Positions 1 to 64,000 of a DNA stretch of 64,000 nucleotides are shown here, in pieces; within the stretch, counting starts at the first letter, position 1, and each line of letters begins with the position of its first letter. The position numbers and the translations under genes were made by a program. Origin of the DNA: Auricularia sp. M13 (lineage: Eukaryota; Basidiomycota; Agaricomycetes; Auriculariales; Auriculariaceae); the NCBI GenBank assembly GCA_037042915.1, contig CM073195.1, positions 744,001 to 808,000 on the forward strand, written 5' to 3'. The notes beneath the pieces were generated by a model. It was not told where the DNA came from. It did not search any database and saw nothing but the letters and a program-made list of their open reading frames with translations.

Positions 1-1156
1 ACCGAAACCTCACGAATGCTCAATGGAAGGGAGATAGACCCGTAAGAACTCTCCAGACTCCAGATGGACCTATTCAGTACATAATTGACCGGGAAAGGAA
101 CTCCTTATAATTCCATAGCTCTTTTGGGACATTTATGCCCAGAAGACAATTTTCTGGAATTTCCTCGACGATGAGACGATGACACCGAGTCCTCGTGCGG
201 AATATTCCTGATGAGTGGTCAGAGTGCTCGAAAAACTCAAGTTGATTCAATTTTATCTTAAGGATTTTTTCAATGTCCAAGAAATCATTTGCGGCGGAAA
301 CGTTACAAAAGGTTGAGCGGATCTGGGGACATCACGGTATTCAAGGCGCTACCGTGCTCGACCATGATTCTGCTGATGGCTATCTTAAATTGCCTCTTGG
401 GCTCGAACTTGAATCGAGATAGCATCGCCAATAAAACTCCTCACGAATTAAACCAAGAGCTCTTGGCTGAGGCTGATTGAACATCGCCGAACCATAGAGT
501 TCATGTCTGCTCATTCTGAGGCTTGAGTCTGACCGTCTGTTGGCGGACGAATTGGCGAACTCAGCATGGTCTGCCTGGTTCTCCAACTTCAGCCTTCTTC
601 CCAACCTCGTCGGTCAGTGGGCGCCAGTCGATCCGGCATGCTGGCGCAAGGAATTGCACGCGCTGTTAGCCCTTCCGTCTTGGATGAATACTTTTGTGAG
701 TGTCCGTCCGCCCTCTATCCCCATGCCTGCCTGACAGTCAGACAACCTTGCTTTGGAAGATCTCAAGCGGTCATATCTACTTTATGTCAGGTTCGCAATG
801 AAAACGATAGGCCCAGTTATACATTTCGAATTTCCGCCAAACTGAGGTGCGAGCTCGATTTAGAAGGCGCCCCTTTCTGTCACAGAAAAAACGAATGTGG
901 ACCCAAAACCGTCTGTTTACCCATTTATCGCAGTGCGCGTTTTGCCCAGCGTTCATGAGCGTTTGAATGACATTGCGCTTGCTCTCAGTATACGTCGCCG
1001 CTGCGGGATGCTGTGCTGCTGTCCCAACCAACGCGTCTAGGAACATGCGCCAGACCAGTTCTTTACATCCGAGACGCACGCACATCGCACCTAACAGGTG
1101 CAAGGGCGGAGGCCTCGTGTTTCTCTGCACCTTCGACTCTGACCATTTCAGCAACG
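1..1156. other. No confident gene; possible decayed coding sequence
   Basis: No complete gene is recognised here. Short stretches on the + strand look protein-like, notably around 285-420 (a frame reading ERIWGHHGIQGATVLDHD) and 540-690 (a frame reading ADELANSAWSAWF, ending at a plausible splice donor near 693). They lie in different frames with stops between them, so they may be the 3' remains of a broken gene or a gene with sequence errors. About 960-1156 probably holds the promoter and leader of the helicase gene that starts at 1157. Confidence 0.35.
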
Positions 1157-4100
1157 ATGGCGCAGCGCAGCGCACGCCTCGACAAGCATTTCCACGACGT
1201 CCTCGGTGGCAAGCAGAAGCCCACTCCCTGTTTCTCGAAGCCGTCTGCGCTCAGCCGAATGTTGTCGCCTGCGCCGATAAGCTCATTGGTTGCCCGGAAG
1301 GCTTGGTCGCCGTACAGACTTGTCTTCATCGCGACAACTCGCTAGGCTTCGTGAACGGGCTCGCGACGACGTTCCTCCAGTATCTTCAGGCCCCAGACCT
1401 GCACACGGTCCACAGCGGAGAGTACCTCCGCAAGATCGTGAAGGTCATCGTCGACCCGCCCGTCTTCTGGAACCCCTGCTCGCTGCGTTCCACAACGGGC
1501 ATCTCGCGGGGATAGCCAAGTCACGTTCGCATGGCTCCTACTCGAACTCGTGCGGCTCCCAGAGGATGAAGCCCGGCCGTACCTGGAAATTGCTGCAGAC
1601 CCGACGACCGTGTCGAGACTCGAGAGCGCCACGCACCCCGGTGTCGCCCCGCTGGCGCGCATGATCAAGCGCATCCTCGAAGGCCATTCCGCCGCGGCGA
1701 TGCTGGACGACGCGCAAGCCGGCCCTGGTGGCAGGCATGACAACGACTTCGAGGACTTTAGGCAGATCTCGATCTTGCCGACCGCGCTGGAGATGGCGTG
1801 TCAGAAGGCCCCGTTCCTCCGTACGAGCGGCGCCCTCGCCGCCATGAACCTCGGGCCCTCTTCGTTCCCGACCTACCTCGATAATCAGTTCCGTCTTCTT
1901 CGGAGGATATGCTGTACGAGCTTCGTGAGAGTACGCAGCTTGCGCTCGGGGCAAGAAAGGTCGTCTCCGTGGCATGGTCTTCAAGGACGTCAAGCTTGTC
2001 GATATGTTCTTCGGCGATGAGCAACGGCGCGTGCTCTGGAGCCTTCAGTTCAAATGCGGCGAAGACCTGCCGCAGCTCAAGGAGGTCAAGGACAGGAAGA
2101 AATTCTTGACGGAGGGGAAAACAGAAACAAGATCGCGCGCCATGGGTCGCTGACCTGCATCATGGCCGACAACAATATCATTGGATTTGGAAACATTCAC
2201 CGGTGCGCTTCCTAGATCTAGCTGCCCTTCAAGAGGATGCTAATTGGTGTAGTGACGAGGACCTACTCGCGAAGAAACTCCCGAATCTCGTCATTCAGTT
2301 CCCGTTGCATGCTCGCTCACGGAGATGCTCCGCACATCAAAGCGCCCAGTCGATGTCGATTGTTCAGATCGACGCGGCAGTCTTCGCCTTCGAGCCTGTG
2401 TTGCGTGCTCTGCAGAATACGTTCACGATGCCTCTTTCGCCCGAGCTGCTCTTTTGGCGCGACGGGGATGACATTGGATGCCTGCTTCCAAGCCCGATCA
2501 CGTCATCCAGAGCTTGTTGCGCGATAGAAACACCAATTACGGCGGCTGTTGGACTTGACCAAGGACATCCACCTCGACCCGTCTCAGGCGGGATCCTGCT
2601 CAGTGGTTTGAGACAAAATGTTTCGTTGATTCAGGGCCCCCCTGGTCAGTACCATTGTTACTCATACTTGTCATATTTGACATATTCACAAGGCACCGGC
2701 AAGTCTTTCATCGGTGCTTTGTTGGCGAAGGTACGGATTGCGCTCCAGCCTGAGATAACGCTCGCTAAGGTCTTTTCAGGCCATATACAAACACACGGAG
2801 TCCCGCATTCTCGTGGTGTGCTACACAAATCATGCTCTGACCAATTTCTCGAGGACCTGCTGGATATTGGTATCCCAGGCGAGGCTATGGTGCGCCTCGG
2901 CGGCAAGTCGACGCCGCGCACGTCGGCGCTCGGTCTTTGTCCCAACCTGCCACTTTCAGGCCAGGTCGAGCGCATTTCGCCCTCAGAGATGAAAGAAAGA
3001 AGATGGCTGAGATCAACATTCAGGATGTGGAACGTTATTACAGCCAGTATAGCGTGCCCATCGCCATGGACGACATTATGGCATATCTCGAGTTCGAGGC
3101 GCCCAAATACTTCGAAGCCTTCTCCGTCCCCACCACTGACGACGGCATGGTCCAGGTTGGCAGGCGGGGTCGGATATATCATCAACATACCTCATTGACC
3201 GCTGGCTGCGCGGGGACAATGCGGGTATATTCGTTACTCGGCCTGGATTCAAGAATTCTCCTGTCTGGAAGATGGGTCGCGCGTCGCGTCTGAAATGTTT
3301 GCAAGCTGGAAGATCGAAATCTCGAAAGAGACTATTGCTCACCTCCAGAGCTCCATCGGACGCTACAACAAAGTCATCAACGAGATCATGCCCTAGGAAA
3401 CGAGCGCGACGCCGCCAAGCTACGCGCAAAGCGCATCGTCGCTTGTACCACGACGGCTGCTGCGAAGTATAGCGAATTGATCCAGACAGCCGCTTCGCCG
3501 GACGTCGTGCTTGTGGAAGAGGCTGGCGAAATTCTAGAGAGGTGCGTTGACTCATCAAACGTTCTTCCAGCGGCATTGACACCTTTCCCGCTGCCAGCCA
3601 CGTCCTTACCGCTCTAGGGCCGGAGACAAAGCAACTCATTCTCATCGGCGACCACAAGTAATGTGTTCTGTCTTCAACAACATCGCTGATGTCTGATGAT
3701 TTTCAGGCAGCTACGGCCCAAAGTCAACAATTACCAACTCACTTGCGAAAAAGGCGACGGATTCGAGTTGAACATGAGTCTCTTCGAACGCCTGGTCCTC
3801 AAGGCTTCCCGCACGAGAAGCTGTCCACGCAGCATCGTATGCGCCCAGAGATCAGCAGCCTGGTGCGGCAATTGATGTATCCCGACCTCGTCGATGCCCC
3901 GAAAACGCAAAATCGACCCGATATCCGAGGTTTGCAGGATAACGTCGTTTTCATCAACCACAGCCGACCAGAAGATGACGATAGGGAGATCAAGGACAAG
4001 CGGGAAGGCAATACGTCGTCGAAAACCAACTCTTATGAGGTCGCCATGGTCTTACAGATTGTTCGATATCTTGCTCAACAAGGTTATGGTACCTCGGATA

Positions 4101-7100
4101 TCGTTGTCTTGACTCCGTACCTGGGCAACCTGCGCAAGATATTCGCCGAGTTGCGCAAGACGACAGATGCTGTTCTCAATGATTTGGACAACGCCGAATT
4201 AGTGAAAGCAGGGCTTGTCACTCCTGCGGCCGCGAACTCATCAAAGAAGGGAATTCGCTTGGCCACTATCGGTATGTGTTACATCGTTTTCGGTCAATTT
4301 CCTTCTTACAGGAACCAGACAACTACCAGGGGAGGAAAGCAAGATTATTGTAGCGTCGCTCACGCGCAGTAATCCTCGCGGTGATATAGGTTTCATGAGT
4401 GCAGCTGAGAGTGAGTCGTCGGGACTTTCAGCTTTTCGTGAGGCGTACTTCGTCTGAACGATCCAAGGACTCAATGTGCTTCTTTCACGAGCGAGAGATG
4501 GATTGATTATGATTGGCAACTCGGAAACCTTCATGAAATCTCGTAAAGGCGGCGAAACTTGGACGAAACTGTTCGGACTGCTCAAGACGAACGGGCACAT
4601 GTTCGATGGTCTCCCCGCTCAGTGCGAGCGCCACCCCGACAACAAGCCACTGCTCAAACAGCCTGAAGATTTCGAAAGATACTGTCCCAATGGTGGTTGT
4701 GACGCTCCATGGTGAGGTCGTTACGCTTACGGAAACGCAAAGACTGAGGACAGCAGCGGCGAGCAATTACCGTGCCGACACTTTTGCCCTTCCAAATGCC
4801 ACGCCATTGTCGATCACACCAAGATGAAGTGTTTGTTTCTGCTGGAAAAGACGTGCAGTGATGGGCACAAGCAGAATGGGAATGCTTTCGCGGTGCTCCC
4901 GCGACGTGTGCCAAGTGCGAGAAGAAGAAGAAGCTCGACGATGCGAAGCTCCGCCAGGAGTTCGAACGACAGCAGAAGCGCGAGGCCGACCAGCGCCAGC
5001 ATGACGAAGAGATGGCAAATCTCGAGGCTCAGGCAGAGGAACAGCGTGCACGTATTCGCGATGCACAACTTGCCTCGGAACGACGCGCTGCGCTGGCTCA
5101 GAAACAACGTGACCTACAGAATGTTCGAGATTCCGCCGCTCGCGCGGCAGCAAGGCCGTCCTCGCCGGTGTCGTCCCCTACTGCGCAATCCCCGACCGTG
5201 CCTACTGGCGGAATTTTGTCCGGACTTCGTGCCAGCATGTCTGCCATCCAAAATGCGTTCAAACCGCCATCGGCTCCTGCAAGTGCGCCGACGAGACCAA
5301 CTCTCAAATCGCCTGCCAGAGACGAGTGGGAAAGGATCAAAGCCGTCGACGGGCAGCAAAACGACGCACTGGACGAGTTGATGGCGTTGACAGGCTTGGA
5401 AGAGGTCAAAGCCAAGGCTCTCGACATCAAGCACAAGATTGACACCATCAACCGGCAAGGCGTCCCGTTGAAGGGCGAGAGATTCAACGCGGTCTTCCTT
5501 GGAAATCCGGGAACAGGTGAATACTCTTCGGAGCGAAATCGACGCCGCTGATTTCATCCCGAGGCAAAACGACTGTCGCGCGCATATACGCGAAGCTTCT
5601 GGTCAGCCTCGGAGTACTCCCCGGGAGTGATTTCGTGGAGACAACTGGATCCCGCATCGCAAGCGATGGCGTGCAGGAAGCGAAGAAGCTCATAGCGAAG
5701 GTACTATCCAACGGTGGCGGCGCCATATTCTGCGACGAGAGCTATCAGCTGGTCGGAAAGTCTGGCGGCGGCATGGGCTCTCAAGTTCTCGACTTCCTCC
5801 TTGCCGAAATGGAGAACAACACCGACAAGCTCGTCTTCATCTTTGCTGGCTACAAGCGAGAGATGGAGGACTTCTTCGCGCACAACCCTGGCTTACCTAG
5901 TCGCGTCCCATACTCCCTGAAGTTCGAGGATTATGACGATGAACAGTTGCTCGACATGTTCAAGAACATCATTCGCAAGAAGTACCTCGGCCGGATGAAG
6001 ATAGAGGACGGCGCCGATGGCCTGTACGCGAGGATCGTAGTCCGTAGGCTGGGTCGTGGCCGCGGTCAGCCAGGCTTTGGAAACGCCCGCGCCCTTCAGA
6101 ATCTCGTGCAGTTCATTTCGGAGCGCCAGGCCAAGCGGTTAACCAAAGAACGCCGGACTGGCTTGCAACCAGACGACCTACTCCTGACAAAGGAGGACCT
6201 CATTGGGCCCGAACCCACCCGTGCCGTAGAAGAGAGCCCAGCCTGGACGGAACTGCAGAAGCAGATCGGTCTAACAAACGTGAAGGCCGCCATTTCCGCG
6301 TTTCTCGACATGATTGCGCTGAATTATCAGCGTGACCTGGAGGAAAAGGAACCCGCGCAAGTTTCATTGAATAGGGTTTTCCTGGGATCCCCTGGCACAG
6401 GCAAGACCACCGTAGCGAAGATGTACGGGCGCATTTTGGCCGATCTGGGATTGCTCAGCAACGGTGAAGGTGAGACTTGCTCTGCAAGAAACCATAGTTC
6501 CTTCGCTGACATCTCTTCAAAACTTTTAGTTGTTATCAGAAACCCTTCAGACTTCATTGGTAGTGTCTTGGGACAGTCCGAAGAGAAGACCAAAGGCATC
6601 CTCGCGTCGTCTTTGGGCAAGGTCTTGGTCATCGATGAAGTTCGCATTTCATCAGACTTTATACTTTTTTTTTCTTCTAATCGGCACGGCAGGCATACAT
6701 GTTGTACTCGGGAAAGAATACGACGGACCCGTATCGCACAGCAGTGGTCGACACGATGGTTGCTGAGATTCAGTCGACTCCTGGTGAAGACCGTTGCGTG
6801 TTACTGCTGGGCTATAAGCCTCAAATGGAGGAAATGTTTCAGGTGTGCCCCAAGGGGAAACGGGCAAGACGGCACGCTGACGTATCGTAGAATGTCAATC
6901 CTGGCCTGGCAAGGCGATTTGCGATCGAAGATGCATTCACGTTCGATGATTTTAACGACGAGGAACTCGGCAGAATGCTCGACCTGAAGCTTGCGAAGCA
7001 GCAGCTCAACGCGACACCAGAAGCGAAGCGTGCAGCGATCGAGTTGCTCAGCCGCCAGAGAAATCGTCCGAACTTCGGCAACGGCGGTGCGGTAGAGAAC

Positions 7101-8816
7101 TTGCTGAGCACGGGAAAGACGCGGTTCCAGCAACGGCGATCGAAGCTGCCACCTGCAGCCAGAACTGCCGACATCACCTTCGAACCTGAAGATTTCGACC
7201 CTGAATTCAACCGGCAAGAGAACGCAGCTGCGAACGTTGCATCGCTGTTCAGCGACGTTGTTGGCCGCGATGATGTTATAGCCAAACTCCAAGAATATGT
7301 CAACATTGCGAATACGACGAAGAAGCGCGGCAAGGATGTTCGTGACTTCGTACCTACATGCTTTGTCTTTAAGGGCCCTCCAGGTATGTACGATAGCATG
7401 GTCGTGCGGGGTACGACTGATAGCCGTCTTCCAGGCACCGGGAAGACTACCATCGCACGCAAATTTGGACAAGTCTATTACGACCTCGGATTTCTCTCTT
7501 CGACCGACGTGCTGGAATGCTCAGCATCCGATCTTGTCGGCCAGTACGTCGGCCACACTGGTCCCAAGGTCGTGCAGCTGCTCGATCGCGCCCTCGGCCG
7601 TGTGCTTTTTGTCGACGAAGCCTATCGCCTCAAGGAAGGTCATTTCGCGAAGGAAGCTGTGGACGAGCTGGTCGGGCTTCTGACTCAGGATAGGTACAAG
7701 GGCAAGGTCATTGTCATCCTCGCGGGGTACGACGAAGATATGAACGATTTGCTCTCTGTCAACCCCGGCTTGTCGAGCAGGTTCCCAAACGAATTTGTGT
7801 TCAACAACATGACGCCTTCCGCCTGCCTCGAGGTCCTTTCGAAGAAGCTCTCCAAGGACTCGATCATCGTGCCGGGACTCGACGACACCCAGTCCGACTT
7901 CCATCAGCACCTAGTCGCTATCATCAAACAACTTGCTGCCTTGCCTTCGTGGGGCAACGCCAGAGACATGGAGACTCTCGCCAAAGCCGTAGCAGGGCGC
8001 GTGTTCCAGGACGCGAGCAAGGTCGAGCCAGACGGTTCTATGTTGGCGGACCCCGAGGATACAGTAAAGGAGCTCCTTGCCATGCTGCAAAGTCGGATGA
8101 AACGCGACACCCCGAAACGCACCGACTGGCGCTCTGGCCTACTCTCGTCGTTCGGGTCCCGGGCGCAGCAGGAACCGCCCGCCCAGACGGCGCCACCTCG
8201 AGCAGCACCTGCGCCTCCCCAAGTTACTACTCGTCACGCGGTAGCGGTAGCGACGAACACTCGTGAGGTAGATTGTCGCCACATGATGCGCTCGCACTGG
8301 CTGAAGTAATATTTTCAGGACCCAGAGCCAGAGCAGCAAGAGCCTGCCGAGGAAGGAGGTCAACGCGACGCCGGAGTCAGCGACGCGACATGGCGCCAAC
8401 TGCAACTGGATAAACGACAGCAAGAGGAGGCTGAAAGGGCTGCGAGGGAGGCTCTAGCCGAGCTCGAACGGCAGCAGCAGGAGGCAGCGGCTGAAGAGGC
8501 TCAAAAGAAGGCCGTGCGCAAGAGACTCGAGAAGCTAGCGCAGGAGGAGAAGGACGCGCAGCGTCGGGAAGCCGCGCGCAGGGCGTTTCTCAAGGCCAGG
8601 CGTCGCGAAGAACAGGAGCGCATCCGGCGCGCCGAGCTCGCCGCGCAACTCGAGGCTCAGAGGCGGGCCATGGAGCAGGAGCAGAAGGCCCAGCAGAAGC
8701 TACGCAGGATGGGGGTCTGTGTCGCCGGGTTCGAGTGGATCAAGCAGTCTGGCGGCTACAGATGCGCTGGAGGGTCGCATTTTGTGTCTGACTCAGAGCT
8801 GAACGCGGGCGCGTAG
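1157..8816 (+). CDS. ZNFX1-like SF1 RNA helicase fused to three CbxX/CfxQ-type AAA+ domains
   Basis: A giant multi-exon gene. The start is chosen at MAQRSARLDKHFHDVL. Upf1/ZNFX1-like helicase motifs follow in order: P-loop GPPG/TGKS split by an intron at about 2642-2692, TNHAL(D)Q near 2835, VEEAGEIL near 3515, GDHKQLRP split by an intron near 3660, QHRMRPE near 3835 and an SRARDGL motif near 4490. A cysteine/histidine-containing stretch resembling an NFX1-type region (CERHPDN, about 4620-4920) and a charged coiled coil come next. Three AAA+ modules then have Walker A at about 5505-5575, 6395 and 7375-7445; the first has Walker B CDES, the second VIDE and the third VDEA. A second coiled coil (8390-8700) and the end motif WIKQSGGYRCAGGSHF close the protein. 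ZNFX1-type helicases act on RNA; the CbxX-type AAA domains are of unknown role here. At least eight one-base gaps in base runs break the frame between 1215 and 3805. Confidence 0.85.
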
Positions 8817-9070
8817 AGTCCAAATTGCACGAATTTGTCGAATGTAATGTAGTCATATTGCTGTTCGAATCAAGGTTTTTATTCAACCTCCGAAGTTGAT
8901 CAAAAATTTCCCAACCACCCCCCTATCGTACGCTGAAGTCGAGCACGGGCACACGCGCGGCCGCTAGGCGCTGCATCTATGTTTCCCTCGGAGCAGTCGC
9001 CGATCAACCCTCGTACTGGGCTCAGGGTGCGCTGCGTGCTGTATGCACTGTGACAATAGGCTGACGCGCG

Positions 9071-11014
9071 ATGCGAGCACAGTGGGCACACGGCGACGAG
9101 CTGAGGTGCATATGTGGTCTGCCAGTACGCGTCGGGATTGGCGGCTTTGGCAATCTGTGGGTCTCAGCTTGCGTTGCGCTCGCGTTCTGACGAGCCCGTG
9201 TGGCGTCCCGCAGGCGGGCGCACCAGCGCGGCGCCAGACACGCCGCGACGCTCAGGCAGCGCATCGACGAGGCCGTGTACGCCAACAGGGACGAGTACGC
9301 TGCCCAGGGCCTGCTCGACGACGGCGCTGGGCCGCTGGAATACGAAGGAGCGGCATCCGGGTCTGCAATCAAGCTCAGGACGCCGACCAAACCCAGGCAG
9401 GATCATCCGGCGCCAATCTCGCACTCCCCTTCGCGAACACCCGGCCTCATCCGCCTCCTCAGACGTCTCATACACGGCCTCGGCATTCCAGAAGACGCGC
9501 CCGAGGACCATCCTCTCTCAATTCTCAGCAGAGACTCTGCCGCCGTCGCCGAACTTCCGCCCGACCAGCTCTGGCCGCCGTCCGAGATACTGAGCGTCGT
9601 GCACCAACTCTTTGGCCCGCATGTGCCGGACTCTACCATCGAGACCTACGTACAACGCGGCATAAATGGTCTCGATGGCTTAGCGCGCTGGTTGCGCGTT
9701 CATGTCCACAAGCGTGTCGCTGAGTCGCAGCTTGACGCGATGTACCGTCTCGTGGACGCCATCCGTACTGTGTGAGGCTGCTCTCCTCTCCTTTGGCATC
9801 AATGCCTGATCATTTCTACACAGCGCCGCTCGGAATGGTTATAAACTACCCGTGTTGGAGGATGAGCCACTACCCAGTCGCGGACCGGGTCCTCCCTTTG
9901 CTGGACCCTCCCAGCTCCCGGAGCCTCTTCGACTTTCACCAGTCGAAGAACCCATTGACAACATGTGTCCGCTCTGCGGCCCGCGGTTTGGCTCGCTCAA
10001 AAATCCCACTGAGCACTACAACCACTTCGGAGCGCACATTCTCCTCGATGCCCGTGTCCCGCTGGACGCCTGCGGTTTCTGTCTTCAGCCTCCTTCTGCA
10101 GGCTGCCGCTTCTACTTGCGAAAAGACAAGACTCAGCTAGACTATGCAAGGTGCTCTTGTCCGCGCATGCCGCAGCATCTTTCGTATGGCCCAGCGTCTC
10201 GTTCCATCGCGTCCTCGCCGTGCTCAAACGTGCCCAAGATATGCCCGCTATGTCCTCCGGATGCCCCGGCCGTGTGGAAATACCATTTGCAACGCCACAT
10301 CCTCACGAAGCATTCGGGAGCCGACCTTGACCAATTCAAAACCCTCTGGCGCGTCGAGGAGTTTGAGCTCGAAGGCTTGAAGCGCATCCTCCACAAGGCA
10401 TTCATCCGTACCCGCCGAGACATGCGACTCGTAGTCGAACAAGACCATGTCTTGAACCCGGCCAAGTTCATCGGCGGTCCACAAAATGGACAGCAGGCCG
10501 GGATTATGAGGTCTGCCACACCGGGACCATCACGACCAAATGCAAATGCAAGGCCGTCCCTCGGTGGCACACCAACTGGTAACGGTGTCACCAAGCTGGG
10601 GTCGCCATCACCAGAGAGCTTGGAGTTGACGCCGGCGCCTGGTCCCCCGATTATCCGGCTGAATCCTGAGTCCAGTGGCCCGCCGCCTCCGTCGAAAACG
10701 AGCGCCAAGAAGAAACGGTCAAGCGATGGGCAGCTGCCTGCTCTATACACGCGGACCATCAAACCCCCGCAACCGATTTTGTTGCCCCAGCACCCGGCCA
10801 TCCCTATCGTGCCTTCCCAAGGGCAGTTACCGCCGCCTGAAATTGACCGTGCTTATGCGTGAGTATAATTTCGGTTTTTCATATTGCGCCCTTCCTCACG
10901 CTTCATAGAAGACAGAAACGATTACGAGAACAGGGCCTCGATGCGCCAACCGAGCTGGACACGCTGACGGAGAGCGGACGCGAGACTCCTAAACGACCGA
11001 GGATGGCACTCTGA
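9071..11014 (+). CDS. Putative zinc-finger (C2H2-like) nuclear protein
   Basis: No named family is recognised. The start is inferred: a 35-bp first exon (MRAQWAHGDEL, 9071-9105) spliced at 9106-9213 gives a smooth reading into RRAHQRGARHAATLRQRID. A second intron of about 52 bp (near 9772-9823) removes an apparent stop after DAIRTV and joins AARNGYKLPVLEDEPLP. The middle has cysteine/histidine pairs typical of degenerate zinc fingers: CPLCG at about 9963, then CGFC, CSCP, and CPLCPPDAP followed by HLQRHILTKH near 10290. The tail is proline/serine-rich with a basic KKKR cluster, and a last intron at about 10862-10908 leads to a basic C-terminus ending PKRPRMAL. This suggests a nuclear DNA-associated protein; function unknown. 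Confidence 0.7.
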
Positions 11015-11222
11015 AGGTGGCGCTGGCGCTTTGATTTTCTGCTCTCGTGTTTAGCTGCGCATGTAAATTATTGCATTAAGCTTTTCTTGTACCATCCTGT
11101 GTAGTGAGGTACCGCGGGGAATATAACTAGATACATATTATGCTGGTCACGGATGCAGTGAATGATTCGATGAGTCGATCCGATTATCTTTCTCTAGTCT
11201 TGACTCCCATCACCTCTGCACA

Positions 11223-12802
11223 ATGAGTACACCAGAAGAAAAGTACGCGCTCATTACGCGCGACCTGCAAGAGGTCCTCGACGGCGACATAATTCAAAAG
11301 ATCCTGGCCGAGGGGCGCACGCCAAAATGCTACTGGGGTGAGAGCGCCGTTGTGACTCGGCATGGCGATCTCGTGTACTGACTATATACGCCAGGCTCAG
11401 CGACCACAGGAAGGCGTGAGCGGCCCTATCGGCGCGCCTTGAACGACGCAACTGAAGGATCCTTTTCTTGCAGCGCACGTAGGATACTATGTGCCGTTGA
11501 CCAAGATCGCAGACTTTCTTACGGCCGGCGTCGAGGTGCGTGCAAGTCATAAGTTAGCCAACATTCATTTCTGACACTGTCCCAGGTCACCATCCTACTT
11601 GCTGGTAATGATCCTGCACTGGACGATGCAGCGATGCACGGCTGACAGCCTGATGCAGACGTGCATGCATTCCTCGACAACCTGAAGGCGCCGCTGGAGC
11701 TCGTCGCTCACAGGACGAAATACTACGAATTCCTCTTGCGTACCGTCTTATCATCTCTTGGCATCCCCGTCGAGCGCCTCAAGTTCGTCATCGGCTCGTC
11801 CTACCAGCTTCGCGTGAATACAACCTCGACCAGTACAAGCTCTGCTCGATCGTCACTGAACACGACGCAAAGAAGGCTGGCGCGGAAGTCGTCAAGCAGG
11901 TGGAAAACCCTCTCCTGAGCGGTTTGCTCTACCCTGGATTGCAGGCGTTGGACGAGCAGTACCTCGGGTGCGACTTCCAGTTTGGCGGCGTTGATCAGGT
12001 ACAAACCTCTCTCGACCAACCGTTTGCGCACATTAATACTAAATTCGTTTTCAGCGCAAGATCTTTACTTACGCAAAGGAGTACCTTCCGAAACTCGGCT
12101 ACGCGCAGCGCGCACACCTGATGAACAAGATGGTACCGAGTCTCATGGGCGCGGGCGCGAAGATGAGCTCGTCCGACCCGGATAGCAAGATCGACTTTCT
12201 CGACACACCCGAGGATATCAAGCGCAAGATCAAGAAGGCTTTCTGCGAAGAGGGCAAGGTCGAGGATAACGGCCTCCTCGCGTTCGTGCGCGCCGTGGCG
12301 ATCCCCATTGCAAGGCTGCATGCCGAGCGTGGCGATAACATACGGCCCTTCGTCACCGACGATGCGCCCGCGGGCAGCGTGTTCTCAATCTCGCGGCCGG
12401 AGAAATACGGCGGGTCGCTGCACTTCAGCACGTACGAGGAACTGGAGAAGGCGTATGCCAACAAAGAGATACATCCTGGCGACCTCAAGAACGCCGTGAC
12501 TGCCACTTTGACCACCCTGCTTACGCCCATTCGGAAAGCGTTCGAGGAGAATGAGGAGTGGAAGGCTATCGAGGCTCTCGCCTACCCGCCTGACGTCAAG
12601 CCAGCGAAGAAGAAGAAGGCAAGATTTCTTCAGGCCTTGCGCGAATTCATCTGCTTACATCCGGACACAGGAGAAGGTGTACCACCCACCCCCGCCAGGC
12701 AAGGGTAAGAATGCGACGCAGCCTCCAGCAGGTCCAGCGACAGGAGCAGTGGAGGGCATCGCCGACGCGTTGGACAACACGAGGATCTCGCCTGCGTCAT
12801 AG
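11223..12802 (+). CDS. TYS1: Cytosolic tyrosyl-tRNA synthetase
   Basis: Attaches tyrosine to tRNA-Tyr in the cytosol. The class I signature is complete: GRPHVGYY, assembled across an intron, in place of HIGH, and [12 protein letters not shown] near 12165. Other conserved blocks are QLFGG-type [27 protein letters not shown] and HPGDLKN. Introns of about 50-60 bp interrupt the first half. The last intron appears to be GC-AG: GCAAGA at about 12619 to ACAG near 12670, 52 bp, which joins the lysine run to [14 protein letters not shown] and moves the stop from 12708 to 12802. Near 11815 the frame shifts within SYQL(RV)EYNLDQYKL, where one base appears to be missing compared with the family. It lies 208 bp downstream of the zinc-finger gene and 164 bp upstream of the DnaJ gene, all on the same strand. 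Confidence 0.93.
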
Positions 12803-12966
12803 CAATCATCGCACATTCTATGTAGTAGACGTTGTAGTAGAGGAAATTGTACCAGGTAATTGCACATTCTACTGCGATGCGTGGCTCGCACGCCGGCTTG
12901 ACGCGCGTGTGGCGCCGAGCTCTCAAGTCAAGTCCGATCATCAGCGCGTTTCCCTCCCACAACGAC

Positions 12967-15015
12967 ATGGCGAGCATAGTACTCGAGTCGCGGCGGGTCG
13001 TACCGCACACGCAGATGTACTGCACCCAGTGCAAGACTCACATCGAGTTCGTCGTCCCGCAGTCTGCGGTCGGCACGCTGCAGGTGCGGTGCTGCAACTG
13101 CGGCACCGTTCAGCCAGCGCCGGGCTCGTCCAGCGCCGCGGCGGGCCAGCAGTCGAAGCCTGGGCGTAAAGGAAGGAAGATTGGGACGCAGGTGCGTTTT
13201 GTGGGCCAGCTGCAGATGCTCGACTGACGTTATGGCGTTTGTGCTTAGGAACGGCCGCTTGAGACCGGGTGCGCTCGTCTTGCCTGCTCCGTCTTCGCAA
13301 CTTACTGAGGACATCTTGCAGTTATTATGATCTCTTGGGCGTATGTCTGCCATATATTTCCAATTACAAGAGTCAGGACTAAGCAATCGGATTGCAGGTG
13401 CCTGTGAACGCGACGACGGACGACGTCAAGAAGGCGTACCGCCGACTGGCCATCAAGTTCCATCCAGACAAGAACAGGGACGACCCGGAAGCAGAGGAGA
13501 AGGCACGTTGTTCTACCCTCCAAACGCCAGTATAATGACTTTGGATTATCATCGCAGTTCAAGCTGATTGCGATCGCATACCAAGTGCGCACATGCAACC
13601 TCCCTCGCGTTCGCATTGCGTCTGACGTGGGCCGTGCAACAGACTCTCAGTGACCCTGAGCTGCGTAGAAAGTACAACGAGGTGCGCACGCAAAGCTCTG
13701 CGCCAGCACACACTCGCTCATGCGCAGGGACGCAGTTTGGCCCCAAGGAGAGCGCGCCCGAAGGCGGCTTCGTCGATCCCGAGGAGGTATTCGGCGCCAT
13801 TTTTGGCGGCGAGCGATTCGTGCCTATCATCGGCCACATATCGCTCGCGCGCGACATGAAAGCGGCGTTGCAAGAGGCGGACGAAGACGAGGACGACCAT
13901 TCGACTGCTATCTCCGGCGCCAATGGGCCGCAATCTCCCAGGTTAGGCAAAGATGGGAAGCCACAGATATCACCTGAAGAGAAGGCACGAAAGGACGAGA
14001 AGGCGCGCGCTGCCGCTGCTGAGGTGCGCTTGCCCGCGATGCGCACACGCACGCACACACCTGCTTATGCATCGTGTCCTATAGCGCGCAAAACATAGAG
14101 AAGAGCGTGTATCGCAATTAGGTGCGCGAGATTTACTCCAGCACAATGTGCGCTTACCATTGTTATAGTGGAGAACCTGGACCGCAAGCTGAGCATATAT
14201 ACGGAGTCGGCAAGTGGCTTTGAGGATCGAGAGGTCACCGAAAGCTGGAGGAAGATATGTCAGTTGGAAGCAGAGTGAGTTGTTCATTTGTTAATTGTCC
14301 AGTGTTCACCCACCCAACCTTCCCTTCAGAGAGCTCAAGCGCGAGTCGTACGGCGTTGAGCTACTGCACGCTATCGGCTTTGTCTACACGCAGAAGGCCA
14401 AGCACTTCCTCGCGTCGAATCAGTCGTTTATGGGCGTTGGCGGGTGGTTGCACAACGTGCAAGGCAAATACCATGTCTTCAGCGAAACGTGAGTGCGGGA
14501 TCACATTGCACCCGAGGATATGCGCTTATAACCATCATGGGAGGCAGTGTGTCGACATTACGGTCTGCCATGGAGGTCAAGGCTGTGTTTGACCAGATCG
14601 CTGCTGCCGAGAAGTCGGGCGCGACACCTGAGGAGAGGAAGAAATTGGAGGAACAAGCAGCTGAGAAGGTATGACGACGCGCCTCGGTCATGGCGTCCAT
14701 CTGACGGTTTGTAACATTACAATCAGGGATTGCAAGCGCTGTTCAAGGTACGTGCTGCACGTCCGGGTGCACAAGTTGGGCACTGATGGGCATTCGCAGG
14801 GCACGAAGCTCGAGATTGAGTCGATATTGCGGGAGACTTGCGACCGGATACTCGAGCAGCCTGGCGTACCGCCCCACAAGCTCAAGCTGCGGGCGCAAGC
14901 GCTGCAGATCCTGGGCGAGGCGTACGCGGGGGTGCGCAAAGAGGGCGGTGACCTGGATGACGAGTACGTCCGGATCGACACGCGCACATCCAAGGAGCGC
15001 GAGGGACGCTCGTGA
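12967..15015 (+). CDS. DnaJ (Hsp40) protein with C-terminal DnaJ-X domain
   Basis: Resembles the fungal Caj1/Djp1 group: an Hsp70 co-chaperone in which the J domain stimulates Hsp70 and the X domain forms the C-terminal half. A two-CxxC leader (CTQC and CCNCG, about 13024-13110) precedes the J domain ([20 protein letters not shown], with FHPDKNRDD giving the HPD triad near 13465). An acidic linker follows, then the X domain ([48 protein letters not shown]). About seven introns are needed. An acceptor at about 14083 restores the phrase [19 protein letters not shown]. It ends [11 protein letters not shown]. The cysteine-rich leader in front of the J domain is notable, because Djp1 itself starts close to its J domain. 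Confidence 0.88.
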
Positions 15016-15254
15016 GCAGCCTGTACTGTAGACAGCGTCCGAGATAGCATAGACAGTGTGTAGTTCTTGGACGATCGGCTGGCGGGCGCCATGCCTCTGG
15101 GCGACATGCGGAGCAGACAGACGCTTACCGGGCTCTTGGCGGCCCGACCGAAAGGCGCCGAAGACATGGGGACAGGCGTTTCCGGTGCCGGCTTTCAGGC
15201 TCAGCTCAGCTCGTTTCCCCGGAACACCCCCCGTCGCCGCCAGCGCGCCCTGCA

Positions 15255-17415
15255 ATGTCGGACAACAGAGACTACAGCGACTACCAGCTCGTCATCCTCC
15301 AGGAGCCCAAGCAGGTGCGCTCCGGCGGGCCCCTCCCCGCGGCCATCGTCACTGATCACTGCCCCCGCCAGGCCCGGATGTGCGGCGTGGGCGGAAAGGG
15401 TGAGTTCTGGGTGCATGCTGGGCGGTAGCCGCCGGCGCTGAGGCGTGTACAGCGGACAGACGGCCGATAGACCCTCCGCCGGTCGTGCATCTCATCGTCA
15501 ACGAGGACTCGTCGCAGCAGCACGACGGCTACTTCTCGCCGCAATCGTACCTCCAAAACCCGTATTTCCTCATGGTCGCCTCGCTCACGCCGCCGGACCG
15601 CGACGAGGAGCTGCATCACCTCAAGGACGGCAAGACCGTGGCCACCACGGGCTCGACCGTCTCCAGCCTGTATCCGATGAAGCTCGCCGACGGCCAGGAC
15701 GGCGCCATCTTCGTCTTCCCAGACCTCAGCGTCCGCACAGAGGGCAGCTACAGACTCAAATTTACGCTGTACGAGATGGTCGGGTGCGTGCGGCGTGGCG
15801 TGTGCGGCCGAGAGGCTGAACCGCGTCTTCCAGGAACGAGCTCCACTACTGCAAGCAGGTCTCTACGCGTCCGTTTTACGTGTATTCGGCGAAGAAGTTT
15901 CCTGGCATGGAAGGTCTGTAGCCCAGCCTCCTGGCGATCTTGCCAGTCTGACCCTTTGCGCCAGAATCCACGCCGCTCTCGTGCATGCTGGCAGACCAGG
16001 GCATCAAGATTCGGATAAGAAAAGACGTGCGCGGGCGCAGGAATAACATGCCATTAATCACCCAGGTCGAGCCCCTGCCCGACGACGAGGACGACGAGGA
16101 CGACCCAAACGACGGCAATCCGCCGCGCAAGCGCAAGGCGGTGTCCACGTTGCAGCGCGAGGCAGAAGCCGCCGCGGCCGCTGCTGCTGCAGCCGGACCA
16201 GAGACACGCAACAAGCGCAGGCGCACAGATACAAATGGCAATTCTGCGCCAGAGACCATCGAGGACGACACGCCCCAGGACAGCAATAATCAGAACGGCG
16301 CTTCTGGAACCAATTCAGCGCCTGCGAGTAACGGCGCTCAGCGTCCGCCCGTGCCACCTCCCGTTCCGCCGGTACCTGCTCCATTTGACTACGCCGCTCA
16401 GTACGGTTTTGGCATGCCACCTGGCCCTCCGATGCCGTCGATGCAAATGCAGCCTCCGCAGCACTACGGCTACCCTGCCTCGCACTGGGGTGCGCCTCCC
16501 CCGGGTCCGCCAGGCTCAGAGATGTACCCGGGCTATCCTCCCAGACCCGATTATCCGTTCCCTCAGCGCCCTCCGATGCCACACGCCGCTTCCAGCGGGC
16601 ATTATCCCATGCCCCCGCATCCATACGCGCAGCCCTATCCCTATCCTCCCTACGGCAACGGGTACTATGGTCCAGGTCCCGGCATGCCGCCCATGCCTGG
16701 AATCCAGCCTGTCCCCACGCCTCCCAATGTAAACGGTCAGACCGGTGGGACGCCTGGCGACGGAACTGCGCCTGCGACAAATGGAGCGCCTCAACACCAG
16801 CAACAGCAGCAGCAACAACAGCAGCAACAACAACAGCAACAACAGCAGCAGCAGCAGCAACAACAACAACAGCAGCAGCAGCAGCAGCCACCGCAGCAGC
16901 CACCTGCCATGCCAAACGGTGCCCCTGGTTATGACTATTCGCGTGGGTTTCCCAAGCCGCCAACCGCGGGACCATACCCAGGGTACGGCGCTCCGCCGTA
17001 CGGTCAGCCACCATACGACCCGTACTATGCGTTCGCACATCCCGCGTTTGGCATGCACGCAGCGTGGGGTATGCCACCTTACGGCCGCCCCCCGTCGCCC
17101 AACAGCGCTGCTGCTGCCGCTGCCGCCGCTGCCGCCGCCGCACAGGCGGTGCAGGCGCAGGCGCAGCCGGATGGCATGCAAAACCACCAGCAGCCTCAGC
17201 AGCAAGCGCCGTTTGTTAACGGAAACACCAATGGCAATGGCAATGCTGCGGAGCAACCGCGTCCGCCGCTGAGCAATACAGGCGAGAGCCGCGAGCGTAT
17301 CCAACTTGCACCGCTGCGCGACATCACAACGAGTGGCCGCGACGCGGATGCCAACGACCGGGCGAAGAAGAATCCGCTCAACATCGGCTCGCTCATTGAG
17401 CCATCGTCGACATGA
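15255..17415 (+). CDS. Velvet-domain transcription regulator (VosA/VelB-like) with polyQ tail
   Basis: A fungal velvet factor; family members are NF-kB-fold DNA-binding proteins that control sexual development, spores and secondary metabolism. The velvet domain spans exons 1-5 (15255-16050): YQLVILQEPKQARMCGVGG, ADRRPIDPPPVVHLIV, TEGSYRLKFTLYEM and FPGMEESTPLSCMLADQG, in the usual order and closest by eye to VosA. Four introns of 45-60 bp interrupt it. The second half is one exon of low complexity: a basic nuclear-localisation-like cluster (RKRK, KRRR), long Pro/Gly/Tyr-rich stretches, a run of about 30 glutamines (16800-16890) and a polyalanine run near 17105. It ends with RIQLAPLRDI and IGSLIEPSST. 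The tail is much longer than in typical VelB. No frame problem was seen. Confidence 0.92.
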
Positions 17416-17651
17416 AATGTTGCTGACATGAAACGTTGCTGATAATTTTTTCGAGGACGACGACTCTGGGGAGATTGGGAAGAACTTGATCCTGCACGCT
17501 TGGCAAGCCAAAAAGAGCTGTGACCGACTCATTTCTGTACTATAGTAGACATGGCTGCGTTTTGCTGAGGATTGCGCGTTCCATGCAAGTTGTTGTACAT
17601 TCCATTTCTCCCAACGAAACGGTGTATACACCTCTCTATCTGACTCTAAGG

Positions 17652-18665
17652 TCATGGTGTGCGCGACAGTACGGAATATCCGAGCTTTTCTACTTCCTCC
17701 TGGACGATGCGAGTCAACTGAATGCGACGCCGGACTTGGTCCTCGTGCTCCTTGCCCTGGGATTGCACCGGCAATGGGTGCTGAGCACGCCAGGGAATCA
17801 GGACGTCGTCCAGCCGTTTTGTCAGCGGCGCGGGGTCGCCGAAGGTGATGGTGATGTTCTTTCGTATTCGGGGCAGGAAGCGGGGGAAGGACCGATTCTC
17901 GGGCATGACTTGGTCGAAACCGGTAAGCCACATGGGGATGACGACTGGCGTCCGCTGTGTGTCCATGAGCATCCGGCCTCTGCGGGTGAGCGTGAGTTCG
18001 ACGAAGAGACTTCTCGGCGAGTAAGGACGCGACAACGCACAGTCCCCATTTGAAGCGCAAGAGCTGGGCCTGCGCGCTAAGGATCTGGTTCACTTTGCCC
18101 TCGGGGAAGAGATGATCTGCGCGTGCGCATGGGGGTCAATGAGATGACATGCTGCAGGGGAGACGGTGTCTACGGACCCAGTCGCCGCGGTCGAGCTGCT
18201 TGACGGCGGTGTCGATGGCCGCCTGCCAGATGCCGCTCCCACGGAACGTCTCGACGACCTGGCCGCTGCGGAAGAAGGCGGACAGGATGGGCCGCGTGAA
18301 CATGATGTCCGAGGCGCCGAGCGTCCAGCGCATCTTGCGCGAGTCCAAGTACGAGCTGGCGGGCAGAATTCCCCACGTTAACGGGTCATCGAGCCTGGAA
18401 GCCGTCAGAGACAGGCGCAGGGTCGCTGGTGGGCTCACACCGAAATGTGGTTTGAGACTGCCAGCAGGGACGGAGGTGAGCGAGCTGATTCAGGAGATGC
18501 ACGTGCGGCACGAGACACACCAGTCAAAACACCTCGATTGGTTCTACGCTCCTCTTCTAATGCCTGGAGAAGTATGGGAAGGCCGGTGACCGTGACGGAC
18601 TTGCATGCTAGACGCAGAAATGCTTTGCAGGAAAGGCCAACGGCGACCGAAACCAAGCGTTGCAT
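17652..18665 (-). CDS. TAZ1: Tafazzin-like lysophospholipid acyltransferase
   Basis: Mitochondrial cardiolipin-remodelling transacylase family (PlsC fold). The acyltransferase HX4D motif is present as NHISVLDD, assembled across a 44-bp intron near 18390-18435. WTLGASDIMFTRP, ETFRGSGIWQ, FPEGKVNQ, LLRFKWGLGRM and VVIPMWLTGFDQVMPENRSF follow in the family order. The start MQRLVSVAVGLSCKAFL gives a normal-looking N-terminus. The gene is about 280 residues after splicing. The junction between DWV and FPEGKVNQ (about 18130-18175) does not keep frame with any standard splice pair I tried, so one base may be wrong there. It converges on the velvet gene, with 236 bp between the stop codons. Confidence 0.9.
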
Positions 18666-18964
18666 TGTGCGGAGTTTGATAGCGCGTTGGCCGCTTTATT
18701 TTTCAGATTGAGTTTCCTTTCACCACCTACAGTCATCGACTAGAGTCTTGAAATGGCCCACACTGTATATCCACACTAAAGAGTGTATTTCGCGAACCTA
18801 TCCAAACCAGAACAGTAAGGAACGACGAGACCGCGGACCGCCACGGTGACTAGACACACGATGACATATAAGAGCAGAGAGGATACTCAAACGAGAGGGA
18901 TGGAGGACGACGATAACAAGAACCAATGTACGATAAAGGCAAGGGCAAGCAAGGCACAGGGCAT

Positions 18965-20334
18965 CTAACGGCGCTGAGTGCCGCGGCCGTAACCGACCTG
19001 GAGGTTGTCGAGCTCGGCCTCGAGCTGCTTGACGGCGCTGTGGGCGAGCTCGAGGTCCTTGTTGAGACGGTCGCGCTCTGCGATAAGCTACAAAAAGTCG
19101 TCAATCTCACTGTCGTTTTGCAAACGGGAGAAGGCAAACGTACGTGCTGCTCCCATTGGCGGAAGCGGGCCTCCTCGGACTTGACCTGCTCGGTGAAGCG
19201 GCGGCGGAGGCCTCCTCCTCCTCCTTGAACTTGGGGTTGTCGAGCTTCTTGACCTTGGGCTCGCCGAACTTGCGGGTCTCCATCTGGGCGAGGCGGTAGT
19301 TCTCGTAGTGCGACTCCTCGGTGGTGGAGATGAGGTCGAGCATGTGGGTGCGGATGATGAGCGAGCGCAGCTTGCGGAAGTCGCAGTGGTTCTCGTTCTC
19401 GACCTCGGCGACGCCCCAGAGGTACTGGCGGCCCTTGACGGTGCGGCCGTCGGCGGTGGTGACGTCCTCGGTCGAGCCGATGATGGAGAACGGCATGGCG
19501 TCCGCGAGCAGGCGGGCATGCTCGGCGCTCTGCGCGTCCTCTGGGTCGATGGGCGGCTGGTAGATGCGGATGTTCTGGGCGGCGATGACGGCGCGGATGC
19601 GCTGCTTGAAGCCCTGGAGGTCGTTCTGGGTGAGCGTGTCGGCCTTGGCGATGACGGGGATGAGGTTGACGCGCGTGCCGAGGCGCTTCATGATCTCGAT
19701 GTCGAGCGGCTTGAGCGTGTGGCCAGTCGCGCGGATGAAGTACAGGCAAGCGTGCACGCGCAAGTCCGTCTTCTCGCTGCGGTGCGGCTGCTGCTCCTGG
19801 CGCATGTACGTCTCGTGCTGGTCGTCAATGAAGTCGATGATGGGCGCCCAGCTGTCGCGGTTGTTGACGTAGTCGCCGAAGCCAGGCGTGTCGATGACTG
19901 TCAGCTTGACCTTGAACGCCTTTTCCTCGAGCTCGGCCTTGATGATTTCGACCTGCGCGCGAGGGTCAGCTGCAGCCCCCATGCTGCACAACCGCATACA
20001 CACCTCAGTGAGCTTGTCGAGCTGCTTCACATGGCGTTTCGAGTAGTTTTTGGGCGGCGAGAGCTCGGTGCTGAACAGCGTGTTGATCAAAGTCGTCTTG
20101 CCCAGCCCAGACTCGCCTGACGCCAAAATTCTCAGCCAGACACACAAGCGCCAGCATCTGCGCACTCACCGACAACCATGATGGTGAAGTGCGCGCCGCG
20201 CTTTGCAACAATTTTGTGCCTCTGCAAGCAGACTGTTGAGCGAACGCGCAACATTTCGCAGAGAGCATAGCGCGACGCACCTGGTTGGGCAGGTTGGCAA
20301 TGCCAATTCCTCCAGCTCCTGCGGGTGCGGCCAT
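18965..20334 (-). CDS. CDC12: Septin, Cdc12/AspC type
   Basis: A GTP-binding filament protein of the septin ring at septa and budding sites. It has the short N-terminus of the Cdc12 group (GIANLPNQ then HKIVAKRGAHFTIMV), P-loop GESGLGKTTLINTLF, switch DTPGFGDYVNNRDSW, AKADTLT and the septin-unique region (GRQYLWGVAEVENENHCDF). A C-terminal coiled coil begins KFKEEEEALRRRFTEQVKSE and ends with LNKDLELAHSAVKQLEAEL. Assignment to Cdc12 rather than Cdc3, Cdc10 or Cdc11 rests on these blocks read by eye. Introns fall near the start, after the P-loop exon, and before the last coiled-coil exon. One base appears to be missing near 19207-19212, between EEEEA and LRRRF. Confidence 0.93.
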
Positions 20335-20567
20335 GTCTGCTCAACGGTCTCTACAACGGGCGGCGGCGGCGGGACGGTGTCGTGGGAGGGCTTCGTGGAA
20401 AACCCGACGGTTGCAACGTCGGAGTTTGTCCAGCTCGCTTCTACGCTCCTGTCAACAAATCCGAATCGTGCGTTCGCTTGCCTGGAGCCTTGCGTAGCAC
20501 TGTCACTGAGTCTGGCCGGACCCGCGTTTGCAACGTTCTGTATTACTACTATAGCAGGGAAAAAGAT

Positions 20568-21673
20568 CTACTGCGTCTGGGCACCGTAACCCCTGATCCC
20601 CTCTGCGAACGACCACTCTGTAGGGGCCGACAGCGACTCGAGATTGAGATGCCCTTCCCGGTAATCGTGGCAATTTGGTACTAAGCGGCGTGTCAGTCGA
20701 CGTAAGCAGGCGTGCAGGGAGGCGACTCTACCTTGTTGAGGCTCCGAGCGTCGCGGTAAAAGAGCACCTTCATGCACTCTGCGATGATGCGCTTCGCCTC
20801 CTCCTCCTCAATCTGGTCTTCCCGCCCTTCCACGTACTTGCGCAGTAGTGGCTGGGCGATCATGCTTCCGTAGCCGGTCGCGAGCGTCGTGGCCGAGTAG
20901 GTCGTCCCAAGAAGGTCAACATAGCCGAGGAAACTGGAACACGACCGTTCAGTAACACTCGCGCCGTATGATAGCAGCATGTCCTGTACCTGCGGCCGTT
21001 CTGGTAGCCGCCCACCAGCAGGGAATTCCAGAGCGGGTCGAATTTGGAGCGACGCGCGTACATGACCTGGGAGAGGTACTCGTAGATCTCTCCCGGTCCG
21101 AGCGCGTGCCCATCGTCCTCGCAGAGCTCGTCGATGCTGGAGCGAGCGTAAGAATGCTGCACGTCAGCCAAGAAGACAGGCGCACATGAGGCCCTCGAGC
21201 AGATGGTTTATGTGCTGGAGGTCGCTCATGTCGCCACCGCCGCCAATGACGGTGAAGGCGCCGACCGGCAGGAGACGCTGGACGTCCTTGAAGCGTGCAA
21301 GAGACCCATAAGACGCTGTGGGAATGAATGAGTACCTGCAAAGTTGATGGTTAGGGCCACATACCGAGGTTGTCTGCGGCCATGATGACGCCGTCCTTGT
21401 AACGGAACGCAAGCACGCTCGTGCCCGTCACAATCGGCTGCCTAAAGCCTGCTAAGCTAAAGCCTATTGCGGTGCAGAATACGCATACTGTGTACGCTGG
21501 ACGCCGTCTGCGAACGCGTCTGTCTTGGGCCCGGTCGCGCGTGCAGCGGGTACGTATTGTACAGGTCCACGCTCTCGTTACGCTGCGCATGGGTGCGTAT
21601 TAGCAGGCAGCACGCAGCATACAGCCCGGCGATGACTGACGGGGCGGCCCCAGTTGGTAGGAAAGTGGTCCAT
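20568..21673 (-). CDS. PRE4: 20S proteasome subunit beta-7 (Pre4-like)
   Basis: A structural beta-ring subunit of the 20S proteasome. The start MDHFPTNWGRP matches the Pre4 family start. Conserved blocks are IVTGTSVLAFRYKDGVIMAA, SYGSLARFKDVQRL, GGGGDMSDLQHINHLL, MYARRSKFDPLWNSLLVGG, LGTTYSATTLATGYGSM, ECMKVLFYRDARSLNK and the end WSFAEGIRGYGAQTQ. Five or more short introns are needed. The beta-7 subunit is catalytically inactive in known species, and the TGTS segment here lacks the arrangement of an active site. Its start codon lies only 74 bp from the divergent Prp43 start, so the two share one promoter region. Confidence 0.92.
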
Positions 21674-21747
21674 TGTCGAGCGCAAAGAAAGAGACGCGTC
21701 TGCCTCCCGGCGTTTGCCGCCTCGCCGCTCTCTCCTGTCCCGCGACG
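21674..21747. promoter_or_regulatory. 74-bp shared divergent promoter of PRE4 and PRP43
   Basis: The start codons of the proteasome beta-7 gene (-, 21673) and the Prp43 helicase gene (+, 21748) face away from each other with 74 bp between them. Both 5' leaders and any core promoter elements must overlap here or extend into the partner's coding region. No TATA box is visible. An in-frame upstream ATG for Prp43 at 21673 also exists, which would leave no spacer at all. Confidence 0.55.
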
Positions 21748-24531
<2,784 letters not shown>

Positions 24532-24911
24532 GTCAACGGGGGAAGGAGCACGGCTTAGAACCCCTGGCCGCGCGTGGTGTGGCGGACAGCGGTGAGAATT
24601 TAGAGTTGGCGATCATTTGGGAACGGTTGTTTGACTTTTATGCCATACTGTTTGCTTGCGGGTGTGTGCCTGTTTGTTTGTGTAGCATTGCCTGCGCCTG
24701 TCCCGATGCGCTGAAGCGCCTTATCCGCGCGCTGGCAAAGATGTAATGGAGGGCGGCCAGACCGCTGCTAATCATTTGGTCGTGTGTGTCCGCAAGACAG
24801 ACTTGAGCACGAGGATAGCGGTGGCGGAGTAGCGCTGGAATTTTGGCCACAGGACTCGGAACATTGCCACTACGCCGACAACTCATTGGAGTTACTGTAC
24901 GATAGATACAT
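24532..24911. other. Convergent 3' intergenic space
   Basis: 380 bp between the stops of PRP43 (+) and the D-serine dehydratase gene (-). It should hold both 3' untranslated regions and terminators. I see no gene in it. Confidence 0.6.
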
Positions 24912-26475
24912 TCACCAGCCCTTCCAGGGAACCCATACATCCACAACCTCATCTGCTGTGCCTTTGCTTGAGTCGACCACGACATAGTAGGGGAACGCAG
25001 CGGACGTCAAGCACGCGTGCTGGCACCTGATCTTGATGAGGTCGCCAATCTGAAGCGCCGTCTCGCTGCCAGGAATGCGACGTAAAGTGCCATGCTCCTG
25101 GCTGATCCTTTGAAGCTTCCAGCCGACGCCAGGTCCGTCGAGAATCTCGCCATAGCCGCCGCTAGGTCCGGTGTCCCTGCTCATGCCGACCCCGCCGACA
25201 TCGCACATGGCCTCATCTCCTCCGTCATCACTACGCCCCGGGTAATAGGCGATCACTTGTGCCAGAACGTACGGCGCGATCTGCTCTTCTTTGATCATGC
25301 CGGTAGACAGTTGCTGCACAACCGGTGAGACGCAGTTCTGCACAGCTCAGTGGACGTGGGCTCTTACTTGGAGGTCCTTGAAGGGATAGTTGCCTGAGGA
25401 AAAGGGTTCAGCTCCTCGGTCTCCGTAAAAGAGATCATTCTCACCCGCATGCAACTCGATTGTCCCGTTGAGAACGCGCTTGAGAGTCTCTCTCACCTCA
25501 TCAAAGCCGGCAGCGTGCGTAGAGGGTGTGCTTCCCACTGACAGCACAAACGGCGATTGGTGCGCGTTCGGTGTTTTGGCGAGCAGCTGCAGAGCTTCGC
25601 CGGCCGCGTCGTTGACAGCCTGCAGCTCGCTTGACAAATATTTCTGGGCCTCAGCAGTGTTCTTGGAAGCATAAGCGTTTCCAGAGTGGCAATAGAATCC
25701 ATAAACCGAGATGGACGGAGACGAGAGTACCGCGGTCAAAAATTCGGTCATGGCCGGCGTGGATGGAACAATGCCAGAGCGCCTGCACGTACGTCTCAGC
25801 GGGACCGAGGGATGAGTATCGACTCGCGCTTTCACTTACTTCAAGCCGGCGTCGACCTTGACGAACACACTCCAGCGAGCAACGCGCGGATTGGCTGCGT
25901 CAAAAGCTTCGAGCGCCCGAATCTGCGCGATATTGTCGACCATGAGGCGAATTTCGCCGCCAAACGGCCTGACTTCGTCGGCCAATTCAGCGAGGTCGGG
26001 GATTTTGTTGAATCCAACAGGAACGCCGTACAGGATCTGCGACCGTGAGCATCGCACTGAGCGCATTCCGCTCCGTTGCCACTCACGTCCTTGACAGTAC
26101 CATCTTTGCATAGCCCGGAGTTAACAATATGCCAGGCTTCCATGAGAGTGGAAACAACAACAGCGTGTGTCGTATTAGCCGTAGATTTCAACTGCAGAAG
26201 TGTTCCTTCGACAGTCTGAGGATCATTAATCATGGCAGACTATGCTATGCATTCAGATATGGTACCTTGTGAGTCTTGACGTGGGCACGGAAGAGCGCGT
26301 CCCATTTCTTGGCGGTTTCGTGTATGTGTGCGCAATTGGAAGCCACGATGGCCCTGTCGACGACGAACGACGGCGTGGGTAGCTCTGCCAGCTTCTTGCC
26401 CCCATATTGCTTGAGCAGGCTTGCCTTGTCGGGCAGCGCTACGAGTGAGCGCGCGTTGAATTGCGATGCTGCCAT
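24912..26475 (-). CDS. DSD1: D-serine dehydratase (Dsd1-like, PLP and zinc dependent)
   Basis: Converts D-serine to pyruvate and ammonia, a detoxification step in fungi. The fold is an alanine-racemase-like barrel. LPTPSFVVDRA opens the domain and FRAHVKTHK carries the expected pyridoxal-phosphate lysine. KWSVFVKVDAGLKRAG (read here as ARWSVFVKVDAGLKRAG), YGFYCHSGNAYAS, LSVGSTPSTHAAG and ELHAGNYPFKDLQ follow, then the C-terminal barrel with ISQEHGTLR and RCQHACLT, whose His and Cys match the zinc ligands of the family. It ends in DVWVPWKGW, as the yeast enzyme ends DVWLPFQKW. Five or so introns are present, one being the 53-bp intron between ELHAG and NYPF. It is divergent from the PARG gene with 134 bp between starts. 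Confidence 0.92.
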
Positions 26476-26609
26476 CGATGTGTGAGCAAGGGAATACTCG
26501 GAGCTTTGGAATTTATCTCGCCGTGTGGCGAGCTATCCGGACAGCGGCCCGGGCGCCGCACCGGTTGCGCCGGCTAGCACCGATCTGACTCGGACTTTGG
26601 CTTGCAACC

Positions 26610-27503
26610 ATGCGGAAATCAACAGGACAGCGCGACCGTTTGGCCAAAATTGCCGGCGAGACGCTGGCAGCGATTGAGAATGGCAGCTACATGATTGGAG
26701 TCACTGCCTACCGACTCCGCCCAGCTATCAGCTCGCTCCAGGATCAGACCGAATTCGAGGCGCCCTCATCTTCGCTTTCACAGTGGCAGCAGCCCGCGCC
26801 GGATTTTCAGGCAGCTCAGACGCCTACCACACTGGCTATCACCGAGATTTCTACGCTCGTCGCGCTCCGGAAGTTGGCACAGGATCCCGGAGCTACTGTC
26901 GGCGTCCTGAACTTTGCGAGCGCAAAGCATCCCGGCGGAGGCTTCCTGACGGGCGCACAAGCCCAGGAGGAGTCACTCGCACGGTCCAGCACACTATACT
27001 GCTCTCTCAAATGCCCCATCGGCGCTCAATTCTACGCTGTGCACCGTGATGGAGGCTACTACTCTCACGCCATGATTTGGAGCCCTGGCGTCCTATTTTT
27101 TCGGTCTGACGACGGAGCATGGCTTTCGCCCGTGGCTGCGAGCGTTATTACGAGTGCTGCTGTCAACGCTGGAACGGTCAAGCAACGTCTTTCAGACGAT
27201 GCTCTCAACGATGCCGATGACCGGATCGAGGCATGCATGAGGGAGCGCATGGCACGCATTTTGTGTCTCTTCGAGCGCAAGGGATCGACACACCTCGTGC
27301 TGGGTTCTTTCGGTACAGGAGTATTTAGGAATGACGTTGGCACGGTCGCCAAATTGTGGGCTGAGTTCCTTGGGCCCGGTGGGCGGTTCGAGCGCTCTTT
27401 TCGTCACGTGGAGTTCGCAATTCTGGGACGAGAAACATTTGATGTATTCAAGGCGGCTTTCGAACGCCGATGTGGGCAGCTGTGGGCGCATCTGCCGTCC
27501 TGA
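26610..27503 (+). CDS. Microbial-type poly(ADP-ribose) glycohydrolase (PARG) domain protein
   Basis: An intronless 297-residue gene of the TIGR02452/PARG-catalytic family, macrodomain-like enzymes that release ADP-ribose from modified proteins. The diagnostic loop is visible at residues about 105-125: LNFASAKHPGGGFLTGAQAQ followed by EESLARSSTLY, giving the GGG-x(n)-QEE catalytic signature. The N-terminal part (RDRLAKIAGETLAAIENGSY) and the end (LVLGSFGTGVFRND, RHVEFAILG) match the family in order. It shares a 134-bp promoter region with the divergent D-serine dehydratase gene. The absence of introns is unusual compared with its neighbours and is compatible with an old transfer from bacteria, although this family is widespread in fungi. 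Confidence 0.9.
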   Translation: MRKSTGQRDRLAKIAGETLAAIENGSYMIGVTAYRLRPAISSLQDQTEFEAPSSSLSQWQQPAPDFQAAQTPTTLAITEISTLVALRKLAQDPGATVGVLNFASAKHPGGGFLTGAQAQEESLARSSTLYCSLKCPIGAQFYAVHRDGGYYSHAMIWSPGVLFFRSDDGAWLSPVAASVITSAAVNAGTVKQRLSDDALNDADDRIEACMRERMARILCLFERKGSTHLVLGSFGTGVFRNDVGTVAKLWAEFLGPGGRFERSFRHVEFAILGRETFDVFKAAFERRCGQLWAHLPS

Positions 27504-28202
27504 TAGGTGGAATGGCTATTACGACATTGTAGTTCAAAGAAGCCCGACCTCACGGGCTGTTCCTGCTACTTATTACCGGGTGAAAGGCCGTGTTTCTCAA
27601 ACTTTACGGTCCTATCGTACATAACACCAACGTAGATAGACATGGAGATCTGTTTGCGCAGCCAGAAAAAGGCGATTACGCAGATCAGCCAATGGCTTCC
27701 TTCCAGTATTGTGTAATATAGTCTGGGAACTTTCAGCTGCGTACGAGGTGTTCCACGGCCTCGTCACAGCCTACTAGGGCACGCGAGCTCTGTCACAACC
27801 CATCACTTTCCAGTTCTCCGCAGATCTTCGCATTCCTCTGGGCATTGAAGTCATGAATCGGCTCGTAATCACTGATTGGCCTTGCTTGCTTGGTACCTGA
27901 TTTCTTTTGCCCGCAGCGCCCACGGGCTTCACGGCAACCGGTAGAGCCGTGAGAGCTTCCACGCAGGAGCTTTCGGGCCCGTATCCCGCGAGAACTGACA
28001 GCTGACCGCGCTCAAACCGCAAACTTCAGCGCTCCCAGACTCTGAGAATCAGCACAGGACGAGGCCGCTGCGCTTTAAATGCAGCGTCCAAGGGACCAGC
28101 AAACCAACACCACCTCACCACCCAATCTCCGAGACAGTCTCATAGGTACGGTCGATTGCTCGCAGAGTCGGACGTCCTCCCTGAGCTTATCATCCTCAGA
28201 AC
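27504..28202. other. Intergenic; promoter region of the dsRNA-binding protein gene
   Basis: 699 bp without a gene I can support. A TATA-like TTTAAAT sits near 28074, about 130 bp upstream of the next start codon, and the intervening stretch is rich in CCA/ACC steps, as in strongly expressed fungal promoters. Confidence 0.45.
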
Positions 28203-28468
28203 ATGTCTGACTACGTTATGCACCTGAACAACCTCTTCCAGACCCCTCCTCGGTCTATCAACCACTTGGAATGGGCCGAGAGCCTCAAGAACAATGTGTG
28301 GACGGCTACCGTGACTGGTAAGTCGTACATGACCTTCTGCCATGGCCAGTCTGACGGTTCTCACTACTAGTTGCCGGTGTGGGCGCCTTCACTGGTACTG
28401 GTCCCAACCGCAAGGCTGCGCGTGAAGTCGCAGCACAGAGAGCATACACCCACCTCACACGCCGGTGA
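28203..28468 (+). CDS. Small stand-alone double-stranded RNA-binding domain protein
   Basis: Two exons (28203-28317 and 28371-28468) with a 53-bp intron that has perfect GTAAGT and CTACTAG signals. The predicted protein is about 70 residues and consists of nothing but one dsRBD: an N-terminal helix (SDYVMHLNNLFQ), a beta region (WTATVTVAGVGAFTGTG) and the diagnostic second helix (NRKAAREVAAQRAYTHL) with the basic N-R-K-A-A pattern that grips the RNA backbone. There is no catalytic domain. Proteins this short could compete for or cap dsRNA, for example in RNA silencing, but that is inference. Confidence 0.75.
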
Positions 28469-30842
28469 TCCTGAGACATAGAGCCGCTCGTGTTTCCGAA
28501 TTCCATTCGGGCAGTGTGCAACGCCGGCAACGTCAAGCTACATCTGTAACGTTGCTGCAATCTGATACATATCTGTCCGCTTAACAGAGTTCCGCTTGTT
28601 GATAGCTTCGGGGCTCCGCCAGCATGTTGAGGATCTGCATAAACAAACTCATTGTAGACAGGATTAAAAGGGGACGGCCGATCCGCGGAAAGATCATCAT
28701 TGAGCTTCTCGCTGATAAGGTTTTAACACCGGCTCACGGCCACCAAGCCCGGCCAGAAGCGGGTCTGCCACCTGTCGTCAAACAACGAGGACATCGGCGC
28801 CAACTGGTCCGAGAACATTCCAAGTGGCAGACGCAAGGGAGACGTATCGTTTGTACTTTTGCATGGCAATCGTGTGCGCCTGTGGCGATTGGTAATTTAC
28901 TGTAATGAGGGATTGAGGTGATGATGGCGGTTCCAACGCCCCTTGCGCTTCTCGATCCTTCAGCTTGACAACTTGCCATCTGCCATGAGGGGCATGCTAT
29001 TGGTTTCTGAAAGGTGTGAAGGTCAGGCACAGCTTTGTGAAAACGAAATGTCGCCGGTTGGGGCTGCGAGCCCTTGTCTGCGCTCCCGCTGTGTTTGAGT
29101 CTCGAGCGTCTTGTATGCTGATAGCTCTGGCAGCATCGAACGAGAAAGCAGTATTTGTCAGCACCTTCACTTTGGAGAAAACATTCGAGGTATAATCTAG
29201 TATCAGGACGACTTTGCTGGACAAACGAGCATATAGCAAAATCCCTCGATTTATTGACATCGTTCAAGCAGTCCCTAAACGTGTGAATTTCTTCCGGTAT
29301 AATATACGACGTGTAAAGTCTAGCTGGATGAGCTGTGTGCCAATCTCGGTGAGGGTTCTACCACATATGCAGTGGACATCGATCCACACCGATGCCCGCG
29401 TCGTATGACGCTCATCAGGCAACAGAGCGCTTGTCTATTCCCCGGGGCCGCGAAGTGAGCTGTGGTCTCAGTAACATAGGCAGCTTCGGAATAGCATTCT
29501 CAATTAACGTCGTAATAGAGTGCATGGCTTAGTTATGCAGACGTACCTACGCCTGATATGTAAGCCACTGTCATTTCTCAAGCTCACGGAAAATGGCCTG
29601 GCGCTGTGAATGAGGTTGAAGCGATGCACGCGGCACACTTCGACGGCAGCCGGAACCATTGCCACTGACCGCCGCGGACTGAAGCGACCAATGCCAGATC
29701 CCTGCCAACTTCTCAATAGCCGCATTCAGCGCAATGTAAGAAGAAGCCATGCATTTTGTTAGTCGGCATCGGGCAGTTGATACGTCGCACTATGAGACTT
29801 CGGTGTCGTTTGCGCCGCATGCCCATCACTCCGACTGGACGTTGACAACTCCCGAAGGAGATACCCCCACCCCTCAGCAGACCACCAGAAGATTTCAGTC
29901 CAACTCGTAGTGGTCCGGGGGTCCGCCTCTATGCCTGAATCATTGACATGCAACCGGTCGCCTCGCCCGTTGCGTACCAGTGACTGTCGTAACCGATTAT
30001 ATGGATCAACATTTTTCAAACAAGGAAGGCCGTATGAGCGCATGGCACGTTGTTTAGGACGCTGCTGCTTGTTGTCTTCTCTTTGACCACAGTCAGGGAC
30101 ACCGTGCCCGAAACCTCATCTAGACTGGTTCTTTTGAACGCTTCGACTAATTTTGAGCCTCAGGACTGGGTTGCAGGTCTCCTGAAGACCACAAGATTGT
30201 GCGTCAGGCGGTAGACTTTCACCGCGACTGTTGGATATGAAGGACTGAGGGGGGAATGCATTCCTTGCATACGACGCCCTTTGTCAAAACATACGAGACG
30301 TTTCGTATTGTAACGCTCATCCGGGTAACCACACGATGCTTCGTTAGCTATACGATACCGCAGTTTCGCCCTCAGGGGTACAACTTTATTTTTCACGAAG
30401 CGCTAGACATAATCATTTAATCAGCTGGATAACAAGGCTACACCCTCAGCGTTGCCAGTCACGTTACACTCGGCTTGCGGGCCGCGACGGACGGCTGCCA
30501 GGGTCGATGTGACGGTTGGAAATTCGACACAACGAACGCACAAAGTCAACCATAGACACAAAGATCACGTAGGGAGTCTCTAGTACGTACCTTTAGCATC
30601 GGCGGTGTCGTCTGCCTCATCGTTGTGCATTCTGACCACAGAGATACCTGCATTGTCCGCCCAGAACGCGCGGCCGTGGAGACGGTTGCAGAAGGAAACG
30701 TGCAGACCACGGGTGGACACGAGTCGCGCCTGCGCAGCCACCGTATCACATTTGCACCACGCTTCGCAAACCACGCGCATAAGCGAGGGGGTATAACAAT
30801 GCGGACCGCGGTGGCCACAGGACGGTACTCGATCCATCTGCC
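28469..30842. other. Gene-poor intergenic region
   Basis: 2.4 kb with no gene I can support. A short + stretch around 28725-28900 reads as RLTATKPGQKRVCHLSSNN in one frame and might be a relic, but it has no start, no splice context and no family match. The rest has frequent stops in all frames and no repeat I recognise. Confidence 0.4.
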
Positions 30843-31990
30843 ATGACCGCCAGCACAGGCGAACGCGCGTTCGACGAGGTCCGGAGCCTGCTGGCATCCG
30901 CGCCCCCGCTAAAACGCACCATGTTCGCGGTGGACGCGAATATCATCCGACCCTGGACTAGAAAGCCACGAGTGCCCGAGGACCCCTCTCCCAATGTCGA
31001 CACATCGGACACGGTGCTGACCCCGGACGGACTCATGTGGTCGGAAACCGCAAGCGATTTTGTCTGGACTGACGAAACTAGCCCGTGCGGCCGCAGGCTT
31101 GTCAGCAGGACCGTGGCAGAGAACATGGGCATAGCAGAACCAACACGAGACGCGGAGGGTAATGTGATCACTGCACGGCCAGAAATTCGGACATTCGCAT
31201 CGCCCAGCCGCAGCAACAGTACCATCCCGTGCAAGAGACCGAGGAGCCCAGAGCCGGTGCAGGAACCGCAGGCGGGAGGATCAGCAGTTGCTGCAGCCGC
31301 CGAGCTGGAAACCAATGAATCAGCAGGACAGGTGCGCAATGCGAATGATGGTCGACGAGATATGCTAACAGCACTGCAGGCTGACATTTTATCGCAGCCC
31401 GAAGTCGCAGATTTGGCTTATTTGCGCCATCGCATAGATCCTGACGATCTGCCCGAAGTTCTGCTGGTTCGCGCAAAATGGAGCAAGAGCAACGACCAGT
31501 ACCACTTTGTCGACGACGATGACGACGAAGACCTCGCAGACCACGGGGGAGAAGACCCTCGAGCACACACCATGATCTACATGCGAGTTCTACCTCCCCC
31601 GCGAAGCTTCGATGAAAACGATGGGAAGACAGCACCAAAATTGGGCTTTGCCTGCATGGAGGGACGCAGCCCGATCGGCGTAGGTCACAGCGGCGCAGTT
31701 TGGAGATGCACGTTCGCACCGGACGCGTCTTCCGAGGGAAGGACCTGCTTCAAGACCGTCGCCAAAGTGGAGACGTTGGAAACCGGCTGGTACGGAAGAC
31801 GGCGCGTTCAAGAATTCATGAGCAACGAGGCGAACGTTTACTATGCCATGCCGAGCTGGATGTCGGACGAGTACACCGGGTGCGCCATCGTCCCGCCATT
31901 GGAGACACCACAGCCGGTCAGTGCGATTGTCCCAAGATTCTATGGGCTCTACTCTCGCGCCGGCGGCTCTGGAGAAACGCTGGAGCGAGT

Positions 31991-31996
31991 GTTGAA
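31991..31996. repeat. Target-site duplication, left copy
   Basis: GTTGAA immediately before the left end of the 2.9-kb element; identical to 34866-34871. Confidence 0.8.
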
Positions 31997-32345
31997 TATG
32001 AGTACTATTTGGCCCCTTTATTCAAAACCGACACAACACTAAATTTTTACACACTTACTCCAATCACGCATATAACTCATAAGGGAAGTCAGAGAGGCTT
32101 CCCTCAAGTTTTGAGGCAGAAAAGTCGGTGTGGATCGGAAATTTTGCATTTTCTGTTGTCAGTCGTGCTCGCCAGAAAGTGTCGTGCCGTGGATTTCCGC
32201 GAGCTCGGCCTCTTCCGAAGGTCCGGATACTCTTTCCAGCTCCGCTCCGCGTCCCTTCTCCCGCTCTGCAGCTTCCCACGGCGACGCAGGTGGCTCGCGC
32301 AGAGGTTTAAGGGGGTCAGAAACCATTTCCTACGCTATAATATGC
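31997..32345 (+). repeat. Left terminal inverted repeat of the 2.9-kb element
   Basis: 349 bp, inverted match of 34517-34865. An open frame inside it (32064-32279, - strand) has the same translation as its mirror at 34583-34798, which is expected of a repeat and is not evidence for a gene. Confidence 0.9.
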
Positions 32346-34516
32346 ATTCTGAAACAAAAGCACCATGATTCATTGACTTTTCGTTCAACAGCCGCCAGTA
32401 GCCGCCTCTCTCCCACTCCCTGCTCCAACTGCTCCCTATGGTGCATGCTTTAGCAAAATCATTGACATAAGCAACAGCACCCAGGCCGTTTATTACTTTG
32501 ATTGCGGCTGGCAATATGTGGACTTGCAGCATATGCAGACAGGGATCCAGGCTTTCCTTTTCCTTGGAGGTAGTGTTTCGCCGCTTGCCCACAGCCTCAC
32601 TCGGGCATCGTTCCACCGGATGTCAAACAGTGGGACGTATTCTATTTACAGCCCTCACGCGCGTGCCCTCATTCAGGACCAGAGCGCTCCTCCCATTCAA
32701 TATTGCGCGTACGACGCATCTTCCCAGTGGTGATCAGGGCGCTGGGAGGGCAACATCCTTGTACCACACCCGTGACGCACCAATGTGTAGCACCGCGCAT
32801 ATCTTCTCAGGGTCTGAATCGCCTCCACTCGCGCTCGTGCTCACCTCGCGATTGGGTTCAACAAGGCCGTCGATGTCTGACGCACTTGTAGCCATCCATC
32901 GAGACTCACGCGCGTTTCTGGCGGAATTGCGCGTCTTAGTGTTTGCCATATGTCCTTCTGCACCCGCCCTGGCTGGAACCGTGGGCGATGACTGGCATCC
33001 TCGGCCGGATGATCAGAGTCGACGGCAGACATCCTTTCGTTGACACGGTGACTAAGCTCGTACACGCGCGCATCCGAAACACGGACAGGCCGATGCAGCT
33101 GAACATCATCATTCCATGTTGCTGTCAGTCTTCGCCGCCTGGTCTTCGTCGCGCCCACCTGACTTGACATTGTGGCAGCACTGCGTGCACTCATGCCAGC
33201 GCATTAAGGAGCGCTCGCTCTGGCCCCGCCGGACGCCCAAGACCCGCCGTCCCCACTGGCCAGCACGTTCACACGCAACCGAAACACCAAATATGTGAAG
33301 CCTCTCGCGTCCCAAACTCCCTCCGATGTCTTCTCACGACTGGATGCTCGCAGTGGCCGCAGTACGGTGCTGACTGAGGATCCCAACCCCGTGTGTGATT
33401 TAGCATCTTGCTAGACACTCATCCTGGAGAACCACTCAAACTGGCTTGGCATGGGCCTTAGTTAAATAAGGGCTGGCTCTCTCGCCTCCTGTACCCTAGT
33501 TTTGAGATCCCAAAGACTTGCTTGTTGTCACTCCCTGCTCAGCACCTCGGCATGTGTTCCTCCAGCGCATATGCCCTTGAGCTTGTGTCGCTGCACCCAT
33601 TCTTCAAGCCTTGCTGCAGCCACATCGACAGTGCAAGAGGGTGGGCAGCTAGCGTCCTCTCAGCACCACGACGATGCCATTGGGCAGGCCGTCCGGACAT
33701 CCAGCCATGTCCCGAACTGACACTCGCCCACACATGACTCATGTTACCCGGCTTCAACGGTGAGCCATGGCCTACCCGGTGTGTGTAGGCAGCGTGTCTG
33801 TAGTGGTGGGGGTCCCAGGGAGCTCAATCCCACGGGCTCTCACGCATGTTTATCAGGCTGGCTGAAAGACCTGAAGGCTCTCGCAGGCAACCTCTCTCAG
33901 GCAACCTCTGGTTGCATATGCGCTGTGTCTGTGATATCCAATACTCAGGTCTAGGAATCCGATGTGGCCGCCCATGTTTCTGCTGTCTGTGCTACTCAAA
34001 TTTGCGCCCACACCAAGCCGCGATATTGGCGCGTCCGACAGGCTTCGGGTCCTTGTCGTCCGTGCTACACCTCGCTTTCGGAGATATCATGCTCTGCAGA
34101 GGGCCTAATTTTAGGTTAGCAATAACACATTGATAGAAAAAGTAAATCGGTTTGACATTAGCCTCGACCACAATGTGCTGCGCTTCTCCAGTGCTCTTTA
34201 TTTCATGAATGGACAGTTTGAGGACAGTATCCCAATGCTTAGGATACTGTGTACTGGAAGACTTTCATGTAAGGTGTGGACAGAACACGCTCGAAGCCGA
34301 GTTGGAGGAGCGGGAACAGCGCCGGGGGTGATATAAATAAGGGGATACTTTGTGCAAGTGAATGCATATCCAGGTTCTGTCAATCCCGGCAATTGAAGGT
34401 TTCGGTCAGTTGGAAATACTCAAGGAAGTCAGGGCCCGGCGGAACACTGGCGGAACTTGAAGGTTCAGGAGGGGAAGGTCAGAAGTCAACATATCACGGT
34501 GTTTTAAATGTAAAAA

Positions 34517-34865
34517 GCATATCATAGCGTAGGAAATGGTTTCTGACCCCCTTAAACCTCTGCGCGAGCCACCTGCGTCGCCGTGGGAAGCTGCAGAGCG
34601 GGAGAAGGGACGCGGAGCGGAGCTGGAAAGAGTATCCGGACCTTCGGAAGAGGCCGAGCTCGCGGAAATCCACGGCACGACACTTTCTGGCGAGCACGAC
34701 TGACAACAGAAAATGCAAAATTTCCGATCCACACCGACTTTTCTGCCTCAAAACTTGAGGGAAGCCTCTCTGACTTCCCTTATGAGTTATATGCGTGATT
34801 GGAGTAAGTGTGTAAAAATTTAGTGTTGTGTAGGTTTTGAATAAAGGGGCCAAATAGTACTCATA
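34517..34865 (-). repeat. Right terminal inverted repeat of the 2.9-kb element
   Basis: 349 bp, inverted match of 31997-32345. It ends AGTACTCATA directly before the right GTTGAA duplication. Confidence 0.9.
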
Positions 34866-34871
34866 GTTGAA
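34866..34871. repeat. Target-site duplication, right copy
   Basis: GTTGAA immediately after the right end of the 2.9-kb element; identical to 31991-31996. Confidence 0.8.
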
Positions 34872-35750
34872 GCGAGGCGACCCCAAAGCAACCGAAGGCG
34901 TTGGATCGTCGACTGCGCTCGGGGACGAAAACGCAACGTTGGATAGCTCGATATCGACAGCAAAGCACACCGACGTCCAGAAAACCGACATCGACTTCCA
35001 GACAGCCGGCGACAACGGGCCTGACGCGCAACATAGTACGGTGCCTTGCATTCATGGACTTTCCGACAGCGACGCGAAAATAGGTTCGGAACCGTCGGGC
35101 AACGCGCCGGCAGGCGAGCAACAGTCGACAATGATGACATCGGAAGGCGATTGTCAACAAACGGCGGGCATCGGCGAGGACCAGCAGCAGGGCGCGCAAT
35201 CCATCGAAGACAGCAGGACAGGGCAGCAAACCAAAGAAGACTCGGGACCGACGACCAAAGCATCCCCACTCTGGAGCGTGTCCAAGCTTTCGCAACCTAT
35301 TCTGCTCATGGAGGACTGCGGAGAACCCATCGACCCGAGCGCTCTTTCGAAAGACGAGCGGTGAGTGCTGGCCGTCTGCACGCTGGGACGTAACTGAGTG
35401 TAGCCAGGGAGCAAATCTACGGGCTAATGCTGCGCTTACACCGCGCTGGGTTCATGCAAAACTCGATGTACGAGCGCAACATTCTGCAGCGGACCGAGCA
35501 GGTGGCAGGCGGCGACGGGGAGAAGGCCAGGAAAAGATTTCGGATTGTCGACTTTGGGCGCGGGGAGTTGGTCGGGCCCGACAGCCGCTTCACGACAGCC
35601 CACAACGAGAGGGACGCGCGCAGCACGCTCAGGCTGAAAATGTAGCTGGGATCAAGCTGGTATGACCATTTTCAAATTAGAATCAAGTACATCATAGAAT
35701 AGAATTGTTCATGTTTGTTATCATCCGTCTTACTCGGAGTCCCAACGCGG

Positions 35751-37745
35751 ATGTCACGCTGGCCTCCTTCATTCCTTGGCCTCCTCCTGCCTCTGCTCGC
35801 CGCCGTCGAAGCGAGCGCAGAGGTCCAATATCTGACGGCCGGCACAAGCGCCCGGACGACGCTTGGCCTCCATCTCGCACTACACCCTCGAGAGCCCTCG
35901 CCGCGCCAACAGCGGCCCATAGACGGCGCGGAGCCGTGGAGCTACGTGTCCAGTGCCAGACAGAGGACGCTGTACAGAATACCGCCCACGACCGACCCGG
36001 TCCGCCTGGTATACGCGCTGTGCCCTCAGCCACACGAGCTCGATGAGCACGACATTCTGGCGCGCGCCCTGCGCTCACTCGCAGAAGGGCCATCGCACTC
36101 AGAAGTCCTGGCAGAGCTGTATGAAGCTCGTCCAGGCGAGTCCTTGGATGATGTCGACGCACGAATACGCGACGGCGTTCGAATATACGACGACGCGTGG
36201 ATGCCGATATACCCGTCGTGGTTATCATTAAATCAGGATGGATGGGGCACATGGGAAGGCCCGCTGCCTAATGGCGCGGTGCTAGATGTGCAGGTCAAAG
36301 ATTCGTGGATCGAACACGAAGATGAGGAGGGCGAGCCCGTTACTCGCCGATGGGACGAAACGCCGGTGGACGCGCACCTCGACTTTGAAATAGAGCGTCT
36401 ATCGCTCAGAGGTCAGTAGCATATCTAACGATTGTGAAGAAATTGTCTAATGAGGTCCTGCAGCGGAACAGAAGCCGTTCAACGCGAGCGCACCGCTCGG
36501 TTTGCCGCTGGTCGGCGACACTACGTCTACACAAGCCATAATATTCTCTCCGCCATTTGCGCCTGCTCCTACCCCAGAGGAGCAAGGTTTATCGACCCGT
36601 TACCCCAATTATACACTCCCGCACATTAACCCGACACAGGATCAGCTTCGAACACCGGCGAACGAGTCGCTGCCCGATTTCACCCTGGTACTCCAGACTA
36701 CAGCCCAGAACCTCAATCGCCGTGATATGTATGCTCTGGTAAACGCAGCAAGCGACGCGCGGGGGACGTGTGTTTCTCGAAGGGCTTTTGCAAGGCGCGA
36801 GGATCAGACAGGTCCAACCTTCATGCCATTTTCCAATGCCGTCACGGCCAATTTTACCGCCGTGCTACGCGGGACCGATGGTTGGAGAGTACAATGGATC
36901 GTCGAGGGTTTGGAACCGGCACGCAACTATACGGTATACCTGACGGGCTCGGGGCAGACTGCTGGACCCGTCTATTTCGTCACGAAGAGTGGTATGTATG
37001 TCAACTGCCAACGTACCTTGATTTTTCTGAAATACGTTGCAGAGGGATTCACGTGCCAGCTCGTACACTCACTGCCGTACTGCCCTTCGGTATCGTACTC
37101 AGTACCGATAGCACCCGCGCCGGACGGCCTGACGACCTACACTGCCGACCTGCTACCATCAACCATTACGGACCCGCTGCTGAGCATATTGCGGAACTTC
37201 TCTATATCACTGGGAACGTTCCGCTGCGGACACGATTGGTGGTCGCCCATCCAGACGTGCGCGTCCTGCTTCGAAGCATATCGCAACTGGGCGTGCACGA
37301 TCTGGTTTCCGCGCTGCGGTGAGTCGACGACGGACGCTCCGGCACCGGGCATCGCGCTCCCGAGGACTCGCCCATTCGCCACGCGGCGCTGGTCAACGTC
37401 CCCGCCGGTGCGCCCCCACGGACACCCGGCGCAGTGTTGCCGCCCATCAACGCGCCATACCAGCAGCTCCTGCCGTGCATCGAGATCTGCCAGGCGGCGG
37501 ACCGCGCATGCCCGCCGTTCATTGGGTTCAAGTGCCCTGTCGTCGGCGTAAACGCCAACGCGTCGTATGGCGTGGGATATGTCGACTACGTGCGCACGGA
37601 CGGCGCGTCCTACACGCTGCCCCGGAGCGAAATTAGGCGACTGAAGAAGCTAGGCGACGAGGACCTCAAAGGCGTCGAGGCGGATGCTTATGGCAATCGC
37701 TGGTGCGCTGGCGACGTGCTGGACTTTGCGGGCTATGTGTACTGA
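35751..37745 (+). CDS. MID1: Mid1-type stretch-activated calcium channel subunit
   Basis: Regulatory subunit of the plasma-membrane Cch1-Mid1 high-affinity calcium channel. The start MSRWPPSFLGLLLPLLAA gives a clear signal peptide; upstream in-frame codons lack an ATG. The extracellular region has several N-glycosylation sequons (for example NFTAVL, NYTVYL, NFSISL). The C-terminal cysteine-rich domain has the family pattern FTCQLVHSLPYCPSVSYSVP, CGHDWWSPIQTCASCFEAYR, NWACTIWFPRC, then LPCIEICQAADRACPPFIGF and CPVV. Introns lie at about 36411-36461 and 36990-37040. Between WFPRC and PIRHAALVNVPAG (about 37340-37365) the frame moves back by one base without a good intron, probably a missing base. 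The start lies only 105 bp after the kinase-like gene's stop. Confidence 0.85.
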
Positions 37746-39004
37746 GTGGATCGCCAATTGAGTGGAGGCTTTCTCACCCGTTTTCGTACTTATGCATGCT
37801 CAGTTATTGTGCTTATTGTAATGGATTTCATTTACCTCGGAGATGATGGCTGCGATGTTTGCGCTTGCACCGGATGAACTGCAGGGATCTTCACGCCACA
37901 GCAATGACTCTGAGCACCACAGGGTCTCAGGGCCGTACAGCTGCCCACCAGCTGTGGCACCCCGGCTTCCTCCGGACGATAGGATCACAGTGCAGCAAGA
38001 TGACGGTTAACAACAAATTAAGGCCCTGCCTCGTGGTGGCTGAGTCAAGCTCAATACTGCTGCTCTTGTCAAGGCGGCGCAGCTCGCACGCTGTCGCAAT
38101 GCCAGGAGGTGAGCGTGTATGGTAACGCGCGTAACACAACTAATTATACTTACTGTACTCATCGTCGAGCCCCAATGCACGACCCGGGTGCGGCAGCGAG
38201 AAGAGGCTCGGATTGCTCATATTCCCACACTCCACGAGGCGGTCGGCATGAGTACGGGACGGCGCGAAGCAGCGTGCTGCAGATCCCATGACGAAATATT
38301 TCAATGGGAGCCGCATGCCAGGGTGAGGATGGATTGCGGAGACACGGACCGTGTTTGCAGCGTGTCTAACACCCCGGGACCCTGTTTTCGTGCCATGGGG
38401 CTTACACACGATCCAAGGCGCGTTCATCGCACGCATCCCGCATGGTTTCCACGACCTGAGAGATAGCCTGCAGGCTGTTGCTGTCGGCGGCGGCATTGAG
38501 CGATCGGGCGAGCAGCGGAGGCTCGGGCGCAGTTCCTGCCTTGCCAGTGTCTTGTACTCGTTGATAGCGCTGGACGCCTTCAGCTCGCGAGACACAGCTC
38601 GATGCGTACAAACAACCGTACAGGATCTCGGAGCACTGGCAGAGGAAGCAAGCGACAGGGCCTCCTCGACGCAGTGACCTGCCAGTGCGATGCGGCCCCG
38701 AGCTGTCGAAGCGGCCTCAGGTTGGCCTCAGGCTGGAATGAGGATGCGGCAATAGCGCCGTTGCCAATGCCTGCCAGCGGCCATGCGCGGGGTATTTCAT
38801 TGTATGGGGGAATGCGAAGCTAGCTGTGTTTTTTTCTCGAGTGGCCAGAGGCTAAACGGGAGCTATGACGGCGGCGGTGCCTGGCCAAACACGTGGCGGA
38901 CATCAGGCAGCTTTTCGCGTTTTTAAAGCCGCGCGCGTTGCGTGCATGCGCGAATTCCCACCATCCCCGCCCCCGCTCGTCGTCGCGCGCCCCCGCCAGC
39001 GCCC
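37746..39004. other. Intergenic region, no gene seen
   Basis: 1.26 kb between Mid1 and the FAD oxidase gene. Open frames here are short, overlap on both strands and show no motif. The last 150 bp before 39005 are GC-rich and likely hold the promoter and leader of the oxidase gene. Confidence 0.4.
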
Positions 39005-41253
39005 ATGCTCGCGCCCACGCTCGCCGCGGTCGAGAGCGCCGAGGAGCGGCTGGCCCCGCTCCTGCACGCCTTCCACGACGACATCCGCGCCGACCAGCGC
39101 GCCCTGCACGACCTCCAGGCCGAATATGCCCCGCGCGTCCTCGCCGTCCTGCACAACACCGGCATTGCCTCCATGACCGCCTTCAAGGCCGGCCTGCACC
39201 ACGCGCTCGACGTCGCGCTCGGCGGCTCCGGCCAGGCCGTCAACGGCGTCAATCCGTTCCCGAACGCGCTGCACGAGCCGCAGTCCATCGCCGACATTCA
39301 GCGCATTGTCGGCGAGGCGCGACGCACGGGCCGCAAGGTGCGCGTCGTCGGGGCCGCCCACACACGCCCGAAGGAGGCCATCCTGGACGGCGTCGACAAG
39401 GACAATGTCATGCTCGTCAGCCTCAGGAAATACCGCGGCGTCACGCTGGACCCCGAGAGCGGCATCTGTCTTGTCAAGTCGGGCACCAATCTCGGCGTGG
39501 ACCCCAACGAGCCGGACTCGACGCTCGAAAACTCCTTGTGCTATATTATTGACCAGGCGGGCTGGATGATTCCAGAGACCGGCGGGGTGCGCGTGTGCTG
39601 GCGGCGCGCCGCGAGAATCCGAATGCTGACCCTGCGAATCCTCGCTCAGATTATCCACCAGACCGTCGGCGGCTTCCTTGCCACAGCTTCGGCCGGTGGC
39701 TCGCTAAAGTACTCGTTTCACGATGCTGTGATCGGATTCACGCTCGTCGACGGCAATGGCGACGTCTGCAGTTTCAGCGTCGACGACCCTGACCCCTCGC
39801 ACTTCTACGCGGCAGCGTGCTGTGCCGGTCTCTGCGGCATCATCACAGACATAAAGCTTCTTCTGACGCCAAAGTCCGACATCCAAGGCGTCCAGCAGAC
39901 GTACAGCGCCCAGGTCGAAGATGGCTGTCCTGTCAATCTGTTCGGCGACGTAGACCACACCGCGGCGCCACTCCTGGACGAATATTTCGAGCGACATGAC
40001 TATTGCAGAATGGTGCGCGTCCCTGTTCAAGTCAGCCGAACTCGCGTGCTGAGACTTCATACAGTTATATTGGCCACAGCCCTATCTCCCTCCTCGGCTA
40101 CAGATTTGGCTCGCTAACCGCGTTGAAGTGGGTCAAATGGCTCAGCCATATGTCGAACTAGAACCGTGCGTCGCGACGCATTGCACATACTGCGCGCGTG
40201 CTGAGACGCTCTACCCCCAGTGCATTACAACTCGTGGCAAGCATCGTCCTCGAACTAATATGGCATTGGACATTCAACGGCCGATCCGAGCTCGACTGGC
40301 TCGTGCGCAATCTGCTCGGCCTCTTTGTCCCCCTGGGCGACGTCCGGCAGTTCGTCGACACCTGGTACCATGTGCTGCCCATGGACAACGGGATAAATGA
40401 TCGCGTCCTGCCTACCAGCTACACCGAGATGTGGGTCTCGAAGCGCGACGGCACAAAGGCGATGCGCGCCGTGCGTGGCCTACATGGGCGCGACCCAGCC
40501 AGCGTGGGCAATTTCTTCACGGAGATCTACACGGCGAAGCGGTCGCCGTTCTGGCTCAGTCCGTCGTACTCGGGCGATAAGATTCGTCTAGACGTAAACT
40601 GGTTCCAATACAACAGCGTCGACGGGCACGCGATTCCGCCCTTCCGTCTCGCAGATCCAGTCCCATTCTTCAGCAAATACTGGGCCGCGCTCGACGCGGC
40701 CCGAATACCCTACACTACTCATCTGGGGAAGTACCGCCCGCGGACGCACGCCACGCGCGAACGTCTGCGGCGAGATTACCCGCGGTACGACGACTGGCTT
40801 GCGATTCGGGCGCAGATGGACCCCGCACAGGTGTTCCTGACGGGCTACTGGGCGCGCGAGCTGCAAATCGAGCGGATCCCCCCGCCCGTGCCGCACCCAA
40901 GCTACGTCCTGGTCGACCAGCCGCCCGAGGGCGCCGGCGCAAGCGAGATGCGCAAGGAGGGCACGCTGCACCGGCTCGGGCGCCACCTGCGGCACGTCAG
41001 CGAGGTTGCGGCGGACGCCATCCGCGGGCGCGCGAAGGTGCCTGCGCAGGTGGCGCGGCTGCAGCGCGAGACGCGCGAGGGCCGCCAGCGGTCGCGTTCC
41101 GTCGACCGCACGATTCGCCCGCCTCCTGGCGAGGGTCTGCTGGGCCCGCGACCGTCGAGCAGCGCCGGATGGTACGACGACGCGGATCGCGGGCTGGCGA
41201 ACATCAGTGCTCTGCGCGCACGACGCGACGCGAGCGCGTGGAGCTCGCGTTAG
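39005..41253 (+). CDS. FAD-linked oxidase, D-arabinono-1,4-lactone/L-gulonolactone oxidase-like
   Basis: The FAD-binding (PCMH) domain is in the first half: PFPNALHEPQSIADIQRIV, GRKVRVVGAAHT, GICLVKSGTNLGV, and HQTVGGFLATASAGGSLKYS after an intron near 39588-39656. The substrate half has FVDTWYHVLPMDNGINDRVL, PTSYTEMWV and RPRTHATRERLRRDYPRYDDW, close to the arabinonolactone/gulonolactone oxidase C-terminus, followed by MDPAQVFLTGYW. Two more introns (about 40014-40065 and 40168-40222) join RM-LYWPQPYLPP and YVELEP-ALQLVASIV in good frame. About 120 extra residues of arginine- and proline-rich sequence follow the catalytic end, which is unusual for the family. The true substrate cannot be told from sequence. 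Confidence 0.82.
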
Positions 41254-41827
41254 GCGTTCCAGCTTCTCCCTTCGTCGCAGGACGTGAGTGGGCGGCTTTG
41301 TTTATAGACTCCCGAGGGTCTGGACGACCCGAAGCTGGAGAGGCAACACAACACACCGTGCAAGTATTTTAATCGGATCGTACACAGCTTAATGTTTGCA
41401 TTGTTTCTAGACATTCTTCGCAGTTCGCTCTGGTGCGCTATCTTATTCTCTCTGTGCTTTCACGCTATGTATTCTGTTCTGTGTTTTCGCCTTCGGATCG
41501 TTGTTTGTTGCCCTCATCTGTAGCTCATCCCATACCACCACAGCATGCATGCTCGCACTAATATGATATCAACGGTATTTGACTTGTGCCAACGCGTCGC
41601 TGTCGGTGGCATGCTTCCGGAAGAGGAATGGTGGAGACCTGGCGTATAGGGGGTAGGGTCCAGGTGGGCAGATGTATGCAGTTGTGCTGAGGAACGTGGC
41701 ATGGGCGTATCAATATTGGAGTAACATTGGCGCTGGGTGCATGCATCAGGCTGGCTAGAAAATTCGGACCGGTTGGATACCGACGTCACACCCTCTTCTC
41801 TCCTCTCTTTTTTCCGTCTCCTCCACG
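41254..41827. other. Intergenic region and glycogen synthase promoter
   Basis: 574 bp. A CT-rich stretch (TTCTCTCCTCTC, about 41793-41825) sits directly before the glycogen synthase start codon, typical of fungal core promoters. Nothing else is recognised. Confidence 0.5.
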
Positions 41828-44416
41828 ATGGCCGACGCGTCTGAAGTCAAGCGCGACGTCCGCAACCCGCTGCTCTTCGAGTGTGCCTGGGAGGTCGCGA
41901 ACAAGGGTCCGTACCTGCGCAATCCTGAGCCAAATGCTGCCCCGCTGACGATCTTCGCTGGCACGCTGGCACCCTGCAGTCGGCGGCATCTACACCGTCA
42001 TCAAGACCAAGGTCCCAGTGACCGTCAGCGAGTATGGCGACCGCTACTGCCTCATCGGCCCGCTGTCGTACAAGACGGCGCCCATGGAGGTCGAGCCCAT
42101 GGAGCCCACCGGCGACCCCGCGCTGGCCGACACGCTGCAGTCAATGAAGGAACGCGGCGTCAAGCTGCTCTACGGCCGCTGGCTCGTCGAGGGCGCCCCG
42201 CGCGTGCTCCTGTTCGACACGGGCTCGCAGTACAGCCGGCTCGACGAGTGGAAGGGCGACCTCTGGAACCTCGCCGGCATCCCCACCCCGCCGCACGACC
42301 ACGAGACGAACGAGACCATCGTGTTTGGCTATCTCGTCGCCTGGTTCCTGGGCGAGGTCCGTCTGACTTTGGCTATTTTGCTATCATTTTTCGCTGATAA
42401 TGCCTGCCTGCGAACGCCGAACAGTACGTCTCGCGCAACCTGACCAAGGCCGTTATCGCCCACTTCCACGAATGGCAGGCCGGCGTCGCCATCCCGCTCT
42501 GCAGAAAGCGGCATATGGACGTGACGACCGTCTTCACCACCCACGCGACCCTCCTCGGCCGCTACCTCTGCGCCGGCTCCGTCGACTTTTACAACAACCT
42601 CCAGTACTTTGACGTAGATCACGAGGCGGGCAAGCGCGGCATTTACCACAGGTCAGCGCGTCTCGTGCCGCACGTTCCGCAGAGTTTGACGTCCGCCCAG
42701 ATACTGTATCGAGCGCGCAGCGACACACTGCGCAGACGTCTTCACCACCGTCTCCCACATCACTGCGTTCGAGTCCGAACACTTGCTCAAGCGCAAGCCA
42801 GGTACGCCTATATTTTCTGATGTCCGTTCGCGCTGACGTATATATGCTTCCGCGTCCAGACGGCGTCCTCCCCAACGGCCTCAATGTCGTCAAGTTCTCC
42901 GCCATGCACGAGTTCCAGAACCTGCATGCCATCTCCAAATCCAAGATCAACGACTTTGTCCGCGGCCATTTCTACGGCCACTACGACTTCGATCTCGAAA
43001 ACACCATTTACGTGAGGCGGATTTTGGTCACGTGTCTGCGTTTTTGGCTCTGACGTTCCTTGGCGCTTCTTGCCAGATGTTCACGGCCGGTCGGTACGAG
43101 TACCGTAACAAGGGCGTGGATATGTTCATCGAGTCGCTCGCGCGGCTCAACTTCCGGCTCAAGGCTTCGGGCTCCAACGTCACCGTCGTGGCGTTCATTA
43201 TCATGCCCGCCGCGACGCACTCGTACACTGTCGAGGCCCTCAAGGGCCAGGCTGTCACCAAGCAGCTGCGCGACACTGTTACGGAAATCCAAAATCGCAT
43301 TGGCCAGCGCATCTTCGAGAAGGCCGCACGCTTCCCTGGCGAAGGCAGCAACGATATCCCGGCCTTCGACGACTTGCTGTCCGAGGAGGATCGCGTGCTG
43401 CTCAAGCGGCGTATCTTTGCGCTCAAGCGCAACTCGCTCCCGCCCGTCACGACGCATAACATGGCGGACGACTCGAACGACCCGATCCTGAGCCAAATCC
43501 GGCGCGTGCAGCTGTTCAACAACTCGTCCGACCGCGTCAAGGTCGTCTTCCACCCCGACTTCCTCAACTCCAACAACCCCATTCTCGGGCTCGACTACGA
43601 GGAATTCGTGCGCGGCTGCCACTTGGGTGTATTCCCTAGCTACTACGAGCCGTGGGGCTACACGCCGGCCGAGTGCACGGTGATGGGCATTCCGAGCATC
43701 ACGACGAACCTGAGCGGGTTCGGCAGCTTCATGCAGGACCTGATTGAGAGCCCACACGAGGAGGGTTGCTACATTGTGGACCGCCGGATGCAGAGCCTGG
43801 AGGACTCGGTCAACCAGCTGACCGAGTACATGCTCTCGTTCTGCAACAAGACGCGCCGCCAGCGCATCAACCAGCGCAACCGCGTCGAGCGTCTGAGCCC
43901 GCTGCTCGACTGGAAGAACCTTGGTATCGAGTACTCCAAGGCGCGCCAGCTCGCGCTGCGCCGCGCCTACCCCGACCAGTACGCGAGCGACTTTGGCGAG
44001 CAGGAGGACGCGGACTACGGCTTCCCGGGAAGCGAGCGGCCTGCGTTCTCGGTGCCTGGAAGCCCGCGCTTCAGGACGGGTGCCATGACGCCTGGAGACA
44101 TCGGCACATTGACGGAGGAGATGCAAGGCCTCGAGACGAGTGACTACCGCGGCAACCAGATATGGAGTAGGATTGACGAGGATGAGGGCTATCCTTTGTG
44201 CGTTGGCTTCTTGCGCGCGCACTGAACTCTTGACTGACTATTCTCGGCAGCCCGCTGATCCTCAAGGTGCGCTCTCGCGCAGGCTCTATCCGGTCAGGCG
44301 CCAGCACACCGGGAGGGATGAACCGAACGCTCAGCGAGGGCGACCTCAAGAGGGCGGATGATGCCCTCAGCAGCATCAAGCAGACGAATGCTAACGGCAT
44401 GGCGAACGGCAAGTAG
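41828..44416 (+). CDS. GSY1: Glycogen [starch] synthase (GT3 family)
   Basis: Extends glycogen from UDP-glucose in the cytosol. The start [20 protein letters not shown] is followed across an intron by [11 protein letters not shown], the nucleotide-sugar-binding motif of the GT3 family. [84 protein letters not shown] and [19 protein letters not shown]-type [18 protein letters not shown] follow. The arginine-rich glucose-6-phosphate site is visible as [18 protein letters not shown]. The C-terminal serine-rich tail ([18 protein letters not shown]) holds likely phosphorylation sites. Six introns all splice in frame, the last at about 44196-44250, and no sequence error was seen. It ends NANGMANGK. 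Confidence 0.95.
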
Positions 44417-44986
44417 ATGCCATGCGCCCAGTCTGCTCCCAAATAATTGCAGAGCGCTTGTCCAAGCCATGGAACAATTTGCTGCTCCCTCCTCTGCATT
44501 CCCGAATGTAATATACGCCCTGTGACCCCTTGCCCCAAGAACCCCCCACGATCCTTTGCGGATCTACCATCACCCACCGTCGCTCTTGCCCCCCTACCAT
44601 CTTCTGACCCGGACTGTCACATGGTACATAATGTACTTACATGTCCAAGTGGAGGAAATTTAGAATGTCCTTCGAAGACCGGCGACATTGACATTTACTT
44701 CCTGTCCGTGTTGGCGTTTATTTGCATAATCCTCTTCGTCTGTCCGTCACCGTTTGGTCTCCAGATGGAGGGGCCGCAGCAGTACCACACCCTTGGGGAA
44801 GCACTAAGCCCCCACGCTGCTCTCAGTACATCTGACTGTATCAGTCTACGGAAAGTGCGCATAACGCGAGGAGGCCGCCCATCCGGCTTTGACGACTTCG
44901 AAATCCTTCGCGGCATTCAAGACGGCATTGAAGGCTTCGAGGTCTTCGCTTCAGCTACTATAAAAGCAAATCAACTCTCCGCCAAC
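44417..44986. other. Intergenic region with a TATA-like element
   Basis: 570 bp between glycogen synthase and the next gene. TATAAAAG at 44959-44966 is a good TATA box, 21 bp upstream of the ATG at 44987 and 39 bp upstream of a second in-frame ATG at 45005. The frame in this stretch is open over a long distance on the + strand but shows no coding motif that I trust. Confidence 0.45.
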
Positions 44987-46695
44987 ATGCTTCAGGCCAA
45001 GCGGATGCGCGTGCGAGATACCAGAACTGCGTCTGTGACGGTGCCGATCCGCTTTGCGCTCATTGACGCAGCATATGTCGTGGGTACGGGTTTCATGGTC
45101 TCATTTGTTTCGATTGAAAAACTTAGTCTAAGTACAGATAGATACATGAAGAAGAATGAAGACATTATGATCCTCAATGGTAACATTTCTGGGTTAGACG
45201 CACCGCCAGTCGAAATTTTTAAAAACTTGCTTGCTGACTTTCATGGGACCACACTAGGGAGAGCCAGAACGCTGGAGGGGATTCTCAATGGCGATACTTC
45301 ACCCTCGAGAGACCCATACACAACTTGGAGCGCGAAACATACTTCAATAGCAGGCTCACATGGCATCGCTACAGTGCCTTCCGCTTCATCCGCCGCGCCG
45401 CGGGGGGCTATGGACTCTACGAGACGCGGCCCAAGGCTGAGCGCACCATCGAATGGCTGGTGGACGCATACTTCGAAATGTACGGCAAAACGTGCAACGG
45501 CGCACCGGACGGGCCTCCTCTGCACCGCGCCGACGTGCGCTCAGTGCTTGCAGAGCACGCTCTCTGGCTACGCCCGCGCATATCGCAGTTTATCATGCAG
45601 GAGATTTGGGATCACTGGTGCGACGACGAGATTCCCCGAATCCGTGCCGCTGCAGAGCGGCGGGGCATCATCTGGGGGTACATGAAAGCTCTTCCCAACG
45701 ACCCGGAGGGCCGGACGTGGATCAAGGAGGATCCGGACGACGAAACTACGACCATGCGCGCTGATGAGCGGCTGAAGTTGGCGAAACACGCTGCGATGCG
45801 TGAGCGTGGTCGCGGCGAGCGCGAACGCGACCGTAGCCCGGCGCGCAGACGCAGAATGTCACGATCACAGCCGCGGTCCCGTCGTTCGAAATCCCAAGCA
45901 CGCGGAAAGTCGCGCCAGAGTGCTCGTGCCGCATCGCATCGCTCGCCTTCGCTGGGTCACGATATGGATAGCGACGACGAAGTGGTAGGGTGTGGTCATC
46001 CAAGCATAGCGCTCTGGGTTACTCACCGTTGTTGTAGGAAATACTACGCTCACCGGACCCCGAGCCGACCGCGGAGCCTCCTCGTGCGCCGGAGTCGCCT
46101 CCGTCACCCAACGAGAGGGCCGAAGAGCCTTGGGAGGTCAAGCTTCTGTAAGTAGCCGCCCTGCTCGTGGATACCTGCACTGAGCACTCCTCTTTTGCTC
46201 AGTGCCGAATTCCCCTTCCTAGAACAACAGCCCACTATCCCAATATCGCGCATCTGGCCGTGCCCATTCGACAAATGCCGTTACCAGATCAACATGTACG
46301 AACCGCGGGAGAACGCTGAGCATATGCTGCTGCAGAACAAGCTCTGGGACGAGTTTGACCCGCAGAACCACCGCGTCCCTCAAACACACGGGCATCGGAG
46401 GAGCCCGCGCCACGCGAACCAAGATCGGTTCAACAAATTCATGGACGAGCATAAGGCGAGCCTTGACACGGCCAACGAAGCGGAGCGTGAGCGACTGTTT
46501 GACGCCCTCGTCTACATGCATTGGGCGAGAGATTTGTTTTACATGGGCCGCATGGAGGCTAGCAAGTTTTTCTTTGGTGCGAGTAGGGAACGGTTTGATG
46601 GCACCTCTTCCGTTGCCGAGAAGGGCAAGGATGACGGAACGTTCCGAAGCATCGAGCAATCGGTGTCCAACGTCAGCCCCCTTCTCCTTGCGTAG
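44987..46695 (+). CDS. Hypothetical protein with arginine/serine-rich middle
   Basis: Not recognised. The well-supported part starts near 45245: ARTLEGILNG, then YFTLERPIHNLERETYFN and RYSAFRFIRRAAGGYGLYE. These two pieces are in different frames and join if one base is missing near 45290. A tryptophan/arginine-rich segment (WGYMKALPNDPEGRTW) leads to a long basic RS/RE-rich stretch (RERGRGERERDRSPARRRR) resembling splicing-associated proteins. Two introns (about 45983-46038 and 46150-46201) lead to the last exon with WPCPFDKCRYQINMYEP and a helical C-terminus ending SNVSPLLLA. The 5' end is uncertain: ATGs at 44987 and 45005 are in frame, and an intron ending near 45254 is also possible. A nuclear RNA-related role is a guess from composition only. 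Confidence 0.5.
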
Positions 46696-47063
46696 TATTT
46701 TATCGCGGTGCATATGGATCTTAAAGAGCATGAGTCGTGAAATGCAAATGGATTTGCTGAATTTGGATGCCGAAACACGTTATGTCGGAGTCGCGGTCTG
46801 TCGGAGTAAACACCATACAAATAGAGAATAACAACGCGCGCGCCTTGTCCTTAGACTACCACCGACGCGCTGTCCACCGACACACTGTGCAGCGTGTACT
46901 TGCTTGGCTTGGACGTCTAGCAAGGCTGCCCAGGCCGGGTTTGAGTGCACACTGTACAGTGTGAGGCAGACACCGTACACAAGCCCGGCTTAGCTACCTG
47001 CGTGCGCGCCTACCACCACTTCCAAACCATCTGGAACACGTCCAGGACAGACATAGCTTATTA

Positions 47064-47540
47064 ATGGCTCCTGTGAGTATGTTAACTCTATTGTTCATTG
47101 GTTGCTCATCGGCATTGCTAGCCTCCGATTCAATGTCTACGGACTCGCGTGACGCTTGAGCAACTCGCGGCCAACGCTGAGCAGACCAACCAACGACGTG
47201 TTGATATCGACGCTGCGCAGCAGGGAAGGCCAGCTCGGCCATGCTCTCTTCCCGATGGGCCGTCCACGCGCGTTCCCCGAGCTACACGCGCTGCGCCGAG
47301 TTATCGGTCAAATGGCGAAGCGTGGCAATCTGCAGTGCGTTCCGTTCTGTTCACATGCGTGCTGGTTACTTATTATTATTTCAGGAAGACTATGATTCAT
47401 GGCGCCAGACCTATATCCTCGAACGTCTCCGAGAAGAAGTCCTGAAGCGCCCGGATCTGCTCAAGTTCACTGAGCCACAATCTGAATCGGCTGCGCGCCG
47501 TGCACCGGGCTCTAAGACTGCGCTACCAACGGGCATCTGC
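47064..47540 (+). CDS. Possible small gene, not recognised
   Basis: A start codon at 47064 is followed after only three codons by a good intron (GTGAGTATG to TTGCTAG). The next exon is open to about 47340 and reads FPMGRPRAFPELHALRRVIG in one frame, ending KRGNLQ. A second intron (GTGCGTTCC to ATTTCAG at about 47338-47384) leads to EDYDSWRQTYILERLREEVL and KRPDLLKFTEP. The composition and intron signals look genuine, but the first coding exon changes frame part-way and the second junction is off by one base, so either the model or the sequence is imperfect. The product would be about 130 residues. Confidence 0.35.
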
Positions 47541-48534
47541 AGCAGGCAGAAAGCAGCTCACATTATACCGCGCTTGAACATCCACGTCCACATCCACCAT
47601 GCTTCCACTCCACTGCTGTTGCTGCGTGTCCAAGTTGGTCGGGTCAGCCAAAGGCTGTATCACCCAAACCGCGCGCTCTGCGTGCAGCGTATCGATGCAC
47701 AGTGATCGTGCGAGCGCGCCGCGGTCGTCCGAACGCGCGCTGTGAAGTCGTCAGCCCAAATCGCTCGCCGGTCGTCTGCGGACGATCCAAATTCATACCT
47801 TGAAATCCGCGCTTCGGGCGGTCGGGGATGATCCAATATATGTCCCTGAGCGATGGCATGAGCGCGGAATCGCGGAATAAAGAGCGCACCGTCCGCGGTG
47901 CAGCTCGATGCTCCGGGTGCACACCGTCCGAGTCGGCGGCGTCCCCGCCGACTCGGGGCGTTATTCCTTCACGGGGGCCATCGAGGCATACGGGGCCTCC
48001 GTGAAAATGCGCTCGAATGCCGCGATTGTCGCGTGGGCGCGGTGGTGGAGTCGGTGCGCGTCCGAATAGCGAGCCGAAGTTTTCGAGCGCCCAGGAATTT
48101 TCTGCAAGCGCTGATACTTCGTGAGCGGCATATTGGGCATGCGGGCATGGCGTGGATTGCGTTGATGAGCCGGGATTTCGCGCGGTTTTGACGATCGCGA
48201 GCTTTGTCGTCGCCGTGGCCATCCGAGGTCGCCGAAGTCGAACCGTGTCTTGCCCGCGCAGCTGAACGGCGCGCGTTGAGTCGAGTGAACCCTGTGATCG
48301 TCGCAAGCCCAATTATAGCGGCTCCCGGGTCCCTATCGCAAGCGCGCGATACACAGGATAATGACCTAACCAGAATAAGCCGTGAGCAAACGAGCAAGGC
48401 GAATTGAGTGAATCGGCACATACCTATCGAAAGCCTGCATCGAGAAGATCCCAACGCGGCGTCCCTACGCTGATTGTATTTTTTCTGCGTGCCCTACAGC
48501 CAATTCGGTCAAACACAACTTTTAGATAAATGTC

Positions 48535-49100
48535 ATCATATTTGGACGGTAAAGGTACGTACTCAAAGCCCTAACTCGCGCGCACGCGCTGATATAATTT
48601 GCATAGGATATAATTAAAGGGTTCGACGGCGAGGAGAGAGTCGCGACCGGGTGTGACCGACCAGCGCGCAGAGGTTCTTCGCGGTCGCGAACTCGGGCCT
48701 GCTGCTTCAAACAAGTCGAGGGGATCGGAGGTGTACGGGCTGAGGTCCAGCGCGGTGCCTGGGGCAAGCAAAGGTCAGTTTCACATTGCAGTCGAGCAAA
48801 GCTAACGAGTCGCGACTTGCACAGATTGTTTTCATATTTCAAATGCAAGGGTATGTACGCGTAGCCCTCATTGATGCGCACGCGCTCATATAATTTGTAG
48901 CGCATATAATTGAGGCGTTCGAGGGCGAGAAGGGAGTCTTGTGCGGCGGACACCGGCCAGCGCGCAGAGCATGGTCGAGGCCGCAGGGTCGTTCCATCGA
49001 GGATGGAATGAGTTGTGGTGGTCGTGGATGTACTGCCCATGATGTAGCGCCGCGGTCTGTGCGGATAAAGCTCCGCATGTCGTTAGAGTAGAGCAGCTGC
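48535..49100. repeat. Two diverged tandem copies of a roughly 300-bp unit
   Basis: A core of about 100 bp near 48570-48670 recurs near 48875-48970. Shared blocks include GCGCACGCGCT, ATATAATTTG, ATATAATT, GGGTTCGA/GCGTTCGA, GGCGAG and CCAGCGCGCAGAG. On the - strand the similarity also holds at protein level (SARWSV...DSLLAVE...NYILCKLYQRVR against SARWPV...DSLLALE...NYMRYKLYERVR), so the unit may be part of a duplicated coding exon. Spacing between copies is about 303 bp. Confidence 0.55.
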
Positions 49101-49628
49101 AGCACGGTGGGCTCGGGTGCCAGCGCTGGGCTTGTGGGTGGCGACGGAGACGGTGGTGGTCCCGCGGAGCACGCGAGCTGGCACGGGACGACGACGCGGC
49201 TGTGGCGCGGGAAGGAAGGAGAGACGGGACGGGACGGTGTGCGACGCGAGAGGTAAGAGGGCAACTCCTATTCTGTCTCCGGCCCGGGATGCTGACTTGC
49301 TCTTTCTCTCTCGGCGACTCGAGCTTCGAGCCGCACGCGCTGCTCTGGCACCTGCACAACCTCATCGTCGAGGCCGACAACGCCAAGTCCAAGCTCAACT
49401 TCAAGAAGCTCTCCAAGAACATGGGCGACAAGCTCGACGGCGAGAAGGGCCGGTGCGCATGTTGCCGTTCGCGCATGCATTTACAGTCGATTGCAAGTTC
49501 GCGCTCATCATGCGTGTTTTTACTTTATTGTGAATTTGGGAATCCCTGACGATGGGTTGTTGCAATACAAAGTTTCACACGATCAGCCTACATACCACCT
49601 CTTAACGTACAACGGATTACATCGTCTA

Positions 49629-49820
49629 TCACTGAGCAGTCCCGACTGCACTTTCCGCCGCAAGCCTGCCGAAGACTACACATTCAAGCAGACTGCTTCC
49701 AGCAAGGCGGTTGCGGCCGTGAATGCCGCCTGTCGCCTCGCCAGCAGCATAAAGACCAGCAATGGTCTTCCCGGAAGTGTCCAAAACTTGCCCGGATGCA
49801 TCGATCTCAATGCCGCCCAT
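49629..49820 (-). pseudogene. 3' exon of a fumarate-reductase-like flavoprotein gene, cut by a transposon
   Basis: Reads on the - strand MGGIEIDASGQVLDTSGK, then GLYAAGEATGGIHGRNRLAG and SLLECVVFGRLAAESA, ending GTAQ. This is the conserved C-terminal FAD-binding end of the soluble fumarate reductase (Osm1) family, where GE-x-TGG-x-HG-x-NRL-x-G is the hallmark. The MGG codons are the insertion point: the 14.1-kb KDZ element starts right after them (counting leftward in gene direction), and the rest of the gene continues at 63900. The gene is therefore broken in this strain. The enzyme family passes electrons to fumarate and supports redox balance under low oxygen. Confidence 0.85.
49812..49820. 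repeat. Target-site duplication of the KDZ element, left copy
   Basis: GCCGCCCAT, identical to 63900-63908. Nine bases match; KDZ-type elements usually duplicate 8, so one base may match by chance. Confidence 0.85.
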
Positions 49821-50110
49821 GAGGTAGCCAAAGGGTCTATTTTCTGGTATAACCCCCACACACTTTGGGTACTACCTAGTATCTGGGGGCGTACCACCTA
49901 GTACCTGGGGCCCCACATACTGGGGGTACCACATAGTAGGGGCCCCACATACTGGGGGTACCACATAGTAGGGGCCCCGCATACTAGGGGTACCACATAG
50001 TAGGGGCCCCAGATTTGTGTACCCAACCGTCATGGGGCCCCATATTTAGTATGCCAAAGACACTACGGGGCCCTTGTACATACTGGTCGCTGAGTCGCGC
50101 ACGGACACTC
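49821..50110 (+). repeat. Left terminal and subterminal region of the KDZ element
   Basis: Holds the inverted terminal motif (TTTCTGGTATAACCCCC at 49840-49856) and a series of GGGGCCCC and GGGGTACC palindromes. Three tandem 32-bp units lie at 49907-49938, 49939-49970 and 49971-50002, the first two identical and the third with two differences, followed by a partial unit. Such repeats are candidate transposase-binding sites. Confidence 0.75.
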
Positions 50111-50203
50111 CCTCGCAAAGTCTACTCAAAAAAAAAAAAAACTACACTAAGTACAAAATGCGCAATTGACAATTACATCCAGCGTCATGGTGCAGAACAC
50201 GTC

Positions 50204-53200
50204 CTATGTGCACGGAGCGGCCCGATTTGTCTTGCGCGCAATGTGCAGGCGGCGCTCACGGTTCCAAGTCGCCAAGTATGTGTGCACGTATACGATTGCC
50301 CGCCGCTGAGTCATATAACTGAGCGACCGCCGAATTTTGAGGAGTCCGCGATTGCCGCATTCCGCCGCACTTGAATTGACGGCAGCAAGGTCAGGGTCGT
50401 TCTTGTAGCTGCTGATCATGCAGCATTTTGAGCAGCGCGTGTGCCCCTTGGCGTGAAAACCGTCGATCACAAAGCGCGTGTTCTTGAAGAACAACGGCTC
50501 ACGCAGCATGCAATAATGTGCGAGCGCGCACGCGAAGTCGTACACGACCGTCTCTGGAGGAATCTCCCAACGAGTGAACAGTGCGGAGAACACATCGTTG
50601 CGACCCTCGCCCTTGGGAATGCAATGAAAGCCGAGGCAGACGAGGTGCGGCACCAGGCGGCCATGAGTCCTCCCGTCTGGCCGCTGATACCATAGGCCTC
50701 GAAATATTTTGAGCAACCAATGCCGCCTGCGCCACCATCTGTGATGACAGAGCGGTCGACCTTGGTGTCTCCCGGAAGATGTGGATAGGCGGGTCGCAGA
50801 CGAACCCTCGGACGGCCGTAGAACGTTCCTGTCTAGACAATATCAGCACCTTCACATCGTTCAATCGGCCGCAGGCGTACCTCCTCCCAATTGTCGCAGT
50901 CGTTGACAGGCACAGCAGGCTCAAAGGTGTGCTCACTGAGGCTGCACATAACCCGGATGGCCCGACGCCGCACGAAGTTCAACGTCACGCAGCATTGTTG
51001 AGTAGGACTGACTCTGCTTCCACTCGTCAGACGCAACGGCCCCGATAGCAGGCACACAGCGCTTCAACACCGGCGCTGCGTTCTCCTCATTGTTCTCCAG
51101 ACAAGCCAAAGCCACCCAGGTCGTTGCCGGCGTAAACAGAAGGACCGACTCATACGCTAATACCTGCACCATGTCAGTCGCTGCGAACTTCTGTCACAGG
51201 AATACGCACCTGGTTGAGCAACTCCAAATACAACCTTCGCCGCTCCTCCTCACTCCCATAGTTCGGGGTAACCACAACACGAAACATGTCACCCAATGCC
51301 TTATCAACAAAGCCAAGCTCATCGGCAATGTCAGGCAAGCTGTCCCGCATGGCTCGGTCGGCAATATCGCGCTTTGAGAGTCGCGATGCAGTCGCTCGCA
51401 CAGCTTGCTTCGTATCGACATCGGCGTCAGGCACAGCACGCGCAGAGGTCTCGTCGCAGTCTTGACTAATACCGCCGGCCTGACTCTTGTTCGCCTTCGT
51501 CAAACTCAGGCGCCAACGAACAGCAGCCTGCGCGCGCTGCCGAATGTGACCCCACACAACCGATGTTGCCTCGATGGGCGGTCTCACGGTCGAACGAATT
51601 GGGGCGCCGGGTAGAATCGTAGTCGGCGGCGTTAACGACGACGTGAGGTACTTTGAGTTGAACCCCGCCGTGACACCATCAAAGATGACGCATTTGGGGT
51701 TCGGTCCGCACTGCTCGCACTGGAAGCTGTCGCCGAGATTCTGCAGTCTGCGAAACGAAAACCATACGCGCCGGAAGGTCTCGTCTGCAACGAACTCGAT
51801 GCTGCTGTCGTGCTCAATATAAGCACGTGATACCACTGTGGCATAGGCGTGAAAGGGAAGTTCGTGCGCGGTGATCGAGCTCGTGAAATTGTTGAGTAAT
51901 TCGTGTGTATAGATGCTGCAGTTGTTGAAATTGAAGAGACCGAGTTCCCGAAGATCCGGACCAACAAAGACCTGAGATATCGTGCATGATGCGCAAGCCT
52001 GAACTTCGATGGCGACAGAGACCGCCCGCTTGGACCCGTAGACAGTGCAGCTCATCGTGCGTTTCGCTGCATCCGGCGCAGCCGAACCTCCACAGCGACA
52101 GCGGCCATTCACACCCAGCGGCAGGATTGCAGGTACCGGATCCACTGACGCGAACCAAGGAACGAGATCGCCAGGCAGACGACACCATCGCGGTGGTCCC
52201 ACAGGCTCATGCGACACACTGCGCTCCTTATCCTTATCCCGATTACTGAGATCTTCAGCTAGGAACGTCGTCAGCTGCGTAATATTGGAAGTCAAGCAAC
52301 GCACCTCTGTGTTGCTGGGCCTCCCGAGCTTCACGCGCGTCGGCCTCTTCGTCGATGATGACTTCAGGATTACCAAGTTCGCGATTCATACGGCCCACGG
52401 ACTCGCGAAGAGAGCGACGTAGTCTTCCTACGTGATGACAGTTTGCGACTCGATCCTTGCTGCATGCCCATGTTCCGGACGTGAACTCGGTCCCTGCGTG
52501 GCTGACCAACACTGGCGGAGCATCAGCCGTCAGGACTGCAAATGTCCACTGAGGCACGCCGGTCTCGGCTTCTCCGCAACCCTCGAGAGGCACGAATTCT
52601 TCGCCATCTGCACCACCAGTTAGACATGACCCGCTATTCATGACTATTGAGACACACGTTCGTCTGATAATATAATCCAAGATGGTCCATTAGGATCCGT
52701 CACCATGCGCACGTGAACACAATCCTTGTGTTTTTTATAATCTGGACAGGGAGCACAGGAATACGTGGCTTTGCCGTCGAGCTCAACGGCAGCAGTGATG
52801 ACGGTCCATCCCGTTACTCCAGGTAGACGACGGCACTCCTCGAAATCGTACATCTGCGCGACCCATGTCCTTGAATCGAGCTGACAGAAAATGACCGTAG
52901 CCTCCTGGACAAGAGCACGATACATCGGCAACAACTGATCGACGGAAAATTTCGACGGCCCAGGCAGCGCTCTCCGCAAGATATTACGCGGCGAGCGAGG
53001 ACAGGAAGCCCTACCGTCGGCTTGCTTCACCCGCTTGCTCGTCGGTGTTCGTGGCACACTGGCCGCAGGTGCCGGCGCCGTCGACGATGCGGTCCGCGAC
53101 GAGCCTGCCCCCGCCGTCAGCGTGGGCAATTCCAGCTCGCCGCTTCGCCTCTCGAAGCATTCACTCAGTCTATCTACGGCGGGCAGTTCATCTTCGTCGA

Positions 53201-53255
53201 TAAGTTTGCGCTTCTTTCCACGACCGCGAGTCGGGGGCGCTTGTAGGTAAGCCAT
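50204..53255 (-). CDS. KDZ-superfamily transposase with CxC-type cysteine cluster
   Basis: Cuts and inserts the surrounding element. N-terminal part (exon 53255 to about 52660): basic GRGKKRKL, then a SWIM-like zinc motif (YSCAPCPDYKKHKDCVHVRM). The middle (52250-51180) has a cysteine cluster (GRCRCGG, CTVYGS, CASC) and the phrase GPDLRELGLFNFNN. FQCEQCGPNPKCVIFDGV is the KDZ hallmark, and VRWRLSLT follows. After an intron near 51172-51205 come VLAYESVLL and CLENNEENAAPVL. The C-terminal RNase H-like core has CLGFHCIPKGEGRNDVFSAL, VVYDFACALAHYC, FVIDGFHAKGHTRCSKCC and NSSAAECGNRGLLKIRRS, giving candidate acidic residues in YDFA, IDGFH and AAECG. By eye it is nearest to the CxC5/CxC6 groups. 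One C appears to be missing near 50648 (AWC to PHLVCLGFH). The exact start and stop are uncertain. Confidence 0.85.
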
Positions 53256-54464
53256 CTCCGTGCTGCCTCGCCCACCTGCGACTCTCCACCGCCCGTTGAC
53301 ACGACTGTCATACGAGCGGCGATGAGAGGCAGCCCCACGCCGTTCACACGAACGTGATACGACGGGCGATGTGGACGGGGCAGCGCGGAGGTGCGGGAAG
53401 GTGGGAAAGGGGGGCGAGCGGGGAGTGTGGCGAGGGGAGAAGGGCGGGCGGGAGGGGGAGAAGGCGCGGTGAGCAGGCGTCGCGCATCGCGCAACTGGCT
53501 GACTCACCGGTGACGGCGCCGGAACGCGCGAATCTGCTGCAGGTCAGCAATACGCAGAGACAAAGTAAAAAATCGGGCGCACCTTAGGGTGCGCGCTGCG
53601 CGCGGCGTGGAGCCTGCGCTGTCCGCGGCGCCCGGGTTCGAGCGCACGGGAGTCCGACGGCGCAGTGCGCCGTGGTGGTGCACCTGGCTGTCGACGGCAG
53701 GGGCGGGCGGCAGCAACGACGCCGCCGCAGTCGGCGGTGGCGCGCTGTCAAAGACGAGAAGGAAGAAAGATTGCGGGCCGAGCCGCGCGATTTGAAGTCC
53801 AGTTCGGACTCCGCAACGGCCGACTCCGACTTGAGGGCGCGCGGGGTTTCAAATGCCCCCCGCTCTCTTTCGCTCTGCCCGCCGTCGTCACAGACGAATG
53901 TGAACGGCGGGCAGCGCGTGTCGAACTGCGGATTAGCACGTACTGTGCATTCGTGGTGGGCGCGCGTGAGCGGGGGCGGGCCAATGATATTGTATTGTAT
54001 CCTGTAGTGCTGGTGACTCTCTTGGCTGACCGTCGTGAATATCTTGCTCGGGCACGCTGTCCATTCCATCCCATCCAATCCCTTCCAATCCTCGTGCTCT
54101 CTCCTCTGTGTCGCCCCGTCGTGCTCTGTGACTGCTCTGCTGTCTGCTGCCTTCCCACCTCCACTCAATCAGTGCCTTTCTTGCTCTCGTGCTCGCTGTC
54201 TTATCGCGCATTCCTAGTTGCTGTGTATCTCTCGATTACGAACATTGGTTTTTTCTCGCGTCTTATGCTGGTGTGAACAAATAAAAAACAAAAGTAAGGT
54301 TTGAAATAAGATTTACCTCCGCGGCAGAAAGCTGAAACTGTACAGGGGCTGCCCTGCGTGGGCCGGCGTCTAATACGGGCGGACTATCGTAGGTGAAGGT
54401 GTGTGACTGAGATTTCAATTCACGTCGATGACATGCTGAAGACAGAAACAGTTTCAATGAGTCA
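53256..54464. other. Non-coding space within the KDZ element
   Basis: 1.2 kb between the transposase start and the stop of the zinc-knuckle gene, both on the - strand. The first 350 bp are very GC-rich and probably hold the transposase promoter; - strand frames upstream of 53255 are open and could add N-terminal residues. Low-complexity overlapping frames at 53584-54280 on both strands have no motif. Confidence 0.4.
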
Positions 54465-55850
54465 TCATGCCGTAGGTTCGTTCTCCTTGTCCTCCCTGTT
54501 CTCCAGTTGTTTGCGCAGGGTCTCGATCTCACGGTCCTTCGCTTCAGTGCGCGCCTTCCAATACTGTACCTGGTCCTCCATGGCCTTGTTCTGTTTCTCG
54601 AGCTCTTTTGCATACTGTAAGCGGAAGGGCTGGAACGTCTCATAAATGGAGTCCCTCATGTTGTCGAGTAGGCCCGGGGCTTCCTTCGTAATCGTCGCCG
54701 ACTGCCAAGTCCTCATGATGCCAGCTCCACCGCGCGGCAGGAAGACACAAAACGCCCAGCCATTAGTGCGGCTGGCCAGCGTATCACCCTGGTCACGTCC
54801 GTGAGGAGCACGGAGTCTAACAAATGAGAAACATACTTTCTGCGCCATCGCCTGAAACATACGAGGTATGCGTTTTGCCTTCTCTGCCTGCGTTGGATAC
54901 TCAGTCTTGCGAAGGCCGTTCCGTTCCAAGTCTGCAGGGTATCAGCTGTGACCACAGGGAGTCCGGCGACGTCTCACCCATGGGTAGGACACCGCCCGAC
55001 GTCGCTGTGAAGCCGCCCTTCAGCAGATACGTCGGCTTCTTGACGTTCTTCTTCTTCTTTGCGGGGTCAGCCTGACCAAGCGGCACATTGGTGATGGTGC
55101 CCAGCGGCTGCGGTGCCACGGCATCTGCACTCGGGGCTGGGGTGACAGAGCCGCCGGCTTCACTGCTCGGCAGCGGCTGCTCCACGTCCATAGCGTCGCC
55201 GTTGCTGCTGCCACCGATAACCTCGCCAGAGTCGTCGTCGTTTCCACCGCCGTTGCCGCCGTCGTCGTCGTCATCATCCTCCTCGTCATCCGTGTCTACA
55301 TACGGCTCGGCGGGGACAAAGTTGGCCAAGGTCTTGCCGTCCGGCATCTTGAGGCCGGCGTTCGTCAACGCCTGAGAGATTTGCGCCTCGTCCGCCACAC
55401 CGTCGTTGAGTTCAAGCACTTCCGCTATGACGGCGTCGATGCGGCGAGACTGCAAGTCGGTATGCGCGGCGATGACGACTTCCTCGGCCCGCGCTGCTTT
55501 GGCGGTCAACGCGTCCGTACCTGACTTCTTGCCCTGCTCGGCATAAGTAATCATAACAGAAAGAGTGATACTGCCACGCACCCCGCATTCCGTCGCAGCA
55601 TGACCCTTCATGGGCGCGTGACACGTCCGACACATCCTGGGCTTGCGCGCCGGCTTGTCCTTGGGCGGCGATGCCATCGTCGATGTCGATGCACGGGTCT
55701 GAGCGCGAGTGCCGTGTGCCTTATGCGAGGGAGTTATCGGCGGCGCAGCTAGCGCCGCCTGCGCCAGTTTTGCCTTTTCTGCGACAACGTGAGTGAGACG
55801 ACGAGAAAAACGGTGCTGGCGGTGTGCTGACTAGATTTCTTAGCCGCCAT
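54465..55850 (-). CDS. KDZ-element protein 2: zinc knuckle, acidic linker and coiled coil
   Basis: Not a named family. The start exon is MAAKKS; a 51-bp intron (about 55780-55830) joins it to KKAKLAQAALAAPPITPSHK. A zinc-knuckle-like motif follows in RMCRTCHAPMKGHAATECG, with spacing C-x2-C-x6-H-x4-C. A helical stretch (about 55400-55550), an acidic D/E run near 55270 and a proline/alanine-rich linker lead to KKPTYLLKGGFTATSGG. The end is a long charged coiled coil (QYAKELEKQNKAMEDQVQYW and ETLRKQLENREDKENEPTA) after introns near 54720-54830 and 54935-54985. It lies behind the transposase on the same strand. A DNA-binding partner or regulator of the transposase is plausible but not shown. Confidence 0.65.
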
Positions 55851-56424
55851 GCTGGCAACTCGTTCGAGGGAGGAGAAAACACAAGGCAGACAAGCTCGTG
55901 GGGCGTCCTTAAAGAGAGAATACGGAGCTCCGTCTTTCCGGTGTGGGCTTATATCTCACTCGCCTACGGATAGCGTCTTTCGCACGCCGGCCGGCCAGAA
56001 GCAAGTCGAGATGTGACCGTTGTGATATGCTCAGACACATCACGGCGCATTGAACCGCTGAGACTTCCTCTTTCCCAAAACTCAGGATATGTCCTCGCGG
56101 CATGGGTGCCTCATCTGCAGGTTGGAACCTGCACGACCACATTTCGCACTCTGGTGTTCGACCAAACCCAACGACCATATTCACTGGAATATTTGGCTAC
56201 CTGCGCAGTCATGACATTACATACACGTTTCATCTTGTCGCTTGCTGCGAAGCGTTTCAAGGATGAATTCCCGCGGCTTCTCGTACAGCCCGACAGCCCT
56301 GAGTTCCCACGCCCAAGCAGTTGCGCGCCACGACCGTCAACCAAATTTCAGGCATAGCCCACGAGCATCTCTCTCGGCTTTGTCTGTTCCCCACCGTCTG
56401 CATCGCGCTTTCAGTAAACTCTCC
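55851..56424. promoter_or_regulatory. Central divergent promoter region of the KDZ element
   Basis: 574 bp between the start codons of the zinc-knuckle gene (-) and the zinc-ribbon gene (+). All four genes of the element point away from this point. Pyrimidine-rich stretches lie before the + strand start (for example CTCTCTCGGCTTTGTCTGTTC near 56369). No operator or TATA box is clear. An alternative in-frame start for the + gene at 56266 also exists. Confidence 0.5.
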
Positions 56425-57912
56425 ATGTTCACCAATCGTCGCATCACCTCGCCGCCGATGGCAAGGATCGCAGCAGCTGCAGGCCGCCAATCGCGGTCCA
56501 CGCCTATCTCTCGTCGTACTCGGTCTGCCCGCGCCGGGGCTTCACACCTAAGCCCATCCGAACAGCTCGATCTCGCTGAGCTGGCCAACGTCGTCTCATG
56601 CAAGGTCGCATACATTCATTATCGTCGCACCCAGCACCCCAACAACTTTTCTCCTGACGTCGAGTTTATCTGCGGCCCGCACGACCCGAGCTTGAAACTT
56701 CGAGGTGTCGAGCCACCACTCTGGTGCGAAATCATGTGCTCCCGGTGCGGGGCTACTGAACGCGATCTCGACTCCTTCGTCGGGCGCGAAGATGCAGAGC
56801 TCACTTTCATCAAAGTGCGTCGTTATTTTGCACTTCCTAGGCTGGACTCTCACTTCGTTATAGTGTCTCAACTGCAACGCATCAAAAGACACCTGTACCC
56901 AGGACGTCGCGCTCGCGAGGTCTCCTCTTCGTTCTGATCCCTATGGCCCGTTCGCAGTGTATGACAGCGAGAAGAAGGAGTTCCGAACATGGCTTGCCCG
57001 GCGTGCTTCAGAGCGTCAGGCCGAGATAGGTGAATTTGTTTCATCACTGACTGTATGCATGTTCTCACTGTCAGCAGATCTAGTCCAGGCACAATCGCGT
57101 TCTCCGTCCGGCTCGCGCACCGCATCCGACGTACCGCACTTCTTCGGAACCGACGAGGAGTCCAGTGATACTGAATCGAACGCTTGGCGCCGCCTCCTCC
57201 ATCGCTCTCGAGGGCCACTTGCAGAACCTGTGAAGAACTCGAAGCCGCGCCCTGTGAAGGCCACTGGCGCCGCGAAATCGTCTATCAGCACCGTCAAAAA
57301 ACCTCGCATCACGGCTCGTCGCCCGACTCGGTCGGCTCAGACGAAGACAACCAGCGCCAAAGCCGCGGGCAAGCAGCGCGCTGCCGCATTGACCAGGACT
57401 CCGAGCCCTCCGCCCGATTCGTCGTCCCTGGGCGGCGACACCGCGGCCAGCCCATCCCTGCACGCAGCTAATCGCGCCGTCGCCCACATCCCCCTCACGC
57501 GGACCTTCGCCTTCAAAACCCGGGAGGTCAAGTTGAATCTTGAGTTGATGGTGAGCATTGGCGCAATTCATTTTGTACCTTCGACTAACAAATGTAGAAT
57601 CGTTCCTACCATGAGCTGACTGTCGCAATCACGGACAACCGCTTGACTTGGAACTGCATGAAGTCCGGTCTCGCGAAGTTCTTCGTTGACGATACGCACG
57701 GATTGGAGGTCTTCGACGCAGTTGGGCAACAGTGGCGCCGTTTTGGCTTAGGTACCTGCATCGGCATTCACGTTTCGCAGCAAACTGTGGTTGCCCGCGT
57801 TGTCCACAGTCGCGCCCTGTCGCTCGAGGTCATCGAAATCCCAACCACGACGGACGACGATACTTCGGCCAAGGCGAGTGTCGGCCAGAAGCGTTTCGCA
57901 GTCGCCCGCTGA
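56425..57912 (+). CDS. KDZ-element protein 3: zinc-ribbon-like protein of unknown function
   Basis: Not recognised. A basic N-terminus (MFTNRRITSPPMARIAAAAG, SRRTRSAR) leads to a helix-rich stretch (SPSEQLDLAELANVVSCKVA). The pair EIMCSRCGATERDLDSF and, across an intron at 56815-56867, KCLNCNASKDTC form a CxxC...CxxC zinc-ribbon-like unit. PYGPFAVYDSEKKEFRTWLA and ARRASERQAEI follow. Introns at about 57030-57077 (joining AEI-DLVQAQ) and 57551-57598 splice in frame. The middle is serine/lysine-rich and disordered (KKPRITARRPTRSAQTK). The C-terminal domain reads HELTVAITDNRLTWNCMKSG and GLEVFDAVGQQWRRFGLGTC, a compact mixed beta fold by composition. The intact splicing argues that it is a functional cargo or accessory gene. 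Confidence 0.65.
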
Positions 57913-59204
57913 AGATGGAAACACGGCCCGCTAAACGTCCCAAAACTGCTTAGATATTTCACTAGACTATGCTCCCCCTCATCATGCTGCTTGAATTTTA
58001 ATCTCCATCTGTGTTCCATATCTCAAATGCTCGTCATCCTGATTTGGTCTTTCGCATTATCCCGGATCGACAAATGATAATCTGTGCCTGCCGATCATGT
58101 ATCCCGGTGGCTGTGCACATGTTTACTGAGATGTTCATCGTCGTCTCGCACGTCCGAAACCCATGAAATGTACGTGCTTTGGGTGTTCACCGCATCGCGT
58201 TGCGGTGAACTACTTAGCATTGTCGAATGGCTGACGCTTGTTTGCAGATCGCCGTACTGAGGCTAAGGTTCCCAAGCATCGGAAACCCGAGGCCGCGCAT
58301 GCCAGTCCAGAGGCAGGTAAGCTCTCGACCGTCAGCATTCGGCATTGAAGTGAGATTAGCTCGCGGTGTAAATGCAGCAGCGTTTGCACTGCGTGCTAAT
58401 TTCACTTCTGTCGCTGAATGGACTGTTTAGTAATTACTGCTCAGCAAAGGTTCAGTGCTAACATACGTCGTGCAGCACGTCTTGCATTTGCACGATGGCC
58501 GCATGCTCATATACGAACCAAACATACAAAGGTAAGTTCGACTGCTGCAACGCATTCGCCGAGTACGTGTCTCAGCCGCACGACGTAATATCTGCATGTT
58601 TGCATCGTGCGGTTTGGACACCTATTCGATTTTGAATGCGTCGTTTCATGCGGGTTTGCTCAGCCAATGCACGGGCTGACGTGATTTCTGCAGCGGAGAT
58701 CGTCCTGTCGGGCACTGTTCCGTCATCGGTGAGCGCTTACCAGCTTTGCGTGCCTGTAACTGATCCGTCCCAAAGGTCCGCCATCTACCCCGGATTCACG
58801 AATAGCTGCTCTCGCTTACCGCGCACGAACATAACCCGGCAGCAAACTGCGCGCATCGGGCGCATATCGCTGGCTTGCATTGCGCCCGGGCGCCCAGCTG
58901 CTGGTACTGTAACGTTGGCGGAGTTACGTTTCGGGACTGTTCCCGGTCATCCGAATCAACCGGCAACTTCCGCATCTCTTTCCGCACCGTCGTCCAGCGC
59001 GTAGACATCGCGCCGCCGCGCCTCTCGTTCCATCTCCACCCCCCCTCCCAACGGCACTGTGCGGAGGGAAATTGCAGTCGTGCAATTCCCTCTGGACTTT
59101 GCCTGTTGCTTGTGACTACGTGAACTGTACAGTCGTGTACTTCGCGAAGGACTCGCAACTTCGTCCCCATCCACGCTGCGCACGTCGCCGCTTGACCCAT
59201 CACG
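57913..59204. other. Non-coding space within the KDZ element
   Basis: 1.3 kb between two + strand genes. A perfect 10-bp hairpin (GTTCACCGCA, 6-nt loop, TGCGGTGAAC) lies at 58184-58209. No frame longer than about 130 codons is present, and none has a motif. The last few hundred bases are pyrimidine-rich and probably the promoter of the large gene. Confidence 0.45.
58184..58209. repeat. Perfect 10-bp inverted repeat
   Basis: GTTCACCGCA, loop TCGCGT, TGCGGTGAAC. It lies about 270 bp downstream of the zinc-ribbon gene's stop codon, so it could be a 3'-end hairpin or a protein-binding palindrome. Confidence 0.5.
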
Positions 59205-62200
59205 ATGCTCGAGGAGAACGAGTCGTTACCGCCAGATGCAGGGGCCAGGTACGTCCGTTTGATCCTCTAGATAGTGCATGATCTGACGATGATCTTGCAC
59301 TATCTAGCACGGATCGGGCGTCATCGCCAACGGCGGGTGCGACGCAGAGGCGCGGGTCGCAACGCGACCCACGCCTGAGGATGTGAGTTCTGTTCACTTT
59401 TGGTGAAGTGATTAGGTGCTCACTACAGGCAGTTCCATCCCTGAGCGGCGCGTCACACCAGGGACGCCGTGGACGTTGACGATTCCCAATGGCTTGACGC
59501 CGTAAGTTCTTTCTCCTGCGGTCGCGCGATACGCTTCTGATCAGGCACATCAGTGAAGAGTACTGGCTCAATTCCCCCGCCTTCGCCCCAGGCCGACTGG
59601 GAACCGTGCGTACCTCGGACCACCATGATGTCTCGAGTCTGATATTCATCTAGATTCTTCAACTACAACGACACCCGGGACAAGTTGCTTTCGTCGTCAG
59701 GCCCCGTTATGTTGGAACCAGCACCACTCTACGAAGACAAATACAGGTGGTATCTGATGATGAAGCACGCCCTGCGCATCGACGAGGATATGAAGAAGAT
59801 TCGTCGCGAGTTGCGCAGGCCCTCCGTAGTGCGGGCGCGACATGCCTTACGCTTGGAGCTCGCACCCAGGCGTCCGAAGATCTATGTCGTGCCTGGTTTT
59901 AAGGAGTACGCGGCTGCATGGTCCGAGCAGTCCTCCATGCCCGGCCAGCCTGGCACCATTCCTCACGACGCCAGTAAGACCACAGAAAAGGCGTTCTTCT
60001 CCAAGCTGGGAGAATGGTACCTTGCAGCCCAGATATGGTGCAACTGGCGCAACCACGAGAACGTCCTAGTCCGGCTCATGCTTGGCGCAGAGGAGGCACG
60101 CGAACGCAGCCAGCTCCCGCCGTCCACAACAAACGCCGACGTTCTGCGCACCTTCATCCCGTTTCATATCGATGAGAAGATGTACGCTGCAGATCCGACC
60201 GCACCCCCGATTGGTCGTCATCATCGTTGGTGGACCTATACGCATTTGCCGGCGCCGCCGGGATATAATCCGCGTCACCGCATCCTCATTCTCAGCAACG
60301 TCGACTACATCCCACCGTTGCCGCCCCGCACTCGACCGAGAATGCGCATCGATGGCCGGTACGGTCCTCACGAGGAGACCCGATATCCCATGTTCCATGA
60401 GCCCACCAGGTGGCACATGGCATTCATCCCGACCGAGAAGGATGGCCGCGTCGAACGGCGCGTGCACTCAACGCTTACCCCCCCGGGACATGGAGTTCTA
60501 CGAAGTCGACTTCGACAACCACTTCATGACGTTCGACTTCGGCAGGACCTACCGCCCGACAAGGGCGCTGCAGAACGCCATGCGCAAGTCCTGGGAGAGA
60601 TTCGGCGACGTCGAGGAGGATCCCGAGCTGCAGTTGCCGGCGAAGTTCGTCGCGCAGCGCCCCTTCAAAGCGGTGTTAACTGGCCGCCAGGCCATGCAGT
60701 TTCTCTTCGACCATAACCTGACGCAGCGCGACGTCAAGGAGACTTTGGCGGCTTGGCAGCGAGCACTCGCGGAACTGCGCGGCTGGCATTCGTACGCGTC
60801 GAGTCGCGCTTGGCTCGCGCGGTTTCTGGCGATCAACAAGCGCATGGTCCCGCTCGCTGCCGACCTTCGCATCAGCAACTACCGCAAATACGCGCGCGGA
60901 GTCTTTACCGACAACGAAACGGTCGCACGCCAATATGCGCAACTCTGTGTTCCGGTCTTCTTTGTGACCACACCGCTCACCCAGTACTGGACAGCAGACC
61001 CCCAGCACGACCAAATTGAGGTGTCTCCGCCGTTCCCCTGCGAGACCCGAGCCTACGATGAAGGTCAATACGGATACCAGCCCGCGCACCTTGTGGCCAG
61101 TCAGGACTACTACGGTGGAGGAAACACGTATTCCGGGGCGGCGTACGGGGATGATGCCATGATCGAGCAGAATGACATAGACTCTGGTGGATACCAGCGT
61201 GAGTGCACATCGTGCGTTTCCCCATTGAGCATGCAGCTGATTATCCACAGCGGCTGTTGAGCAAGCAGGCGCGTCTTCGTCAGCAGTAGCTGGCCAAAAA
61301 CGCAAAGGTACATTCAGTCATGAGATGCGTGCGACACCGACTAATGACTTGCGTATGCAGCCAGTGCGATCGAGAACGCCGAGACTCAGTCGACGAAGAG
61401 CAGCAAGAAAAACAAGAACAAAAAGCATCCACAGGCGATAGGACTGCCGAAGCGTCCTCGATCCACGAAGCCCGAGAGCTACCCATCTTGGTGGCCCGCT
61501 GAATGGCCTGTCGCGCTTGATGCATCGCAAGCCAACTTGGAGCTCGACCGCATGCGCGCTCGCACACTCAAGAAGGCCCAGGATTATCCCGTCCCTGACT
61601 CGAGATATGCGGCGGCGGTGTTTGCCTCTCCTGTACTTGAGCACTTCGGAGCCAGCGCTAACGAGATGAACCGCTCGCGGCTCTTCGCCTCGTATGTCCT
61701 CCTGCGGCCGCACCTACTCTACTCCTTGGCAACGACACCAGTTCGTGAGCTTGTGGTATTCAAGGCCTGGGAGTGGAAACAAATCTTGAACGGCCACCTT
61801 GCGTATGCTCAGCAAGCAGCGTATATGAAACGCCTCGGCTTCCGCGACACGCCCGAGCCCGCAATTGTTGAAGTCGACGATGCTGCTATCGATCACGAAT
61901 TCCCGTCTGTCATCGACAATGTGCTGCAGGCGGCTGCCGCTACATCGACCGCCACTTCGCAGACAACTACACCGTCATCAGCTGCGTCGCAGCTCCCGAC
62001 GTCGACTTCCGCATCCTCGCGCGCATCCACTCCCGGTGCTAGTGATGACGACGACAGCGATATCGACATGGAACCCGTGCACGCGGCCGATCCACCTGCG
62101 GCAAGATACTTCGAGCCGTACGAAGCGGTGCTCGAGCGGAGCCTTGCCAGGGAGGACGAGCGATATCTCTACGAGCCTTCTGCGTGGCGGCACGTCAAAA

Positions 62201-63511
62201 AACGCCAGAGCCGCGCCATGAAGACTTTGACTTGGTGGCAGGAAATGGACTCGAACCTTACCGAAGACGACGTCCTGGAGTTTGCTGCAGTCGGCGAGAC
62301 GAGGCGAACAAGGATGCTGGACGAGATGGAAGATTGCGATATCTGGTGGGATTATGAGCACGGTTGGGTCTTCGTCTTTGAGAACGCTCCGATGGCGCAC
62401 GAGGGTCCTTTCATTGGAGAGCGACTGACGAAGCCTGTGCGACTGTGGGACGGCAACCGGACTAACCCCAAGTACATTCGCGGTACATCCGCGACGCAGA
62501 CAGTGCAGTTGCGCTTGTGGCACTCGCAGAACTGGAGCACAAGGTCAGTTTCTTTCTACTCATGCCCATGAAGCTAGCTCACTCTGTGCAGCGTTCTAGT
62601 GCCAATGATGCCGCTAGGTGCAGTTGGATGTCGCTCGAAGTTGGGGTGGGACCTCAACGACGACGACTACTACTTCTACTTCCCGTCGGTGCCGCGCCGC
62701 GCATATCAGCAACCGGACGAGAACACTTCGTCTGCCACTGCTGCTGCTGCGCCGCCACAGCCTGCTGTCGCACTTCCTCCGCCGCCGCCTGTCGTCGCCG
62801 CTGCCTCGCAGCCCGCACCGCCCGCTGCTCCTACTCCAGTCGCACTGCCTCCGCCGCCGCCTGTCGTCGCCGCTGCCTCGCAGCCCGCACCGCCCGCTGC
62901 TCCTCTCCTGCCGCCGCCGCCGCCTGCTAGCAATGTTGCGCCGCCACCGTCTGCTAATCCGGTCGCGCCGCAGGGCATTTCGAAGCCGCTGAACGACCTG
63001 TTGTCGCCGCAGCGCATCATGCGGTTCAACGACATCGAGCTGACAGAGTGGAACCCTTCGGACGGGGATAAAGAGTACTCTTGGCCCAGTGACCAGGAGC
63101 GTCGTCTCATCGTCTGGGACATTGCTGAGCTCGTTCCGGCTGAGGCTCTTCCAGTTTGACGATAAATTGCGGACCATGTACCCGTCCGATCCGAAGCTGA
63201 CTGCTCAGTCCAACCTGGAGCGGTCTCAGATGATTTGCGCAATCTGGGACTCAGACTCATTTGTGCCCAAGTCGGCAAGCCCGCTGACATCGCCTGAATG
63301 GACACAGCGGATCGAGCCCGTGTTGGCATTCCATACCATTGTCTCCAGCTGGCCGCGCGTCGAGCTCCCTTCGAGGCAGCAGGTATTCGACACAGAAGAC
63401 AAGTTTGTTGAGTTCGAGAAGGCGGTTTGGAATGCGTACGCGCGCACATACTCGGACTATTGCTTCTGCGAGGCTCCTGTTCCGCTGCAGTACCCTGATG
63501 ATGTTCTTTGA
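59205..63511 (+). CDS. KDZ-element protein 4: very large protein of unknown function
   Basis: Not recognised; more than 1,000 residues. The first exon is MLEENESLPPDAG; the small exons up to 59650 cannot all be joined in frame, so the 5' model is uncertain. The main body starts FFNYNDTRDKLLSSSGP and includes YEDKYRWYLMMKHALRID, KLGEWYLAAQIWCNWRNHE, WWTYTHLPAPPGYNPRHRI and RDMEFYEVDFDNHFMTFDFG. Introns near 61200-61252 and 61309-61361 lead to a lysine-rich stretch, then WWPAEWPVALDASQ, VRELVVFKAWEWKQILNGHL, DCDIWWDYEHGWVFVFENAP and TVQLRLWHSQNWST. A proline/alanine-rich linker has two 72-bp-period repeats (62767 and 62839). The final domain ends YCFCEAPVPLQYPDDVL after a frame change near 63130-63145. 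An extra C in the run of seven at 60478-60484 breaks the frame. No transposase, helicase or TET/JBP motif is seen. Confidence 0.6.
59254..59307 (+). other. Intron with a strong internal hairpin
   Basis: The first intron of the large KDZ-element gene runs from GTACGT near 59254 to CTATCTAG near 59307. It contains arms at 59267-59283 and 59291-59307 that pair over 17 bp with one mismatch (CTAGATAGTGCA...TGCACTATCTAG) around a 7-nt loop. Folding would bring the 3' splice site to within a few bases of the donor. Confidence 0.5.
62767..62910 (+). repeat. Two copies of a 72-bp coding repeat
   Basis: The segment coding VALPPPPPVVAAASQPAPP occurs twice, starting at 62767 and 62839, with one base difference seen over the first 66 bp. 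It forms a flexible linker in the large protein. Confidence 0.75.
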
Positions 63512-63779
63512 TAGATAGGACTGCCTGTACTTCGGTTTGCATGTCTCGGTGTCACTCAATGAAATGTTTGCCTGCTTACAGTGCTTGTTCACGACTTGGA
63601 CTCAGTGCAGTTCAAACACTTGGAAGTCTTGGCACCGGCATGCCATCGCCGGCATACCCCAGTCACCGGCATGCATCGCATTGGCATGCCACCCTTACCG
63701 GCATGCCGCACCGGCATTCTTACCCCACTGGCATGCCGGCATGCCGGAGCAATCATTAAGTTGCCCGTCTGAGACTCAG
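63512..63779. repeat. Cluster of GGCATGCC palindromes near the right end of the KDZ element
   Basis: Between about 63638 and 63750 the 8-bp palindrome GGCATGCC or a one-base variant occurs about eight times, often as CCGGCATGCC, with irregular spacing of 10-25 bp. It sits just inside the right terminal region and differs from the GGGGCCCC/GGGGTACC repeats at the left end. Candidate transposase- or host-factor-binding array. Confidence 0.65.
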
Positions 63780-63899
63780 CGCAGTATTGTACAAGGGCCT
63801 GAGGTAGAGTCTGGGGCCCCCTAAGGTAGGGGCCCCTAAGCTATAGGGGTACCCCATATGTGGGGGGGTTATACCAGAAACGCGACCCTATGGTTATCC
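63780..63899 (-). repeat. Right terminal region of the KDZ element
   Basis: Holds the mirror of the left terminal motif (GGGGGTTATACCAGAAA at 63863-63879), then GACCCTATGGTTATCC up to the duplication. GGGGCCCC and GGGGTACCCC palindromes recur, and the GTACAAGGGCC block at about 63790 matches the left-side block in inverted orientation. Confidence 0.75.
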
Positions 63900-63908
63900 G
63901 CCGCCCAT
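63900..63908. repeat. Target-site duplication of the KDZ element, right copy
   Basis: GCCGCCCAT, identical to 49812-49820, directly after the right terminus. Confidence 0.85.
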
Positions 63909-64000
63909 AGTCTGTAGATGCGTCAGTTTTTCCACCATCAGTCAATGCTTGTAGATTCGAGAATACACACATAGTGGACAACGGGCGTGATAAGCGCAGC
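63900..64000 (-). pseudogene. Upstream part of the split fumarate-reductase-like gene, continues beyond the window
   Basis: In gene direction (- strand) an exon at 64000-63971 reads ALITPVVHY, the conserved block before the MGG motif of soluble fumarate reductases. A 59-bp intron (63970-63912) ends CTACAG, and the next exon reads TMGG (63911-63900) before the transposon starts. The same MGG codons recur at 49812-49820 as the target duplication and run on into IEIDASGQV. The two parts thus define one gene, HYT-MGG-IEID, cut by the 14.1-kb element. Confidence 0.85.

Follow-up and report, generated by a model that had tools for sequence, protein, structure and literature searches.

The window, by which we mean the whole 64,000-nucleotide stretch of DNA analysed, contains close to its right end a large insertion that we interpret, with a probability of about 0.9, as a DNA transposon of the cut-and-paste class, belonging to the CxC4 type within the KDZ superfamily, 14,080 bp long, situated within an exon of a fumarate-reductase gene and flanked by an 8-bp duplication, CCGCCCAT. 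The coordinates of the element and of the host sequences around it are as follows.

49629–49820, minus strand: 3' end of the fumarate-reductase gene, 63 codons and the stop, with the duplicated MGG included
49813–49820: left copy of the target-site duplication, CCGCCCAT; 8 bp is preferred, 9 with position 49812
49821–63900: entire element, 14,080 bp
63901–63908: right copy of the target-site duplication, CCGCCCAT; nine identical bases with position 63900
63901–64000, minus strand: upstream side of the fumarate-reductase gene (exon 63971–64000, intron 63912–63970, exon from 63911)

The interrupted host gene

To the right of the element, the minus strand encodes AALITPVVHY, followed by a 59-bp GT-AG intron (63912–63970) and then by a T residue and the MGG of the duplication; the window extends only 92 bases beyond the right duplication, and the remaining body of the gene lies outside it. 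When the flanks are joined with a single copy of the duplication, the sequence becomes AALITPVVHYTMGGIEID... and the reading HYT-MGG-IEID is restored within a peptide of 74 residues. Residues 4–68 of this peptide align with residues 400–466 of Fumarate reductase 2 (6ku6, 5glg; E 1.5e-20), the yeast enzyme, and the alignment is ungapped near the junction. Residues 4–55 also match positions 362–414 of the 414 in the Pfam profile FAD_binding_2 (66.7 bits). The preliminary description of this region had placed the insertion inside a fumarate-reductase gene, with host codons split as HYT-MGG and MGG-IEID, and both points are borne out by the alignment of the joined reading across the junction.

The filled allele reads TMGGG followed by a stop, which is the second codon inside the element, and the encoded protein loses its 60 C-terminal residues, a part that aligns with the last stretch of the profile of the FAD-binding domain. 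Because these residues are removed, the disrupted allele should be null, in keeping with the loss of a fumarate-reductase allele proposed earlier and here regarded as probable.

Ends of the element

The nine bases GCCGCCCAT are present at both 49812–49820 and 63900–63908. This 9-mer occurs seven times in the 64-kb window against 0.90 expected, and its recurrence alone is little proof of insertion. The ends are defined instead by the register of two inverted repeats, which extend inward for about 52 bp.

49821–49872, plus strand: left terminal inverted repeat, 40/52 positions identical to the right one, ungapped
63849–63900, minus strand: right terminal inverted repeat, paired with 49821–49872

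The identity of 40/52 is obtained with the right end at 63900, the other nine registers tried giving 11–21 matches, and 2000 pairs drawn at random within the first 49 kb, each scored at the best of ten registers, reached 28/52 at most. A repeat scan of 49000–64000 likewise returned as its longest inverted pair the arms 49825–49872 and 63849–63896, which are 81 percent complementary. Since the inverted ends fall into register only when the right end is set at 63900, a duplication of 8 bp is preferred, the element most likely occupies 49821–63900, and the ninth identical flanking base is most likely a chance likeness. Read inward, the ends begin GAGG.. and CGGA..; their outermost four bases agree at one position only, so that the placement of the ends to the base rests on the register together with the duplication.

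The earlier reading was of a 9-bp duplication and a right end at 63899. The nine flanking bases are indeed identical, but the register of the inverted ends favors 8 bp, and the right end was probably placed one base short. That the same insertion truly made a 9-bp duplication is unlikely: the nine bases on either side speak for it, and duplication length is not rigid among relatives, 4–8 bp being reported for the Cryptococcus elements KDZ2 and KDZ3 (PMC12810828), but the inverted repeats would then match at 20/52 positions as against 40/52, and a one-base indel near one end would be required. In addition, 8 bp is the length given for Zisupton and Dileera (PMC12730594) and for Cryptococcus KDZ1 (PMC12810828).

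Within the inverted repeats, the 17-base motif TTTCTGGTATAACCCCC is exact at 49841–49857 and, inverted, at 63864–63880, and these are its two occurrences in the window; no further matches with up to three mismatches were found in the 64 kb. In shuffled sequences the motif had a mean of 0.07 matches, and 1 of 100 shuffles contained two matches at up to three mismatches. The motif had been described as terminal: it is exact, paired and inverted as claimed, but it is subterminal, beginning 20 bases inward of each element end. No second copy of the element and no solo ends were found in the window by searches with the 17-mer or by blastn and tblastx against bases 1–49800. The sole exact match to the 17-mer among viral_contigs, in L001, was taken as chance, other shared matches being 18 bases or shorter.

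Subterminal octamer arrays

Inside of the inverted repeats at the left end, and overlapping with them at the right, there are arrays of two GC-rich octamers, GGGGCCCC and GGGGTACC.

49907–50041: left subterminal array of GGGGCCCC and GGGGTACC octamers
49907, 49939, 49971, 50003, 50034: GGGGCCCC in the left array
49923, 49955, 49987: GGGGTACC in the left array
63813–63855: right subterminal array, with GGGGCCCC at 63813 and 63829 and GGGGTACC at 63846

Seven of the left octamers, from 49907 to 50003, follow one another at 16-bp spacing, and the spacings in the right array are 16 and 17 bp. All 11 of the plus-strand octamers in the 64-kb window (seven of GGGGCCCC and four of GGGGTACC) are located in these two subterminal regions, which combine to about 180 bp. 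When the window was simulated 100 times with a first-order Markov model, such octamers numbered 1.48 on average (at most 4) over the full length, and no more than one in the 360 terminal bases. GGGGCCCC is fully palindromic, and GGGGTACC holds the palindrome GGTACC; GGTACCCC, the complement of GGGGTACC, has a single occurrence, at 63848, overlapping the GGGGTACC at 63846. The octamers on the left belong to a local tandem repeat with a 32-bp unit and are therefore not independent of one another, but the two motifs and their spacing are found again at the element's right end. The arrays are candidate transposase-binding sites, judging from their arrangement.

Transposition of this element would then begin with recognition by the transposase of the GGGGCCCC/GGGGTACC arrays, with their 16-bp spacing, and of the 52-bp inverted repeats. 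The enzyme would pair the two ends and then cut and join them, leaving a stagger of 8 bp that the host's repair would fill in, giving rise to the target duplication. Cutting and joining with a stagger, followed by repair, is the general mechanism of DDE transposases.

A separate cluster of CCGGCATGCC-like palindromes is located at 63635–63747, near the right end only, and five of the window's seven copies of GGCATGCC are in this same interval.

Transposase gene

The transposase is encoded on the minus strand in the left part of the element.

50204–53255, minus strand: transposase gene, modelled by eye with five exons and four GT-AG introns
51753–52148, minus strand: CxC4 cysteine cluster (PF18717), 139.7 bits against a cut-off of 26.9
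50261–50673, minus strand: KDZ transposase core (PF18758), below the cut-off of 26.6

The four introns are 46–50 bp long (52608–52657, 52259–52304, 51164–51209 and 50833–50880). The third exon contains the CxC4 cluster, which covers positions 3–130 of the 130 in the profile and is of a type found with KDZ transposases; the KDZ domain is represented, by its C-terminal half, in the last exon. Against the PF18758 cut-off of 26.6 bits, the unbroken KDZ piece scores 20.3 bits (E 5e-4, profile 119–217), and the piece in which an X is placed at a frame break scores 25.5 bits (E 1.3e-5, profile 75–217). The cysteine cluster and the KDZ piece are on the same strand and in one gene model, and it is because a CxC4 cluster and a sub-threshold KDZ match occur in one gene that we call the product a probable KDZ transposase, in support of the type first assigned to the element.

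Two pieces of the transposase gave 1 and 14 pattern-matched stretches in viral_contigs, 0 of them confirmed as relatives, and the C-terminal piece had no match among phages; these are not fungal genome collections, and the absence of relatives there says little.

Cargo genes

The remainder of the element contains three blocks of open frames, which we refer to as cargo A, B, and C.

54465–55677, minus strand: cargo A, two overlapping open frames
56215–57619, plus strand: cargo B, two overlapping open frames
59712–63511, plus strand: cargo C, one or more genes, with open frames across 3.8 kb

Cargo A encodes an N-terminal C-x2-C-x5-GH-x4-C motif and an acidic stretch, and has no Pfam family above cut-off. 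Cargo B has none at E up to 1, and none is above cut-off in the five frames of cargo C that were scanned. Two near-identical 72-bp units at 62767–62908 in cargo C (97 percent matches) code for a proline/alanine-rich segment. Of the 139 stop-to-stop frames in the element that reach 60 aa, 23 were scanned against Pfam, with the cargo genes taken unspliced, and besides CxC4 and KDZ these gave sub-threshold matches only, at E 0.02 or worse. Two pieces of cargo C modelled with AlphaFold2 without an alignment had mean pLDDT values of 33.0 and 32.1 and gave no usable fold, and a search of viral_contigs, which are not fungal genomes, for relatives of a cargo piece gave four pattern-matched stretches, 0 of them confirmed. 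What the cargo does is a guess: the three blocks may simply be carried along, or they may assist transposition or escape from silencing.

Frame breaks and alternative readings

The element had been called complete, but in the coding sense this is not borne out, as there are two frame discontinuities in the transposase and one in a cargo gene. Those in the transposase are in exon 4 (about 50.9–51.0 kb) and in exon 5 (about 50.65 kb), the latter within the KDZ catalytic core; that of cargo C falls in a run of C near 60.48 kb. An intron at the exon 5 break was considered and rejected, the reading being continuous on either side in conserved sequence, and the KDZ match lengthening across the break. 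The exon 4 break is possibly an unusual intron. With the transposase frame broken twice and that of cargo C once, this copy may not be capable of autonomous transposition.

Two host genes, and only these two, were checked for similar breaks. In the first, a frame at 22507–22815 aligns with residues 177–273 of PRP43 (3kx2), and in the following frame the alignment resumes at residue 269, leaving no room for an intron between the two; the frame change falls within a conserved stretch, at 22507–22830. PRP43 is a splicing helicase that is essential in yeast. The second is a septin gene (best PDB match Cdc12; PF00735, 341.6 bits), in the C-terminal part of which, at 19080–19270, there is an apparent frame change, a call that leans on the C-terminal consensus; the second septin frame has no PDB match. 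Because the host PRP43 gene breaks in a like manner, assembly indels are about as likely as decay to explain the breaks in the element.

These observations bear on whether the copy is a relic, its transposase breaks being true mutations and its movement, if any, possible only with the help of another copy. Two discontinuities in the transposase, one of them in the catalytic core, fit such a history, as does the cargo C break at a run of C, but the same kind of break in PRP43, and probably in the septin gene, makes the assembly seem indel-bearing, and we hold the relic reading to be possible though somewhat doubtful. The signs of indel errors could be taken further, to suggest that the assembly is a chimaera joining unrelated sequence inside the gene; this we regard as extremely improbable, since inverted ends, a duplication, and a restored reading would not be expected at the same two points. 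Quite improbable, too, is a composite origin, either by nesting of two elements or by capture of host genes, with the plus-strand region at about 56–63.5 kb outside of the original KDZ unit. The scanned plus-strand frames are without Pfam matches above cut-off, and at 14 kb the element is larger than Cryptococcus KDZ1–3, for which about 9–11 kb is reported (PMC12810828); against this, among the 25 inverted pairs listed, out of 41, no second terminal-like pair lies inside the element, and its G+C content of 0.56–0.61 per 2 kb falls inside the range found elsewhere in the window. Insertion of a single KDZ transposon accordingly remains the preferred reading.

Relationship to described KDZ elements

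KDZ elements reportedly received their name in a PNAS paper of 2014. The preliminary description held that they are known mostly from their transposase genes, a view that is out of date: three papers describe complete elements (PMC12810828, PMC12510652, PMC12730594), and because these include inverted repeats and duplications, there is nothing new in a whole KDZ element whose ends are defined. In Cryptococcus neoformans, complete KDZ1, KDZ2, and KDZ3 elements of about 11, 9.2, and 10 kb are reported with inverted repeats of 241, 139, and 169 bp, respectively, with duplications, and with insertions into a gene (PMC12810828). PMC12510652 likewise describes KDZ elements, about 11 kb in size, that have inverted repeats and duplications; Kojima 2025 (PMC12730594) covers complete elements of the fungal Zisupton, Dileera, and Kyakuja families; and for Marasmius oreades the inverted-repeat motifs of KDZ and Plavaka elements are characterised in PMC8290104. 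A paper on nematode Zisupton elements, which have inverted repeats and in which no duplications were detected (PMC9297572), and one on hAT elements (PMC9674265) have no bearing on the classification. No paper was found in the literature searched for a KDZ transposase together with CxC4.

The element has the CxC4 cluster, the terminal inverted repeats, and, by the register of those repeats, the 8-bp duplication that are traits of the KDZ superfamily. It shares with Cryptococcus KDZ1–3, as they are presented in PMC12810828, a large and complete structure, a probable KDZ transposase with a cysteine cluster, inverted repeats, duplications, and insertion into a gene. It differs in being larger, at 14.1 kb, and in having CxC4 rather than CxC1, and its 52-bp imperfect repeats with octamer arrays contrast with their repeats of 139–241 bp (PMC12810828). 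The 8-bp duplication is shared with Zisupton and Dileera, and terminal inverted repeats with Zisupton also, but the families treated in that paper are TET/JBP-bearing (PMC12730594), whereas no Pfam match to a TET/JBP dioxygenase was found in the 23 of 139 frames scanned here, with cargo unspliced. The Laccaria Kyakuja element has a related KDZ transposase, but is described as lacking inverted repeats, with ends of CA..TG and duplications of 7 bp (PMC12730594). The element has none of these three features: its ends are GAGG../CGGA.., inverted repeats are present, and 8–9 flanking bases are identical.

These differences raise the tentative idea, which we consider rather doubtful, that the element stands for a CxC4-type KDZ family with an end plan distinct from that of the long-inverted-repeat KDZ elements. 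Each end would consist of a short imperfect repeat and an array of GC-rich octamers every 16 bp, GGGGCCCC alternating with GGGGTACC, read by a multimer of the cysteine-cluster protein, each step amounting to one and a half turns of the helix, and cargo A–C would be partners specific to this transposase.

The element is an ordinary member of its group and leaves the known principles of KDZ elements unchanged. As a well-bounded CxC4-type copy with an empty-site reading, it can serve as a seed in searching for further copies, and also for short non-autonomous derivatives reduced to the ends, and its 16-bp octamer array allows binding by the cysteine-cluster protein to be tested directly. It also marks a fumarate-reductase allele that is probably disabled.

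Other features of the window

The host genes in the window include those for a Mid1 channel component, a septin, a glycogen synthase, and PRP43, and the gene content and short introns fit a fungus, probably a basidiomycete in view of the abundance of KDZ elements in that group. Searches of the window with Rfam at gathering scores and with ARAGORN returned nothing. Overlapping frames at 5521–8309 have AAA and AAA_lid_6 domains and probably encode one multi-AAA protein, and an open frame at 26589–27503 codes for a microbial-type PARG catalytic domain (PF10021, 127.5 bits). A CAG/CAA repeat at 16792–16900 encodes a long glutamine run within the host frame 15952–17415.
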